In this document: positions 1 through 64,000 of the stretch, piece after piece
Layout: every line of letters begins with the position of its first letter
Numbering within the stretch: the stretch's first letter is position 1
The notes under the pieces: generated by a model
Database searches by the model: none
What the model was told of the DNA's origin: nothing
The model's input: the letters and a program-made list of their open reading frames with translations, nothing else
Assembly (NCBI RefSeq): GCF_038725785.1
Contig: NZ_CP109796.1
Coordinates: forward strand, 1-64,000
DNA: 64,000 bases
DNA from: Termitidicoccus mucosus
GTDB lineage: Bacteria > Verrucomicrobiota > Verrucomicrobiia > Opitutales > Opitutaceae
Reading direction: 5' to 3'
Program-made: the position numbers and the translations under genes

Positions 1-68
1 AATTTTTCCCTGAGTCCCCTGTCCCGAGGCAGAGATTGCGATGTGTCCCGAAGCCCGCAGATGCGTTT

Positions 69-77
69 TGTGAATAA
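69..77 (-). promoter_or_regulatory. DnaA box upstream of dnaA
   Basis: Read on the minus strand this 9-mer is TTATTCACA, which fits the relaxed DnaA-box consensus TTWTNCACA. It lies 23 bases upstream of the dnaA start. Autoregulation of dnaA through such boxes is common in bacteria. Only one box is visible in the 100 bases available, so the replication origin itself cannot be located here. Confidence 0.55.
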
Positions 78-100
78 ATCCGCCAACTTTCATTCAGGAC

Positions 101-1501
101 ATGTCATCACTTGCCACGACCAAACCCCTTTGGGCCACCATCAAAGCCGATCTGAAAACCCTCTTTCCCGAGGACGTCTTTCAGCTCTGGTTTGACCCCA
201 TTGTGTGCCTCGCCGCCAACGACGACACACTCACGCTCGGCGTCCCCAATGACTTTGCCGCCATCTGGATTAGCGACAATTATCTCGACCTCATCATCCA
301 GCGCATTCGCCTCGCGACCGGTCGCGACATCGCCATTACGTTCAGGAAATACCAGCCGTCCGAAACCACCGCGGCTGCGCCCGCCGACCGGCTCGCCAAC
401 ACCTCTCCCATCCCGTCCGCGCAGCCCCATCCCCGCCGCAACGGAACCTCAGGCCGCACCGCCCATCCGCTGCCCGCCGCCTCGTCCCTCAACCCGCGCA
501 ACACCTTCGAGAGCTACGTCGTCGGCTCCAACAACCAGATGGCCCACGCCGCCGCGCTCGCCGTCGCCCAGGCCCCCGCCCAAGCCTACAATCCGCTCTT
601 CATTTATGGCGAAACCGGGCTCGGCAAAACCCACCTCATGCACGCCATCGGGCATGCCATTCTCCAGAAAAATCCCCACGCCAAAGTCGCCTACCTCTCC
701 ACCGAGAAATTCACCAACGAGTTCATCCAGGCCCTTCAGGAGAATGCCCTGACCAAGTTCCGCCAGCGCTACCGCCACGTCGATGTCCTCCTTCTCGACG
801 ACGTCCAGTTTCTCGGCGGCAAGGAGCGCATCCAGGAAGAGTTTTTCCACACCTTCAACGAACTCTTCGAATCGCAGAAACAGGTCGTCCTCTCCAGCGA
901 TCGCCGCGCCTCGGAAATCCAAAAACTCGAGGCCCGCCTCGTCTCCCGCTTCGAGTGGGGGCTGCCCGCCGACATCCAGGCGCCCGACTACGAGACCCGC
1001 CTCGCCATCCTTCGCACCAAGGCGATCACCCTCAAGTTCGACCTCCCCGGCGACGTCGCCTCCTTCATCGCAAAGAACATTGCGAAAAACATCCGCCGCC
1101 TCGAAGGCGCGCTCATCAAAGTCGCCTCCTACGCCACCCTCACCGGCAAGCCCCTCGACCTGCCCGCCGCCGAAATGCTCCTCCAGGACGTTCTCATGGA
1201 GCAGGCGCAAAACCTCCTCACCATCGAGGTCATCCAGAAGCGCGTCGCCGACCACTACCAGATCCGGCATACGGACATGACCAGCAAACGCCGCCCCGCC
1301 AACATCGCCTTCGCCCGTCAGGTCGCGATGTATCTCTCGCGCCTGCTGACCAAGCATCCCTTGCAGGAAATCGGCGACGCCTTCGGCGGCCGCGACCACG
1401 GCACCGTCATCCACGCCGTGAAAACCGTGGAAAACATGATGGAGCAGGATCCCTCCGCCCGGGGCAGCGTGGAATACCTGAAAACCCAGCTCTCGCGCTG
1501 A
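101..1501 (+). CDS. dnaA: Chromosomal replication initiator protein DnaA
   Basis: This 466-aa DnaA has the usual four-domain plan. An N-terminal domain I covers about residues 5-85. A Pro/Ala-rich linker covers about 86-130. The AAA+ domain has Walker A GETGLGKT near 170-177, Walker B LLLDD near 230-234 and a sensor-1 region around VVLSSDR. The C-terminal DNA-binding domain carries the DnaA signature GGRDHGTVIHAV at 429-440. It binds DnaA boxes at oriC and melts the origin with ATP bound. The length is normal for the family. The ATG at 101 is the first in-frame start and gives a complete domain I; AGGA sits almost against it, so the ribosome site is weak. It is probably the conventional first gene of the chromosome. 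Confidence 0.98.
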   Translation: MSSLATTKPLWATIKADLKTLFPEDVFQLWFDPIVCLAANDDTLTLGVPNDFAAIWISDNYLDLIIQRIRLATGRDIAITFRKYQPSETTAAAPADRLANTSPIPSAQPHPRRNGTSGRTAHPLPAASSLNPRNTFESYVVGSNNQMAHAAALAVAQAPAQAYNPLFIYGETGLGKTHLMHAIGHAILQKNPHAKVAYLSTEKFTNEFIQALQENALTKFRQRYRHVDVLLLDDVQFLGGKERIQEEFFHTFNELFESQKQVVLSSDRRASEIQKLEARLVSRFEWGLPADIQAPDYETRLAILRTKAITLKFDLPGDVASFIAKNIAKNIRRLEGALIKVASYATLTGKPLDLPAAEMLLQDVLMEQAQNLLTIEVIQKRVADHYQIRHTDMTSKRRPANIAFARQVAMYLSRLLTKHPLQEIGDAFGGRDHGTVIHAVKTVENMMEQDPSARGSVEYLKTQLSR

Positions 1502-1507
1502 AATTTT

Positions 1508-1595
1508 GGATTTTCGATTCTCGATTATGGGAGCTGCCGCTCCATTCGCAAATCCGGCGCGGCAGTGCCCAATCGAAAATCGAGAATCGAAAATC
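1508..1595. repeat. Intergenic inverted repeat downstream of dnaA
   Basis: Perfect 18-bp arms (1509-1526 and 1578-1595) enclose an inner 7-bp stem, CTGCCGC at 1534-1540 with GCGGCAG at 1559-1565. The right side repeats the words AATCGAAAATC and GAGAATC. No T-tract follows, so this looks more like a REP or hairpin repeat than an intrinsic terminator, although it could still stabilise the dnaA transcript end. Confidence 0.7.
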
Positions 1596-1659
1596 GAGAA
1601 TCCAACGCCCCCCCCTCACTCAATATTCAACACCGCGCTCTCGCCATTCCGCATTTCCC

Positions 1660-2247
1660 ATGAGCCTCACACCTGAACAGAAAAACGCCGTCGCCTCCTG
1701 GGTCGCCGCCGGGGACAGCCTCTCCGACGTGCAGAAAAAACTCTCCGAGCAATTCAAGATTTCCATGACCTACATGGACGTCCGCTTCCTGGTGGACGAT
1801 CTGGACCTCGCACTCAAGGATCCCGCGCCGCCGCCGGTACCCGCCGCGCCTGCGCAGCCGTCTCCGCAAGCCGGCCCCGCCGCGCGTCCGGATTTCCCCA
1901 GCCGCACCCCGCTGGACGAAGACGAAGCCTTCGACCCCGCGGCCGATGACCAGCAAACCAGGCCCACGCCCATGGCCGGCGAGTTCGACGACGATGAAGA
2001 GCTGGCGCCCGAAGCCGATGCCGCCTCCTCCGTGCGCGTCGAAGTGGACAACGTCACCCTCATCCCCGGCGCGCTGGCCAGCGGCAGCGTCACCTTTAGC
2101 GACGGCGTGACCGGCAAGTGGATCGTGGACAACTACGGACGCCCCGGATTCACGCAAATCAGCAAGCCCGACTACCGCCCCACCGCGGCCGACGCCGACG
2201 CCTTCATGCGGCAGCTCAGCGTCGCGCTTCAAAAACGCGGATACTGA
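1660..2247 (+). CDS. Hypothetical acidic protein, 195 aa
   Basis: I do not recognise this protein. It is 195 aa and starts at the ATG at 1660 (MSLTPEQKNAVASWV). The N-terminal 50 or so residues look helical and contain a possible HTH-like stretch (residues 10-45). A Pro/Ala-rich linker and a very acidic stretch (about 85-125, many D and E) follow. The C-terminal 65 residues look like a small beta domain (VEVDNVTLIPGALASGSVTF, then GVTGKWIVDNYGRPG). There is no signal peptide or membrane segment. It lies 158 bases after dnaA behind the hairpin repeat, so co-transcription is uncertain. The long reading frame that overlaps it upstream is a shadow of dnaA. Confidence 0.7.
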   Translation: MSLTPEQKNAVASWVAAGDSLSDVQKKLSEQFKISMTYMDVRFLVDDLDLALKDPAPPPVPAAPAQPSPQAGPAARPDFPSRTPLDEDEAFDPAADDQQTRPTPMAGEFDDDEELAPEADAASSVRVEVDNVTLIPGALASGSVTFSDGVTGKWIVDNYGRPGFTQISKPDYRPTAADADAFMRQLSVALQKRGY

Positions 2248-2281
2248 TCACTACCATTTAGTGAACAAGACCTGCCCGTCA

Positions 2282-2308
2282 GGTAGGGCGAGGCGTCCCC
2301 GCCGAGCC
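2282..2308. repeat. 27-bp dispersed intergenic repeat, copy 1
   Basis: This 27-base stretch begins GGTAGGGCGAGGCG and is repeated exactly at 5505-5531. Its first ten bases also occur inverted at 61448-61457. It can fold into an imperfect hairpin around a TCCC loop. It lies between the hypothetical gene and the convergent Fe-S carrier gene. Confidence 0.75.
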
Positions 2309-2380
2309 CGCGGCGCCAACGGCCTCTATTGTGCCACTCGCATTCGCAAACGGGCATGACAAGGCCCGGCATCGTCCTCC

Positions 2381-2698
2381 CTAGTTGAACGACTTTCCGC
2401 ACCCGCACGTATTTTTGGCGTTCGGATTCCTGATCTCGAAGCCCCGACCCTGCAATCCGTCGTCGAAGTCGATCTGCGTGCCGTCCAGCTTGGCGAGACT
2501 CGCCGCATCGAGCACGATCGACACGCCTTCGCTTTCGAAACGCGCGTCGCCCGGCTTCGCCTCGTCGAACGACATCCCATATTGCGAACCCGAGCATCCG
2601 CCCGTTTCCACAAACAGCCGCAAACAGGTTCCGGAGTCCGGAGCCTCCGCCCGCATCGACTGGATCTGGCCGGCGGCTCTCTCGCTTAACGTAATCAT
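2381..2698 (-). CDS. A-type iron-sulfur carrier (HesB/IscA/ErpA family)
   Basis: This is a 105-aa protein of the A-type Fe-S carrier family, which holds and delivers iron or Fe-S clusters to apoproteins. The three conserved cysteines are present: C35 in GGCSGSQYGM and C98/C100 in NTCGCGKSF near the C-terminus. The length and spacing match IscA/ErpA. The ATG start at 2698 gives the family N-terminus MITLSERAAGQI. No isc or suf genes are nearby, so the specific paralogue (ErpA, IscA or SufA) cannot be assigned. It is transcribed convergently with the upstream plus-strand gene. Confidence 0.92.
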   Translation of the reverse strand: MITLSERAAGQIQSMRAEAPDSGTCLRLFVETGGCSGSQYGMSFDEAKPGDARFESEGVSIVLDAASLAKLDGTQIDFDDGLQGRGFEIRNPNAKNTCGCGKSFN

Positions 2699-2821
2699 GC
2701 CGAAAATCTACTTTTTGTCGCCCATTCTGTCAACGCACCCTGCCAATAAAGCATTTTTCATGCTAGATTAGCGGCTCGATACTTGCTTACACTGCCAGCC
2801 TCAATTCTCCTCCCTCCTGCC

Positions 2822-3799
2822 GTGGCCACTCTCAAACACATCTCCAGCACGTTTTGCTACGAACTTGTCCGCAAAATCGCCGAGGGCGAAATGGGGATTG
2901 TCTTCGAGGCGATGCAGTGTGGAGCGGGCAACTTCCGCAAGGCCGTCGCCCTCAAAATCATTCGCGCTGAATACTCCTCCATCCCCGAATTTCAAAAAAA
3001 CTTTATTGGCGAGGCCCGCCTCGTCGCCGACCTCATCCACACCAACATCGTCCAGACCTACCACCTCGGCGCCGACAACGGGCAATACTTCATGGTGATG
3101 GAACTCGTGCGCGGCGTGCACCTGGAAAATTTCCTCGAGCGCCACCAGACCCTCGGTCGCCAGGTCCCGCTCGACATCGCCGCCTTCGTCATTTCCCGGG
3201 TCGCCCGCGGTCTCGCCTACGCCCACGAAAAACGCGACGCCGAGGGACGCCACCTCAACATCGTCCACCGCGACATCGGTCCGAAAAACATCCTCATCGC
3301 CCACGAAGGCGACGTGAAGCTCACCGACTTCGGCATCGCGAAGGCCCTCGACCTCATGTATAACGAGGAAGGCAAGGTCATCGCCGGCAAGGACGAGTAT
3401 CTCTCCCCCGAGCAGGCCAGCTACGCCGTCACCGACGCCCGGGCCGACCTCTTCCCGCTCGGCATCGTGCTCACCGAAGTGCTCCTCGGGCGGAACATCT
3501 TCCGCTCCGCCGACCGCCTCGAGTCGCGCCGCAACATCCTTACGATGACCATCCCGCGATTCGGCACGCTCCGCCCCGACATCGACGACCGCCTCGAAGC
3601 CATCATCCAGAAGGCGCTCCAGCGCGACCGCGACAAACGCTACCAGTCCGCCGCGCAGATGCTCACCGACCTCGAACTCTATCTCTACAGCGACGGCTAC
3701 GGCCCGACCAACGAAAAACTCGGCGTCTATCTTAAGGAACTCCTCGACGCCACGCCCAAGTTTTCCACCCGCCCGGCCCACGCGGCGGCGGTGAAGTAA
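2822..3799 (+). CDS. Serine/threonine protein kinase (Hanks type)
   Basis: This is essentially a bare cytoplasmic Hanks-type kinase domain. With the GTG start at 2822 it is 325 aa. Visible motifs are the glycine-loop region [10 protein letters not shown] (21-30), the ATP lysine in VALKII (K45), the catalytic loop HRDIGPKN (149-156), DFG (169-171) and the activation-segment motif SPEQAS. It has no transmembrane helix or sensor domain, unlike PknB. A TTG at 2783 would add 13 residues ([13 protein letters not shown]); I prefer GTG because kinase homology begins just after it. It precedes rpoN by 78 bases and may share a transcript with it. Its substrate is unknown. Confidence 0.9.
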
Positions 3800-3877
3800 T
3801 CTCCCGGACAAACAGACAGGAGCGGACAACACGAAACACAAAATCCCAATCCGAAACCAAACACCGAAAATCCCTTC

Positions 3878-5365
3878 ATGAGCGGCCCTTCCTTCAATCA
3901 AGATCTCCGCCAGCGCCAGACCCAGTCGCTCGTTCTCGCGCCGCAGCTTCGCCAGTCCCTGAAAATCCTGCAAGTCGCCGCGCTCGACCTCCGTTCCGTC
4001 ATCCAGGAAGAGTTGCAAAACAATCCCGCCCTCGAGGAACTCCCGATGGAGGACCTCAATATCGACCGCGCCGCCGCGGAGTCCGCCGGCGCATCCGGCT
4101 CCGACGACGGCGACAATCCCGCTCCCTCCGACGCCACCGACACCCGCGAGGAAATGGATTTTTCCAAGGAGTTCGAAATCCTCACCAAACTCGACGAAGA
4201 CTGGCGCGACTACATGGCCAACGCCGGCGGCAACCAGCCCCACACCACCGAGGATGCCGAGCGCCGCCAGCATTTCTTCGATTCGCTCGTCAGCGAAACC
4301 TCGCTCCAGGAACACCTTGCCGGGCAAGCCGATCTCGCAGACCTCGCGCCCGGGGCGCGCGAGGCCATGAACTACCTCATCGGCAGCATCGATGACCGCG
4401 GATTTCTCACCCAGACGCCCAACGACATCGCGCTCCAGTCGCAGCTCCCGCTCGATGCCGTCCAGCAGGCGCACGCGCTGCTCAAGACCTTCGAGCCCGC
4501 CGGCATCGGCTGCCAGTCGCTGGCCGAATGCCTCCTGCTCCAGCTCGCCGCCAAAGGCCGCGACGGCTCGCTTGCCGCCGCCATCGTGCGCGAGCACTTC
4601 GAGCTGCTCGCCCGCCGCCGCATCCCCGACCTCGCCCGCAAACTCGGCGCGACCATGGAGGACGTGCAGGCCGCCGTCGGTGAAATCGGCGCGCTCGATC
4701 CCGCCCCCGGACGCCGCTTCGCCGAGGACAGCAACCGCGTCGTCGTCCCCGACGTCACCGTTGCCAAGGACGGAGACGAATGGATCGTCACCCTCAACAA
4801 CGACTATATCCCCCGCCTTCGCATCTCGAACACCTACCGCGAGATGATCGCCAAGGGATCGCTCAACAAAACCGAGCGCGAATACCTCCGCGAACGCATC
4901 CGCTCAGGCAAATTTCTCATCAACTCCATCGAGCAACGCCAGCAGACCATCGAGCGCATCACCCGCGAGATACTGAAGGTGCAGCGTGATTTTTTCGAGG
5001 AAGGCGTCTCCAGGCTGAAGCCGCTCACCATGACGCAGATCGCCGATGCCGTCGGCGTGCACGAGACCACCGTGAGCCGCGCCATCGCGAACAAATACAT
5101 CAAGACCCCGCATGGTGTATTTGAGTTCAAGTATTTCTTCACCCCCGGCTATCAATCCGAAGGCGGCGCGTCCGTGTCCAACACCAGCGTGAAGGAAATG
5201 ATCAACGAGCTCATCTCGACCGAGGATCGGGCGAAGCCGCTGAGCGACCAGGACCTGGTGGTCAAGTTGCAGGAAAAGGGCATCAACATCGCCCGCCGCA
5301 CCGTGGCGAAATACCGCGAGGAACTCGGCCTCCTCCCCAGCAACCTCCGTCGCGAATACGCGTGA
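3878..5365 (+). CDS. rpoN: RNA polymerase sigma-54 factor RpoN
   Basis: This 495-aa sigma-54 directs RNA polymerase to -24/-12 promoters that need an AAA+ activator. Region I is the Gln/Leu-rich N-terminus (RQTQSLVLAPQLRQSLKIL). An acidic region II lies at about 65-105. The core-binding domain follows. The HTH that contacts the -12 element is near 385-407 (MTQIADAVGVHETTVSRAI). The RpoN box is ARRTVAKYRE at 472-481. Length and motifs are complete. The ATG at 3878 gives the normal start. No clear -24/-12 promoter or sigma-54 activator was seen elsewhere in the window. Confidence 0.97.
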   Translation: MSGPSFNQDLRQRQTQSLVLAPQLRQSLKILQVAALDLRSVIQEELQNNPALEELPMEDLNIDRAAAESAGASGSDDGDNPAPSDATDTREEMDFSKEFEILTKLDEDWRDYMANAGGNQPHTTEDAERRQHFFDSLVSETSLQEHLAGQADLADLAPGAREAMNYLIGSIDDRGFLTQTPNDIALQSQLPLDAVQQAHALLKTFEPAGIGCQSLAECLLLQLAAKGRDGSLAAAIVREHFELLARRRIPDLARKLGATMEDVQAAVGEIGALDPAPGRRFAEDSNRVVVPDVTVAKDGDEWIVTLNNDYIPRLRISNTYREMIAKGSLNKTEREYLRERIRSGKFLINSIEQRQQTIERITREILKVQRDFFEEGVSRLKPLTMTQIADAVGVHETTVSRAIANKYIKTPHGVFEFKYFFTPGYQSEGGASVSNTSVKEMINELISTEDRAKPLSDQDLVVKLQEKGINIARRTVAKYREELGLLPSNLRREYA

Positions 5366-5504
5366 CGGGGAAGACGCTTGTTGCGTGACATAACCATTCC
5401 GCCCCCGTGCAGACCAGACGGTGCGCGCTGGTTTGTGCGTCAGGAAACACGGACGAGACGCCCGTGCCGCCAATCGAGAATACCAACTCCGAACGAAATT
5501 TTTC

Positions 5505-5531
5505 GGTAGGGCGAGGCGTCCCCGCCGAGCC
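5505..5531. repeat. 27-bp dispersed intergenic repeat, copy 2
   Basis: This is an exact copy of the 27-base repeat at 2282-2308. It lies in the 315-base gap after rpoN. The rest of that gap (5366-5619) shows no gene. It contains the phrase AAATGGTATAAT at 5583-5594, which recurs at 61483-61494 beside other repeats. Confidence 0.75.
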
Positions 5532-5619
5532 GCGGCTCAGCCGGAGGTTTCGCCTACCTTGATGAGTTTATAAATGGCTGGGAAATGGTATAATCCTGAC
5601 ATTGGCTTGAGCCGGACGC

Positions 5620-5657
5620 AAAAAAAGGAGCGACGATGTCCCCACCGTCGCTCCTTT
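5620..5657 (-). terminator. Intrinsic terminator of the UxaE-like gene
   Basis: On the minus strand a 12-bp perfect stem (arms 5646-5657 and 5624-5635) is followed by a run of seven T (plus-strand A at 5620-5626). It lies 23 bases past the stop codon of the gene at 5681-7552, exactly where a factor-independent terminator is expected. Confidence 0.88.
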
Positions 5658-5680
5658 CTGGTGTCAGCTTGTCCGTCCGG

Positions 5681-7552
5681 TCAGCCGATATCGGACTGCA
5701 ACTGATCCAGCGTGGCGTAGGCGGCCAGTTTCGCGCGTGCGGCGGCGCAGGTTTCCTTTGTCGCGAGGCCGGTGTTTTCCGCCAGGAACACGATGTAGGC
5801 GGCCACGTTCTTCGCGTAGAGCAAGCGCCCTTCGTCGCTCACCGAATAGAAACGCGCGCGCTGCCGGTAGCCCGCGGGCGAGTGGTCGCCCAGCGCGGAC
5901 TTCTCCGCCCTGCCGCCGGCGGCGAGCACGTGGAGGAAGTTGTATTCGAACCAGAACATGTGCTCCGGGCTCGGCGGCAGCGACTCGATGGCGGCGCGCA
6001 CGGTCGCCTCGCTCGCAAACACGTCGGACGGCTTCCCTGCCTTTTCGAGCGCATCGGTCACAAAGATGCGCGCCATCTTCTGCTCGGTCGCGTCGGCGCT
6101 GAACACGCCCTTGAGCGCGAGGCCGACAGTAAACTGATACCAGTCGCGCCAGAGCGCCTGGTCGGCGGAATTTTTCGAGGCGAAGAGCGCGCGGCCCATC
6201 TCGTAGGTGTAGCGGCCGCTGGTCTTGATTTCGAGGTGCGCGCCGGTGACGGCCCCCATGACCTGATAGTTTTCGGCGGACTTGCCCGAGCCGGAATGGA
6301 AGCCGATGCTCGTGCCGAATTTCTCGCACACGCGCCACTGCTTTTCGATGAGCGCTCGCAGCGCGGCGTTGTCCGGATAGGGCATGTTTTTCTGGAACCC
6401 GAACGCGGGGGCGATGAAATTGATTTTCATGCCGAGCGCCTCGCAAAGCGCGAGCATGATCGCGGTCGTCTCGGGCGTGGTCAGGCCGGGCAGTTCGTCG
6501 ATGGACAACTCGCGCAGATATTCGCGGCCGGCGGCGGTGGTGAAACGCCGCTCGCGGGCGGCGCGATACTTTTCGTCGCGCACCTTCATCTTTTTCATCG
6601 CGGGCCAGACATAGGCGAGCAGCTTGGACAGCTCCGCCTCATCCAGCCTCAGGCCGATGGCGGCGACACGCGCGCGCACTTTCGCGACCAGATCGGCCGG
6701 CACATTGGCGGCGACCCAGTCGGCGGCATTGGTCGGCACGACGGTCTGGGCCAGCTCCGGCGAAAGGTCGAAGGTGATGTAGCTCGCCAGCACGCAGCCG
6801 GTGACGAGCTGGTCCTCGCGCGCATCGAATTTCCCGCCGATGGGCTGATGGTCAGCATTGAAGCTCCAGGCGATGCCGCGCTGGTGGAAACCGGTGCGCA
6901 GCTTCGACAGCACGCAGCCGTGGCTCATGCCCTCGACGCTCTGTCCCTGGTGGCCCTCCGGCACATTCGTGCCGATGAACGGGAACGGCACCGTGTCGAG
7001 CGAGCCGGCGAGCATCGCGTCCACGTCATAGACAAGCTCGCGGGGGATGGAGTTCTGGTTGGCGGTCATGCCAACCCCCAGCGCGCCCATCGCCCACTCG
7101 ACGGCGGGCCAGTGCAGCGTGGTGAAACGCGCGCCGATGCCGAGCGTGCTCTGCCCGAGCTTTTGCGAGGCCGTCGGGAAAATGGCCGAGGCGGGATTGT
7201 GCTCCTGTATCAGGTTTTTTAATACGAGCAGGTTCGCGAAGGTCGCCGGAAACACGACCGCGCCGCCGTCGAGCGGCCTGCCTTCGGCGAGGGCCTTTGC
7301 CGCGGCGGAGGCCGCGATTCCGGAACCGGGCTTGAGTTTCCATGCGCAATCCCCCGTCACGCCGTCCTCCAGCAGAGTCCATTGTCCGGCGGCGGTGGCG
7401 AAGCGGCTCTTGGGCCATTCGCGCACGTCGGCAGACGCGGACGCGAGCTTCGCGGCCAGCGCGGGCCAGTCGAGGCAGAAGTCCGGCGACACGCAGGGAT
7501 TGCTGGCGATGCGGAGGTTGTTTTGGAGGAGGAACTGATTGATGGCGCTCAT
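5681..7552 (-). CDS. uxaE: Probable tagaturonate/fructuronate epimerase (UxaE family)
   Basis: This 623-aa soluble protein resembles the UxaE family (tagaturonate epimerase), which interconverts D-tagaturonate and D-fructuronate in galacturonate catabolism. Features that led to this call are NADHQPIGGKFDAREDQLV at about 232-250, the His/Ser motif GFHSGSGKSAENYQ at 417-430 and the KTSGRYTYEMGRAL block at 443-456. The protein is longer than the roughly 480-aa members I know, with extra N-terminal sequence. It starts at the ATG at 7552 and ends just before a strong terminator. A role in using pectin-derived galacturonate would fit the rhamnogalacturonan locus further along. Recognition is from memory of motifs, so an uncharacterised relative is possible. 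Confidence 0.55.
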   Translation of the reverse strand: MSAINQFLLQNNLRIASNPCVSPDFCLDWPALAAKLASASADVREWPKSRFATAAGQWTLLEDGVTGDCAWKLKPGSGIAASAAAKALAEGRPLDGGAVVFPATFANLLVLKNLIQEHNPASAIFPTASQKLGQSTLGIGARFTTLHWPAVEWAMGALGVGMTANQNSIPRELVYDVDAMLAGSLDTVPFPFIGTNVPEGHQGQSVEGMSHGCVLSKLRTGFHQRGIAWSFNADHQPIGGKFDAREDQLVTGCVLASYITFDLSPELAQTVVPTNAADWVAANVPADLVAKVRARVAAIGLRLDEAELSKLLAYVWPAMKKMKVRDEKYRAARERRFTTAAGREYLRELSIDELPGLTTPETTAIMLALCEALGMKINFIAPAFGFQKNMPYPDNAALRALIEKQWRVCEKFGTSIGFHSGSGKSAENYQVMGAVTGAHLEIKTSGRYTYEMGRALFASKNSADQALWRDWYQFTVGLALKGVFSADATEQKMARIFVTDALEKAGKPSDVFASEATVRAAIESLPPSPEHMFWFEYNFLHVLAAGGRAEKSALGDHSPAGYRQRARFYSVSDEGRLLYAKNVAAYIVFLAENTGLATKETCAAARAKLAAYATLDQLQSDIG

Positions 7553-7759
7553 GGGTGTTTTTGGATGAATACGGAGGAATCTGGGACGTAAATCGGGGGG
7601 ATGAGAGAACGTGTCCTAAAAAAACGGACACGAGTGCACACGCTTCCCGTCGGAGTGGCGAGAGAAATTTTGCGAGGGGAGGCACCCCGCGGGGAAGAAT
7701 GCGACCCGGAGCTGATGCCGAGATCTCTTTCTTCTTTCCTCTTTCGTCAGGAACGAGTG

Positions 7760-7783
7760 GGGAGAAAGAGGAAAGAGAAAGAA
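7760..7783. repeat. Polypurine repeat, copy 1
   Basis: This 24-base polypurine stretch (GGGAGAAAGAGG...) is repeated exactly at 12077-12100. Each copy lies just 3' of a minus-strand gene (7820-10207 and 12136-13197), so the transcripts carry a matching pyrimidine-rich tail. The surrounding gap 7553-7819 has no gene. It also holds a hairpin CGTGTCC/GGACACG (7610-7632) with an A-rich loop. Confidence 0.7.
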
Positions 7784-7819
7784 TAAAGATAAAGAGGAAA
7801 GAAGAGGAGGGGTGGGGGC

Positions 7820-10207
7820 TCAGTCCTGCGGATACACCAGCACCCGGTCGTGGACGAGGAGGATGAGATCGTTTTTGCCGTCGCCGGTCACATCCGCGAT
7901 CACGGTTTCCCGTGGCTCGAAGGATGCGCCGCCGCGCCCTTGGAAATGCTCGTCGGTCTCGAACACCTTGAAGTGCAGCATGCTTTTCCACCGGTCGTCG
8001 GTTTCGCGGGCCAAAACCTCGATCAGGTTCTTGACCGGGTCCACACACACAATTTCGAGCTGCCCGTCGTTGTTTAAGTCGCCCGCGATCACGTCGGCAT
8101 AGCTCACTTCCGGCAAATCCGTCGTGTGCGTGCCGAGCGTGGCCGGCGCGAGGTCGGGTTTGTCCGCAGGCAGCCACCAGAAACGATCCTTGCCGAAAAC
8201 AAAGCTCTCCGGCGCCCCGCCTTTGCGCGGGATGACTTCCGCGCCGATGATGTCGATCCTGCCCGTTTTGATCGAGCCGGCGGGAGCATACACGCCGCCC
8301 TCGCGCCCGGCCCGGAGAATTTGAAATTCGCCCGCCTTGCGGTCGTAGAGCACGACCAGCGGACGCGCGGAATCGCCATCGGAATCGCCGCCCGGCCCGG
8401 GCAGCACAAGCGCGGCGGTGATGTCGGCGCCGGGCGCGGCGTTGAATTGATCGACGATGGTGAGCGCGTCATTGCCGCCGCCAAGCCGGAGGGCGCGGGC
8501 GAAGCCGCCGCTGCTGACGACCATTTCGGCGCGGCCATCGCCATCGATGTCGGCAACCGTGAACGCGGACGCCTCGAGCTTGTCGACCAGTCCGCGCCGG
8601 AACCCGGCGGCGGCTGATGCCTCGGCAAACTCCAGCGTGGTGTCGGCGTTTTGCGTGAAAAGACGCATCGAGTCGAGCGGCGTGAAGACGGCGATATCCA
8701 TCAACCCGTCCTGGTTCGCATCCACGAGGCGCAACGCCCGCGGGTCGGTTTTCAGGCCGGTGATTTCAATGGTTTTGAGCCGTTCGGCGCCGTCGTCGCT
8801 CCGGCGGACCCACAATTCGATGCGGCGCCTGCCGCCGTCCTCCATCAGCACGGCGAGGATGCCGCGTCCGTCGCCCGCGATGTCGCCGAAGGCGAGGTCG
8901 ATCGGCCGGCCGGCGACGGGCAGCGGCTGCGGATAGGAAAAACGTCCGTCCGCGAAACGGGCGACGCCGACGGCCTGCTCGCGGGCGCTGCCGACGAAGA
9001 GCTCGTCGCGCCCGTCGCCATCCCAGTCGCCCGCGGCGATGGCGCGCCCCTCGGCGAGCGAGGGAAATTTTTCCGCGCCGGTGAAGCCGCCGTCAGGCTG
9101 GCGCGGATACAGCAGCACCTGCGCGCCGTCGGGATCGGACACCGCGATGTCGGGGCCGGCCTCCGCGCCGGTGAAATTGCCGGACGCGAAGGCGAAGGGC
9201 GCTTTCGCCCCGGGACGCGGGCTGAACACGCGCGGGCGCATGGGCGGAGGGGAGCCGGGCTCGGACGGCTGCGGCTTGAGCGCAAACTCCTCCAACTGCC
9301 CGGTGCCGTCCTGCGCCATCGCAAACGAGGCGGGCCGCCCGCCGGCCGACTGGGCGAGGACTTGCAGCGTGCAGCGCGAGGGTTTGATCTCGTAGGCAAG
9401 CTCGGGGCCGAACTGGCCCGACGCGGTTTGCAGGCGCACGCGCATCGTGGCGCGGGGGTTGCCGCACAAGTAAATGATGTCGGTGAGCCCGTCGCCGTTG
9501 ATGTCGCAGAATTCGAGCCCGTGGCTGTTGTCGTCGGGCAGCACATGGCGCTCGGGCGGGCCGAAGCGGTCGCCGGAAAGCCGGCGGAAAATGGCGAGTT
9601 CCTTCTGCCCGAGATACACAAGCTCGTTGTGCCCGTCGCGATCGAGGTCGATGATTTTCAACGAGCCCACCAGCTGGTTGGCCGCGGGGGCGTCGGCGAT
9701 CCTGCGCTCCGTCCACGAACCGTCTTTTTGCTGGAAACGAAGGGTGAGCGCCTGCGCCGCGCCGGTGTAGGCGAGATCGGCGAGCCCGTCGCCGTTGAGG
9801 TCGCCGACCGCGAGATCGAACACGGTGATGCCCGCGACCACCGAGTCCTTACGGAAACGGGAATCCTCGATCACGGGTTCCCAGCGGTTCTGGCTGAGCG
9901 CGCGCGGCATGCCGTCGGAGGCCAGGCCGGGTTTGCGCTGGTAGAGGATGTCGATGGTGGCGCGATCGTTGTTGATGACGACGATGTCGCGGAGCCCGTC
10001 GCCGTCGATGTCGGCCGCCTGGAGCGCGCGGGTGCCCCAGTTGAGTTTCACCACCTCGGGACCGGAGAGAACGACCGGTGAGGGGGCGGCGGCGCTCGAT
10101 TGTAATGACAATATGGATACAATGAGCGCGGCCAGGGCGGCGCGGACATTTTTGTCCGTGCGTGTCGGGATGCGATTTTCGTCGCGAGTTGGCGGTCCGT
10201 GGTGCAT
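7820..10207 (-). CDS. Exported FG-GAP/VCBS repeat beta-propeller protein
   Basis: This is a 795-aa secreted protein built from FG-GAP/VCBS repeats. Calcium-binding-type loops D-x-D/N-x-D-G recur along its length: DIDGDGLRD, DLNGDGLAD, DLDRDGHNE, DINGDGLTD, DWDGDGRDE, DANQDGLMD, DIDGDGRAE, DLNNDGQLE and DVTGDGKND. A hydrophobic signal segment (AALAALIVSILSL, then SSAAA) sits at about residues 24-41. I chose the ATG at 10207 because it places this signal near the N-terminus; the longer frame reads back into the upstream gene. Such propellers usually bind ligands or partners outside the cytoplasm, and no catalytic motif is visible. It starts 52 bases after the gene at 10260-12029 ends, so the two are probably co-transcribed. 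Confidence 0.85.
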   Translation of the reverse strand: MHHGPPTRDENRIPTRTDKNVRAALAALIVSILSLQSSAAAPSPVVLSGPEVVKLNWGTRALQAADIDGDGLRDIVVINNDRATIDILYQRKPGLASDGMPRALSQNRWEPVIEDSRFRKDSVVAGITVFDLAVGDLNGDGLADLAYTGAAQALTLRFQQKDGSWTERRIADAPAANQLVGSLKIIDLDRDGHNELVYLGQKELAIFRRLSGDRFGPPERHVLPDDNSHGLEFCDINGDGLTDIIYLCGNPRATMRVRLQTASGQFGPELAYEIKPSRCTLQVLAQSAGGRPASFAMAQDGTGQLEEFALKPQPSEPGSPPPMRPRVFSPRPGAKAPFAFASGNFTGAEAGPDIAVSDPDGAQVLLYPRQPDGGFTGAEKFPSLAEGRAIAAGDWDGDGRDELFVGSAREQAVGVARFADGRFSYPQPLPVAGRPIDLAFGDIAGDGRGILAVLMEDGGRRRIELWVRRSDDGAERLKTIEITGLKTDPRALRLVDANQDGLMDIAVFTPLDSMRLFTQNADTTLEFAEASAAAGFRRGLVDKLEASAFTVADIDGDGRAEMVVSSGGFARALRLGGGNDALTIVDQFNAAPGADITAALVLPGPGGDSDGDSARPLVVLYDRKAGEFQILRAGREGGVYAPAGSIKTGRIDIIGAEVIPRKGGAPESFVFGKDRFWWLPADKPDLAPATLGTHTTDLPEVSYADVIAGDLNNDGQLEIVCVDPVKNLIEVLARETDDRWKSMLHFKVFETDEHFQGRGGASFEPRETVIADVTGDGKNDLILLVHDRVLVYPQD

Positions 10208-10259
10208 GGGGCGTCTCCGGCGGCACGAGGCGCGCGCAGGCGGAATTGCCTGTGCCGCT

Positions 10260-12029
10260 TTATTTTTTGTAAACGGTTTTGGCCCGGCTGTAGATGCCGA
10301 GGGCGTCGCGCTGGTTGTAGGCAAAATTGTAGTCCCAGTATTTCCGCAGTGTTTCGATGCCGGGCTTGGCCTCGGGATTGACCAGTTCCGGCGTCTTGCC
10401 GTCATCGCCGGTCATGCCGGGAACGGGCTGCTTGGTCTTGGCGAGGAGGGCGAGCACATCGAAGAAATTGGAAACCAGCCCGGCGGTATCCTGGTAGGAA
10501 AAGCCAAAGGCGTCGGACGGCACTTCCGACAGCGCGCTGGCGACCGACGCCTTGTCCCAAAAGGAATCGATTTTGCCGGCCATGCCCTGGAGCACCGATT
10601 CGACGGTGCCGACGGACGCGCCGAAGCCGATGATCAGGTGGCCGTTGGCGACGGCCCAGCCGAAGGCGTTTGCGCCTGCACCGGCGGTGCTGTAGAGGGT
10701 TGCGCCCAGATATTCGCGCTTGGCGAGGATGGACTCGCCCGCGCCGGAGCCGGTGATGAGTTTTCCGAGCGTCGACGCGAAGAGCCGTTCGTCTTGCAGC
10801 GAAATGACGACGGCCTGGTCGAGCTGGCCAGGGACGGCGGTCTCGCCGGCCGGCGCGCGCTGGATCATGTAGAAATCGTCGCCGAGGCTGCCGACCAGGT
10901 CGCGCTTGATGTCGATGCCATACTGTTGGTTGAGGGAGGAGAGCGTATTCTGATAATAGCCGAAAATCATTGGCAGCGCCGCCTGCACCACTTCCTCCAG
11001 CGCCGTGAAGCTGTCGGAGATTTTGAATTTGCCGACGACGGTGGTCAGGCTGTCGGCGGGCAGGAAGGCCGGCTTGGGCAGCGGCCCTTCGCCAAACGCG
11101 AGCATCTTCAACAAGCCGCGCCCGGCCGAATAGGTGAGGCCGCTCATGCTCTCGGCCGAATCCTTGCCCAGCGTCACCGCCCCGTAGATGTCGCCCAGCG
11201 CATCGAGGCCGAGCGTGGAGCCGAGATTCGCGAGGTCGATCATCATGCCCGCGCGGTTTTCCGGATTGGCTGCCTGCGCCTTCATGTAGGCGTCGAAGAC
11301 CGGATAAATGGCCTGAAAATTGATGGCGGCGAGCACATGCGCGTTGTTGCCGGCGCGCTCCGTCATGCGGAGAAAGCGCTCCGATTTTCCAAACGCATCG
11401 CGCACGCCCCCGGCGCGGGCGGCGTCGAGCGCGACGGCCACAAGCTGGCGCGACGGGCTGCAATAAAGATTTCCGTCGCTGATGAGCCAGGCGACGCTCT
11501 TGACGTTTTTGCCTCCGCCAAATTCGTCGATATAAAGCGTCGCGCCTGCGTAGTGTTCGGTCAGGCGCGTGATTTTCGCCTTTTCCATATAAGCCTTCGA
11601 GGTGAGCAGTTCCTCGATCTTGCGGGTGTTTTCCCCCAGTTCGGCGACCAAAAGCACGGGCGGCTCCTCGCGTCCGCGTTCCTGCCAGCCTTCGAGGCTC
11701 GGAATCGCGATGAGCGCGCCGCCGCGGACGAAGGCGAGAATCTCCTTCGCGCTGTGGCCGATCTGCTGCTTGAGCATGCCGTCCCACTCGGCGGTCTTGA
11801 GGTTTTCGTGAAGCGGCGCGAAAAACTCGCGGACCTGCCCGTCGTTCCACGTCCTGGCCAGCGGGCCTTCCTTCCAGTTTTCGACCAGACCGGGAACGTC
11901 GTTCACGAGCACGACAAGCGGGGCCTGCTCCCCGACGAGGTTGGCGAGCGGGCCAAAGGCGCGCGCGGAGGGAAGCAGGCCGGCGAGCAATGCGGCGGCG
12001 ACCAGGAGGTGGCGTTTGATTTTGTTCAT
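10260..12029 (-). CDS. Exported hypothetical protein, 589 aa
   Basis: The protein begins with a clear signal peptide (MNKIKRHLLVAAALLAGLLP, cleavage probably after SARA). The mature part has no motif I can name. It is rich in alternating hydrophobic strands and short helices, contains GDDFYMIQRAP and HLIIGFGASVGTVE, and resembles the loosely defined exported DUF3352-like proteins of Verrucomicrobiota and cyanobacteria; that comparison is weak. It sits between a trypsin-like protease gene (upstream) and an FG-GAP propeller gene (downstream) on the same strand, suggesting an envelope-associated operon. Its function is unknown. Confidence 0.75.
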   Translation of the reverse strand: MNKIKRHLLVAAALLAGLLPSARAFGPLANLVGEQAPLVVLVNDVPGLVENWKEGPLARTWNDGQVREFFAPLHENLKTAEWDGMLKQQIGHSAKEILAFVRGGALIAIPSLEGWQERGREEPPVLLVAELGENTRKIEELLTSKAYMEKAKITRLTEHYAGATLYIDEFGGGKNVKSVAWLISDGNLYCSPSRQLVAVALDAARAGGVRDAFGKSERFLRMTERAGNNAHVLAAINFQAIYPVFDAYMKAQAANPENRAGMMIDLANLGSTLGLDALGDIYGAVTLGKDSAESMSGLTYSAGRGLLKMLAFGEGPLPKPAFLPADSLTTVVGKFKISDSFTALEEVVQAALPMIFGYYQNTLSSLNQQYGIDIKRDLVGSLGDDFYMIQRAPAGETAVPGQLDQAVVISLQDERLFASTLGKLITGSGAGESILAKREYLGATLYSTAGAGANAFGWAVANGHLIIGFGASVGTVESVLQGMAGKIDSFWDKASVASALSEVPSDAFGFSYQDTAGLVSNFFDVLALLAKTKQPVPGMTGDDGKTPELVNPEAKPGIETLRKYWDYNFAYNQRDALGIYSRAKTVYKK

Positions 12030-12076
12030 GCGGGCGGGAAGGGGAGGGTGGTTTTTGTTTTTTGGCGGTGTGGGAA

Positions 12077-12100
12077 GGGAGAAAGAGGAAAGAGAAAGAA
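12077..12100. repeat. Polypurine repeat, copy 2
   Basis: This is an exact 24-base copy of 7760-7783. It lies in the gap between the protease gene and the downstream exported-protein gene. The minus-strand transcript reads as a C/T tract here. Confidence 0.7.
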
Positions 12101-12135
12101 GAAGGATGAAAGAATTTCCGGGGGAGCGGGCGCGC

Positions 12136-13197
12136 TCAGGGAGCGGATGTCTCCGTTGCCGGCGCGGGTTGCGGGGCGGCGTCCTGCGCGTTTTTCTTCA
12201 TGGGGCGCGGCGGCTCGATGTAGCGGAAACCGGAGTTCGGGTTGCGGGCGTCGAAGGCGAAGGCGTCGCGGTTGAGCAGGAAGTTTTTCACCACGGCGGA
12301 GGGGATCGCGAAGTTGAGGCCCTCGATGCCGGCGCGCATGGGTTTCATGTTGTTCACGCCGGCCACCTCGCCGCGCAGGTTGAAGAGCGGGCCGCCGGAG
12401 TTGCCGGGATTGAGCTGCGTGGTGGTCTGGATGTAGAGCTGGCCGTCAAAGGGACGGTTGCGCGAGCTGATGATGCCCTGCGACACGGTGCGGTCGAGCC
12501 CGAGCGGGCTGCCGATGGCAAACACGGTCTGGCCCTCGGTGAGCGCGTTGGAGTCGCCGAGCGGCACCGTGGGAAACGCCGGTTCGGCGGCCGAGGCGGG
12601 CTCCTCGATTTTCAACAGCGCGAGGTCGAGGCGCGGGTCGAGCGCGACGATGCGCACCTTGTTGTAGGCGACTTTTTGCAGCCCCGCGACGGAGCGCCGG
12701 AATAGCGTGACCGAGATCGCGTATTCGCCGGAGATGACGTGCGCGTTGGTGATGACGTAGCCGGCGGGATGGATGATGAAGCCGGAGCCGAGTCCGGTGG
12801 GCGTGCGGATTTGCACGACGGCCTCGCCGACCCGCTCCACGTTTTCCCGCACGGAAAGCGCGGGCTGGCCGGGCGCGGTGCGGAAAAAATCGCCGCCGTC
12901 GCCCGCGCCCGCGGCATCCGCCGCGCCGCCTTCGGGCGGGCTCTCCGCGATGAGCGCGGCGATCTCGTCGCGCGGCACGGTGAGCACCTGGAAGCCGAGA
13001 TCGACGATCACGCGGTCGGGACGCTCCGCGATGATGTCGCCCTGGATGGACGCGCCGCTCTTCAACTTGACGGTCCCGAGCGCGAGGGCGGTCGCGGCCG
13101 AAAGGACGATGCAGGCGGACGCCGTCAGCACGAAGGCCGCGGCACGGACGCGCGCGCGGCGGCTGGAAAAACTGCGGTTGCGGCGGGGGCTGGTCAT
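12136..13197 (-). CDS. Trypsin-like (HtrA/Deg-type) serine protease, exported
   Basis: This 353-aa exported protease has an intact S1 triad: H153 in ITNAHV, D191 in RLDLALLK and S267 in NPGNSGGP. An N-terminal signal or anchor segment covers about residues 18-40. A short beta module (KLKSGASIQGDIIAERPDR, 45-63) precedes the protease domain. No PDZ domain follows; the C-terminus is a short Pro/Ala tail. It may therefore act as a single-domain periplasmic protease. The ATG at 13197 overlaps the stop of the upstream DAHP synthase gene as ATGA, which implies translational coupling and fixes the start. Pairing an aromatic biosynthesis gene with an envelope protease is odd and probably reflects operon packing only. 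Confidence 0.9.
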   Translation of the reverse strand: MTSPRRNRSFSSRRARVRAAAFVLTASACIVLSAATALALGTVKLKSGASIQGDIIAERPDRVIVDLGFQVLTVPRDEIAALIAESPPEGGAADAAGAGDGGDFFRTAPGQPALSVRENVERVGEAVVQIRTPTGLGSGFIIHPAGYVITNAHVISGEYAISVTLFRRSVAGLQKVAYNKVRIVALDPRLDLALLKIEEPASAAEPAFPTVPLGDSNALTEGQTVFAIGSPLGLDRTVSQGIISSRNRPFDGQLYIQTTTQLNPGNSGGPLFNLRGEVAGVNNMKPMRAGIEGLNFAIPSAVVKNFLLNRDAFAFDARNPNSGFRYIEPPRPMKKNAQDAAPQPAPATETSAP

Positions 13198-14264
13198 GCG
13201 ACGGCTTTGGCCGGTTGCGGGTGGCGGAGCGCCCAGAGTTGTTTCGCGTCGCGGATGAGCGCCGCGAGCACGTCGGGCGTGACGGCCTGCTTCGGGTCGT
13301 CGCCGATGCCCTTGCTCGGCGCGATGTGCGTCTCGATGCAAAGCCCGTCGGCGCCATACGCCACGGCGGCGAGGGCGCAGGCGGGCACGTAGGAGGCCTT
13401 GCCCACGGAGTGAGAGGGATCGACCACGACGGGCGCCCAGGTTTTTTCCTTGAGCAGCGGCGTGATGGATTCGTCGGGATGGTTGCGGTAGCCGTCGAGC
13501 GCCGGGGAGGTGCCGCGCGGGCAGAGGAGGATGTTGGGGTTGCCGAACGCGACGATGTATTCGGCGGCCGAGATGAATTCGTTGAGCGGGCCCATGTGCA
13601 GGCCGCGTTTGAGGAGCACCACGGTGTCATGCTCGGCCACGGCGTGGCCGATGGCGCGGAGGAGGGAGTAGTTCAGGCCGTTGCGCGCGCCCACTTGCAG
13701 CATGTGCACGCCCGCATCGAGCGCGAGGCGAAGCTGGTGCTCGTCCATCACCTCGGCGTCCACTGGCAGACCCGTGCGGCGGTGCGCCTCCATGAGGATG
13801 TCGAGGGATTTGTTGTCGCCCTGAAAGGAATACGGATTGGTGCGCGGTTTCCATACGCCGCCGCGGAGGGAGTGCGCGCCGGCCTCCTTCACCGCCTGCG
13901 CGGTTTCGTAGAAGAGATTCGGATTTTTGGGATCGATCGTGCAATGGCCCGCGATGACGAGCAGTTCCTCGCCCGCGCGCACGCCGCCGACCTTGATGCG
14001 GTGCGACGCGAGATCGGATCGCCGGTCCATGAGCTTGTGCGGCGATTGGATCTGGTCGACGCGTTCGATGTAGTCGAGCCCCTCCAGACGATTGATCATG
14101 AGCTCGTCGCGCTCATCCCCCACGATGGCATAAATGCTGCGGACCGCGCCGATGATGGGCTGGATGTGGCAGCCAAAAGCGCCGACGATTTGCGTGACTT
14201 CGGCAAGTTGCTCGGGCGTGAGGCGGCTGGCTTTGGGAAGGATCATTTTGAAAAAGTCCGGCAT
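13194..14264 (-). CDS. aroF: 3-deoxy-7-phosphoheptulonate (DAHP) synthase, type I beta
   Basis: DAHP synthase condenses phosphoenolpyruvate and erythrose 4-phosphate, the first step of the shikimate pathway. The 356-aa product has a short N-terminal ACT/ferredoxin-like part (about 1-75) followed by the KDO8P/DAHP-type TIM barrel. Landmarks include AGHCTID, LRGGVWKPRTNPYSFQG, GARN, LLKRG, CPRG and DPSHSVGKASYVP. This is the Bacillus/Thermotoga-like class. The ATG at 14264 (MPDFFKMILPK) is preferred. An ATG at 14309, overlapping the rlmJ stop as TAATG, would add a very Arg-rich leader through an inverted repeat and looks unlikely. The stop overlaps the next gene by four bases. Confidence 0.93.
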   Translation of the reverse strand: MPDFFKMILPKASRLTPEQLAEVTQIVGAFGCHIQPIIGAVRSIYAIVGDERDELMINRLEGLDYIERVDQIQSPHKLMDRRSDLASHRIKVGGVRAGEELLVIAGHCTIDPKNPNLFYETAQAVKEAGAHSLRGGVWKPRTNPYSFQGDNKSLDILMEAHRRTGLPVDAEVMDEHQLRLALDAGVHMLQVGARNGLNYSLLRAIGHAVAEHDTVVLLKRGLHMGPLNEFISAAEYIVAFGNPNILLCPRGTSPALDGYRNHPDESITPLLKEKTWAPVVVDPSHSVGKASYVPACALAAVAYGADGLCIETHIAPSKGIGDDPKQAVTPDVLAALIRDAKQLWALRHPQPAKAVA

Positions 14265-14308
14265 CTTAAGCCGGACAAGCCTCCGGCGTAAAGCCCGACC
14301 TCGCGTCA

Positions 14309-15217
14309 TTATTCCTCGGGCGTGATCCAGCGCAACCCGCCCGCGCCGCCGTCCCCTTGCGCCAGCAATGCCGCCAGCCGGCGCATCATCGGCGCAATCA
14401 CGCGGTCGACCTGCCACGGCGGATTGAGCACGGCCACGCCGCACCCGCGCATCCGCAGGGGCGAGTCCTCGCCCGCCACGGTCAGCTCCGCCGCGAAGGC
14501 CGGCGCCGCGCCGCCCGCCGCGATTTCATCGAGAAACGCATCCGCCCGGGCGCGTTCCGTCAGCGGATACCACACCGCAAACGTCGCCCCCGGCGCGCGC
14601 CGCACGCCCCCGGCCAGCGCCTCGGTGATGCGGGCAAACTCTTCGCGTTCCTCGAACGGCGGGTCGATCAGCACCAGTGCGCGCTTTTCCGGCGGCGGCA
14701 GCATCGCCCGGATGGCCGTGTAGCCGTCCATCTCGTGCAATGACACGCGCCTCGCGCGCCCGAGCTGCTCGCGCAGCGCGGCGAACTCCGCCGGGTGTTT
14801 TTCGCACAGCGCCATGCGATCCTGCGGCCTGAGCAACAGGCGCGCCAGCGCGGGCGAGCCGGGGTAGAAACGGATGTCCGTGCCGCCCGTGACGGCGTCT
14901 GCGCCGTCCGGCGGCGTTCCGCGCGCCTCGCGGTCAAACCGCCGGACAAGCGCAGCGTATCCGGAGATCGGATCGGATTCCGCGCCTGAACCATCGCAGT
15001 CCGCCAGCCTGCCGATGCCCGCCGGGTGTTCGGGTTCGCGGGCCAGCGAGTCGCCGCGCGCCGCCGCGTGCAGGTCGTAGCCGCCGCAACCGGCGTGGGT
15101 GTCGAGATAAAGAAAACCCTTCTCCTTGCGCTGGAGGCCGCGCAGCAATTGCACGAGCAGCGCATGCTTCGCGACATCGGCGAAGTTTCCCGCGTGAAAA
15201 CGATGGCGGTAGTTCAT
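14309..15217 (-). CDS. rlmJ: 23S rRNA (adenine(2030)-N6)-methyltransferase RlmJ
   Basis: RlmJ methylates A2030 of 23S rRNA using S-adenosylmethionine. The family N-terminus MNYRHRFHAGNFADVAKH is present at the chosen ATG (15217). A SAM-binding motif LDTHAGCGGYDL lies at 38-49 and the catalytic motif IV LIDPPFE at 182-188. At 302 aa it is slightly longer than the E. coli protein because of an acidic insertion around residues 55-110. An upstream in-frame ATG would only add residues encoded by the repeat at 15246-15362, so I rejected it. Confidence 0.93.
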   Translation of the reverse strand: MNYRHRFHAGNFADVAKHALLVQLLRGLQRKEKGFLYLDTHAGCGGYDLHAAARGDSLAREPEHPAGIGRLADCDGSGAESDPISGYAALVRRFDREARGTPPDGADAVTGGTDIRFYPGSPALARLLLRPQDRMALCEKHPAEFAALREQLGRARRVSLHEMDGYTAIRAMLPPPEKRALVLIDPPFEEREEFARITEALAGGVRRAPGATFAVWYPLTERARADAFLDEIAAGGAAPAFAAELTVAGEDSPLRMRGCGVAVLNPPWQVDRVIAPMMRRLAALLAQGDGGAGGLRWITPEE

Positions 15218-15245
15218 GAGGGGAAAGTAACAGGGGCGCGGCGCG

Positions 15246-15362
15246 CAAGTGACAAGTGGCAAATGCCAGGTAACAAGTTCCAAGTGACAAGTAACAAGTG
15301 ACAAGAAGGATGCCGCGGCGGGCCTTGCCACTTGCCATTTGTTACTTGGCACTTGTTACTTG
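15246..15362. repeat. Degenerate CAAGTRACA tandem and inverted repeat
   Basis: The left half consists of degenerate 7- to 9-base units such as CAAGTGACA, AAGTAACA and CAAGTGGCA. The right half carries their reverse complement (CTTGCCACTTG, TTGTTACTTGG). Together they could form a long imperfect hairpin around a GC-rich centre (15307-15323). The right arm encodes the last codons and stop of the NUDIX gene. Confidence 0.8.
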
Positions 15363-15938
15363 CGCGAAGCGCTCCCACGCCATCCGAAACGTGCTCGAGA
15401 AATCCCCCGGCTGCGCCGCGATGGCGCGCGTCACATCCCCGGGCGTCCACCACTCGCCGCGCTCGATCTCGGCCGGATTCAGCTCGAACGGCCCGTCGTG
15501 GCGAATCCAGTAAACGGATACGAATTCCCAGCCGTTTTGCGCGTGGGGCGAAAGCTTGAACAACGGCGTCAGGTGTTCCGGGCCGGCGATATGCGCGCCG
15601 ATTTCCTCGCGCAGTTCCCGCACCGCCGCCGCCGCGTAATCCTCGCCCGCATCGACGTGCCCGGAACAGGACGAATCCCACCGGCCCGGCGAGGTGTCCT
15701 TCGCCAGCGACCGCTTTTGCAGGAACACCCGTCCGTCCGCCCCCCGCGCCAGCACATGCACGGCGCGGTGAAACAGTTTCCGGGCGTGGACCTCCCCGCG
15801 CGTGGCCTGGCCGGTGACCTCGTCGCGTTCGTTGACCACGTCGAAAACCTCGTCGTCACGCTGCGCCGGGCCGGGCGGCGTCCTGGCCGCGCCAGAGGCG
15901 GCGGGAGAGGCGGCTTGCATGTTTGTCTTGTCCATCAT
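15342..15938 (-). CDS. NUDIX hydrolase
   Basis: This 198-aa NUDIX protein has an intact Nudix box at about 93-115 (GHVDAGED, then REL, EE and GA), matching GX5EX7REUXEEXGU. The preceding block (EVFDVVNERDEVTGQATRGE) resembles the YfcD/IPP-isomerase-like branch. The substrate is probably a nucleoside-diphosphate-linked compound but cannot be specified. I chose the ATG at 15938 (MMDKTN); the longer frame starts only 43 bases from the divergent gene. The C-terminal residues and stop are encoded by the repeat at 15246-15362, so the original tail may have been replaced. Confidence 0.9.
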   Translation of the reverse strand: MMDKTNMQAASPAASGAARTPPGPAQRDDEVFDVVNERDEVTGQATRGEVHARKLFHRAVHVLARGADGRVFLQKRSLAKDTSPGRWDSSCSGHVDAGEDYAAAAVRELREEIGAHIAGPEHLTPLFKLSPHAQNGWEFVSVYWIRHDGPFELNPAEIERGEWWTPGDVTRAIAAQPGDFSSTFRMAWERFAQVTSAK

Positions 15939-15981
15939 CGCGGAATGTGTGCTTTCGTGAGGCAAATTTTCATCGCACGCC

Positions 15982-16422
15982 ATGCCAAAAATCGACGTCA
16001 ATCAAGTTGCCGAAATTTTGAAACGAAATCAGGTCGACCCCGCCCTGCTCCGCCAGATCGTCGAGGAAATGAACCTCGTCACGCAGGCGGATTCCGAGGC
16101 GGACGAAAACAAGCCGCCGCCGGTGAAAAAGCAGTTTGTCATCCTCATCTCCGACCCCGAGGACCGCCTGCCCAAGGGGGATTTTGCGGGCTGGGTGCTC
16201 CAGATTCCGGAAAACGAAAGCGTGGCCACCACGCAGGATCGCATTTTCCGCGGCACCTACGATTACAATGCCTCGAAAAAGGGCCGCCTCTATCCGGCCA
16301 AAACCGTCGGCGAGGCGCTGGAAAACGTCGCCGCCAAATATTTCAAGGAAGCCGACCTCTGGGTAAAAACCAAGACGCCCGTCCTGATGCTGCGCACGAA
16401 CAACGAGATCCCGAAGGAGTAA
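15982..16422 (+). CDS. Hypothetical protein, 146 aa
   Basis: I do not recognise this protein. It is small, charged and soluble, with a helical N-terminus (KIDVNQVAEILKRNQVDPAL) and an acidic linker. The C-terminal alpha/beta part contains KKQFVILISDPEDRLPKGD, ESVATTQDRIFRGT and RLYPAKTVGEALENV. There is no signal peptide or membrane segment. It is divergent from the NUDIX gene with only 43 bases between the starts. It lies immediately before the integration module. Confidence 0.65.
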   Translation: MPKIDVNQVAEILKRNQVDPALLRQIVEEMNLVTQADSEADENKPPPVKKQFVILISDPEDRLPKGDFAGWVLQIPENESVATTQDRIFRGTYDYNASKKGRLYPAKTVGEALENVAAKYFKEADLWVKTKTPVLMLRTNNEIPKE

Positions 16423-16456
16423 AACCGTTTGCCAGCTCCCATGGGGTGTCGGCCGG

Positions 16457-16548
16457 AGCGGCGGCGTCCCGCCGCCGCTACCCAAGCCGAAGGCCACAAG
16501 AGGCCGCGCAGCCGCGTGAGCGACTGGGAGCGCCGGCATCTTGCCGGC
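16457..16548. repeat. Two GC-rich hairpin repeats before the integrase
   Basis: The first hairpin has a 10-bp stem (16457-16466 with 16470-16479) around the triloop TCC. The second has a 7-bp stem GCCGGCA/TGCCGGC (16532-16548) around TCT. The same small-triloop design recurs at 61297-61452. They occupy much of the 199-base gap 16423-16621, which has no gene. Confidence 0.7.
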
Positions 16549-16593
16549 ACGAAAGGCCCGATTTCCATAGGGAAGCCGGAAAGTCCATGAATA

Positions 16594-16617
16594 GGTTGCC
16601 ACGTGAAGGCGGCAACC
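16594..16617 (+). promoter_or_regulatory. Hairpin immediately upstream of the integrase start
   Basis: GGTTGCC at 16594-16600 pairs with GGCAACC at 16611-16617 across a 10-base loop. It ends four bases before the integrase ATG, where a ribosome site would normally be, and no Shine-Dalgarno sequence is visible. It could limit integrase translation or be part of a recombination site; neither is shown. Confidence 0.4.
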
Positions 16618-16621
16618 ATCG

Positions 16622-17869
16622 ATGAAACAAAAAAAATCCGCATTCACGATCAAGCCGTTCAAGAACCGCAACGGCGTGATTTCATTCCGCGTGGCCGGCT
16701 GGTTGCTCGGCGAGCGCATCCGCAAGAACTTCAAGACCCGCGAGGACGCCATTGCCGAGCGCGCCGCGCTCGAACTGCGTCTGCTCCAGTCGCAATCCAA
16801 CCTTCGCGGCGCGAGCACGTTTTTGACCGAGGCGCAGTTGCGCGAGGCCGAGGCCGCGTTTCTCCGGCTGGAGAAGGCGCGGCGTCCGCTCACGTTCTAT
16901 CTCGACTATGCGCTGGCCAATTACCGCGAGCCCGAAGCCGCGCTGAAAATCGCCGATGCCATCGAAACCTACATGAAGGCGCGCAAGGAGGACGTGCAAC
17001 AGGCGTTGATAGGCGAACGGCAGTTGCGGAACATCCGGCTGGAGCTGACGGAGTTCCAGCGGCATTTTCCGACGCAGACGCTTGCGGAGGTAGGCACGGA
17101 GGCATTGCACGCCTACATCCGGCGCGACGACGGGGCGCTGAAGACGCAGAACAACCGGCGCGGCGTGCTGTGCGCGTTTTTCAATCACGCGGTGCGCAAG
17201 GAATGGGTGGGCGGCAACCCGGTGGCGAAAATCCCGCGCAACCGCATCGAGCACAATCGCGGCAGCGCCGAGGCGCTGACGGCGGAGCGCGCCGCGCAAC
17301 TAATGGCGCACGTGGAGAGCGTCCACGGCGGGGCATTCGTGCCGTTTTTCGCGTTGTGCCTGTTCGCCGGCATCCGACCCGAGGGGGAGATTTCCAAGCT
17401 GCCCGCCGCCGACGTGCGCTTGGAAAACAGCGCCATCACCATCGAGCCGTGGGTGTCGAAGGTGAACATGCGCCGCTTGGTCACCATCCAGCCCAACCTT
17501 GCCGCGTGGCTCAAAGCCTATCCGCTGGACGAATACCCCGTCATTCCGCCCAAGGAGAAGATGAAGAGCATTGCAAAAAAACTCACGCGCATCCGCCAAA
17601 AGTTCGGCGTCGGGCACGACGTGCTGCGGCACACGTTCATTTCGATGCACGTGGCGAAATTCCGTTCGATGGGCGACACGGCGTTGCAGGCGGGCAATTC
17701 CGAAAGCATCATCCGGCGGCATTACCTGAACGTGACCACCCCGCAGGAGGCCGGGGCCTTCTTTGCCATCGCGCCGAGATTGCGCGCCGTGCCGCAAGCG
17801 AAACCAGCGCCGCAGACAGAGAGCGCACCCACGCCCGCGTCCGACCCACAAAACCGGCTCGCCGCATAA
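16622..17869 (+). CDS. Tyrosine recombinase/integrase with non-canonical active site
   Basis: This 415-aa protein has the layout of a phage-type integrase. An N-terminal arm-binding-like region comes first, a core-binding helical domain lies at about 105-200, and the catalytic domain at about 215-380. R252 (FAGIRPEGEIS), K280, R336 (DVLRHTF) and nucleophile Y368 (RRHYL) fit the R-K-R-Y pattern. The two usual histidines are altered: the position three before R336 is Asp (H332 is one residue further off), and the GH motif before the tyrosine is GN (N359). Similar variants occur in Verrucomicrobiota integrases as I remember them. It leads a small plus-strand module with an excisionase-like gene, so it probably mobilised this region. 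Confidence 0.85.
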   Translation: MKQKKSAFTIKPFKNRNGVISFRVAGWLLGERIRKNFKTREDAIAERAALELRLLQSQSNLRGASTFLTEAQLREAEAAFLRLEKARRPLTFYLDYALANYREPEAALKIADAIETYMKARKEDVQQALIGERQLRNIRLELTEFQRHFPTQTLAEVGTEALHAYIRRDDGALKTQNNRRGVLCAFFNHAVRKEWVGGNPVAKIPRNRIEHNRGSAEALTAERAAQLMAHVESVHGGAFVPFFALCLFAGIRPEGEISKLPAADVRLENSAITIEPWVSKVNMRRLVTIQPNLAAWLKAYPLDEYPVIPPKEKMKSIAKKLTRIRQKFGVGHDVLRHTFISMHVAKFRSMGDTALQAGNSESIIRRHYLNVTTPQEAGAFFAIAPRLRAVPQAKPAPQTESAPTPASDPQNRLAA

Positions 17870-17879
17870 AACCGTAACC

Positions 17880-17919
17880 GGGAGGACGGATGCGATTTCC
17901 CCGCCGCATCCGCCCTCCC
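17880..17919 (+). terminator. Possible terminator after the integrase
   Basis: A long stem (17880-17894 with 17905-17919, one mismatch) encloses a ten-base loop starting ten bases after the integrase stop. There is no T-run, so termination would be weak or factor-dependent. Confidence 0.45.
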
Positions 17920-18034
17920 GTCCCCTCCTGCCCCGCTTGGCTTCTTTCGTTTCCGCGCCGCACCTGCGGGGAACCAGGGCACGGCCACGGAATGAAAGCC
18001 CCCGCGCGCCACGTGATGCGCGCACATGGGGCGT

Positions 18035-18280
18035 ATGAACTCCACCACGCCAGCACCAGCCCCCGCGCAAACGCGCGCGCATCCCGCGCTCACGGACATC
18101 AACGGCCTGCGCCTCAGCGGGATTTTCCCGCAGGGGCGCGAGCCGTCCGTGCGCACGCTGCGCGAATGGACGCGCGCCCGCCGCATTCCGCATCACCGCG
18201 TCGGGCACTTTGTATATTACGACCTTGCCGAGGTCTCCGCGCATATCCGCACCCGGCTGCTGGTGCCCGCGCGCGGATAA
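18035..18280 (+). CDS. Small helix-turn-helix protein, excisionase-like
   Basis: This 81-aa protein has the pattern of MerR/excisionase-type winged HTH proteins. SVRTLREWTRARRIPHHRVG is followed by FVYYDLAEVSAHI, where the wing aromatic residues and a second helix are expected. A Pro/Ala-rich N-terminal tail precedes it. It follows the integrase by 165 bases and is closed by a strong terminator, which is typical of a directionality factor or element regulator. An ATG at 18026 would add three residues; I chose 18035 because GGGG lies just upstream. Confidence 0.65.
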   Translation: MNSTTPAPAPAQTRAHPALTDINGLRLSGIFPQGREPSVRTLREWTRARRIPHHRVGHFVYYDLAEVSAHIRTRLLVPARG

Positions 18281-18310
18281 AACCGCCCGTAATACGGCAG
18301 GAAATTCCAA

Positions 18311-18340
18311 CGCCACACGCGCCATGCGTGTGGCGTTTTT
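18311..18340 (+). terminator. Intrinsic terminator after the HTH gene
   Basis: A perfect 10-bp stem, CGCCACACGC (18311-18320) with GCGTGTGGCG (18326-18335), has the five-base loop GCCAT and is followed by five T. It sits 30 bases past the stop of the HTH gene. Confidence 0.9.
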
Positions 18341-18444
18341 ATATACATCGAAAAGCCCTGCGCGAAATCCGGGCAAACCCGCGATGAAGCGCGCCGCTAT
18401 TTTGATTTTATAAACGCTGGCAGGATGCGGGGCGAGGCAACAAC

Positions 18445-18780
18445 ATGAATACACAAAATAAAACCAATCCCGCCCAGTCCGCCCCAAACCCCGCCCGCGC
18501 GTCCGCCAGCGACGACGCGTTTTTCCAAAACCCCGTTGACCCCAAAGCCGAGGCCCGCGCGATGGCGGCGGAGGCCATCGCGCACGTGCTGCTGTGGATT
18601 CCCGAGGGCACCACACTGGAGCAGCGCGGATTGCGCGCGTCCATCGTGCTGCGCCAGGTCCGCCCCGACCTCATCGGCGGCATGACGCTGGAGGCGCTCG
18701 GCGAACAGGCCGGCTGCACCCCGCAGACCGTCCACAAACTTGCGGACGATTTCCGCCAAAGCATGGGTCTCGTATCATGA
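18445..18780 (+). CDS. Hypothetical protein with C-terminal HTH-like segment
   Basis: This 111-aa protein has a low-complexity N-terminal tail (Asn/Pro/Ala). The helical C-terminal half ends in MTLEALGEQAGCTPQTVHKL, the pattern of a sigma-70 region 4-like or phage-type HTH. No family name can be given. The stop overlaps the ATG of the next gene as ATGA, so the two are translationally coupled. It is probably an accessory regulator of the integrated element. Confidence 0.65.
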   Translation: MNTQNKTNPAQSAPNPARASASDDAFFQNPVDPKAEARAMAAEAIAHVLLWIPEGTTLEQRGLRASIVLRQVRPDLIGGMTLEALGEQAGCTPQTVHKLADDFRQSMGLVS

Positions 18781-19058
18781 ACACGGATACACTTATGCCG
18801 CCCCTTGCCCAGTGCAACGTCACGCCCGCGCCCCCGGCGCGCGAGACATCCGCCTTTTTGGAAATCAACCGCCTGCACGCAGAGGCGCGGCGGCTTGCCG
18901 GCGACTCCCGCCGCTCGCTCGACGCCGCGCTGTCCGCCGCATGGCGCGCGGGTCGGCTCCTTATCGCGGAAAAGGCGCGCATCCGCCACCGCGCCGGGCA
19001 GGGCGCATGGCTCGGGTGGCTGGAAACACGCTTTCACGGCGGCGTGCGCTCGAAATGA
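18777..19058 (+). CDS. Truncated DUF3102-like protein
   Basis: The 93-aa product matches the start of DUF3102-like proteins: EINRLHAEARRLAGDSRRSL, then AAWRAGRLLIAEKA, then GQGAWLGWLETRF. Members normally continue with a SERTAQRYM-type helix and a longer tail. Here the frame runs into unrelated DNA at about 19,035 and stops at 19,058. From about 19,040 the other strand reads as a GH28 fragment, so a junction lies here. DUF3102 genes are typical of plasmids and integrated elements. It is probably non-functional. The start is set by the ATGA overlap with the upstream gene. Confidence 0.7.
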   Translation: MNTDTLMPPLAQCNVTPAPPARETSAFLEINRLHAEARRLAGDSRRSLDAALSAAWRAGRLLIAEKARIRHRAGQGAWLGWLETRFHGGVRSK

Positions 19059-19326
19059 CCCTCGATCCGGATGCGCCGTGCGGGGAAGTTGGCCATGTCG
19101 GTCGAACACTTTAGCACCGCTCCCTTTTCGAGATGGAGGGTCACGCCCGGTTTGAGAAAAGCGCGCCGCTCAAGAACGTTCCTCGCGGGACAGCCAGCGT
19201 TCCCCCGCCTGCGGAGGCAAGATTGCCGACCGCAGCTTGGATCCTGTCCGTGTTAAGCGTCTTGCCATCGCTCACGGCACCGTGGGCCTCAATCGTCACG
19301 CGGCTGCTGATCAGACAACCATCAAA
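19040..19326 (-). pseudogene. GH28 polygalacturonase N-terminal remnant
   Basis: On the minus strand the first frame reads VTIEAHGAVSDGKTLNTDRI, then GGGTLAVPRGTFLSGALF. After a one-base loss near 19,151-19,160 the next frame continues KPGVTLHLEKGAVLKCSTDM and RIRIEGHFER. This is the N-terminal parallel beta-helix of GH28 (rhamno)galacturonan hydrolases. The signal peptide, catalytic region and C-terminus are missing. One end abuts the truncated DUF3102 gene and the other lies 26 bases from the GH2 gene. It once would have cut the galacturonic acid backbone, consistent with the cluster. Confidence 0.8.
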
Positions 19327-19351
19327 TCAGCGCACCAAAACCCTTGAATAT

Positions 19352-21757
19352 CTATTTTACTATTAAGGTTTCTTCCAACTGCTTCAATTCCGCTGCAGTA
19401 ACTTTGAGCTTTACGGTTCCAGCTATTTTTTCTGAGCGCAATATCGCCATTGCAAAGCCTTTGTGAAGCACTGTTTTATTGCCGCCAAACAAACTATCGC
19501 TCGAATGATTGCCATTATCCACGGCAATCAACCGCGCAGGCCCGCTGAGTTCAAAAGCAATCTCTTCGGCGGCAGTCGGCACTTTGCGCCCCTTGCTGTC
19601 TACAGCGTACACCTTTACATATTGAAGATCCATACCATCGGCTTTCCATGCGGAGTTCTCAGTTTCTAACACCAATCCAATGAATTCTCCGGTTGTTTCT
19701 AGTTCGTGACGCGCCACTTCTTTATCTCCTCTTCGGGCAATTGCAGTAATTTTTCCAGGAGCAAACGGAATGTCTTTCCAAAAAACGATATTGCGTTTTT
19801 TCACGTCGGCAGAATTTTGCCGCACTCCCATAGATTTCCCATTAACCACTAATTCCACCTCATCGGCATTGCTATAAGTATAGATATCATACTTTTTTCC
19901 TGCCTCCCGATTCCAATGCGACGAGATATAATTTCGTCCCACCACCACGTCATTCCAGAGACGCGACTCGGCTTCACTATCAACTATGCCAATATGCACC
20001 AACGGTTCGTCGTTGAAAATGCTTTTTATTAAATAAGCTTGCGGGTTAGGCTCCAGTGAATGATTGAAGAATGAATAGTTCCAGCCCTTGCGTGGCCAAC
20101 CGCTGGATTCCCCCCAATATTCGATGGCACCCCAATAAGCCAAACCGACCATTTTATCCCTGTCCATTCCAAAGTAAGGGGCTGCCAATTCGTTAGTCAC
20201 AGCCTCACTTTGGTAGATAATCAAATCCGGAGCATGTTTCAGATAATTTTGATAATCATTCCAGCAATAGTTGAAACTGGCCACATCGGTTACTATTGAA
20301 AGTTCGGGCGGTACTATATTATCTTCAATATTGAAGTCCCTGTCGGCCTTAACAATGCCTCCCGCACGGGCGGGATACATGGCAACGGTTGTTTTGCGGG
20401 TAGGATCGTACCGTTTTGCCACCACATCCAAAATCCTGTAGGTCGTCACTCCCCAATCACTTGTTGGGAACCCCCACCGTTCTTCCTGAAACTGCAGTTC
20501 ATTTCCAAAGCTCCACATAATAACCGAAGGATGATTCCGGTCGCGTTTAATCCACTCCTTTGTATTTTTGTACCACAAATCATTCCAAGGCGCACTTCCA
20601 GCCCAGGCAACTGTGCTACCCCATTTGTCGTATAATTCATCCACGACCAAAATGCCCTTCTCGTCGGCGAGCCTAAGAAACGATTCGGAGTAAGGATTGT
20701 GGGAAGTCCTTATATGGTTAAATCCAAAAGCCTTAAGCTTATCCATCATCCTGGCGATCGAAGTTTCGTAAGCGGCCGCACCCACGGCCCCCAGGTCATG
20801 ATGATTGGCGACACCTTTAAGAAAGACCTTTCTCCCATTTAACTTTAGCCCATATTCTTTGGAAAATTCAATGGTACGGATTCCGAATTTTTCAGTGATT
20901 TTATCAATCACCTTGCCGTTTAATACCAATACGACTTCTGCAGAGTAAAGATTGGGTGTTTCGCACGACCAAAGCTGCGGATTGGATATATTTATTTTCG
21001 GCAATTGGACTTCAACTTCAGCGAGTTTTGATTTTTGCGGCGCCAACATTTTAGTTTCAGCCACCAGCGCCCCTGCCGGGGAAAATATCCTGGTATTGAT
21101 CTGCAGTTCGTATTGTTGATTTTTAATTCCCGCCACTTCCACTTGCACGTTGACCACGGCGTTCTGACTAGAGATACTTGGAGTTGTTATAAAAACACCG
21201 TGACGTGCAATTGAGATTTTGTCCTTTACAATCAAATGCACATCTCGAAAAAGTCCACCACCCGTGTACCAACGGGAATTGCCCATTTCGCCCGTAGAAG
21301 CACGAACGGCAACACAGTTGACGGTGTCGTATCTTATTATGTCTGTTATATCCAATTCAAAACCAAGATAGCCATAATCTGTTCCGCCGATTTTCCTTCC
21401 ATTCAGCCAGACATTCCCCGTTAGCATAATGCCCTCAAAGTCCAGTAATACCCGCTTCCCTTTCCAAGCAGCATCCGCATTGAAGGTCTTTCGATACCAA
21501 CCTGCGCCCATCGCTTTAAAACCACGACCTCGACTGGCCGACTTATCCCACGGTTGCTCAAACTGAAAATCATGGGGCAGGTCCAGCTTGCGCCAGTCGC
21601 GATCGTCAAGCTTCGGATCCTCGGCATTCGAGATCTCGCCCGCTTTAAATTTCCAATCGAAATTGAATAGTTGGTTTATTCGAACCGAATCGTTGCCGTC
21701 CTGGGCAAATGCCGATATTGCGCAACAAATGCCAATAATAATGAATAGTATTCTCAT
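19352..21757 (-). CDS. GH2 beta-galactosidase-type glycoside hydrolase, exported
   Basis: This 801-aa enzyme has a signal peptide (MRILFIIIGICCAISAFA) and the GH2 order of a sugar-binding jelly roll (about 30-180), an Ig-like domain (about 185-295), a TIM barrel (about 300-590) and C-terminal beta domains. The acid/base is E420 in SFGNE and the nucleophile E518 in IIYQSEAV. The likely substrate is beta-galactoside side chains. It is the last intact gene of the minus-strand cluster. The DNA is clearly more AT-rich than its neighbours, for example 24 G/C of 60 in 20281-20340. No Shine-Dalgarno precedes its ATG, and protein style and codon choice resemble Bacteroidota. I infer recent transfer. 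Confidence 0.9.
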   Translation of the reverse strand: MRILFIIIGICCAISAFAQDGNDSVRINQLFNFDWKFKAGEISNAEDPKLDDRDWRKLDLPHDFQFEQPWDKSASRGRGFKAMGAGWYRKTFNADAAWKGKRVLLDFEGIMLTGNVWLNGRKIGGTDYGYLGFELDITDIIRYDTVNCVAVRASTGEMGNSRWYTGGGLFRDVHLIVKDKISIARHGVFITTPSISSQNAVVNVQVEVAGIKNQQYELQINTRIFSPAGALVAETKMLAPQKSKLAEVEVQLPKINISNPQLWSCETPNLYSAEVVLVLNGKVIDKITEKFGIRTIEFSKEYGLKLNGRKVFLKGVANHHDLGAVGAAAYETSIARMMDKLKAFGFNHIRTSHNPYSESFLRLADEKGILVVDELYDKWGSTVAWAGSAPWNDLWYKNTKEWIKRDRNHPSVIMWSFGNELQFQEERWGFPTSDWGVTTYRILDVVAKRYDPTRKTTVAMYPARAGGIVKADRDFNIEDNIVPPELSIVTDVASFNYCWNDYQNYLKHAPDLIIYQSEAVTNELAAPYFGMDRDKMVGLAYWGAIEYWGESSGWPRKGWNYSFFNHSLEPNPQAYLIKSIFNDEPLVHIGIVDSEAESRLWNDVVVGRNYISSHWNREAGKKYDIYTYSNADEVELVVNGKSMGVRQNSADVKKRNIVFWKDIPFAPGKITAIARRGDKEVARHELETTGEFIGLVLETENSAWKADGMDLQYVKVYAVDSKGRKVPTAAEEIAFELSGPARLIAVDNGNHSSDSLFGGNKTVLHKGFAMAILRSEKIAGTVKLKVTAAELKQLEETLIVK

Positions 21758-21771
21758 GGTTGTCTGGTTGG

Positions 21772-22295
21772 TTACTTCACAGGGTTTAGTGGTCCGGCTT
21801 GGTTAATTGATCGAGAGTCGGCAGCGAAGGCTGGCATCGAGACACTTATCGCCGGGGCAGCGAAATCTGGGAGTCTTTTCATTATGAAATACGACTCAAG
21901 CGTCCGGCAACTGGTGCTTTTATTTGTTTGGTGGCGGAGCCGACGGTCCTTTTTGGAAGCACCAGTTGTCAGAACTTCGGAATCGCCCGAAGCACTGCGA
22001 GCCGCGGCAAGGGCCTGCACTTCACTGCCCGCGAGCAGGAAGCATCCTAACCCAAAGTCGTCGAAATCCGTAATCATATTATAAGTCACGGGCTGAGCGT
22101 CCGAGAGTTTGCTGCCGGAGCCTTGAACATAACCCAGAAAGCCGTTCGGATGCAGCGCCTTGGTGGTCATCGCATTCCAGCCTTTGGTGGTAGCAGGTAG
22201 ATAAGTGTCGGCGGGCAGATGCCCCTTGTTGATTCCCCAGGCCAGCCCGTAAATGAAAAGCGCCGTGCCTGTGGTCTCAAGGCAAGCGCCCCCTC
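21772..22295 (-). pseudogene. GH105 C-terminal fragment
   Basis: This frame reads ETTGTALFIYGLAWGINKGH, then GWNAMTTKALHPNGFLGYVQ, then DFDDFGLGCFLLAGSEV. These are the C-terminal half of GH105 unsaturated rhamnogalacturonyl hydrolases (YesR/YteR type). It has no start of its own. It directly follows the GH105 N-terminal stub carried at the end of the GH43 gene but in another reading frame, so the middle of the domain is missing. The last 60 residues before the stop at 21,772 have no GH105 character. Confidence 0.8.
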
Positions 22296-23480
22296 GAAAT
22301 AAACTCCACGTGTCCAGATGTTGCAGGGACGCTTCTTGGGAAGGTCGTGACTGCCCGCCTTGGGCCATTTTGCCATGAAGTAGTTATTCGCCAGCGTCAT
22401 CGCGTTGATCACATCTTTCTTCGCAGGAATCGCCTCTGCCGCACTGGCGCGCTGCGGAGTGATGATCGCGGACGCTCCGCTCTTCACATCGAGTGTCCAC
22501 TCCTGAGGTTCTGGAAGCCAGAGTCTGCCGTTGCCGATTTCCACCGGCATCCAGAGGTAACGGCTGTCCCACTGGGTTTTGGGTTTCCACTGGTCTCCCA
22601 TAAAGATGACGGTCGTTTTTTTGGTGCCTACGATTTTTAAAAGCATTGTCGATTGCGAGTGATACGTCTTGGTCTCGGGCGGAGCGATGTCCTTGAACTC
22701 GCTCCACGGACCTTTCAGATCGTTTGCGGTGGCGTATTTATTTGGGTTCGGCGCCCAGCCGGTGAGTGCGGAGCCGAGGAGATAGTAGAGGCCATCGTAA
22801 TGCACAAGCGCGCCGCCCTCGATCGGAGCCTGGATGAAGGCAGTCTGTTCGATGACGTCCAGATAGTCGTCGGAGAGTTTCGCGATGAAGAAGCCTTTCG
22901 TCGGGCGGCTCTCGAAGATCAGGTAGGCGCTGCCGTCATCATCGATAAACTGGCCGATGTCGCGACTCTCCTGCCCGAGAGGACGGAAGGACCGGAGGTA
23001 TGTGTAGGGACCTTCGACGGTGTCGGAAACGGCCACGCCGACGCGGGCGATTTTGTAGGCTTTAGTGGGATCGGGCTCGTTGGGGTCGAGTGGTCCGTCG
23101 ATGTGCAGGTACATCACAAATTTTTTTGTCGTCGCGTTGTAGTAAACCTTCGGGCGCTCAAGAACCCAATTCGGACCGATGTTTTCGGGCGCTGCCATGT
23201 CGATCGGCAGCCCGCAAAACTTCCAGTTGACGAGATCCGTGGATGAGTAACACGAGACGTAGCGGCGACCGGGAACAGCATCCTTCGGGCGGTATTCACC
23301 AAACCAATACCAAGTGTCACTGAGTTTGAGAATGCCGCCGCCGTGGGCGTTGATATGTTCGCCGCGATCATCAGGCCAGAGCGCGCCGGGCTTGATGGTC
23401 GTGGCGGTGCCGGCGGCCAAAGTAAGACTGGCCAGCGCGAGGAAGAGAGCAGTGAGTCCGTAGTAGAATTTTGTTTTCAT
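22167..23480 (-). CDS. GH43 (exo-1,3-galactanase-like) joined to a GH105 N-terminal stub
   Basis: A signal peptide (about residues 1-22) is followed by a GH43 five-blade propeller: INAHGGGILKLSDTWYWFGE, ERPKVYYNATTKKFVMYLHI, SRDIGQFIDDDGSAYLIFES and SQSTMLLK. The pattern resembles GH43 exo-beta-1,3-galactanases, active on arabinogalactan side chains. After a linker at about 340 the protein switches to the GH105 N-terminus (ANNYFMAKWPKAGSHDLPKK, IWTRGVYFEGAL), then runs about 40 residues out of frame to a stop. An internal deletion near 22,285-22,300 removed the GH105 middle. The GH43 part may still work. The order in the cluster is GH106, then this gene, then GH2. Confidence 0.8.
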   Translation of the reverse strand: MKTKFYYGLTALFLALASLTLAAGTATTIKPGALWPDDRGEHINAHGGGILKLSDTWYWFGEYRPKDAVPGRRYVSCYSSTDLVNWKFCGLPIDMAAPENIGPNWVLERPKVYYNATTKKFVMYLHIDGPLDPNEPDPTKAYKIARVGVAVSDTVEGPYTYLRSFRPLGQESRDIGQFIDDDGSAYLIFESRPTKGFFIAKLSDDYLDVIEQTAFIQAPIEGGALVHYDGLYYLLGSALTGWAPNPNKYATANDLKGPWSEFKDIAPPETKTYHSQSTMLLKIVGTKKTTVIFMGDQWKPKTQWDSRYLWMPVEIGNGRLWLPEPQEWTLDVKSGASAIITPQRASAAEAIPAKKDVINAMTLANNYFMAKWPKAGSHDLPKKRPCNIWTRGVYFEGALALRPQARRFSFTGWPGESTRGICPPTLIYLLPPKAGMR

Positions 23481-23536
23481 AAAGTGTTTTGCGCCTTGAG
23501 GCCCGAGCTTTGCCTTCGTCTAAATCGCGGATTCGT

Positions 23537-26500
23537 CTACTTGCCAGTCGCCCGCAAGACGACCGGGCCGAGCAGGCCCGATGGGCGGAGTCGGTCACTG
23601 GGTTTGTAGGGGTTAAAGGTCGCCCATGACACACGCTGCGATTCCGGTAATCCCGAGTCCGCTATCAGTCGATTTGCCCAGGTGTTGATGATCTTCACCT
23701 CAAGCCGGTTTTTCCCGAGGCGAAGCGCCTTGGTCACATCCACCGCGTAAGGTGCCTTCCACAGCGCGCCCAAATCAACTCCGTTCAACGTCACCGAGGC
23801 CACCGTTTCCACGCGACCCAGATCAAGCATCACATTCCCGTCAGGCATCGCCGACAGGTCAAACTCCTTCGCATACGTCGCCGCGCCGGAGTAGTTGCGG
23901 ACACCGGAATCGGAATGCGCCGTCCAAGAAATCAACGCAGGAAATGCCAACTGCTCTGGTGCGCCGGTGCCCGGCTGGAATCCAACCTGCCACGGGCCTG
24001 AAAGTTTTTTCAAGACGGGAATTTCCCCGACAAGACCGGGAGGCGTTTTCTTTGGAGCCGGTTCGTCGCGAAACACGACAAAGAGCGAGGCATTGGCTTC
24101 CAACTGAAGCGGCACTTCGATGCGGTTCTGTTTCGCACAGAATCCGGGCAGTGCGGTGATCTCCCCCGTTTCGGGATTCCATGCCTGCGGAACCCGTCCG
24201 TGCACCCGGAATTGCCCGGCAAATGTCGCGGGTTTTACGCCACGGTTTGCCACAAAATAAATGTCTTCGACGTCGGTGCGACGGTGCGCGAATATGATTT
24301 TTTGATCGGTGAATACCGCTTCAAAATCCTTCGGAACCCCCAGTCCATTCAGAATTTCAGCCGGCGTGCGCCCCCAGACCACGCGCCCCTTGCCGGTCGC
24401 ATGCTCGCCTGACGTTCCCATCCGGCCCGTCCCCCACAATTCATCGGCAATTTTTCGAACCTCCGCGTCGCCGGCAGCACCATCGGCGAGGCTGCGCGAT
24501 CCGATGGGTTTATTTGTTGCGAGAACGACCGCCCCCTGCGTCACCAGTGTTTTCAAATGGCGGGCGGCGGCGAGCGTCATGTGATCACCGCCCGCAAGAA
24601 CCAACACGCTGTAGCTCATTCCGCCCGGCATCACCACGCGACCATCTTTCACACCGGCCATGAGCAGGGGCTCGTCTCCGCATACGTCGTAATCATAACT
24701 GTCCGGTGGAGCGGGCCGCATCCGCGCCGGGAAAATTTTCAGAGGGACATCATTTCCCAAATGATAGAGCAGATCAATCACCGGCTGTCCCTGACGCATC
24801 ATGTGCGAGGACCGGGCGAGCATGTTCCAAAAACCGCCGCTATATTCCCACCATGTGTTGTGCCGTTGATACGGGAGATAATAACTATCCTCCGTAACTC
24901 CGGGCTTTCGATCGTCCCAGGGCTGATGCACGTAGGCGAGCACGACAAAATAGTTGATTCCCAATGCCAGCGCGTTGTCCGCGAGGGGTTTTATTCTTGT
25001 CAGCGTAACGTCGGCGGGACTGCCTGTGAACGCCTCGGCCGCCGCGAGCGAAAGACCGTAGAGGTGAGCGGCGGACGATGCTTCCTTGAGGTCGAGCGTT
25101 CCGTCGCGCTGGCTCAGCCAAAATTCGGACATCGGAATATCGGTGCGCCCCTTGGACTGAATGTTATCGACCGGGAGGCAGGTAGCGATGCCGGGGGCTT
25201 GCGCCATCACCGTCATGCCGTTGGCGTGGCAGAGTCGTTGAAATTCCCCGTAGTAGAGATCGGCAATCATGTCGGCGCATGTGCGCCGCACGTCGGTAAG
25301 AAACCGGTCCGATTGCTCGCGGCTGCCCACCACGCGTCCCGCCATGCTCGGCAAAAGGCGCCGCAAATCATAACCGCGCCTCGCCTGAAACTGTGCGGGA
25401 AAATCAGCCGTCCAGTTTTGTGAACCGGTCTCGGCGCTATCAATGTGGATTCCCGCCAGTCGCGCGCCTGGAACACTTCGTACTTCATTCAAAATTTTCC
25501 CGACATAATTGTCGAACTGCACCTGCGCCGCTTTCGCGCTCATCTTGTCACATTCCAGTCCCTTGCTCTCGGGGCGGCTGTGCTTGGTCGATGCTCCCGT
25601 CGCGGTGTGGCCAAAGCGCAGGATCGTCCACCGGCCGGGTGGCGCGTCCCAAACCAGCGTCCCGTCAGGGTTGAGCCGGTTGGTCAAATCAACGATTTTC
25701 GCCGGATCAATCACCTCGTGCGCGGCGTAATCCGGGGTGCGATCAGGATCTGCGAAGTCGATGTAGTTTGCCGATTTCACCTCCCATTGATCAATGCGTG
25801 CTTCGCCCAATAGCTCGACGCTGCCGATGTGCAAATCGTCATCCTTGTAGAGCTTGTTGGGCCCCCAATCATGAAGGTTCAAGCGAAAGAATCGCGCCGT
25901 CTTTGCCGGAAAAGCCAAGGTTTGCCGTTGGCGTCCGTCGAGTTGGAGTCCGCGCTGTGGCAGTGTGCAGACGAACTCCCAGTGAATCCCGTCATCGCTC
26001 GCCTCCAACTGGCCGAGGGGTGGATGCGGATGCACGCCCTGCCCGTAATTGTCATCGCTCCAATTTCCGGGAAGCTGCGTGGCCATGATGAGGCCCTTGG
26101 TGTTCGGCCGTTGCGCAAACACAATACTGCGTGCCGTAAACGGCCTGCCGTAGTCGATTTGAATCAATGTCGGCTGGCCTTTTGGCAAAGGTGGAATGCG
26201 GACTTTCTTGCCGTCGCGAGCGAACATCGTGGCCAAATCAAGCCCGGCCGGTTTGCAGGTGAGGACGGGCGGCTGGGCGGCTTCATTTCCAGCCGGTGAG
26301 GGATAGGCCAGCACCGCGACATCCCGATAGAAACCATGCATCGTCGGCGGTTGTGGCAACTTCCCGGAAAACGTGCGCCCGCCAAAAACCACAATTTCGC
26401 TGGAAACCAGCCGCTGCAAACCAAGCTCCGGCGTGATCCACGGCCCTCCGGCAACAAAGCCGGGCCCTACATTTAATTCCAAGGACATGCCAAGCCGCGC

Positions 26501-26797
26501 ACACTCGGCCGCGGCAAACCGGACTCGCGCCATAAAATCGGGCGAAAGGCTCTTGTAGGCATCGGGCGCATCGCTGAAGACCTGCTCGTAGATAACCACA
26601 CCACCGAAACCGACGCGTTTCATCGCTTCGAGATCCTGCGTGATGCCATGCTCCGTGGTGACGGACTCGCCCCAGAACCACCAAATGGTGGGCTTGGCCG
26701 ATGACGGCGGATTCATGAATGACTCCGGTTCCAAAGCCGCAGCGGGCATGGTTCCAACGAGGGCCAGCAGGCAAGCCAGCAACACACTTATTTTCAT
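23537..26797 (-). CDS. GH106-type alpha-L-rhamnosidase, exported
   Basis: This large exported enzyme (1086 aa) resembles GH106 alpha-L-rhamnosidases, which remove terminal rhamnose from rhamnogalacturonan. Signal peptide: MKISVLLACLLALVGTMPAAA. The early block FMNPPSSAKPTIWWFWGESV followed by DLEAMKRVGFGGVVIYEQVF is the family hallmark. A jelly-roll domain occurs near 1000-1050 (VMLDLGRVETVASVTLNGVD). The ATG at 26797 is chosen so that the signal peptide is N-terminal; an ATG at 26818 would add seven residues. The frame is intact over 3.2 kb. It follows the LacI-type regulator by 78 bases; that gap contains an AT-rich stretch (26834-26860) that could hold its own promoter. Confidence 0.85.
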   Translation of the reverse strand: MKISVLLACLLALVGTMPAAALEPESFMNPPSSAKPTIWWFWGESVTTEHGITQDLEAMKRVGFGGVVIYEQVFSDAPDAYKSLSPDFMARVRFAAAECARLGMSLELNVGPGFVAGGPWITPELGLQRLVSSEIVVFGGRTFSGKLPQPPTMHGFYRDVAVLAYPSPAGNEAAQPPVLTCKPAGLDLATMFARDGKKVRIPPLPKGQPTLIQIDYGRPFTARSIVFAQRPNTKGLIMATQLPGNWSDDNYGQGVHPHPPLGQLEASDDGIHWEFVCTLPQRGLQLDGRQRQTLAFPAKTARFFRLNLHDWGPNKLYKDDDLHIGSVELLGEARIDQWEVKSANYIDFADPDRTPDYAAHEVIDPAKIVDLTNRLNPDGTLVWDAPPGRWTILRFGHTATGASTKHSRPESKGLECDKMSAKAAQVQFDNYVGKILNEVRSVPGARLAGIHIDSAETGSQNWTADFPAQFQARRGYDLRRLLPSMAGRVVGSREQSDRFLTDVRRTCADMIADLYYGEFQRLCHANGMTVMAQAPGIATCLPVDNIQSKGRTDIPMSEFWLSQRDGTLDLKEASSAAHLYGLSLAAAEAFTGSPADVTLTRIKPLADNALALGINYFVVLAYVHQPWDDRKPGVTEDSYYLPYQRHNTWWEYSGGFWNMLARSSHMMRQGQPVIDLLYHLGNDVPLKIFPARMRPAPPDSYDYDVCGDEPLLMAGVKDGRVVMPGGMSYSVLVLAGGDHMTLAAARHLKTLVTQGAVVLATNKPIGSRSLADGAAGDAEVRKIADELWGTGRMGTSGEHATGKGRVVWGRTPAEILNGLGVPKDFEAVFTDQKIIFAHRRTDVEDIYFVANRGVKPATFAGQFRVHGRVPQAWNPETGEITALPGFCAKQNRIEVPLQLEANASLFVVFRDEPAPKKTPPGLVGEIPVLKKLSGPWQVGFQPGTGAPEQLAFPALISWTAHSDSGVRNYSGAATYAKEFDLSAMPDGNVMLDLGRVETVASVTLNGVDLGALWKAPYAVDVTKALRLGKNRLEVKIINTWANRLIADSGLPESQRVSWATFNPYKPSDRLRPSGLLGPVVLRATGK

Positions 26798-26875
26798 TTT
26801 TGTTTCTTTGCGAGGCATGACCGTTTTTGAGCAATATGATGTTAATGCTATATTGTATGCTTTCCGCCCCAGCCA

Positions 26876-28015
26876 TCACTTTGCCTGACCCGGGCCGATG
26901 TTAGAGCTGTGACGGGGTTTGGCTTGGCTGGCGGGGCCATGCCATCGCCGCGATAAAAGTTCGGATGCGCGTACAGTCGGACCATCAATCCATTGCGCAG
27001 GGATAAGCGTGGTCGATGGATGCTCCGAAATACCGTATTCGTTGCGGTAGATTTGCCCGGTAACTTGTTCAATGCCGCGCGCGCCGAGCAACCGGGGCTG
27101 CTGGTCGAGGCCCGCACAGGCTATGCCGGGATTCTGCGTTGTATTCAGGCAAAAATATCCGTGTGTCGTCGCGATTTTTGCACCGCATTCGCGCATCCAA
27201 TCCATGACCTTGGCATCAATGCAGAGCACAACATCAGGATTATGTTCTGTAAACCACGTCGAAAACGCTGCGCGATCAATCACGGGAGCGATAAGCGTGG
27301 GAACTTCCGGGTTATTGTAATCGTAACCGTTTTTGAACATCCAATAGGCGTCACCCCAGCGATGGAGCAGTCGCTCCTCGCCATATTGGTTGAGCACGAG
27401 ACCGGGCCGCCGGTAACCGAGCGCGTGCAGGCGGTGGAGCACCATGTTCATCGCATTGTAATGATTCGGGCAGATACTATGAAACGCGTTCTCGCCGATG
27501 CTATAGTCCGCGTAGACGCCTGCATAACGCGACCAGTCGAAGTTGTTTATAGTGTTGTGGTTTTTCACCGGCAGCAGGAAAACGCCGGATATGCCGCCTT
27601 CATGAAACATGGAAACGAGTTGTTCCTGAGTAGCGGCGCCACTATGGCGGCGGGTCGTGTCGAAAGTTTTTATTTTGAAGCCGAGTTGTGCGGCACGTTC
27701 GCTGGCGCCTTTTACGATTTCACTGATATAGCAAGCCGGACCGAACGGACGGTTTTTCGAACCATCAAGGTCAACGAGAGCAACCACACCCTGAAACGCG
27801 GTTCCTCGTTTGCGGCGCATTCCGGCCATGACTGCTCCGGTAAGCGGATTATGCTGGTAGCCCGCGGCCTTCGCCGCTGCGTGGATGCGTTTGCGGGTTT
27901 CGGCTTTTACGCTCGGTTTGTTGCGCAAGCCTTGCGCGACAGTCGTGTGCGAAAGACCGAGCACGCGGGCGAGATCGCGGACTGATGTGGCGCTTGAGAT
28001 TTCCTTGGGTTTCAC
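26876..28015 (-). CDS. LacI-family transcriptional regulator
   Basis: This 379-aa protein has a LacI-type HTH at about residues 11-32 (VRDLARVLGLSHTTVAQGLR), a hinge helix region (PLTGAVMAGMR) and a periplasmic-binding-like sensor domain. The start is a GTG at 28015. The hinge motif differs from the usual NAxAR sequence. Lying inside the cluster between PL4 and GH106, it probably senses a rhamnogalacturonan-derived sugar and controls the surrounding genes. A C-terminal tail after about 355 (Arg/Ser/Gln-rich) looks unstructured. Operators could not be identified with confidence. Confidence 0.92.
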   Translation of the reverse strand: MKPKEISSATSVRDLARVLGLSHTTVAQGLRNKPSVKAETRKRIHAAAKAAGYQHNPLTGAVMAGMRRKRGTAFQGVVALVDLDGSKNRPFGPACYISEIVKGASERAAQLGFKIKTFDTTRRHSGAATQEQLVSMFHEGGISGVFLLPVKNHNTINNFDWSRYAGVYADYSIGENAFHSICPNHYNAMNMVLHRLHALGYRRPGLVLNQYGEERLLHRWGDAYWMFKNGYDYNNPEVPTLIAPVIDRAAFSTWFTEHNPDVVLCIDAKVMDWMRECGAKIATTHGYFCLNTTQNPGIACAGLDQQPRLLGARGIEQVTGQIYRNEYGISEHPSTTLIPAQWIDGPTVRASELLSRRWHGPASQAKPRHSSNIGPGQAK

Positions 28016-28040
28016 GTTAAGGTTTGGCTACACGGTGTTT

Positions 28041-29930
28041 TTATGGCGTGGCTAATCGTGTGCCTGCGGCTTCCAATCGCAGATAGTCGTATTGTGTGGT
28101 TCCTGTCTTGCCCTTTCCCATTACTTGCGAAATGGCGATGGTATTCGTGCCTCGCTTTAACAATCCGGGCGGAATTGCTATGCGTGTTTCCGCGAATGGG
28201 CCATGGCTGCCCAGGCGAATCGGCGCATGGGCGGGGTGCGGCGTTTTATACGTGCCTATCTGCGTTCCGTTGACGGTGACCATCAACGTGCTTTCCGAGG
28301 ACGCCAATGCGATATACAACGATGCCGGCGCATCTTTGGCAGGCTTGTCGGCCAGCGAGAATTTGATCGTCCATGGCGCCGGCCCGAACTGCGCATAATT
28401 CCAATCCTTGCGCCAATCGCTCTTGCCCACGGTGTAAGTCAAACCGCTTTCGGACTCGGATCTGGATTTGGCGAACGTCGCCCACTGCGTATAATTAAAG
28501 GCGCCGTTGTGAAATTCTTGGGAATCGCGGTCGGGGATGCCGATTTCCCACAGTGTGTCCGCCACCCGCGGCGGCGTCCACAGCACAGTGCCCACATCCA
28601 GCGCCTTGCCCGCGCTCACTTCGATATTCGCTTGCTTAAAGGTGCCGATATTTCCCGCGCCAAAGGCCCACAGATGGTAAACGCCGGGGAGCACGTGCGG
28701 AATGCTGAAGCGTCCGTCCGCAGACGTTTTTACCCAGAATTGATACGTTCTGCCCTGCAACTGGAAATCGGTGCCGTTGTCGTCCGGCGCCAAGCCTATC
28801 CATGCGCCAGCGGCTGTCGCCGCAGGGTTGCCGCCATCGCTCACCTTCAATGTGCCACTGACCGTGCCCCGCCCCGATTCCTGCACATAATCAGCATTCT
28901 TGAACCAGCTGTAAGGCCACGCTGACCGTTCGGCCACCGCTTGCGCCTGTGCGTCGTGCCACAGCGATTCAACGACTTTGGATGACGAATCGGAGGCCGC
29001 ACCCTGATAACTGTTCGCATAGACAAAGAACGGGCCGTAGGTCTTTTTGAAGACGCTGCCGGCCGCCATGGACAACTTGGTGCCTTGGCTATAGTGCGAA
29101 CCATTGAGCATATTCAACAGCGCATGGTTCATGTGTCCGGTCAGCTCCCGCTTCATGGGGCCGCCGTTGTAATACTCATGGCTGGGAATCGTCATCCAGA
29201 TGCCTACGCGTTTGCTGGTGCTGCTCCAGCCCCACACGTTGAGGTCGCCCAGGTCCGCGCTGTAGGAGTATTTGCATTCGAACTGGCCTGCGTAAATGCC
29301 GCTGGTCAGCAAGGTCACCTCCTTTGGCGCACCCTCCACCGGCACGGAGGCGACCATGTCTTCCAATGTCGGCATTTTTCTCTGGCGCAGAGCATCGACA
29401 CTGAGCCAGTCGAAGAGGGGACTGATATATGCGTTCGAGCGCCATTCGCCGACGTCGGTGCGGGGGTAGGACGCAGGGTGGTTCAGCATGGCAGTCGCGT
29501 AATAGCCCTGCGTGCCGCGTTTCAGGCTGTAATAGATGTCAACATCCATGGCCGCGTCGGCGGACTTGCCGGACCAGGGGCTGTGGACCTTCACTTCCGC
29601 ATAATCGCCATGGTTGGAGGCGGGATCGGCAGTCACCATCGCCGTGCCGTGCGGCCCTCCATAGGCCGGCGTGTTCCAACTCCAGTAGAATCTGCCGCCG
29701 CCGTGACCGCCCTCGAACAGGTTCATGCCTTGATATATAAAGCTCCTGACGGAGGCATCCGTCTTGTTGATGCGAATCGCCACGATTCCATTGTCGAGAA
29801 CAATGCTGTCGCCCTCATCCTTGAGCGACACGTCGGGGCCGTTCCCGCTGCCGCCACCGGGGACGTTGGCAAAACAAATGCTTGATGCCAGCATGCACGC
29901 GGCGACAAGAACAACTCGGATTATTTTCAT
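28041..29930 (-). CDS. PL4 rhamnogalacturonan lyase, exported
   Basis: This 629-aa secreted protein has the three-domain plan of PL4 rhamnogalacturonate lyases. A catalytic beta-sandwich covers about residues 25-330 (DNGIVAIRINKTDASVRSFI, HPASYPRTDVGEWR). A fibronectin-like module follows at about 345-430 (RGTVSGTLKVSDGG). A C-terminal carbohydrate-binding jelly roll covers about 435-629 (LWEIGIPDRDSQEF, TIKFSLADKPA). It cleaves the rhamnose-galacturonic acid backbone by beta-elimination. The start at 29930 gives a signal peptide (MKIIRVVLVAACMLASSICF). It is 50 bases downstream of the PL11-GH42 gene. A much larger homologue begins at 49548. Confidence 0.92.
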   Translation of the reverse strand: MKIIRVVLVAACMLASSICFANVPGGGSGNGPDVSLKDEGDSIVLDNGIVAIRINKTDASVRSFIYQGMNLFEGGHGGGRFYWSWNTPAYGGPHGTAMVTADPASNHGDYAEVKVHSPWSGKSADAAMDVDIYYSLKRGTQGYYATAMLNHPASYPRTDVGEWRSNAYISPLFDWLSVDALRQRKMPTLEDMVASVPVEGAPKEVTLLTSGIYAGQFECKYSYSADLGDLNVWGWSSTSKRVGIWMTIPSHEYYNGGPMKRELTGHMNHALLNMLNGSHYSQGTKLSMAAGSVFKKTYGPFFVYANSYQGAASDSSSKVVESLWHDAQAQAVAERSAWPYSWFKNADYVQESGRGTVSGTLKVSDGGNPAATAAGAWIGLAPDDNGTDFQLQGRTYQFWVKTSADGRFSIPHVLPGVYHLWAFGAGNIGTFKQANIEVSAGKALDVGTVLWTPPRVADTLWEIGIPDRDSQEFHNGAFNYTQWATFAKSRSESESGLTYTVGKSDWRKDWNYAQFGPAPWTIKFSLADKPAKDAPASLYIALASSESTLMVTVNGTQIGTYKTPHPAHAPIRLGSHGPFAETRIAIPPGLLKRGTNTIAISQVMGKGKTGTTQYDYLRLEAAGTRLATP

Positions 29931-29980
29931 GTGTCTTTGAATATGGGTTATTAATCGTATTTTGCGCGTCAGGCTTGGTC

Positions 29981-32275
29981 TCATTCGAGGACCTCGACTC
30001 CATTGGATTCGAGCTGGAGTTTGCCGCTCCAACTCTTGCCGGACAGGACGCCCTTTTTCTGTCCCTCGATGTCGATCTCGACCGACTTGCGGTTGGTGTT
30101 GACGTAGAGGATGCGACCGTTGACGACGCGGGCATAGACGCCCTCCGGCGTCACCGGGCCGCGCTTGATGCCGAGTTCCTGATAGAGCTGGCGGTAAAGG
30201 GGTTGGAGGACGGACGGCTGGGTTTGGGCGGCGACGTAGATCGCCTTGCCTTTGCCGAAGCGGTTGACCGTGACAACCGGAGGTGATCCCTCGATGCCGG
30301 AGAAGCGTGCCAAGACTTCCGCCGTGGACGCTTCGAGCACTTCGTGGAAGTTGATAGAGGTCTTGAATTCGACGCCGTTGATGGCGCCGGTCAGCGGACT
30401 CGGATTATTGTAGAACTCATGGGTTTTTAGGCCGAAAACGTCGCTGAGATTGCCCGGCAGAGGCGTGTTATACCATTGGTTGTTCTCGGTGACCTTCGCC
30501 GACGATGCCGTCATGACGACCGTGCCGCCGTCCCTGACGTAATTGCGCACAGCGTCGGTGGCCGCCTTGCCCATCAGATATTCGCCGGGGATGACGAGCA
30601 GCTTATACCGGCTGAGGTTTTCATGGCCGATGTTGATCACGTCCACATCGATATTGTCATTATACAACGGCGCATACGAATTGTGCTTATGATCCATGTA
30701 GGGCGTCGTATAGTAAGATTTGACCCTGTCCGCCGCCTGCCTCGATTCCCATGAATAGGAGATGGCGATTTCGGGATTCATCTCGCGCGGAAAGCCCAGT
30801 TTCTGCATCGTCTGAAACTCGCTGGAGATGACGATCCATTCATCGAGTTTCCATGATGGAGTGTCGTCGTGGTCGAGGAGGCCAAAGATAGTCTGTTCCT
30901 CACCGCCGAGGTGGCTGTTGAAAGTCCATGCCAGCACGGCTTGCCCGCCGTTCAGCAGGCCCAAATAACTGAGCATACGCGAGCGGCCCTTTTCGCCATA
31001 AAATCCATCACCGCCCGCCTGAAATTCGTTGAACCAGACCGGGGCTGACATCGCACCCTTCATCATCATGGTCTCGAACGCGCCATGGAGCGGATTGGTT
31101 GCGTAGTATCCAAAGGCGCCATGCGTGGCGTATTGGCGGTAGCTCGACAGCCAATCGAAGCCGAGACGCGGCCCGTCGGGCCACAGATTCGAGAGTGCGG
31201 GCTTGGAGGGCGCATGGTTTTGGCGGATGGATTCGAGGTCTTTCAACAGATTAATTGCCGCGTCAGACCAGAACCGGCGCATGTCGAGATAGCGCTCGTT
31301 GGGACTGGAGCCATCCGGCATGCGGATCTGATCCCAGTCGGTGATGTTGCGCGACCAGCGTTGCGTCGCCCACGCCTTGTTCAGGACCGGCAGGTCGCCG
31401 TATTTTACCTTCAGCCAGCCGATGAAACGCTGTCGGGCAGGCTCCGAGAACGACCTGTAACCGTTGCCCATTTCGTTGTTGTAGCCGATGGCGATGACGG
31501 CCGGGTGATTGCCATAACGCCGGGTAAATATATCGGCGAAGCGGTGCAGCAACCGGCGGTAATCCGGATCGGAAATATCGACCATATACCGCCTGGCCGG
31601 GTAAAGCGCCGTGCCGTCTTCCTTGGCGAGCGTGGCACCCGGATACTCCTGATGCAGCCATTGGGGGGCGATTGAGCCGCCGATATCGAGGACGACCTTG
31701 ATCCCCGCCGCCTGCATCTGGTCCATGACCGAATCAAATGCCTCGAAGGTGAACTCACCGTTTCTCGGCTCGTAATAATCCCAGGACAAGTCGCCCATGC
31801 GCACGACCTGCAATCCCGCCTTTTTCATGCAGGCGATGTCGAGCTTGATCTGCCCGGGCGAGCGATCCACCGGCTGGTAGTTGACTCCGACAAATAGCTG
31901 GCCTTGGCCCGCCCAGTCCGCCCGGTTCTTCGCTTGCGGCGACACATTGAGGCCGCCCACGGTCAATTTCCGGGTGATGATTTTCGGAGCCGGCGGCGTT
32001 TTCATGCCGTCGCCGAGATAGAAGCTCGGATGCGGCGGCTGATTATACGCGGTGTTTTGCCAAGCAATGGCGACGCGATACTGGGAGTCGTGCATGAGCG
32101 TCACCAACCGTTGCTCGGTGGGATACGGCGTCGCGTAGATGCGCAGCGATTGATGATCCGCCGCCGCCCAGATCACCTCTTCGCGCCAGTCGCCAAGAAT
32201 GTCCCCGCTGAGCACGGGCGCGCCCTTCGCAACCACACCATCCCCAGTCAGCAAACGCTCGGAGGCGCTGCTCCC
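29981..32275 (-). CDS. GH42 beta-galactosidase portion of a PL11-GH42 fusion
   Basis: This frame first reads the last 110 or so residues of a PL11 lyase (SGDILGDWREEVIWAAADHQ, AIAWQNTAYNQPPHPSFYLG). It then runs without a break into a complete GH42 beta-galactosidase (LFVGVNYQPVDRSPGQIKLD, VVRMGDLSWDYYEPRNGEF). The acid/base Glu is in GYNNEMGNGY and the nucleophile Glu in VWFNEFQAGG. The trimerisation domain (YKLLVIPGEYLMGKAATDAV) and C-terminal beta domain are also present. It has no separate start or signal peptide, so it depends on the upstream PL11 frame from which it is separated by a one-base shift near 32,268-32,277. Intact, the fusion would couple backbone cleavage with galactan side-chain trimming. 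Confidence 0.85.
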   Translation of the reverse strand, partial: GSSASERLLTGDGVVAKGAPVLSGDILGDWREEVIWAAADHQSLRIYATPYPTEQRLVTLMHDSQYRVAIAWQNTAYNQPPHPSFYLGDGMKTPPAPKIITRKLTVGGLNVSPQAKNRADWAGQGQLFVGVNYQPVDRSPGQIKLDIACMKKAGLQVVRMGDLSWDYYEPRNGEFTFEAFDSVMDQMQAAGIKVVLDIGGSIAPQWLHQEYPGATLAKEDGTALYPARRYMVDISDPDYRRLLHRFADIFTRRYGNHPAVIAIGYNNEMGNGYRSFSEPARQRFIGWLKVKYGDLPVLNKAWATQRWSRNITDWDQIRMPDGSSPNERYLDMRRFWSDAAINLLKDLESIRQNHAPSKPALSNLWPDGPRLGFDWLSSYRQYATHGAFGYYATNPLHGAFETMMMKGAMSAPVWFNEFQAGGDGFYGEKGRSRMLSYLGLLNGGQAVLAWTFNSHLGGEEQTIFGLLDHDDTPSWKLDEWIVISSEFQTMQKLGFPREMNPEIAISYSWESRQAADRVKSYYTTPYMDHKHNSYAPLYNDNIDVDVINIGHENLSRYKLLVIPGEYLMGKAATDAVRNYVRDGGTVVMTASSAKVTENNQWYNTPLPGNLSDVFGLKTHEFYNNPSPLTGAINGVEFKTSINFHEVLEASTAEVLARFSGIEGSPPVVTVNRFGKGKAIYVAAQTQPSVLQPLYRQLYQELGIKRGPVTPEGVYARVVNGRILYVNTNRKSVEIDIEGQKKGVLSGKSWSGKLQLESNGVEVLE

Positions 32276-33935
32276 GCCAATTCCACTTGTTGATGATGGT
32301 GTTCTCAAGTTGCTCGCGCAGGAGATCGCCATCCCACCAGATTGCGAATTTGTTCGTTTCCGGCTTGATCGTGCCGATTGAGTTGCCCTTCACGTCGCGC
32401 ACATGGTCATCCGTCGCGCTCCAAGATTCCGCCCCAGGGTAACGCGGGTCGATGTCCATGATGATGCCGCGTCCATTGTCGCGGTCGCCGGAGGCGGTCC
32501 ACAAAATCTTACCGGTTGCGAGGTCGATCATCGCCGTGACTATGCCTCCATTTTTGGAGGGCTGTTCGTGGACTCCGAACCGCGCAAGCCCCCGATTTGA
32601 CGGGTCAAAGTCGCCGACGTGAAGAGCGTCGCCGTGTCGCAGTCCGGCCGACCAGAATCCGGTGCCGTTGTCGTCGAGGACCATCGATCCGTAGATGATC
32701 TCGTCGCGCCCGTCGCCGTCGATATCGGCGATGCTGAGTTGGTGGTTGCCTTGTCCGTCGTAGGCTTCGTTGCCGGACGTTGCGCTGTCGAACGCCCAGC
32801 GTTTTGTCAGTTTCCCGTCACGCCAATCCCATGCCGCGATTGTCGAACGCGCATAGTAACCGCGCGCCATGATGATGCTGGGACGCTGTCCGTCGAGATA
32901 GGCGGTGCCCGCAAGGAACCGGTCGGATCGGTTGGCGTAGCCATCACCCCAGATCTCTTTCAATTGCTCTGCCGTCGGCGCATCCGTGCGCGGATCGCGT
33001 GCCGGCCAGTAAGGTTCGCTGGCCAAGGCCTCGCCGGTCAGTCCATCAAAAATCGTTAGATACTCAGGGCCTTTCATGATGCGTCCCTGCAAAGGGGCGA
33101 CCATGCGCCCATCGGCCTTTACCACGCCACCGGTCTTGTCGGTTGATGGTGTCTCGCCTCCGGGTTCCCGCCAGTCGGCGTTAGGGTCACCGAGGATCTT
33201 GCCGGTGCCATCTACAGTCCCGTCGCTTGTCCGCACTGCCATTTCCGCGCGCCCGTCTCCATCGTAATCGTAAGCCTGAAACTGCGTGTAGTGCGCTCCG
33301 GCGCGGATATTGCGGCCCAAATTGATCCGCCACAAGCGCTCGCCGTCCAGTGTATAGGCGTCGATATAGACCTCGCCAGTATAGCCATCGAAGGCGTTAT
33401 CCTTGGAATTGGCAGGGTCCCATTTCAGGATGATTTCGTAACGACCATCGCCGTCCAGATCGGCGACACTGGCCTCGTTGGCCGAATAGTCATAGCGCTC
33501 CCCGGTCGGTGTGACGCCGCCGGGAGGGCGTTGGATGGGGACGCTGAGATAGCCGCTCGCCCAAACCGCAACCGGCCCGCTCGTCTCGATGTCTTTCCCC
33601 TCGACGCGGGTTCGGATCACATAGGTCGATTGCAGCGTTCCGGCTTTATCAATGATGTTTGTGCCTCCGCCCAAGGGGCGGGCATTTATCTTTTTGCCGT
33701 CTCGATAGACGTCGAATTCCGTCTTTGGCGCATCTGTCGCCAGCAGGCGCCAGCTCACCAGATTACCACCGTCTTTGGCCGGCACGGCTACCGCGCCTCG
33801 GTCCAGAGATTCCATCCAGCGTGGAGCCGGTTCCGCGCTTAATCCCGAGAGAAGTCCGAGTGTCGCCGCACTCAAGAGCAAACCTTGGCGCAGTCTGTAT
33901 TTGCATATCGAAATCATATATTTCATACCTTTCAT
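32266..33935 (-). pseudogene. PL11 rhamnogalacturonan lyase, 5' part, frameshifted
   Basis: This is a PL11 lyase (YesW/YesX type), an eight-blade propeller that cleaves the rhamnogalacturonan I backbone. It has a signal peptide (KYRLRQGLLLSAATLGLLSG) and blades with calcium loops such as ADLDGDGRYEIILKWDPANS, YDYDGDGRAEMAV and ADIDGDGRDEIIYG. The catalytic frame reaches IWWDGDLLREQLENTIINKW and then shifts: +1 base near 32,268-32,277. The out-of-frame tail would stop at 32,043. The missing blade and a GH42 domain continue in the next frame. The ATG at 33935 is chosen because AGGAGG lies 12 bases upstream; ATGs at 33926 and 33917 are alternatives. Confidence 0.85.
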
Positions 33936-33947
33936 TTTTATATATGC

Positions 33948-33953
33948 CCTCCT
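33948..33953 (-). promoter_or_regulatory. Ribosome binding site of the PL11 gene
   Basis: A perfect AGGAGG on the minus strand lies 12 bases before the ATG at 33935. It is one of the few clear Shine-Dalgarno sequences in the cluster and decides between three closely spaced in-frame ATGs. Confidence 0.7.
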
Positions 33954-34054
33954 TTCACAAGACGAGAGGACATCGGCCCCATGCGGAGACATGCGAAAGA
34001 TAAGGCGGCCCGTGACCCGCCAAACGGATCGACGCTTATCCGTCTATTTTTATA

Positions 34055-35704
34055 TTATTTATAGCGATAGAGTTTGATTTTCTGGATGCCAAACTTCTCC
34101 GGCGGCAGACGAAGATAGCGTCCTTGGCCGCTTTCATCGCCATTGAGCCAGCGACCGCCGACCCACTTGCCATCGGCAAATTCACCTTCGACGATCTGTT
34201 CGATGCCGACCCGATAACCTGATTTGGCGGCATCCGCGAACCTTATGATTACGCCCCTGCCGGCGGCCAGAAATTCATCCTTGCCGGTCTGGATGATCAG
34301 GCCGCCATGGGCGGCGATATCCTGTGTCTCTTTCGGGGTCCTGGAATCGACCATGGAAACCGTGAGCGTGTATCCACCCAGATCGAATATGCGCGGCTTT
34401 TCGTCCAGCACGCCTTCATAACTCAGCGGTGCCCTGAAGCCGCGAATGGTGCCCCTGCCCTGATGGGCGAGAATGATCGGCGCGATTTGATGCAGCACCC
34501 GGAATGCGTCCGTCAGGGCATGGGTTGAGGGATTGGGCAGCGTTTCAATGTGAAATGGCGCAAAACCGATGCCCTCCAGTTCGCCCAGAGTATAAAACGC
34601 GTTGCCGCCGGCGTCGGTCCTGCCGGCCCGATTGGCTTCGGGAACGAACACGGGATTGTCGGGGCGCTTGAACTGATCGGCCCAGTAAACATAGTTCGGG
34701 AAATAGGCGTCGAGGCCGATCAGGTCTATATCCGGACCTCCTGCTTTCCAGATGTCGAACACATGGGGAATGGGGCCGGCGCTTGGATACTGACCGGGCT
34801 TTTGGTCGGGACGATTAAGCGCCCCGTTGACATACATCGGCAGGTCGTAGGCCGCCTTGCCAGCCTTGGTCAGTTCATTGGCGAAGACCGAAAACCCCCA
34901 GGCCTGAAAGATTTCCTGCGCCTCGATACTGTCGCCAAAGACCTCCGACCACGTCCCTGCGGTTTTATAGCCCTTGTCGGCCCAGACGGCGCGGACATAG
35001 GGATGAAGGCTCGATTTGTTCTTTTGCAGGTAATCGATCAGGGACTTCGGAACATTGCCCTCAAAGGCTGCCTGCGCCTGGGGGCTGTAATCGCGCACGA
35101 CCGGCAGCATGCCGATCTCGTTTTCAACCTGCACCATGACGACAGTGTGATTTTTATCGAACGTCTTCAGGTGAGCCATCAGGGCTCCGAATGCACGCTG
35201 GTTAGCCTTTAATGTATCCGGATCGTAGGGACTCAGGATGTCTTGCGGCACGCCTTTGTTGTCCTGGGCCTTCGCATAGGTTTTATAGTCGTGCTTGATA
35301 TAGGGTGGCGCGTAGCTGGACATCGAATTTTTCCACGCACCGAACCACAACAAGACCACCTTCATATTATTGGCCTCGGCCTGCTGGACCAAACCTTCGA
35401 GCGGCGCGAAATCATAGACTCCTTCCGTTGGCTCAATCTGGTCCCATTCGACCGGGGCAATGACCGTATTCAGGCCGATGGTCTTGAACGTCCCCCAATG
35501 AGTGTTCAGATACTTGAGGTCCGAGGCGGTCGAGTTGCCGAGTTCGCCGCCCAGAATCAACATGGGTTTGCCATCGACGATCAGTTGCGTGACCGTGCCC
35601 TGCTTTTTCAGATGCGGCGCGTCGGCGGCGACAGCGCCGGGGGACGCGGCCACGGCAAGGCCGGCGAATACCATAGTTGCTATGTGGAATCGTGTTTTTT
35701 TCAT
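34055..35704 (-). CDS. GH35-like beta-galactosidase, exported
   Basis: This 549-aa exported enzyme has a signal peptide at about 1-32 (ends VAAD) and a GH35-type TIM barrel. The acid/base Glu is in MVQVENEIGM and the nucleophile Glu in VFVPEANRAG. A C-terminal beta domain of the DUF5597 type follows (about 400-549). It should release beta-linked galactose from oligosaccharides. Start at the ATG at 35704; the longer frame reads back into the TonB receptor. It is 55 bases downstream of the receptor stop and 119 bases upstream of the PL11 start. The reading frame is intact, unlike both neighbours. Confidence 0.9.
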   Translation of the reverse strand: MKKTRFHIATMVFAGLAVAASPGAVAADAPHLKKQGTVTQLIVDGKPMLILGGELGNSTASDLKYLNTHWGTFKTIGLNTVIAPVEWDQIEPTEGVYDFAPLEGLVQQAEANNMKVVLLWFGAWKNSMSSYAPPYIKHDYKTYAKAQDNKGVPQDILSPYDPDTLKANQRAFGALMAHLKTFDKNHTVVMVQVENEIGMLPVVRDYSPQAQAAFEGNVPKSLIDYLQKNKSSLHPYVRAVWADKGYKTAGTWSEVFGDSIEAQEIFQAWGFSVFANELTKAGKAAYDLPMYVNGALNRPDQKPGQYPSAGPIPHVFDIWKAGGPDIDLIGLDAYFPNYVYWADQFKRPDNPVFVPEANRAGRTDAGGNAFYTLGELEGIGFAPFHIETLPNPSTHALTDAFRVLHQIAPIILAHQGRGTIRGFRAPLSYEGVLDEKPRIFDLGGYTLTVSMVDSRTPKETQDIAAHGGLIIQTGKDEFLAAGRGVIIRFADAAKSGYRVGIEQIVEGEFADGKWVGGRWLNGDESGQGRYLRLPPEKFGIQKIKLYRYK

Positions 35705-35759
35705 GATTGAGGTGTCGGATTGGCTGAAGTTTATCGAAGTGATTTGGAGCTCGTTTCGA

Positions 35760-38700
35760 TTAGAAATCGAATGTTGCTGACAAAATGAATGTGCGCGGAT
35801 CAACGATACGATAGGAGGCGACAGAACCGTCATAATTGACCGCCACTGGCCGAAGACCTCCATCCTCGAAAACATCAACCACATTAAGCTGCAATTTCAT
35901 GCGAACTTTTCCAGACATAATCTTGGTAGTATAGCTAATCCATAAATCCGTGTACCAGTTCGCAGAATCGTAAATCGGCCGGTTGACATCCGATCTATCA
36001 ATATAGTTTGGGATGAGCGTATTTGCACCGCTGGATCGTCCGTAGTAACCAATGACTGATCTGTCTTCCCAACGCTGGCTGCCACCCACGGCAAATCCCT
36101 TCAACGCCGATTGGGTGAAAACATAATTCGTCAGGAAGGCCCAGCGAAATCTGCGCTGTCCCGGCGCAAGCCTGCCATCAAGATCAATCGCCGTATTTAC
36201 TTGGGGAAGAACCACGTTGTTGAAGTAATTTCTGACATTCGTGCATCCATCGGTGCGGTCGATGCCGATTTCTGGAGTAAAACCGTAGCTGTCCCAGAAA
36301 TTGGCGAGATTCACATTCCCGCCGCTGCTGGTTGTATAGTTTGCGTATTGCTGATATTGAGGCAGAAGATAATCCGCGGCCCTTGCATTGTCCCACGCAG
36401 GGCTTCGATGCGCATACCAAGCGGTGTATTCCTTAAGCACGTCGCTGTATCTGGTCTCTTGCTTGCCGCCGGTCAGTTTCATCGTCCAGTTTGGAAGCGG
36501 GTTGTAGGTGACCTGCACTTCAACACCCTTGGCATTTGCAGTTTGTGATGCAGCCGTGGAACCAATCTCACCGTAATAATTGTATGATTGTTGCCAGATT
36601 GTCGCCGTGGCATCCTGGATTTCCTGCTCGTCTGATGGTGTGAGCGTTTGTCCGCCAGCCCAATTTGCGACCGTTGGGTCACCGAACTTGTTAATGAGCG
36701 CAATTTGGCGCGCCCACTTTCTGAAGGACGTGGTATCAAGGTGATCCTTCAGGCGGGTAATCGCACTGCCACCAGTTATGCGCTCATTGTCATTTGATGC
36801 CTCAAACCACGTCACGCGGGCGAATAGCTTGTTTTTAAACAGCGAAAATTGGACGCCCCAGTCTGTGCCCTCTCCCGTGGGTTTTGGGAGCGGCTTGCCA
36901 AACAAGTCCACTTGCGCGGCATCGGGCGCATTAAAGTTGTCTGATTTGTTATAACTAACGCCAAAACTGCGGACAAACTCCCACCATAGGGAACCGCGAT
37001 CAGCACGGCTTTCTATCGCTTCCCAACCTTGGAAAGGTTTCAGAACGCCACCAATTGTGCTCGTGGTGCCGCTCAACTCATCCCACGGCTTCCAGCGTGA
37101 AAATACTTTGTCGATTTGATAAACACCGTCCACCCATTTTTCGGCGTTGGTCAGCGCCTTGGATATTACGGTCTTAGTGACAGGATCGGTAATGGCAGCA
37201 CCTTCCTGGGCTATTGCTCGTGCGCGATAATCATCATAACGAATGCCCAATGTCGTTATCAGCCTCTCGGCCCACCAATAGCTGGTGATGCCACCGGACC
37301 ACGACGCGAGCCGTCGTTGGTTCCTTCCCGTGGTTTCGCTGCGAGTCACCAAGCCCGTCGTCATCGAAACCGTTTCCCATTGGCTGGTGGCGTAATTATA
37401 GACAGTAATATCACCGGTGTATGCATTGCGTCCCCATTCGCCGGAAGCCTGTGTGACCGTGCCATAGGGATCTCCGGGTTTGGACAAGTAGTATTGGCGC
37501 TGCAAGGCATTCTGCTGGTAATTCCAACCGGTAGGCGTGCCATCCGCATTATTCTGCGGATTGTTCATAAAACGGTATTGGCCGGCGATGTCGCCACCCA
37601 CAAATTGAGGCCGTTTTCTATACAAAGTCTTGGTTACATCCTGATAGGAAAACAGACCTAAAATCTGATGACGCCCCAGCCATTTCGTCCAATTTTTATT
37701 TTTTGAGAAATCGGGAGTGAAGGCAAGCATCGCGCGATAATTGTCCGCAGTTTCAGAGTTCACGTATATTTCCGGGTCCTGGTCGCGAACAAAAACCTGC
37801 CCGAGATACGGATTCAAGGAGCCGTCCGGCAATCTCACGTTTGTATCCACATAGAGTGTATTGACGTCCAGCGTCGCAACCGTGTGGCTCGAAAATGAAT
37901 CGAAATCCTGACGGAGCCAGCCCGCGCTCAAATGCAAAAGATTTGGCAATATTTCCTGTTCCAATTCCAGGTTATAATTGGTGTTTCTATCATTGCCATA
38001 ATTCATCTGAAGCGTGTTGATCTTCTCCCAGTTGTAGATTTTTTTGTCCGTCACGCCGGAATACATGTATCCCGAGACATCGACCGGGGCCGACCAGCCG
38101 CCAGAGGCCGTGGTGATGGAGTTATAGGCGGCATCCCAGACTGGATTTCCGTTGATATTATCAGCAGGAATGGCGTTTGGATAAGCGGGAGCGACTATCG
38201 GCCATGTGTCCGCATTTGCCGCCGGATTTGCGCCTTTGCCCCATTGAGTGCGGTATTGAACGGCAGGGGTAAACCAGCAACCAAATTGCCATCGGCAATC
38301 TGCATGACTGTGCGGCCGAGATTCGGTATGCCAGACGCGATGCCAGGAACAAACAATATGGAATTGGCGTTTGTAAACGCCCCCGTACCATAGATGGCGA
38401 CGCCATTATAGCTGGATTCCGGAACGTCGGAGGCGTTGATTACCACATTCCATTTGGAAGGATCATAACCTGGCAGTGATTTAATATAGTTTCTAGTCGC
38501 ATCCGTTCTCGGCGAACGGGCTGACATGGCAAAAGGCGCGCTTACGGCCCCCGTGTCCAGCGAGGTGAAAGTCCCTGTCGCGGAGTCGTAAACCGGACGC
38601 CCGCCCTTTACCCATTCGGTCACAAAATCGCGCGGCGTCATCGAGTTGGGCCGGCGATTGTCATTCGTGTAACCTTCCACGCTTGCGCGAAGGATTGTCT

Positions 38701-39586
38701 TCTTGAACGGGCGGTAGGTGATCGCGCCATATTGGCGGCGTGTAATATCGTAGGACGGCTTTCGCTCGAATTGTTGGTCATTATATACAAATGCGCCATA
38801 GACAGCCAAGGTGTCTTTTATGAGAGACTTGTTGAAATTAAAACTGGCACGGGTTGACGCACGATCATCAACACGGAATGATGCCTGTGCGGTGTTTTTG
38901 TTTAACAGGGCCTGAGCGGTGCTTTGATTTACGATGCCGGCGGGGCTGCCCATGCCAAACAACATGGAGTTTGGCCCGCGCGAAATTTCCAGTGATGCCG
39001 TGTTGTAAGAATCGAAGGGCACCTGTGGATTGGCCGGATAATAGTTCAGTGCCGAGCCGGGCACTCCCAATCCGCGGACACGATTGGCGGTCGCATTGGT
39101 TTGCACGATTCCGGAGCCGCCACTGTTTGCCGCAATCGTGTCGGCGACACCATCGCTCCGGGCTGACAATATCCCCGGCGTATAAGTCGAGGAACCTTCG
39201 GTGTTCACCTCGTAACGAAACACATCATTGATATCCAACGATGCAGTGTCTTCCATCTGCTGCTTCGTAATCACCGATATGGATGCGCCCAAGTCGGCGA
39301 TATTTGTCTTCATGCGGCTGCCAGCGAGGGTGTTCTCGGCAAAATAGCCCTTTTCTTTTTTTGAATCCACTTGGAAAGGCGACATCACGATTATGTCGTC
39401 GGAGGGCCTGCTATCTGTAGTAGTAACAACCGGGACGCGGGGATGAGATTCGGCGGGATCTGTATCGGATTGTTTAACAGCCTGCGCCATCACCAGCGAA
39501 GACGATATTAACATGCCACTGGCCGCTGCTATTAGATAGTGATACAGGGCGGGGGGATTTTGAGATGCGCAGGGCATGGTTTTCAT
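35760..39586 (-). pseudogene. TonB-dependent receptor, frameshifted
   Basis: This is a large outer-membrane receptor for sugar or other ligand uptake, about 1275 residues if read through. The 5' piece (39586 to about 38268) has a signal peptide, a plug region (NTLAGSRMKTNIADLGASIS, LDINDVFRYEVNTEGSSTYT, SLEISRGPNSMLFGMGSPAG) and the first barrel strands. After a one-base loss in the G4 run at 38266-38269 the next frame carries the rest of the barrel (from QYRTQWGKGANPAANADTWP) to a terminal Phe (FILSATFDF), as expected for outer-membrane insertion. Without correction the 5' piece stops at 38,195. The call is pseudogene unless the indel is an assembly error. Confidence 0.85.
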
Positions 39587-39662
39587 TATTGTGATGTTTG
39601 GAGTCACTATACGTTGTTGTTGTTGCTTTGGCGGAGTTTCACTCGGATATCGTCCCGTTTTT

Positions 39663-42026
39663 TTAGAAACGGTATCCGACACCGGCGCGCACGGAGATGG
39701 TTTGATCGACAATGATATTTGAGTCGTTGCCATAGCTGGCAAAGAGCGAAAAGCCGTTGGTGTAATCGACGGAAAAACCGCCTTCGATGCGCCAGCCGTC
39801 GCGATCAAGCCTTCTGGCCAAAACTTCGATGTCGCGATCCAATACGTTTGCCCTGATATGCCGATCACCCCCTTCGGCGTCATGCATGTAGAAAACATTG
39901 AGGAAGGGACGGATTTGCGCCTTGCCGCGAAGGATGTCGAAAGTGCGAGAGAAGCGGAAACCGGCGGAGAGGAGTACCGCCTCCGCGCTTTGTTTTTCGA
40001 CGTGGATCGGCACGAGAGTATCGCCGGTTTCAGTGAACGGGTCCGCGTGCCACTTTGTGTAGGCGACGGCGACGACCGGCGCAATGTCGAGGATCGGCGT
40101 GGGAATATTGTAGGCGAGTTGGAAACGGAAGCCGGAGTGCTTGCCGTCGGTGTCGGCCTTGGCGTAGCTGCCGAGACGGGAACGGACGACGCTGCGGTCG
40201 GCCGAGTAGTCGTCCATGCCGTAGAATGCGAGGGCATCGAGTTGGAAAGCGGCTTTGCGGAAGCGTGCGTAGAGCGCGCCGGTGATGCTGGAGGAGTCGC
40301 CACTGCTACCGGAATCGTCCGGCGATAATCGGTGTAGTTGTAAGATAGGACGGCACCGGCAACAAATCCGTGCGAAAGCACGGTCCGCGCCGAGATAAAA
40401 ATCGTAGGGTTTGAAATTGAAGTATTCGTTGTTGGCGGTTGTCGAAACAGTGGACTCGGAGCGCGAGGCTTGCGTCCAAACATTGAACTTTTTCGAGGCA
40501 GCGTCCCCCGCTCCGCTTACGCTGAGGCGGTGCGAGACACTTTCCCCAAGCGCGGACGCGGAGATGAGCGCGGCGGGCCACCACGCTTGGTAGGCTTGCG
40601 GGCCGAGCTGATTGAGAACCTGTCCATAGGCGCGCGCGGTGACCTGCGCATCGAGGGAGAGAATGAGTTCGTCAGGGATGATGTCCATGGCGTCATCGAC
40701 GATGCGGGCTATGCCGAATTGGTTGGCCGTCAGGCCGGAAACCGAGGCGAAGGGAGCGCGGTCAATCGAAATCCATATTTCAGTCTCGCTGCCGGCAGCC
40801 GGGCGGAATTCGTATTCGGCGATGGAGGTGAGTGAAAACGCGTTCTGGTTCCAGTTCGAAAAATCGCCGGTGATGGCGCCGGTGATAGTGGCGACTTTAT
40901 ACTCCGCGGCGCGCAGTGCGAATTCGGAACCGGCGCCGATGCCGACAGAAAGTTGACCGCCGCTTTCTATCGCAAGATTGCCGGCGATGATGAGCTGGTT
41001 CCATGTGGAATTGTCGAAGAAATAGAAGTCGAGCATCCCCCCATTTCTGAGAGTGACGTCGCCGTTGACAGTAAGCGTGCCCGCAGTGTCGATCGTTGTG
41101 CCGCCGCCGCCAAGCCGTCCAGTGTTTTCGAGAACAACATTTCCATTGATGCGGCCTGTGCCGCCTATGTAACCCCTGCGGTCGCCAATGGTGGATACGC
41201 TGCCGTTGTGGATGCCGTTGATGAGAAGGGTGCCCCGATTGACTCTGCTATAGATCTCCGCGCTATCACGATTTGCGAATTCCACAACACCGGTTGTTCC
41301 AATAACGATGACATCGCCGTCGCCCTCGCCGAAACGAAGCGCGTTGCCCCCAGCGCGTGTGGAGTAGAGCGTGCCGGAAATGACGGAAGAATAACTAATG
41401 GTGGACTCGGTGTTGCCAAATGTCACGAGAGTGCCCTGCTCGGAATGCAGCGAATAAATGTTCGGAGACGCGAGGCCTTCAATGAAGTGGATTTCCGAGC
41501 CGGTTTGCATGCTGACCTTGGCACCCCAAAAACCGCCGCCACGCGCCGTCAACCAGTTGCCGGTGGCCGCAGTGACTGTGATGCGCGTGTGGTCCCCGAG
41601 GGTAAGGTTGTAGGGGATGTCATAATTATTGCTGTTGTAGGAATAAAACCCGGGACCGTCCAATTCGAGGTCGAGCCAGCCGCCGCCGGTGCTTTGGAGC
41701 GCGATGTTTGCAACGCCTGTGGAAGGCGTGACTGCGAAGCCTCCGATCTTATATGAAACGCTTGAGGCGCTGGCAGAGGATAGGACGAGGTTTCGCGAGG
41801 TGCCGGTGGCTAGCCACTGAACGCGGTCACTGGAGCCGGGAATGGCACCCGAACTCCAATTGGCGGGATTGAGCCAGTTTGAGTCAACAGCGCCAGTCCA
41901 GTCAACGGTGGCGACAGGGCGGCCGCTGGCTTGCGCGACTGCGCGGGGAGCGCCCCCAATAAAGACAATGGTGGCGGCGAAAACAGCGACGACGAGCGCC
42001 GAGGCGGGTAAGGGTTGTTGTTTCAT
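39663..42026 (-). CDS. Autotransporter with beta-helix passenger and barrel domain
   Basis: This 787-aa protein has a signal peptide (about 1-32), a beta-helical passenger and a C-terminal autotransporter barrel (about 510-787) ending GVGYRF. The passenger begins with a module (WTGAVDSNWLNPANWSSGAI, YKIGGFAV, LGDHTRITVTA, GGFWGAKVSMQTG) that recurs in the surface protein at 54731. A 22-residue window near 550-571 (ARICCRCRPILQLHRL) is out of frame. The adjacent frame gives the proper barrel strand SHGFVAGAVLSYNYTDYRR. The two shifts, near 40,373-40,380 and 40,311-40,322, cancel, so the stop is unchanged. It sits between two TonB receptors and probably displays a pectin-binding domain. Confidence 0.85.
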   Translation of the reverse strand: MKQQPLPASALVVAVFAATIVFIGGAPRAVAQASGRPVATVDWTGAVDSNWLNPANWSSGAIPGSSDRVQWLATGTSRNLVLSSASASSVSYKIGGFAVTPSTGVANIALQSTGGGWLDLELDGPGFYSYNSNNYDIPYNLTLGDHTRITVTAATGNWLTARGGGFWGAKVSMQTGSEIHFIEGLASPNIYSLHSEQGTLVTFGNTESTISYSSVISGTLYSTRAGGNALRFGEGDGDVIVIGTTGVVEFANRDSAEIYSRVNRGTLLINGIHNGSVSTIGDRRGYIGGTGRINGNVVLENTGRLGGGGTTIDTAGTLTVNGDVTLRNGGMLDFYFFDNSTWNQLIIAGNLAIESGGQLSVGIGAGSEFALRAAEYKVATITGAITGDFSNWNQNAFSLTSIAEYEFRPAAGSETEIWISIDRAPFASVSGLTANQFGIARIVDDAMDIIPDELILSLDAQVTARAYGQVLNQLGPQAYQAWWPAALISASALGESVSHRLSVSGAGDAASKKFNVWTQASRSESTVSTTANNEYFNFKPYDFYLGADRAFARICCRCRPILQLHRLSPDDSGSSGDSSSITGALYARFRKAAFQLDALAFYGMDDYSADRSVVRSRLGSYAKADTDGKHSGFRFQLAYNIPTPILDIAPVVAVAYTKWHADPFTETGDTLVPIHVEKQSAEAVLLSAGFRFSRTFDILRGKAQIRPFLNVFYMHDAEGGDRHIRANVLDRDIEVLARRLDRDGWRIEGGFSVDYTNGFSLFASYGNDSNIIVDQTISVRAGVGYRF

Positions 42027-42085
42027 GACGGCGAGTGTTGGAAGATAAAGTTTCGTTTATGTTAAAAATGGCGCCCCGGGGCATT

Positions 42086-45000
42086 TCAGTGGAAGTTGGC
42101 TTTTATGGCCACGGCGATAGTGGTGCCACCGACATAATGGCGAACCGCGCGGTCGTAGCGTGTGTATTTTTCCTTTTCATTGAGGATGTTTCGCCAGTCG
42201 AAGGACAGCGTCCAAGTATTGGAGAACTGCCAGTTGAAACTGACATCCCAGCGGTCGCTCGGGGCGACGTAAACACCGTCGTCGCCCATGCGGAATGTGC
42301 CCTCCTCGACGGAACCGACGCTGGTCGGATTGCGGCGCAACCAGCTATCGCACCAATAGTAGGCCACCGTGGCATACCAACTGCGCGCGCGATAGGTGAG
42401 GCGCGCGTTCAGCACCTTGCGCTTCATATTGAGGATTTCGATATCGCCTTCCGGCTTGGCATAGCTGAACGAACCGTAGAAATCGAGGTTCTGCAATGGG
42501 GACGGCAGGAACTTAAACTGTTTGAAATTCTGGCGATAGCTGAACTCGTAGCCGCTCATCTTGGCGGTGCCCACGTTCTGCATGGTTTGCACCCAGACCG
42601 GATAGTCAGTAAACCAATCCAGAAGCCCGGGCATTATGTTATCCGCCCAGCCCGTGGTCTGGAGGATGTAGTCGTCGATCTCCTTGTAAAACCACCCGGC
42701 GGTCACCACGCCGGAGTTGGGCAGGTAATATTCAACACTGAGATCATAATTGGTGCTGTATTGCGGCTTCAGCGCGATGTTGGCCCGCTGGAAGGTGTAG
42801 TACTGATTATCAGCATTAAATGAAAGCGAGTCGGAGGGAACGAGCTTGGTCATGTCAGGGCGCTGGATCGACGTCGTGTATGCGGCGCGCAGGATGAGGT
42901 TCGCAACCGGCTCATATTTCAACTGCGCGTTTGGAAACCAATTGTCGTAGGAATTTTCCCCGCGGGCGATTTGATCGCGAACATCGACACCTGTGACCAG
43001 GGTCGGCGGCGTCGTGCTCCAGTCAATTCCGCGCGACCAGCCGGAAGTCTCGACTTCCGTGCGTTCATAACGGGCGCCGGCCATTATATTAAAGTTGGCT
43101 ATCTGCCACGATCCCATGAAATAACCGGCGGCGACGGACTCGGAGATGTCGCGTGTGTAACGGGCCAGATATGTGTAATAATCGGCTTCGTTTCTTGTGA
43201 ACATGTCCGGATTATTATAAAAATATTCCGTGACTTTTTGCGTGCTGATCCAGTTCGGGATCACCGAGCGGGAGGCGTCCGAGGAATCCAGGAAATTAGG
43301 ATCATAAAACTCACTGTAATTTGGCGTGGAGGTTGATCTTGAGATTGTAATCGGAGCGGAGACTGTGCGTCTTGCGGTTCCAATCGACATAAGATCCGCC
43401 GGCCCGGAGCGCGAGCGGATGGCCAAACAATGTCACCGGCGCCATGACGTTAAATTTGCCGCCGTTGCGACGGTCGGTAAGGAGCTGGTCATAACTTTGG
43501 ACCAGCAATGTGGTCCAATTGTCGAGGTCGAGCCAGTCATTGGTGGAAGTTGCGTCTATCTGGGTAATTGTGGCGCCATCCTCATGGCGCGCATCGCTCA
43601 ACACGAAATGGCCGAGCGGGCTTTGGAGCGTGATGCTGTTGATGCCATTGGCGCCTTTCGTAAACGCGCGGGACATGTAGCCGTCGTAGTCAAGTTTGCC
43701 CCACGAGAATGTGTGCTTGACGCCCGGATTGACAGACCAGTTTTCATTATAACGTCCCTGCGAGGAGCGCCATTGAGGACATCGACCAATAGCCGTTGAT
43801 ATCCATCGTGTCAAAATCCGAGTTTGCCGCATCATACGTGCTTCCCCCGACCCTGCCGATGCGCAGGCGATGATAGTGGCTGTTCAATTCCTTCCCGTCA
43901 TTATATGATGTCCGCAGGAAAATGGAGGTGTTGCGGGAGAGTTTGTAATCGAGATTGAGCGAGGCGGTGCGATATTGATTGCGTGAACTGCGCTCCGTCA
44001 TCAGCCAGTCGTTGAGGAAACCCTCCGTGCCGGCGGAGGGAAGCTCTCCGGAGGGCAGCGAAGGGTAGGTGTCGCCGAATTCACCAAGCTCAAAGCTGTA
44101 GCGGTAATTTTCGTAGGCATTAAGCGTGAACGAGACGCCGAGCGTGTTGTTCAAAAACGCCTCGGAATAATAAAAATTGAACCCCGGCCCCCATTTGCGG
44201 GACGGCTCGGCGCCACCGGCATTGGAACTGCCGAAGTCGAGCGCCTTGGTATTGAGGTTGAGGTTGAGTCCGAATGAAACGCGGCGGCCTTTTTGGTCGA
44301 ACGCGTTTTTCGTAATCATGTTTACAACGCCACCGCTGGCGTTGGCCGGGGATGAAGGGGGAGGCACTTTATACACCTCGATTGTTTCCACGGCGGCAAT
44401 CGAAAATGTTTTCAGCGAGACAGCGCGGTCGTAATCATCTATTGCGCTGAGGCCGCTGTTGGCGAGGACGTTGCCATCGGTCGTGAAGGTGGTGGCGTTC
44501 GGGCTGATGCCGCGCACAGAAAAGTCTTTGACGTCCTCACCGTCATAATTGACAAAAATGCCGGGGATGTTTTTCAGAATTTCACCGGCATTGGTGTCGA
44601 GGATATTGCCAAATGCATCAGCGGAAACGACGTTTTTCATCACGTCCGACTGCCGCTGCTGGCTGATGGCGAAAGCCTGTCCCTCGCGCTCGGCGGCGAC
44701 GACAAAGGCATCGAGCATGTAGATTGAGGAGGAAAGCGAAAACTCGACGGTGGCTGCGACACCGGCCTCGACGATCACGGTTTTTGTCAGGCTGTCGAGG
44801 TCGGAATAGGTGACGCGCAGCGAATGCTCGCCCGGCGCGAGACCGGTGATGGTGAATGAGCCGCTGGAATCGGTAGTGGAAGCGGGGGCAGTCGCGCCAT
44901 CGAGATAAACGGGCGCGCCGGGGAGGGCGTTACCGGTCTTGGCGCTGAAAACGCGGCCAGCGACAAAGCCAGTGGATGCCGCTTGGGCATCAAGTTGCGG

Positions 45001-45144
45001 GCCGACTGAAAAGATGAACCCGAATGCAAGCAACGCGGGCAGTGCTCGTGTGATTGCTCCGACTTGCTTGGCGGCAAGTGCGATTTTGTCAAACAGCGAA
45101 ACGGAGGCTGCATGTGATCGGGGATTGGCAGGTTTGCAGTTCAT
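42086..45144 (-). pseudogene. TonB-dependent receptor with carboxypeptidase-like domain, two frameshifts
   Basis: This is the first gene of the minus-strand cluster. The 5' piece (45144 to about 43780) has a signal region, a CarboxypepD_reg-like domain (VAGRVFSAKTGNALPGAPVY), a plug with SVRGISPNATTFTTDGNVLA and VYKVPPPSSPANASGGVVNM, and early barrel strands. Two one-base gains, near 43,774-43,787 and 43,326-43,334, split the barrel into three frames (GRYNENWSVNPGVKHTFSWG in the second, YSEFYDPNFLDSSDASRSVI in the third). The barrel ends AVAIKANFH. Read through, it is about 1018 residues, normal for such receptors. It probably imported large oligosaccharides. Confidence 0.85.
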
Positions 45145-45445
45145 GTGGTTGGTTGGGTTTAGTATGAAAGTAATTCTATTCGCATCACGCGGCGGCTCGT
45201 TTTATGTTCGGATACCCAAGGGTGCGTCGTGTTTGCATGATAGGGCAATTGTGTCATTGTAATATGGAAACTGGTTTGGGGCAGAGGGCTTGTCGCCGGG
45301 GTTTATTCAGCTTCTAGGGGGCGCAGGGCGTTCAGGATTGAGGCTAGGGTGGGTTTTAAGTGACAATATCAAATTGGCGGGCGGCTGCTATCGGTCATTT
45401 GAGGTATTTTTTTGCGATTGCATTTGTGCTAATATCCGTGCCGTC
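45145..45445. promoter_or_regulatory. Divergent control region with candidate operator
   Basis: This 301-base gap separates the receptor-led cluster (minus) from the sensor kinase (plus) and must hold both promoters. It is AT-richer than its flanks. The 16-mer at 45396-45411, CATTTGAGGTATTTTT, recurs with one mismatch and inverted at 49454-49469 ahead of the giant PL4 gene. It could be the binding site of the response regulator encoded at 48578. No -10/-35 pair could be assigned with confidence. Confidence 0.45.
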
Positions 45446-48400
45446 ATGCTGGAAATGACGCCCCATTCACTGATGCAAAAATCAGCCTGCGCTCCGTCCT
45501 GGCTCGGATTGCGCAGGTGGTTTTGCGTCGGTTACGCCGTCCTTGTGCGGCTCGTGACGTTCGACTCTTGGCTCGACGCACAGGAGGCCTCGCCCAATTT
45601 GCACACACGCACGTCCGGCTTCATTACGCGCGGCTGGGATGCCGAGGACGGACTGCCGCATAATGCAGTCAACAAGGTCATCCGCGACAGGCATGGTTTT
45701 CTGTGGGTCGCCACACAGCTCGGCTTGGCCCGTTTCGACGGACGACAATTCGTAACTTACCGCGTTCCCGACGATTTTACGCTGGGCGGCTACAACATCC
45801 GTGCGCTTGCGCTGGAGGACGATCACACGCTGTTGATGCTCACCGGAGGCGACAAACTGGTGCGCTTGCGCGATGGTGTTTTCGAGCTGCATCCGGCAAA
45901 TGGCAAGATGGAGGGTTCCCGCATGCGCGAACTGGCCGTCGATGAGAACGGCGACATCTGGATTGGCACGGAAACATCAAAATGCCTGCGATGGAATGGC
46001 AACGAGCTGCAAACATTCGGAGCCGCCGAGGGCGTGAACGCGCGCGGCGCGTCCTTTACTTTTGCGAACGGCCAGCAGAAACGCTTGTGGGTGGCGGGCG
46101 GCGATTTTCTCGGCTGGCATGACGAGGAAGGTTTGCACGAATACGCGCACAAGACAGGTAATTCGTTCTACGTCGCCCCGGCGCGCTCCGGAGGCGTGTG
46201 GGTCGCCGCGCGCGAGCATCTGGCGAAAATCGAAAACAACCGCTGGCGCATCGTTTATTCCGAAACAGACTGGCCGGCGCGACGGCTCGGCATCCAGGAT
46301 ATTTTCGAAGCGGACGACGGGGCGCTTTGGATCGCAACAAAACGCGATGGCGTCTTTCGCTTGGTGGACGGCGTCCTGACGCACGTGCCCATGCCCCAGG
46401 AACGAGCGATGTCCATCACGGACGACATCGACGGCAATGTGTGGCTGGGCATGCACGGTGGCGGCCTCGTGCGAGCCAAGCCACAACGCCACGTGCTGCT
46501 CAACACCGCCGCCGGTTTGCCGTCGGATGTGAGTTCGTCGGTGTGCGAGGATGGCAACGGCGCTCTCTGGTGCGCAAATCAATCCGGCGGCCTTGTGCGC
46601 ATGAAGAACGGCAACATTAGTATCGCCACCATGGCTGCGGCGGAAAGCATTCCCTACATCAGCAGTGTTTGCGCCGACAAACACGGGCGTATCTGGGCCG
46701 GTTCCGTCAGCGGGCTCTATTGGACGACGGTCAAGGGCAACGGCCCGCACGACGGCGGTGGCGAGCGATGGCTTTTGCAACATTACGCCGGCAGGAAAGG
46801 TCAATGTGCAGTCGCTTTTTGCGCATCCAATGGCGATCTTTGGGTCAGTTGGGGTGGCAGGCACCTCGGCGTATTGCGCGCTGGGAAAATGCACGAATTC
46901 ACACAAACCGACGGATTTCACGGCGAGCGCGTCATGGAATCGCCGAGCGCAAAAATGGCGAAATCTGGATCGGCATCGTGCGCGACACGCTTCTTCGCTT
47001 CGACCAGAACACCGGCAAATTTGAGCAACACCCGCTCCACGACTCCACACGGTTCAACCGCATTCACTCGCTCTTTGTTGATAGCGAAGACCGGCTCTGG
47101 ATCGGCACGATTCAAGGATTGCTCCTCTGGCGCGGAAACGAATCGCGGCTCTTCACGCAAGCGGACGGCCTGCCCGACGAAACCATCAACCAAGTCGTCG
47201 AGGACGACTATCGGCGCCTTTGGGTCAACAGCCGCCGTGGCATATTCCACGCATCCACAAAACAACTGCTCGCCGTTGCGGACACCCCCGGGAAAAAAGT
47301 TTCCGCAATCCTGCTCGGACACGACGAAAACCTCGATGGTATTTCCGGCCTGCTCGGCAGCCAGCCCATGTCCTGCAAAACGCGCGACGGACGCGTCTGG
47401 TTCATCACCTATCGCGGCGTTATCGGCTTCGATCCGCCGGACTCCCGCGAGGCACGCAAGCCCCTGCCGGTTTATATCGACGCCATCGCCGCAAACGGCC
47501 GCGCACCGATCATCCCGGCACCCGGAGCCGAAACGCGCATCCCGTCCGGCGCCATCCCCCTCGAAATCCGTTTCACCGCGCTCAATTTCTCCACTCCCGA
47601 GCGCACCCAAATATGGCGCATGCTCGAAGGCTACGACCCTGAGTGGATTGATGCCGGCGGCGAGCGCAAAGCCATCTACCCGCGCCTGCCTCCGGGACGT
47701 TATGTGTTTCGCGTGCAGGCGGGCGATTCGGACAGCGGTATCCTGACGCAGTCGGAAGCGTCGCTCATCATTATCGTTGCCGCCGCGTGGTGGCAAACAT
47801 GGTGGCGCGCACCTTCGCCCTGCTCGTTTTTGCCACGATTGTCGCATGGTGCGCGCGCCGCATGTCCTTCCGAATTCTCAAGCGGCGCTTGCGCCGCCTT
47901 GAGCACGAACACGCGCTTGATCGCGAGCGCACCCGCATCGCGCACGACCTGCACGACGACCTCGGCGGCCACACCACGCAAATCAGTTTTGTCGCAAACA
48001 GGCTTTTGCGACAAAGTCCGACTCTCGCACAACAAGAACTGCTCACGCGCCTCACATCACTCGCGCATCAACTCGTGGAGGACTTGCATCGGATAATCTG
48101 GACGGTCGATCCGCAAAACAACTCATGGGAGGATCTGGCGACATATATCGCGCGTTATGCCCAGCGACGGCTTGCGGGCACCGGCATCGCGTGCATCGTT
48201 GAGGGTATCGAAAACATACCCGATCTGCCTCTGACACCCGAAGTTCAACATCACCTGCTCGCAGTGACCAAGGAAGCTCTCAACAACATGCAAAAACACT
48301 CGCATGCGGATCGTGTCACCATCCGCTTGTCCGCGAACGAAGGGCTGTTCCGTATGTCCATAAACGACAATGGACAGGGCTTTGATGTGGCCGCCGCAGT

Positions 48401-48557
48401 GGGCGAAGACGACGGCAACGGCCTCCGCAACATGCATACTCGCATGAAAGAGATCGGCGCGAACATTAAAATCGAGAGTTCCCCCGGAGCAGGCGCGCAA
48501 ATCTCGGTTGAATTGCCGTTCCGGCGCGATCATCCTCCATTAAGCCAACATCAATGA
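45446..48557 (+). pseudogene. Reg_prop/Y_Y_Y sensor histidine kinase, two frameshifts
   Basis: This is a membrane sensor kinase of the two-component-regulator-propeller type. A signal or TM segment (about 20-45) is followed by Reg_prop repeats (TRGWDAEDGLPHNAVNKVIR, DRHGFLWVATQLGLARFDG), a Y_Y_Y domain (EGYDPEWIDAGGERKAIYP), a TM helix (TFALLVFATIVAWC), HisKA_3 with the phospho-His in IAHDLHDDLGG, and HATPase_c (KEALNNMQKH, INDNGQGFD, GNGLRNMHTRM). One base is missing near 46,936 and another near 47,804; restoring each G run gives a continuous protein of about 1037 residues. Its partner regulator starts 20 bases later. It probably senses rhamnogalacturonan fragments in the periplasm. Confidence 0.88.
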
Positions 48558-48577
48558 ATCATTAGAAACATACCCTC

Positions 48578-49216
48578 ATGTCCATCAAGGTAGCAGTTGT
48601 TGAAGACAATGCAGACATCGCCCGCGACATCGCCCAAATCATAACGGAAACGCCTGATTTTGAGCTGTGTTGCGTATGCCGAAACGTGCAAAGCGCCCTC
48701 AAGCGGATTCCGCCGCTCATGCCCGACGTTGTCATCATGGACATCAACCTCCCCGACGGCTCCGGCATACAGGCCACCGAAAAAATCAAGCGCATCATTC
48801 CGCACACCGAGGTAATGATTCTTACGATTTACGAAAACACCGAGGAAATATTCAAGGCGCTCAAGGCGGGGGCCAACGGCTATCTGCTCAAACGCTCCAG
48901 TGGCGAGGAAATCGTCACCGCAATACGCGATCTCATGAACGGCGAAGGGCCCATGACGGGAGAAATCGCACGCAAAGTCATGCAGTTGTTTCGCAAGCCT
49001 GACGTGGCCGCGCAAACCGATGCCCTGAAGGAAAAGCTCACCCCGCGCGAAATCGAAATTCTGCAACTCCTATCAAAGGGGCACACCTCGAAGGACATCG
49101 CCCGTGAGATTTCCCTCAGCGCCTTCACCGTGCGCACACATTTGAGGAACATTTATGAAAAACTCCGCGTGCATACTCGCACCGAGGCCGTCGTGAAGTT
49201 CCTCAAGGGAGACTGA
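48578..49216 (+). CDS. NarL/FixJ-type response regulator
   Basis: This 212-aa regulator has an N-terminal receiver domain with acidic pocket E9/D10 and phospho-acceptor D55 (VVIMDINLPDGSG), and Lys in the LLKRSS strand. The C-terminal LuxR-type HTH is at about 148-208 (LTPREIEILQLLSKGHTSKD, TVRTHLRNIYEKL). The frame is intact. It follows the sensor kinase by 20 bases and is its likely partner. The shared 16-mer found near 45,396 and 49,454 is a reasonable candidate target. Confidence 0.95.
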   Translation: MSIKVAVVEDNADIARDIAQIITETPDFELCCVCRNVQSALKRIPPLMPDVVIMDINLPDGSGIQATEKIKRIIPHTEVMILTIYENTEEIFKALKAGANGYLLKRSSGEEIVTAIRDLMNGEGPMTGEIARKVMQLFRKPDVAAQTDALKEKLTPREIEILQLLSKGHTSKDIAREISLSAFTVRTHLRNIYEKLRVHTRTEAVVKFLKGD

Positions 49217-49282
49217 GTCGCGCAACCGCTACATCGCGCCCCTTGCGGCGCAGACGTCAAATCTGCCTCGGCGCGATTTGAT

Positions 49283-49429
49283 TAGAGCCTGTTATGCACT
49301 TGTATCAGCCGCCTCAGAGAGGGAATTGTTTTGGAAAGAGTCAAAAATGGCCCAAATCCATCGTTTTTCAGTTTCAATTCTGAGCCCTCTCCTATGAGAG
49401 AGCTTTTTCAAAGTGCATAACTGGCGCTA
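49283..49429. mobile_element. MITE-like element, 147 bp
   Basis: The ends are about 20-bp imperfect terminal inverted repeats: TAGAGCCTGTTATGCACTT at 49283-49301, and TAGCGCCAGTTATGCACTT read inward from 49429. The core GTTATGCACTT is perfectly inverted. The element has no coding capacity and lies between the response regulator and the giant PL4 gene. GTTATGCAC-type ends are typical of short elements mobilised by full IS transposases. No transposase occurs in the window. The remainder of the 331-base gap shows only the candidate operator. Confidence 0.7.
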
Positions 49430-49453
49430 GGCAGGTTTGGCCGCCCGTACTGC

Positions 49454-49469
49454 AAAAATACCTCATATG
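49454..49469 (-). promoter_or_regulatory. Candidate operator, second copy of the 16-mer
   Basis: On the minus strand this reads CATATGAGGTATTTTT and differs from 45396-45411 at one position. It lies 78 bases before the ATG of the giant PL4 gene. Its conservation ahead of two transcription units of the same locus suggests a regulator site. Confidence 0.45.
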
Positions 49470-49547
49470 TGCGATAGGCGCGCCGTCGGGTTTTTGTTAG
49501 TCTAGGGAGGAAATATCCCGAGTGCTTTCCCAGACGTGAGAAACAAT

Positions 49548-52500
49548 ATGTCCAAACCCCTGCGCATCATTTTTAAGGCAGTCGGCTTCGTGGCGGCAAC
49601 ACTGTGCGCAAGCATCACCATGACAGCCAATGACCCCGGAGGCGGGGCGCATGGAACAGGCGCGGATGTCACGTTGAGCATGCAAGAAAACAACGTGACT
49701 CTCAGCAACGGCATCGTCACGGCAACCATCAACACGTCCAATGCCCGGGTCATATCCTATCTTTTCCAAGGCACTGAAATGGCGGACACAAACGGCTACA
49801 TATACTACAGCATGGACGGCGGGGACATGTATGAAGGCCCGTCCAACTGCGTCTATACGGTCACCGTAAACACGCCCGACATGATTGATATATCTTGCAA
49901 GGCCGTTTATGCGAACAACGCCAGCCAGAAGCACGCCTTTGACATTGATTGCCACTTTGTTCTGCGCCGGGGGGACACCGGATTATACTCGTATGCGGTT
50001 TTATCGCATCCAGCGAGTTATCCCGCAGCAAGCGTGGGTGAATGGCGCATGGTCTGGAAGCTGCCCTACACCTCGACTGATTGGATTTTCGAACGTATCT
50101 ATGCGGACGAAACCCGCAATGGATTCTGGGGCACCCGCACGGATTTTCTTAATGCCGAATCAACAAGCATAGCGGAAATCATCCAATTCACGACAGGCGA
50201 GCGCGCTGGCGAATACGACTGCAAATACCAATACTCGCTTGAGTATCAAACCGCCGGCTGCTGGGGCCACGCCAGCAATGTAAACAAAAAGGGCGCATGG
50301 TTTGTATTGGGCGGATACGATTACCTCAACGATGGTCCCATAAAGAACGACCTCGCGGTGGCCGAGGCGAATCAGCTCCTGCACTTTGGCAGAAATCATT
50401 ACAATGCCTCGGAAACCATTGTCGCCGCAGGCGAGGAGTGGTCGAAAATATACGGCCCGTTTTTGCTCTATTGCAATTCCACCGCTGCGACGGAAAACGC
50501 AGGTGACGCTCTCTGGGCCGACGCCAAGGCGCAAGTGCAGGCTGAAATCGCCGCATGGCCTTACGCTTGGCTGACAACCGCCGACTATCCCGCAAACGCC
50601 CAGCGCGGTGACGTCAAGGGAAGGATCATCATCACCGATCCGCTCAAGCCCGCGCTCTCCGCCGGAACAAACACATGGGTCGGGCTCTCCCACCTCGACG
50701 AGGGCGGCAACTGGCAATTTGAATCAAAACGCTACCAGACCTGGGTGCATCCCGATGAAAGCGGAAATTTTGTGATCCCCTCCGCTCGCCCCGGCAATTA
50801 CACCCTCACTGTGTTCACCGACGGCGCGGTGGGGGAATACACCCATCCGCAACCCGTGACAGTCACCGCCGGCGGAATAAACGATTTGGGCGATGTCATC
50901 TGGAACGTCATCCACCCCGGCGAGCGAATTATATGGGAGATCGGCATTCCAAACCGTCGCGCCGACGAGTTCCGGCACGGAGATGACTACTGGAAGTCCT
51001 TTTTATGGGAATACTTCCATGAGGAATTCCCGAATCCGCTCGAATATGTTGTCGGAGAAAGCAACTGGGCGACCGATTGGAATTACGCGCACTCCGGTTA
51101 TCTTGTTGACGGCGTCTGGTCGCAATGGAAATGGCGCATCCGCTTCAATCTCGACAGCCTCCCCGCCAGCGGCGATGCCACGCTTACGCTCGCGTTTGCC
51201 AGCATAGATCGCGGCAATGTCCGGGTTTTCGTGAATCAGGAAAGCAACCATTTCGTCGAAGTGTCCCCCGACCCGGCTGGCGGCAGTTCTGGCGGAAACG
51301 CGCTCGCCCGCCTTGGCAACCACGCGAAATACAGCCTGATCTATGTCACGATCCCGGTGTCGTCGCTTCGTATCGGCGCGAACACAATCACCCTGATTCA
51401 GCGCTCGACTGGTTCGGCCCAAAATCACGTCATGTATGACTATATCAACTTGGAAATGCCTGCCAGCGTTTCACCATTGCCGCAGGGCCGCGATCTGGTG
51501 TGGCGCGGCGGAAATGCGGCCAATGCATTCGACAACGCGACGCAAAATTTCGTCACTGGAGACAATCAACCGGCGACATTTTCCGATGGCGACAGCATCA
51601 CTTTTGACGACACGGGCTCGAATTCGCCGTCCGTGACAAAGAGCGGCACGCTCATGCCGGCCAATATAATTTTCAACTCCACACAAGACTATACAGTCGA
51701 AGGCAACGGCTTGTTCAGCGGTCCGATGGCACTCCAAAAAACGGGAAACAGCCGCCTGATATTAAGCAGTGCCAACACCTATTACGGCGGCACCCGAATT
51801 AACGGCGGCATTGTGCAAGCGGGAGCAAATGGCAACGGAGGCATTGGCTGGGGGGCGGTTACATTCAACAGCGGCACGTTGCAGTTGCATGGATACAATG
51901 GCAGCCAAGGCGCAACCTATGGCGAATTGCCGAATACTCTTGTGGTGCCGGAAGGGAAAGCCGGCACTTTGTTGTGTCCGCCCCGCATGGCGGGAGGCGG
52001 CGTGAGCGGCCCGTTGACCGGAAGTGGCACGCTGACCGTGGTGATCGATTATGTGCGCGGGATTTTGAGCGGAGACTGGTCGCTGTTTTCCGGACAAATC
52101 AATGTCATCACCAAACCCAACGCCCCGGCGGAAAACCAGTTTCGCATATCAAATGATTACGGCTACGGCAGGGCATCCATCGATCTGGGCTCGAAAGTCA
52201 TCGTACAAAACATCCAATCGGGCGATGATTTCATCATCGGGATCGGCGCGCTTTCCGGCGATGCCACTGCGCGTATTCAGGGCGGCCCGACCTCTGGAAA
52301 GATAACGACGTGGCAAGTCGGGGCAAAGGGGCTTTCCACAACCTACGCTGGTTCTATCGAGGATCTGACCGGCCCGAGCGCGCTTGCCAAAATCGGCGCC
52401 GGCACGCTCACGCTCTCCGGCGTCAGCACCTACACGGGTGAGACAAGCATTGATGCCGGAACGCTAATCGTCAACGGCGCTCTGGGAACGACCAATGTAA

Positions 52501-54662
52501 CCGTGCGTGCAGGCGCGACCTTGGCTGGCACCGGCACGATTGGGGGAAACGTGCAGGCGGGGAACGAGGCGATTTTGCAGCTTTCGACAACGAACGGTGC
52601 CGGGCTTGTCATCAGCGGCTCTGCCACTCTATCCGGCACAATCACGATCGTGCCCGTTTCCGGTCTTATCGGCGATGGCGCATCACTGGTAACCGGCACG
52701 TATAATATTTTGAAAACATCAGGCGGCATAAACAATGCCGCCGAGTTTATTTGGGCCGAATCCATGGCATCGGAGTTGATCGCCACCGTCAATGTGAACG
52801 GTAATACTCTGAAGTTGGTGCTCGCCGAAGCGCCGCCCCCACCACCTGCGCCCGTCATCTCGGGCACGCTCTCCGTGAGCGCCATAGTGGGCCAGTCATT
52901 CAGCTACACTATCTCAGCGACAAATTCGCCCACGAGCTATGCGGCCTCCGGCCTGCCGGCGGGATTGTCCATCAACACTGTGACAGGCGTAATCACCGGA
53001 GTGCCGGCCACAGCGGGCACGACCAATGTCGAAATTTCCGCAATCAATGCCGGCGGCACCGACACGAAGACGCTCGTCATCACGCTCATCGGGCAACCGT
53101 CCGTCACCAACGCCAGCCACACCTCCGGCATGATCGGCGCGGCATTCTCCCTGACGATAAACACAACCGGCGGCTCGATCACATCCTACGCCGCCACCGG
53201 ACTTCCCGACGGACTCTCCGTAAACACGGGCACCGGCGTCATAAGCGGCACGCCCACCGTTGCGGGCACATATAACATCACGATTTCGGTGACAAACGCC
53301 GCAGGCACGGCGACATTCCAGATTGTCCTCACGATTGATCCCAAAACCGCGCTCACCACGCTCGCAGGCGCGGCAAACACACCCGGCGCAACCAACGGCG
53401 CAAGCACCGCCGCCCGCTTCGACTCACCAAACGGAGCCGCCGCCGATGCCAACGGCAACCTCTACATCGCCGACACCGACAATAACGCCATCCGCAAAAT
53501 CGCAACAGACGGCGCCGTCACCACCTTCGCGACCGGATTCAACGCACCCACCGCCATCGTCATCGACTCTGCGGGCGCGGCGCTCTACGTCGCCGACACG
53601 GGTAACAACGTCATCAAGAAAATCGATGTCGCCACGAGCACCGTCAGCACACTCACCCTCACCGGCCTCGCCGCGCAACTCGACGCACCGCACGGACTCG
53701 CCATCGACGCATCGGGCAACCTCTACGTTGCCGACACCGGCAGTCACACCATCCGCAAAATCGTCACCTCCAACGGAGCCACCACAATCCTCGCTGGAAC
53801 AGCCAATATCCAAGGTGCCGCCAATGGTGTTGGCACCGCCGCTCGTTTCCACATGCCGATGGGCCTGACTATCAATGCCGCCGGCACATACCTCTACGTC
53901 GCGGACACCGGCAACAGCACCATCCGCCGCATCACACTCGCCAGCGTTCTCGTCGAGACAATCACCGGACTGGCCGGCGACACCGGCTCCACCGACGGGC
54001 TCGCCGCCGACGCGCGCTTCAACACCCCGCAGGCCATCGCCATCGACGCCACGGGCAATCTCTACATCACCGACACCGGCAACCATACCATCCGCAAAAT
54101 CGACGCCGCCACGGGCATCGTCACCACGATTGCCGGAACCTCAGGCAGCAGCGGCTCGCAAGACGGCCTCGGCGGTCAAAGCACGCTCAACTCCCCCGCC
54201 GGCATCGCCATCGACGAGACCGGCGAAATCTACGTGCTTGATACCGGCAGCCACACCGTGCGCGTCCTGCAAGTCGGCCCTGTCATCACGACATCGCCCG
54301 CCGGTCAAACCGTGACAGCCGGAGCCAGCGTCACACTCAAGACCGAAGCATCCGGAGCGCCCGCGCCCGCTTGGCAGTGGTATAAAAACAACGCCCCCGT
54401 CGCGAGCGCGACCAATGCCACGCTCGCCTTCACCCCGTCGCAAACCACCGACACCGGCAGCTACCACGCCATCGCCACAAACCCGATGGGCTCCGCCAAG
54501 AGTAATGCCGCCACGCTCACCGTAAACAGCAGCGGCACCACCACACCGAATCCCGACCCCGGCAACTCCGGAGGCGGCGGCGGGGGCGGCGCGCCCAGTC
54601 TGTGGCAGATGCTCTCGCTCGCTCTGCTGCTCATCGTGCCACGCCGCGCGCGCAAATCCTGA
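49548..54662 (+). CDS. Giant PL4 lyase fused to beta-strand, Ig-like and NHL repeats
   Basis: This is a 1704-aa secreted protein with an intact frame. Signal peptide: about 1-27. A complete PL4 rhamnogalacturonan lyase covers about 28-640 (YAVLSHPASYPAASVGEWRM, IWEIGIPNRRADEF, YDYINLEMP). Autotransporter-associated beta-strand repeats follow (about 645-1085; AKIGAGTLTLSGVSTYTGET). Two Ig-like putative-sugar-binding modules come next (about 1100-1265; ASGLPAGLSINTVTGVITGV). NHL repeats cover about 1275-1575 (LYVADTGSHTIRKI). An Ig domain lies at about 1580-1660. The end is a Gly-rich linker, a hydrophobic helix (LWQMLSLALLLIV) and PRRARKS, a tripartite sorting-type tail. I chose the ATG at 49548 over a GTG at 49536. 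It probably attacks pectin at the cell surface. Confidence 0.88.
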   Translation: MSKPLRIIFKAVGFVAATLCASITMTANDPGGGAHGTGADVTLSMQENNVTLSNGIVTATINTSNARVISYLFQGTEMADTNGYIYYSMDGGDMYEGPSNCVYTVTVNTPDMIDISCKAVYANNASQKHAFDIDCHFVLRRGDTGLYSYAVLSHPASYPAASVGEWRMVWKLPYTSTDWIFERIYADETRNGFWGTRTDFLNAESTSIAEIIQFTTGERAGEYDCKYQYSLEYQTAGCWGHASNVNKKGAWFVLGGYDYLNDGPIKNDLAVAEANQLLHFGRNHYNASETIVAAGEEWSKIYGPFLLYCNSTAATENAGDALWADAKAQVQAEIAAWPYAWLTTADYPANAQRGDVKGRIIITDPLKPALSAGTNTWVGLSHLDEGGNWQFESKRYQTWVHPDESGNFVIPSARPGNYTLTVFTDGAVGEYTHPQPVTVTAGGINDLGDVIWNVIHPGERIIWEIGIPNRRADEFRHGDDYWKSFLWEYFHEEFPNPLEYVVGESNWATDWNYAHSGYLVDGVWSQWKWRIRFNLDSLPASGDATLTLAFASIDRGNVRVFVNQESNHFVEVSPDPAGGSSGGNALARLGNHAKYSLIYVTIPVSSLRIGANTITLIQRSTGSAQNHVMYDYINLEMPASVSPLPQGRDLVWRGGNAANAFDNATQNFVTGDNQPATFSDGDSITFDDTGSNSPSVTKSGTLMPANIIFNSTQDYTVEGNGLFSGPMALQKTGNSRLILSSANTYYGGTRINGGIVQAGANGNGGIGWGAVTFNSGTLQLHGYNGSQGATYGELPNTLVVPEGKAGTLLCPPRMAGGGVSGPLTGSGTLTVVIDYVRGILSGDWSLFSGQINVITKPNAPAENQFRISNDYGYGRASIDLGSKVIVQNIQSGDDFIIGIGALSGDATARIQGGPTSGKITTWQVGAKGLSTTYAGSIEDLTGPSALAKIGAGTLTLSGVSTYTGETSIDAGTLIVNGALGTTNVTVRAGATLAGTGTIGGNVQAGNEAILQLSTTNGAGLVISGSATLSGTITIVPVSGLIGDGASLVTGTYNILKTSGGINNAAEFIWAESMASELIATVNVNGNTLKLVLAEAPPPPPAPVISGTLSVSAIVGQSFSYTISATNSPTSYAASGLPAGLSINTVTGVITGVPATAGTTNVEISAINAGGTDTKTLVITLIGQPSVTNASHTSGMIGAAFSLTINTTGGSITSYAATGLPDGLSVNTGTGVISGTPTVAGTYNITISVTNAAGTATFQIVLTIDPKTALTTLAGAANTPGATNGASTAARFDSPNGAAADANGNLYIADTDNNAIRKIATDGAVTTFATGFNAPTAIVIDSAGAALYVADTGNNVIKKIDVATSTVSTLTLTGLAAQLDAPHGLAIDASGNLYVADTGSHTIRKIVTSNGATTILAGTANIQGAANGVGTAARFHMPMGLTINAAGTYLYVADTGNSTIRRITLASVLVETITGLAGDTGSTDGLAADARFNTPQAIAIDATGNLYITDTGNHTIRKIDAATGIVTTIAGTSGSSGSQDGLGGQSTLNSPAGIAIDETGEIYVLDTGSHTVRVLQVGPVITTSPAGQTVTAGASVTLKTEASGAPAPAWQWYKNNAPVASATNATLAFTPSQTTDTGSYHAIATNPMGSAKSNAATLTVNSSGTTTPNPDPGNSGGGGGGGAPSLWQMLSLALLLIVPRRARKS

Positions 54663-54730
54663 AACTCATTTCCCGACGAAAAACTAAAATCCCAAGCACC
54701 CGACAAACACTCCAACCACCGCGCTTCATC

Positions 54731-57700
54731 ATGACTAAAGTTAACTCCCCTCGCAACTGGCTCAAACGCCTCGCCGCGCTCGCCGTCACCGTCGGCGCGT
54801 TTCTCGCGCTCGCCGCCACCGCCAGTGCCGCGACCGTCTCCTCCATCACCCGCCACAGCCCCGCCACCGAGAGCACCACCTCCGCCGCTGTTGTCTTCAA
54901 GGTCACCTTTTCGGAGGCCTTCGCTGACGCCGACGCCGCCGACTTTGAAGCGCTCGCGGCTGCCGGCGTCACAGGTGCTGCCGTCACCGGCGTCCGCGCC
55001 GACGCCGGCGATCCGAGCGTCCTCTATGTCACCGTCTCCGGCCTTGCCCTCGAAAGCGCCGGCACCATCGGCCTGAAAGTTTCCGATACCGCCACCATCA
55101 CTGACTCCGGCGGCAATCCCATCCCGGGCGGCTTCGCTTCCGGCGAAACCTACACACGCACGCCAGCCTCCATTCCCGCCTACAACAGCGCCGTCCGCGA
55201 TACCACCGTCACCTGGCTCGGCACCATCAACAACGACTACAATCTTCCGTCCAATTGGAGCACCGGTGTCGTTCCCGGTTCCGGCGAACGTGTTTCCATT
55301 GATACCACGCTTCCCGGCACACCCGCCATTGACATCCTCCTCGAAAACACCGGCCCCGCTGACGTTTCACATAAAATCGGCGGATTTGCCGCCAGCGGCG
55401 CGCTAACCGGCTCCACCACGCTTACCCTCTCCAGCACCGGCGGCGCGTGGCTCAATCTCGAACTCGATGGCGCATGCTTCTTTAGTCGTAATAACAACAA
55501 TAGCGATCAGCCGTGGACACTCATCCTCAACGACCACACCCGCGTCACCGTCACCGCCACCCACGGTTTTTATTCCCCTCGCGCGGCTGCTTTTTGGGGC
55601 GCGAAAGTCACCGTAAAAACCGGTGCCGAACTCGACGCCGGCACAATTAGGGAGCAGAATTTTAACACGCTCAATACCGAGAAGGACTCTCTCGTCACTT
55701 GGGGCGGCGGATACCAGGCTTACATCAACCAGAGCTCTGTCATCTCCGGCACGCTCCATGCCACGCACGCCAGTGGAAAGGAGGCCCTTCGCATCGCCGA
55801 TGGCGCCACCGGCGTCATCACTCTCGCCGAAACCGGTGTCATACAATATGATTATGTGGATACCTATACCAACCTCAATTACGGCACCTTCATCGTCAAC
55901 GGCACCCACAACGGCAGTGTCCGCACCATCAGCGGACGCGCCAGCACTCTTAGTGGCACCGGTGTCATCAACGGAGACATCCTTCTCAACGGCTCCGGCA
56001 TTGTCGCCGCAGGCGGACAATCCGCCGGTGGCACACTCACGCTCAACGGCTCCGGCACCATTTCCTCCTCGGCCAGCCTCAAGGCCAGTTTCTTCGAGGA
56101 CGGCTCGCACGGCACGCTTAACGTCAACGGCACGCTGACCATCGGCGGCGCCGCCATCCTCAACCTCGCAATCGGCGGCGCCGACTCCGGAGCCACCGCC
56201 GTCCCCGGCCGCTACAAAATCGTCACCGCCACCGCCATCTCCGGCACATTCCCCAATCCCGCGCTCAACGCTCTCGGTGCCAGCGTCAACACCGCCCTCG
56301 AAACCGGCGCCGATCCCGGCACCGGCGGCCAGGCCATCTGGATCAACATCGTTGACCCAAGCGGAGAAACCCCGCCCTCGCTCGCATGGGCCGCCGATGC
56401 CGGCGACCAATCCGCGCAAGTCGGCGAAACCGCCACCTTCACCGTAACTCCCACCGGCACAGGCCCATTCACCTACACTTGGAAAAAGAACGGCGAAACC
56501 ATCTCCGGCGCCACAACTGCCAGCTACACCACCCCGACGCTTACTGCTGCCGACAATGGCGCTGTTTATACCGTCTATGTCAAAGGGGTCGCCTACCAGC
56601 GCGTCCCGCTTGCCGCCACCCTCACCATCGTCACCGCGCCTGGTTTTGCCGCAAACGGCGACCTTCCCGCCAGCACCATCGCCTACGTCAGCGACATCAC
56701 CCTTTCCGTTACCGCCACCGGCACCCCCGCGCCGTCATTGCAATGGCAAATCTCCACCGACAGCGGCGGCACTTGGAACGACATCTCCGGCGAAACATCC
56801 GCCACCCTCGACCTCACCGGCCTCACGTTCTCCGACACCGGCAAACAATACCGCGTGAAACTCAACAACGGCGTCGGCGGCGACATCTTCTCCACCGCCA
56901 CCACGCTCACCGTCAACACCGGCCCGCAACCCGCCCTCTCAGTTTCACCCAACACCGCGCAAACCATCACCAGGGACGCCGGCTCGGTCTCCTTCTCCAT
57001 CACCAACAGCGGAGAAGCAGGCTCCTCGCTCGTCTGGCAGGCCACGCTGACCAACGCCCCCGATTGGGCGCGCATCACCACCGTCACCAGCGGCACTGAC
57101 ACCGGTTACATCACCGTCGAATACGACCTTAATCCACTCGGCACCGGCACCGAACGCTCCACCACGCTCCGCATCACCGGCGAAGGCGCATCAGGCAGTC
57201 CCGCCAACATTCAAATCACACAAGCCGCGAATCCGTTCGTCGTCATCCAAGTCACCTTCGATGCCGGTGAAGGAGCCACGGTTTCCCCCGCCACGAAAAC
57301 CGTCACTCGCGAACTCCCCTACGGCACCCTGCCCGTGCCGGTGAAACCCGGATACACCTTCGCAGGCTGGTTCACCGAACCCGAGGCTGCCGGCACCGAA
57401 GCCACACAGACGACCATCGTGCCTGACCTCAACAACCACAGCCTCCACGCCGCTTGGGTGGAACTCCCGCAATCGGTCCCCGTCATCACAAACAACTACT
57501 CCGCCGAGCAAGTCGTCGCCGTGGGCCGCTCCTTTACTCTCACCGCCACCGCCAGCGGATCTCCGCCCCACCTACCTCTGGCAAATTTCCACGGACGGCG
57601 GCAAATCTTGGAGCGACCTATCCCCTACTAACTCCAACTACTCGGGCGTCCTCACCAGCACACTCAAAATATCCCGCATCAACGCCGGCATGGACGGCTA

Positions 57701-58838
57701 CCTCTTCCGTTATCGCGCTGTCAATGTCAACGGCACCACCTACAGCGATCCTGTCAAGCTTGTCGCCGCCGAGGCCATTTTTGCAGGCCCCGCCGATCTC
57801 GCCTTTGACAGCGCCGGAACGCTCTACGTCGCCGACACGCCCGCCAACATCATCCGCCGCATCGACACCTCCGGCAGCACCTCCGTCTTCGCCGGTGCCT
57901 CCGCCTCCGGCGCGCTCCTCGACGCCACCGGCACCGCCGCCCGCTTCAACCAGCCCACGGCCATCGCCTTCAACGCCGCCGGCGAACTCCTCGTCGCCGA
58001 CAAGGACAACGGCGTGATCCGCAAAATTACCTCCGATGCCCAAGTCACCACCTTCGCCACGGGCCTCGGCAAACCCGTCGCCCTCGCCATCGACGCCAGC
58101 GGCACGCTCTATGTCGCCGACTCCACCAACCACACTATCAGCACCGTGGACACCGACGGCACCGTGGCTCTGCTTGCCGGCCTCACTGGCACCGCGGGCA
58201 ACACCGTCGGCGCCGGCACCGGCGCCCGCTTCAACGCTCCCTCCGGTGTCACCATTGACAACGATGGGTATCTCTTCGTGGCCGACACCGGCAACAACAC
58301 GCTCCGCACACCTGACTCGCTCGGCGTCTTCCTGCACTACGCAGGCACACCCGGCATTGTCGGCACCGCTGACGGCGACGCACCCGACGCCCTCCTCAAC
58401 AACCCGCGTGGCCTCGCCTCCGACGCCGCCGGAAACATCTACTTCGCAGACACCGGAAACCACACCATTCGTGTCCTCGCCGCTGACGGTGAAATCGTCA
58501 CCCTCGCAGGCATGCCCGGCATTTCCGGACTCCGTGACGGCTCCGCAGCCACCGCGCTGTTCAACGCTCCGCAAGCCGTCATCCTCTCGCCCGAAGGCAC
58601 GCTCCTCGTCGCCGACACCGGCAACGCAGTCGTCCGCGAAATCACCTTCGCCGCTGGCGACTTCACCTCAGCCCAAGTCGCCACGCTGGCCGTTACCACC
58701 GGCACGACGATAGGCAACGGCACCGGCTCCACTGGTGGCAGCAGCGAAGGAGGAGGCGGAGGCGGCGGTGCGACTTCAATTCCCGGTCTCGCCCTTCTCG
58801 GCCTCTTCATCGTTATCGCCGCCATCCGTCGTCGATAA
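54731..58838 (+). pseudogene. NHL-repeat surface protein with sorting tail, frameshifted
   Basis: This gene starts 68 bases after the giant PL4 gene. The first frame (to a stop at 57,631) has a signal peptide (LAALAVTVGAFLALAATASA) and a beta-helical module homologous to the autotransporter passenger at 39663 (HKIGGFAA, LNDHTRVTVTA, AAFWGAKVTVKTGAELDAG). Ig-like domains and a Listeria-Bacteroides-type repeat (YGTLPVPVKPGYTFAGWF) follow. A shift near the C4 run at 57,566-57,569 moves into the frame with TYLWQISTDGGKSWSDL, NHL repeats (LYVADSTNHTIS, IYFADTGNHTIRV), a long poly-Gly stretch, and SIPGLALLGLFIVIAAIRRR. It has no enzymatic domain; it is likely a binding or display protein. Confidence 0.82.
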
Positions 58839-58966
58839 GGTCAACATACGCTACATTCCATCATCACGAGTCTGGCAGCGGATCGGTGGTGGAATATTGC
58901 GTTCAATTGGTGGCGCCTGCTCTCACTCGCGCTGCGTCGCATCGCCTCAAAATAGAAAGCATATAA

Positions 58967-58989
58967 TACCATTTTCGAATCACTTTTAG
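58967..58989. repeat. TACCATTT dispersed repeat, copy 1
   Basis: TACCATTTTCGAATCACTTT and the next three bases match 61352-61374 at 19 of 23 positions. It lies within the 476-base gap 58839-59314, where no gene was found. Confidence 0.6.
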
Positions 58990-59004
58990 ACTATAGCAGC
59001 CTCT

Positions 59005-59038
59005 ATCCTTTTTGGAGGGACGGCCTCCCAAAAGGATT
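59005..59038 (+). terminator. Possible bidirectional terminator hairpin
   Basis: ATCCTTTT-TGGAGG (from 59005) pairs with CCTCC-CAAAAGGAT (to 59038) around a short GACGG loop. It is 167 bases past the NHL-protein gene. The A/T-rich outer arms could serve as the tract for termination in either direction, or it may be one more hairpin repeat. Confidence 0.4.
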
Positions 59039-59099
59039 AAATCTCGTTCGGAAATTGTATAACAAAATAACCAACGCAACTCGCAAAGAGGCAAATGAA

Positions 59100-59197
59100 G
59101 TCTGTTTTAACGCAGGTCACGGAGGCCAAACCAGAAAAGGATTTCCCTTCTCCGTGCTCTCCATGTCAGATCTCTGTGCCCTTGTGCTAAAACAGAC
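59100..59197. repeat. 98-bp hairpin repeat with GTCTGTTTTA ends
   Basis: GTCTGTTTTA at 59100-59109 is inverted at 59188-59197. Further imperfect pairing occurs inside (CAC-GGAG and CTC-GTG words). The internal CGCAGGTCACGGAG phrase recalls repeats seen in Bacteroidota and Verrucomicrobiota intergenic regions. It lies upstream of the symporter gene and codes for nothing. Confidence 0.65.
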
Positions 59198-59314
59198 CTC
59201 CTCAATTTTTCTTTTGATAAACGCTCTTAAGTCGGCGCCTGCGGGACCATGGTTAATCCTGAATTCTGTCAGGTGCTCTAAATTAATTAACGACCATCCA
59301 ATCCACGCATATTC

Positions 59315-61039
59315 ATGATTCTGGCAAGCATTACGACCCTTGAGCTTAAATTCGTCGATTATCTCATCATCGGCATTTATTTCGCCTTCGTGCTCGGCAT
59401 CGGCTGGGTGCTGCGGCGGCAAATGACCGGCACCAAGGATTACCTCGAGTCCGGCCGCTCGCTGCCCGCGTGGATCTGCGCGCTGGGCTTCATCGGCGCC
59501 AACCTGGGCGCGCAGGAGGTCATGGGCATGGCCGCCTCGGGCGCCAAATACGGCATCATGACCAGCCACTTTTATTGGATCGGCGCGATTCCCGCGATGA
59601 TCTTCGTGGCCATCTTCATGATGCCGTTTTATTACGGCTCAAAGGCGCGCTCGGTGCCCGAATACCTGAAGCTGCGCTTCGACGAGAAGACGCGCGGGTT
59701 CAACGCCCTCACCTTCGCCGGCATGACCGTGATGTCATCGGGCATCTCGATGTATGCGCTGGCCAAGCTCCTCAACCTCATCCTCGGCTGGAACTTCCAC
59801 GGTTGCATCATCGTCTCCGGCCTCATCGTGCTCGCCTACATTCTCATGGGCGGCCTCACCTCCGCCATCTACAACGAGGTGCTCCAGTTTTTCCTCATCG
59901 TGTTCGGCTTCCTGCCGCTCGTGCTGCTCGGCCTCAAAAACGTGGGCGGCTGGGAAGGCCTGAAAACAAAGCTCATGCCCGTGGCGGAAAACGCCGGTTT
60001 TGCCAGCGATGCGTGGACGCACTCGTGGAGCTTCACCGGCTCGCCGGCGACCAATCCGATGGGCGTGGAGTGGTTCGGCTTGGCGATGGGATTGGGCTTC
60101 GTGCTTTCGTTCGGCTACTGGTGCACGGACTTTCTTGTCATCCAGCGCGCCATGGCCGCGAAGGACATGGGGGCGGCGCGACGCACGCCCATTCTCGCGG
60201 CGATTCCCAAGATGCTTTTCCCCGCGCTGGTGATCGCGCCGGGCATGATCGCCATCGCGATGCACAGCATGGCCGACAGCAGCTTCCACCTGCCCGCCAA
60301 GGGCGACAGCCTCGACTACGACCTGGTCGTGCCGACGATGCTCTCGTATTATTTCCCCACCGGCATGCTCGGCATCGGCCTGACCGCGCTGATGGCCTCG
60401 TTCATGAGCGGCATGGCGGGCAACGTGACCGCCTTCAACACCGTCTTCACCTACGACATTTACCAGAGCTACATCAAGAAGGACGGTTCCGACCGGCATT
60501 ACCTCAACGTCGGTCGCTGGACGACGGTTTTCGGCATCCTCTTCAGCATGGGCGCGGCGTATTTTGCGGCGGCCTTCAACAATATCATGGACGTGCTGCA
60601 ACTGGTGTTCGCCTTTGTGAACGCGCCGCTCTTCGCCACGTTCCTGCTGGGCATGTTCTGGCGCCGCACGACCGGCCACGCGGCGTTTTCCGGGCTCGTG
60701 CTCGGCACGGTCGCCGCCGCCATCCATCACGGTCTCTCGCTGCCGGAAAAAGCCGTGGCCGGAATCAAGGGAGGCTGGCTCTCGATCCAGCACGTTTACC
60801 CGAGCGAGATGGCGCAGAACTTCTGGACCGCGATCTGGGCGTGGAGCACTTGCTTCGTGATCACCATCCTCGTCTCGCTCGCGACCAAGCGCACCAAGAC
60901 CGACGACGAATTGCGCGGCCTGGTCTATTCGCTCACGGAGAAGATCAAGGAGCATGACACGGCTTGGTGGAAACGCCCGGCAGTGTTCGGCACCGTGGTG
61001 CTCCTGTGTGCCGTCGTGCTCAACATCATCTTCTTCTAA
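59315..61039 (+). CDS. Sodium:solute symporter (SSS family)
   Basis: This 574-aa inner-membrane protein has about 13-14 hydrophobic helices. It shows the SSS signature region GLTALMASFMSGMAGNVTAF, with N-terminal LKFVDYLIIGIYFAFVLGIG and GFIGANLGAQEVMGMAASGA. These are typical of SGLT-like sodium/sugar symporters. Transport of a mono- or disaccharide released by the neighbouring enzymes is likely; the exact substrate cannot be read. The ATG at 59315 gives the first helix near the N-terminus. A small membrane protein gene follows after 21 bases and is probably a partner. The frame is intact and the DNA GC-rich like the core chromosome. Confidence 0.93.
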   Translation: MILASITTLELKFVDYLIIGIYFAFVLGIGWVLRRQMTGTKDYLESGRSLPAWICALGFIGANLGAQEVMGMAASGAKYGIMTSHFYWIGAIPAMIFVAIFMMPFYYGSKARSVPEYLKLRFDEKTRGFNALTFAGMTVMSSGISMYALAKLLNLILGWNFHGCIIVSGLIVLAYILMGGLTSAIYNEVLQFFLIVFGFLPLVLLGLKNVGGWEGLKTKLMPVAENAGFASDAWTHSWSFTGSPATNPMGVEWFGLAMGLGFVLSFGYWCTDFLVIQRAMAAKDMGAARRTPILAAIPKMLFPALVIAPGMIAIAMHSMADSSFHLPAKGDSLDYDLVVPTMLSYYFPTGMLGIGLTALMASFMSGMAGNVTAFNTVFTYDIYQSYIKKDGSDRHYLNVGRWTTVFGILFSMGAAYFAAAFNNIMDVLQLVFAFVNAPLFATFLLGMFWRRTTGHAAFSGLVLGTVAAAIHHGLSLPEKAVAGIKGGWLSIQHVYPSEMAQNFWTAIWAWSTCFVITILVSLATKRTKTDDELRGLVYSLTEKIKEHDTAWWKRPAVFGTVVLLCAVVLNIIFF

Positions 61040-61060
61040 CCCTCAACCTCGCGCCAAACC

Positions 61061-61267
61061 ATGCAACTCGATGTCCGCCTTCCGATGGGTCTTCTCTTTC
61101 TGATTCTGGGAGTGATCCTGCTCATCTACGGGTTCGTTTCCGACCCGGCGATCTACGCCGCGCATCATAATTACGGGCTGAACATCAACATCGCCTCGGG
61201 CGTTGTTTTCGGTGTGTTCGGTTTGGTCATGCTGTTTCTGGCAAAACGCGGAAAAAACAAGCCGTAG
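61061..61267 (+). CDS. Small two-helix membrane protein linked to the symporter
   Basis: This 68-aa protein has two hydrophobic helices (LLFLILGVILLIYGFV at about 11-26 and ASGVVFGVFGLVMLFLA at about 45-61) and a basic tail RGKNKP. It starts 21 bases after the symporter stop, so it is almost certainly co-transcribed. Small proteins of this shape often follow SSS symporters in Verrucomicrobiota and Planctomycetes as I recall, suggesting an accessory or stabilising subunit. No motif reveals more. Confidence 0.75.
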   Translation: MQLDVRLPMGLLFLILGVILLIYGFVSDPAIYAAHHNYGLNINIASGVVFGVFGLVMLFLAKRGKNKP

Positions 61268-61296
61268 CAGGCGGGATGACTGCCTCCTGCTGGGAA

Positions 61297-61457
61297 GACG
61301 GCCTCCGTGCCGTCCATTTTTACTTTAAATCTAGTTAACTGAAAAATGTCATACCATTTCTCAATGACTTTTAGCCTTTATCCGATAGGCGGCCACGGAG
61401 TGGCCGCCGCGAATCACATGTTGCCCTCGACGGCGATCGCGGAGTGATCGCCCTACC
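61297..61457. repeat. Cluster of triloop hairpin repeats
   Basis: Three hairpins share a stem of eight or nine positions and a GGA/TCC-type loop: 61297-61314, 61388-61408 (perfect, 9 bp) and 61432-61452 (one G-T mismatch). The last runs into TCGCCCTACC (61448-61457), the inverse of the first ten bases of the repeats at 2282 and 5505. Between them 61352-61374 carries the second TACCATTT repeat, and 61483-61494 repeats AAATGGTATAAT from 5583. The 246-base gap contains no gene. Confidence 0.7.
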
Positions 61458-61513
61458 ATTTATGGTCTAAATTTGAGTGGAAAATGGTATAATATTCAGA
61501 ATGCCTGCATCTG

Positions 61514-62428
61514 TTAAGCAGATACATCTAATACCGAAAAGATCACTCGATCTTGCAAAAATCGCTCGACGGCACCGCGCATGGGACGCGCGCCAAGGGT
61601 TTTGTGAAAACCTGCCCGCAAAATCGTCTCTACGTCATCGGGAGTGATCGTGATCTCATGCCCCAGCTTTCGCAGCCGCGCCAGTTCGCCCGCGATCATG
61701 GCCTCGCAAATCTCCCGCTGCACCGCATAAGGCAACCGCGCAAACACCACCTTTTCCGTCATGCGCCCCACCAACTCGGGACGCAGTGTTTGATTCACAC
61801 GGGCCAGCACCGTGCGCTCAATGCTCGCAAACGGGGCGGACTGCATCCGCATGGCCTCCGCCGCGCCGATATTCGACGTGCACACAATATAATATCCAGA
61901 AAGATTTTTCCGTTCGCCACTCGCCAGCGTGATGCTCGCGTCGTCCAATATCTGCAAAAACAAATCCAGCACCAGCGGATGCGCCTTCTCGATTTCATCA
62001 AACAAAAGCGTCCCGCCATTGCCGCCGCCACCGTCGCCATGCGCGGCCTCCGCCTTCGCCAGCGCCCGGCCAAGCAAGCCAATGTCCCCGACCTTCTCAC
62101 CAATCAACTTCTCAACCGAGGTTTGATTTTGGTATTCCGACATGTCGAAGCGCAGCGGCTTCGCCCCGCCGAACAAATACCCCGTGAACGCATTCGTTAT
62201 CTCCGTTTTGCCCGTCCCTGTCGGGCCTACAAAAAGGAACGAGCCTTTGGGCCGTCCCGGATGAGAGAGACCGAGTTCGCCGCGCCGCAACACCGATTCC
62301 ACGCACCCGATGACATGCGCCTGCCCCTTGATGTGCCCGCGCAGATGCGCGCCGAGGTCGCGGAGTTGTTCGCGACGCTGGCGGAACCAGTCATCGTCGA
62401 TGTTTTTAATAGGTCGAAGTGCGGACAT
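61514..62428 (-). CDS. ClpB/ClpA D2-like AAA+ ATPase
   Basis: This 304-aa single AAA+ module resembles the second ATPase domain of Clp unfoldases. Walker A GPTGTGKT is at 68-75, Walker B LLFDEIEKAH at 141-150, sensor 1 CTSN at 183-186, the Arg-finger region RPELVGRM at 216-223 and sensor 2 GARPMRG at 279-285. The N-terminal 60 residues contain GHIKGQAHVI, as in Clp proteins, but there is no N-domain, M-domain or first ATPase domain. It is 12 bases downstream of a VirD4/TraD-like gene, so it probably remodels a protein in a DNA-transfer process rather than in general proteostasis. Confidence 0.85.
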   Translation of the reverse strand: MSALRPIKNIDDDWFRQRREQLRDLGAHLRGHIKGQAHVIGCVESVLRRGELGLSHPGRPKGSFLFVGPTGTGKTEITNAFTGYLFGGAKPLRFDMSEYQNQTSVEKLIGEKVGDIGLLGRALAKAEAAHGDGGGGNGGTLLFDEIEKAHPLVLDLFLQILDDASITLASGERKNLSGYYIVCTSNIGAAEAMRMQSAPFASIERTVLARVNQTLRPELVGRMTEKVVFARLPYAVQREICEAMIAGELARLRKLGHEITITPDDVETILRAGFHKTLGARPMRGAVERFLQDRVIFSVLDVSA

Positions 62429-62440
62429 GGCAAAATGAGA

Positions 62441-64000
62441 TTAGCGGAACCACCCGCACACGCGCCCGTCCGCATCGCGCGGCGGCAGCACCACGCGCCG
62501 AAACCCGGCCTCGCAGTGCTGCACGACCGCCTGAAACTTCCGCAGCCGCCGGAATTCGTGTGGCTCGATGTAATATTTTTCTTCCTCGGAATACGACATC
62601 GTCCGCTTGCCAGCGGAATACCCATAGGTGCGTTTCCTATACTTTTTCTTCCCCAGCGTATCCGCCGCGATTTTTGCCGATTCCTCATCGGCGGCCTTGA
62701 ACATGATGCGGTTCGCCATGTTCGCGATAAAAACCCTGGCCTTTTGCTCGTCGCCAATCGGCGGGATGAGCGACGTGTAACTCTGCGTCGCCGCGACCAC
62801 CGTCGCCCTGGCCTCGCGCATCACGTCCACGACATTGTAATCACTCGTGCCATCGTGATTCGCCGTCACGATTTTTTGCGCCTCGTCAGCCCATAATATT
62901 AATAAATTGTCATTCGCCCGCTCCTTCGAGGTGCGGTCGAAGCGCAGCAGCACATGCGAATAGAACACAAGCTTGAGCAGCGTGTGGATGTATCTCCGTT
63001 CCGTCTTGAAACGCTGTGGAATCGAGACGCAAATCACCTTGCCCCGGTCGATCTCCGAAAACGAAAGCGTCGATTTCTCGGGACAAAACACCCTCGCGAT
63101 GTCGGGATGCGTAAAATGCTTCAACCGGTTCGCCAGCGTGCCGCGCACGCCGCCCAGTTGATCCTTCGGCTGGCTGGCGATTTGCGTTTCGTAATATTCC
63201 ATCAGTTCGCGCGACTCCGGCGTGTTTTTTTCATCCAGCATGCCGATAATGTCCTTCGTCCATGCGTCCGATGAGAGCATTTCATAGGCGTGGTTGAGCG
63301 TGACGGACAACCCGGCGCATGCCAGCGCCTGAAACGCAAAATCCATCTGGATTTCCGCCTGGGTCTTGAAAAACGACTGGTCGCCGTCCTGCCCGAGCGA
63401 GGCGGCGACATCGCAGACATCCTTCGCCTTCGCCGAAAAAGGCAGGCGCGGGTCCTCAAGGTAGTTGAACGTGTGCGGTGGCTCCCAATCCGCAGGCGCG
63501 CCGTCCGGCCGCACTTGCAGCAGAATCAAATCCTGTTCGCGCCCGAGGTGCCTGAACATCGCCGAAAGCGTCTCCCAGTAAAGCCCCTTGTCATCGATGC
63601 AGATGCCACCCCAGCGCGGACAATTTTTCGAGACCTGCCAGAGCATGGCATTGACGGCCGAAAGCGTTTTTCCCGAACCCGTCTCGCCCGTCACCAGCCA
63701 GCCCCGGCAAAAGTCATTCAACGACCACGAAAACCCGCCCAGCGTCAGAATCGGTCTCGCACGCGGGCGACCGCGCGTCGCCATCACACCGCACGCCACC
63801 TGCCAGACGGCAAACACGGCGAACACCGCCGTCATCGCCAGCGCCGCGCCCGGCGGCATGGCGGCGCGCCGCGCGAAAAACGCGCAGCCAAGGCTCACGG
63901 CAGCGAGAAGAAAACGAAACAGCATAAGTGCAAATGCCGCGCGCAACCTTGCACACAGCCTCGCCATTATGCCCGAAAATACCGCGCCCGGCTTGGACAT
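62441..64000 (-). CDS. VirD4/TraD-type conjugative coupling ATPase (edge of window)
   Basis: The 519-aa product has two N-terminal membrane segments (about 25-43 and 52-72) and then a P-loop ATPase domain. Walker A is GETGSGKT (105-112), Walker B LLILWADEAQK, followed by an ATQSYTS sensor-like motif typical of TraD/TraG/VirD4 coupling proteins. These link the relaxosome to a type IV secretion channel. The first ATG ends exactly at the window edge, so an upstream extension cannot be excluded. It is followed by the AAA+ gene at 61514-62428. No relaxase or VirB-like genes are visible; they would lie beyond 64,000. Confidence 0.85.
   Translation of the reverse strand: MSKPGAVFSGIMARLCARLRAAFALMLFRFLLAAVSLGCAFFARRAAMPPGAALAMTAVFAVFAVWQVACGVMATRGRPRARPILTLGGFSWSLNDFCRGWLVTGETGSGKTLSAVNAMLWQVSKNCPRWGGICIDDKGLYWETLSAMFRHLGREQDLILLQVRPDGAPADWEPPHTFNYLEDPRLPFSAKAKDVCDVAASLGQDGDQSFFKTQAEIQMDFAFQALACAGLSVTLNHAYEMLSSDAWTKDIIGMLDEKNTPESRELMEYYETQIASQPKDQLGGVRGTLANRLKHFTHPDIARVFCPEKSTLSFSEIDRGKVICVSIPQRFKTERRYIHTLLKLVFYSHVLLRFDRTSKERANDNLLILWADEAQKIVTANHDGTSDYNVVDVMREARATVVAATQSYTSLIPPIGDEQKARVFIANMANRIMFKAADEESAKIAADTLGKKKYRKRTYGYSAGKRTMSYSEEEKYYIEPHEFRRLRKFQAVVQHCEAGFRRVVLPPRDADGRVCGWFR

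Follow-up and report, generated by a model that had tools for sequence, protein, structure and literature searches.

A giant, likely surface-displayed PL4 protein of Termitidicoccus mucosus and its genome-wide family of GlyGly-CTERM-type tails

The window analysed in this study is a stretch of 64,000 nucleotides at the start of contig NZ_CP109796.1 of Termitidicoccus mucosus. By inspection, window positions 101-1501 read as dnaA, and the contig apparently starts near the origin. The gene of main interest codes for a giant polysaccharide lyase family 4 (PL4) protein, and was found among the following genes.

19352..33992, minus strand: rhamnogalacturonan-I (RG-I) genes, namely GH2, GH43, GH106 alpha-L-rhamnosidase, LacI-type regulator, short PL4, GH42 and PL11
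28041-29984, minus strand: the short PL4 within this RG-I gene set
39666-42026, minus strand: autotransporter with beta-barrel (PF03797), inside the RG-I locus
43747..45144, minus strand: TonB-dependent receptor, N-terminal part (CarboxypepD_reg and plug, by Pfam)
45446..49216, plus strand: two-component system adjoining the lyase gene, with a Reg_prop sensor kinase (frameshifted) and a LuxR-type response regulator
49548..54662, plus strand: PL4 lyase gene, 1704 aa plus stop, intact reading frame
54731..58838, plus strand: another giant NHL protein, its tail of the same type as that of the lyase; frameshifted at about 57565
23561..61403 (about 38 kb), strand not applicable: segment repeated at C1:2693912-2731666 with 99.04% identity

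As GH106, GH2, GH42, GH43, PL11, a second PL4, a TonB receptor and regulators are all nearby, the region was read as an RG-I utilisation locus. A gene for an SSF symporter is also present downstream of the giant PL4 gene.

Over the part of the repeated segment from roughly 36 to 60 kb, substitutions between the two copies were almost absent, whereas some 70 small indels (1-6 bases) were counted; the downstream flank was about 92% identical. The sensor kinase, frameshifted in the window, is a single frame in the second copy, and the orthologue of the 54731-58838 gene in Ereboglobus sp. PH5-10 is an intact frame of 1473 aa. Because the copies differ by indels and hardly by substitutions, assembly error was preferred to decay, and the frameshifts of these two window genes look like long-read assembly errors. 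Real decay of the "broken" second lyase copy (C1:2719897-2724951) was rejected for the same reason, as a likely assembly error.

For the lyase gene itself, the coordinates, strand and length given in the first-pass annotation, which had called the 5.1-kb frame intact, were all correct. The parts of the protein are as follows.

49548..49628, plus strand: Sec-type signal peptide, residues 1-27 (inspection and hydropathy)
49653..50645, plus strand: PL4 domain I, residues ~36-366, with putative catalytic Lys226 and His284 (PF06045, fold, residue conservation)
50223-50225, plus strand: Lys226, putative catalytic, invariant in 12 relatives
50397-50399, plus strand: His284, putative catalytic, invariant in 12 relatives
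50670..50876, plus strand: PL4 domain II (fn3_3), residues 375-443 (PF14686)
50931..51452, plus strand: PL4 domain III (CBM-like), residues 462-635 (PF14683)
51465..52817, plus strand: PATR / TIGR02601 beta-strand-repeat spacer, residues ~640-1090 (Pfam, short strands in the model)
52848..53357, plus strand: two He_PIG Ig-like domains, residues ~1101-1270 (PF05345)
53370..54281, plus strand: NHL beta-propeller, residues ~1275-1578 (PF01436, structure match)
54279..54524, plus strand: Ig domain, residues 1578-1659 (PF13927, Ig_3, match 1578-1645)
54570..54659, plus strand: GlyGly-CTERM-type tail, residues 1675-1704 (Gly run, hydrophobic stretch, Arg cluster)

The annotation had described a complete PL4 followed by beta repeats, Ig and NHL modules and a Gly-TM-Arg tail, and every one of these features was recovered by Pfam or from the sequence. 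All three PL4 domains matched above cut-off: domain I weakly (PF06045, residues 36-178, 2e-10), domain II at 1e-14 (PF14686, residues 375-443) and domain III at 5e-31 (PF14683, residues 462-635). The rest of the protein gave PATR in two stretches, two He_PIG matches, NHL (1.6e-36) and Ig_3. The C-terminal sequence is GGGGGGGAPSLWQMLSLALLLIVPRRARKS. The 1704-aa frame is supported by Ereboglobus sp. PH5-10 (G002), of the same family, since the orthologue in this genome has an unbroken frame and shares the architecture, its PL4 part being 88% identical.

The structural model of the C-terminal half had a mean pLDDT of 80.7, with most of the propeller above 90. The NHL part forms a complete propeller, and matched 7DJM with a Z score of 41.1 over 293 residues. 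In the PATR part the model placed many short strands (pLDDT 55-93), which is suggestive of a solenoid, and it is from these predicted strands of middling confidence that we infer a "stalk". The order of Ig-like and NHL domains in the predicted structure is that of the Ig-like/NHL auxiliary nutrient-binding proteins of Bacteroides (3HRP, 3TC9, 4HW6), but those proteins are joined neither to an enzyme nor to a GlyGly tail, and the match is one of fold alone.

Nine further proteins encoded in the genome share the C-terminal region that starts near residue 1090, at 42-52% identity over about 480-620 residues, and one of them has a PL11 domain. In a different PL11 protein, L132 (PL11-PATR-NHL-tail), the plan of the giant PL4 protein is repeated on another lyase. 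Tail-bearing enzymes of the genome include three PL11 (L145, L121 and L132), four GH5, a GH98 and a PF14099 lyase; further tail-bearing proteins are of the GDSL, reprolysin-like, sulfatase-modifying-factor-like and BNR types. The tail was searched for across the genome with a model (A2) built from 12 tails. This gave 62 matches at E<=1 and 57 at E<=0.01, or 55 distinct ones when the repeated segment is left out. The tail was the extreme C-terminus in 43 fetched frames and in that of the window, with seven more by pattern. The display module is thus not peculiar to the PL4 lyase, as the tail has 55 distinct places in the genome and is borne by PL11, GH5, GH98 and other enzymes.

The tail of the giant PL4 protein has a Gly-rich motif without Cys, a hydrophobic stretch and a basic C-terminus. 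These features, together with the signal peptide and a rhombosortase, are shared with VesB of Vibrio cholerae and ExeM of Shewanella. The general GlyGly model TIGR03501 left this tail unreported at E<=10, while about 15 sibling tails passed; according to its authors, the model overlooks true members (PMC3237569). Two rhombosortases, with the GLSG serine and the AHxxG histidine, were found above the NCBIfam cut-off in the genome. The gene for one of the two lies directly 3' of that for a VIT/VWA-type protein whose tail is rich in Gly (L172:7806-10858). Across 150 genomes of the family, a rhombosortase above cut-off was present in 42 of the 44 with tails and in 41 of the 106 without (Fisher p 1e-11, not corrected for relatedness). 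In 14 of the 150, a tail gene directly preceded a rhombosortase gene in the same orientation (G015, G047, G060, G085, G086, G096, G099, G106, G112, G115, G118, G129, G141 and G146). Because it co-occurs with and adjoins rhombosortase in relatives, we take the tail, on these sequence criteria, to be of the GlyGly-CTERM kind. In the MYXO-CTERM system (PMC11980579), surface sorting likewise depends on a three-part tail and its cleavage by an intramembrane protease (myxosortase), but that tail has an invariant Cys that is missing from the one described here. A survey of 2011 recorded 1 to 13 GlyGly-CTERM tails per genome, with one in Opitutus terrae (PMC3237569), as against about 55 here, mostly on giant repeat proteins. 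A search of the open-access literature on GlyGly-CTERM and Verrucomicrobia returned nothing beyond this survey.

Surface display of the giant PL4 protein is likely from its sequence features, the tail, rhombosortases and homologues of GspD, GspE and GspF all being encoded in the genome. The three Gsp homologues are in a row but score below the NCBIfam cut-offs, and the type II secretion system (T2SS) is therefore a putative one. The signal peptide would direct export via Sec. In V. cholerae, VesB is processed by rhombosortase and located at the surface (PMC6219818); tail and rhombosortase lead to membrane association, and crossing of the outer membrane requires a further secretion signal (PMC13393428). 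By analogy with VesB, the tail of the giant PL4 protein would be cut by rhombosortase in the inner membrane, the new end would be modified, and the protein would then reach the surface, most likely via a T2SS. The PATR region, He_PIG domains, propeller and Ig domain would act as a spacer between enzyme and envelope, with possible glycan binding by the propeller as well. A classical autotransporter route was rejected for this protein, which has no Pfam match to the C-terminal beta-barrel (PF03797).

Release of the enzyme to the gut fluid appears unlikely, although less so than the other alternatives. The tail would then be cut and the protein would leave by the T2SS or by later proteolysis, with the "stalk" binding substrate, which would agree with the likeness of the Ig-like and NHL domains to the Bacteroides nutrient-binding proteins. 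Cleavage and release was considered by Haft and Varghese (PMC3237569), and the tail-tagged VesC is transiently retained and then freed (PMC13393428). However, VesB is kept on the surface by its tail (PMC6219818), and about 55 proteins with one common tail fit a display system. It is improbable that the tail is instead an uncut membrane anchor or an exosortase substrate, which would leave the protein in the inner membrane or on the PEP-CTERM route. Three exosortases were found above the Pfam cut-off in the genome, and the silence of TIGR03501 on this tail would fit such a role, but the PEP motif is absent and the tail type strongly co-occurs with, and adjoins, rhombosortase in relatives.

The model of the PL4 part (pLDDT 76.6) matched the rhamnogalacturonan lyase RGL4 of Aspergillus aculeatus (1NKG) with a Z score of 29.2 and an rmsd of 3.2 over 485 residues, at about 19% identity. 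The next, unrelated structures were far below, at a Z score of about 18. RGL4 was also the sole match in the PDB for a profile of 12 relatives (A1). Two other PDB searches gave no match, one with the single sequence of the PL4 part and one with a sub-alignment (A4) for Lys226 against Lys150 of RGL4. Counting along the printed profile alignment, in a low-scoring stretch, His284 corresponds to His210 of 1NKG; Lys226 has the spacing of Lys150 by ungapped extension beyond that alignment. PDB titles for RGL4 name a K150A active-site mutant and an H210A mutant. The predicted three-domain fold and the position of the catalytic His are those of RGL4 (1NKG / 2XHN / 3NJX), and Lys226 would take the place of its catalytic Lys; RGL4 is an enzyme of about 508 aa without the repeats and tail present here. 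From sequence and model, we infer that the PL4 part would be a beta-eliminating enzyme that cuts the backbone of RG-I, its catalytic pair being Lys226 and His284. It is very doubtful that the domain has an altered or lost catalytic function and acts chiefly in RG-I binding or as a surface-layer protein, with the short PL4 and the PL11 of the locus alongside: the low identity to RGL4 and the failed single-sequence search would allow it, but neither residue varies among 12 diverged relatives, and their spacing appears to be the catalytic one of RGL4.

The reading preferred here, and considered fairly probable, is that of an exported RG-I lyase, probably held on the outside of the cell by its rhombosortase-cut tail. 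TonB receptors would then take up the oligosaccharides produced, for degradation by the GH106, GH42, GH43 and PL11 enzymes encoded in the locus.

PL4 proteins had been taken to be normally of about 500-650 aa, with a long one as unusual. A PL4 match (E<=1e-20) was found in 30 of 384 genomes of the class, and in about 12 of these 30 there was one in a frame of more than 1000 aa, so that great length is no exception. The other giant PL4s that were fetched had neither NHL nor tail, and most end in a domain of the '..FYR..P' type. Those of Verrucomicrobiota (for example G075, G282, G355, G211 and G249) have several hundred to more than 1400 residues after the PL4 part, sometimes with PATR as here, but finish in the '..FYR..P' domain, unlike the present protein; in L180, about 530 residues follow the PL4 part, with the same end. 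This C-terminal domain (L053, L055, L180-L188) had no convincing match in NCBIfam. The PL4-NHL-GlyGly tail architecture was found in two of the genomes searched, T. mucosus and Ereboglobus sp. PH5-10, and a search of the open-access literature for PL4 joined to NHL found nothing. The claim of a new arrangement is thus only partly borne out: the exact PL4-NHL-tail combination is rare, but the parts are already known, long PL4s are common and the cassette is on PL11 too. In the PL4 tree, the two tail-bearing proteins formed one clade (100/100) inside giants with the other C-terminus, which indicates that the tail end is a derived exchange. The tree supports a scenario in which a class-wide giant PL4 lineage with another C-terminus gained the Ig-NHL-Ig-tail cassette.

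At about 15 loci in nine Opitutaceae genomes, the GlyGly tail was internal, and the frame continued unbroken into a second exported protein, usually a TonB receptor. The order at these junctions was surface protein, GG-TM-Arg, positive loop, second hydrophobic signal ending like (A/S)xAQ, and exported protein. Some of the upstream surface proteins had pectate lyase or PATR/He_PIG modules. Four of the loci are in the T. mucosus genome.

C1:379066-388632, minus strand: internal-tail frame L115/L194
C1:3516248-3525712, minus strand: internal-tail frame L157/L196
C1:3393463-3405036, minus strand: internal-tail frame L134/L210
C1:6578292-6589316, plus strand: internal-tail frame L119/L195

The other frames were L198, L202, L203, L204, L206/L221, L214, L215, L216, L217, L218, L219 and L220, and the other genomes G051, G102, G002, G021, G080, G077, G049 and G065. 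Two further T. mucosus loci were left out of the examples, C1:102266-114437 (4057 aa), in which intergenic-looking sequence follows the internal tail, and C1:1588998, whose downstream part lies in a different frame. Each of three downstream parts scanned had the plug and barrel domains of a TonB receptor. A pectate lyase domain opens both the C1:6578292-6589316 frame and L198, the latter from the single-contig genome G051. The frame L221 (G021:C46), of 4994 aa, has two internal GlyGly junctions and a TonB-receptor-like end. Sequencing errors that removed stop codons might account for one or two of these loci, but hardly for so many in nine assemblies. From these sequences, the balance tips slightly towards the internal tail as a processing site, in polyproteins that would be cut by rhombosortase and signal peptidase. 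Such cutting would give equimolar amounts of a surface enzyme or binder and a transporter.

More unusual than the giant PL4 protein itself are the size of the tail family and the occurrence of internal tails. One surface-sorting end piece is spread over dozens of proteins, including a PL4 and three PL11, in a gut-type verrucomicrobial lineage, a count far above the maximum of 13 that the 2011 survey recorded for GlyGly-CTERM proteins in one genome (PMC3237569). Should the fusions of internal tails to TonB receptors prove real, they would give bacteria a novel means of producing an enzyme together with its importer in a single precursor. The system offers a testable model for the attack on pectin at the cell surface by this lineage.
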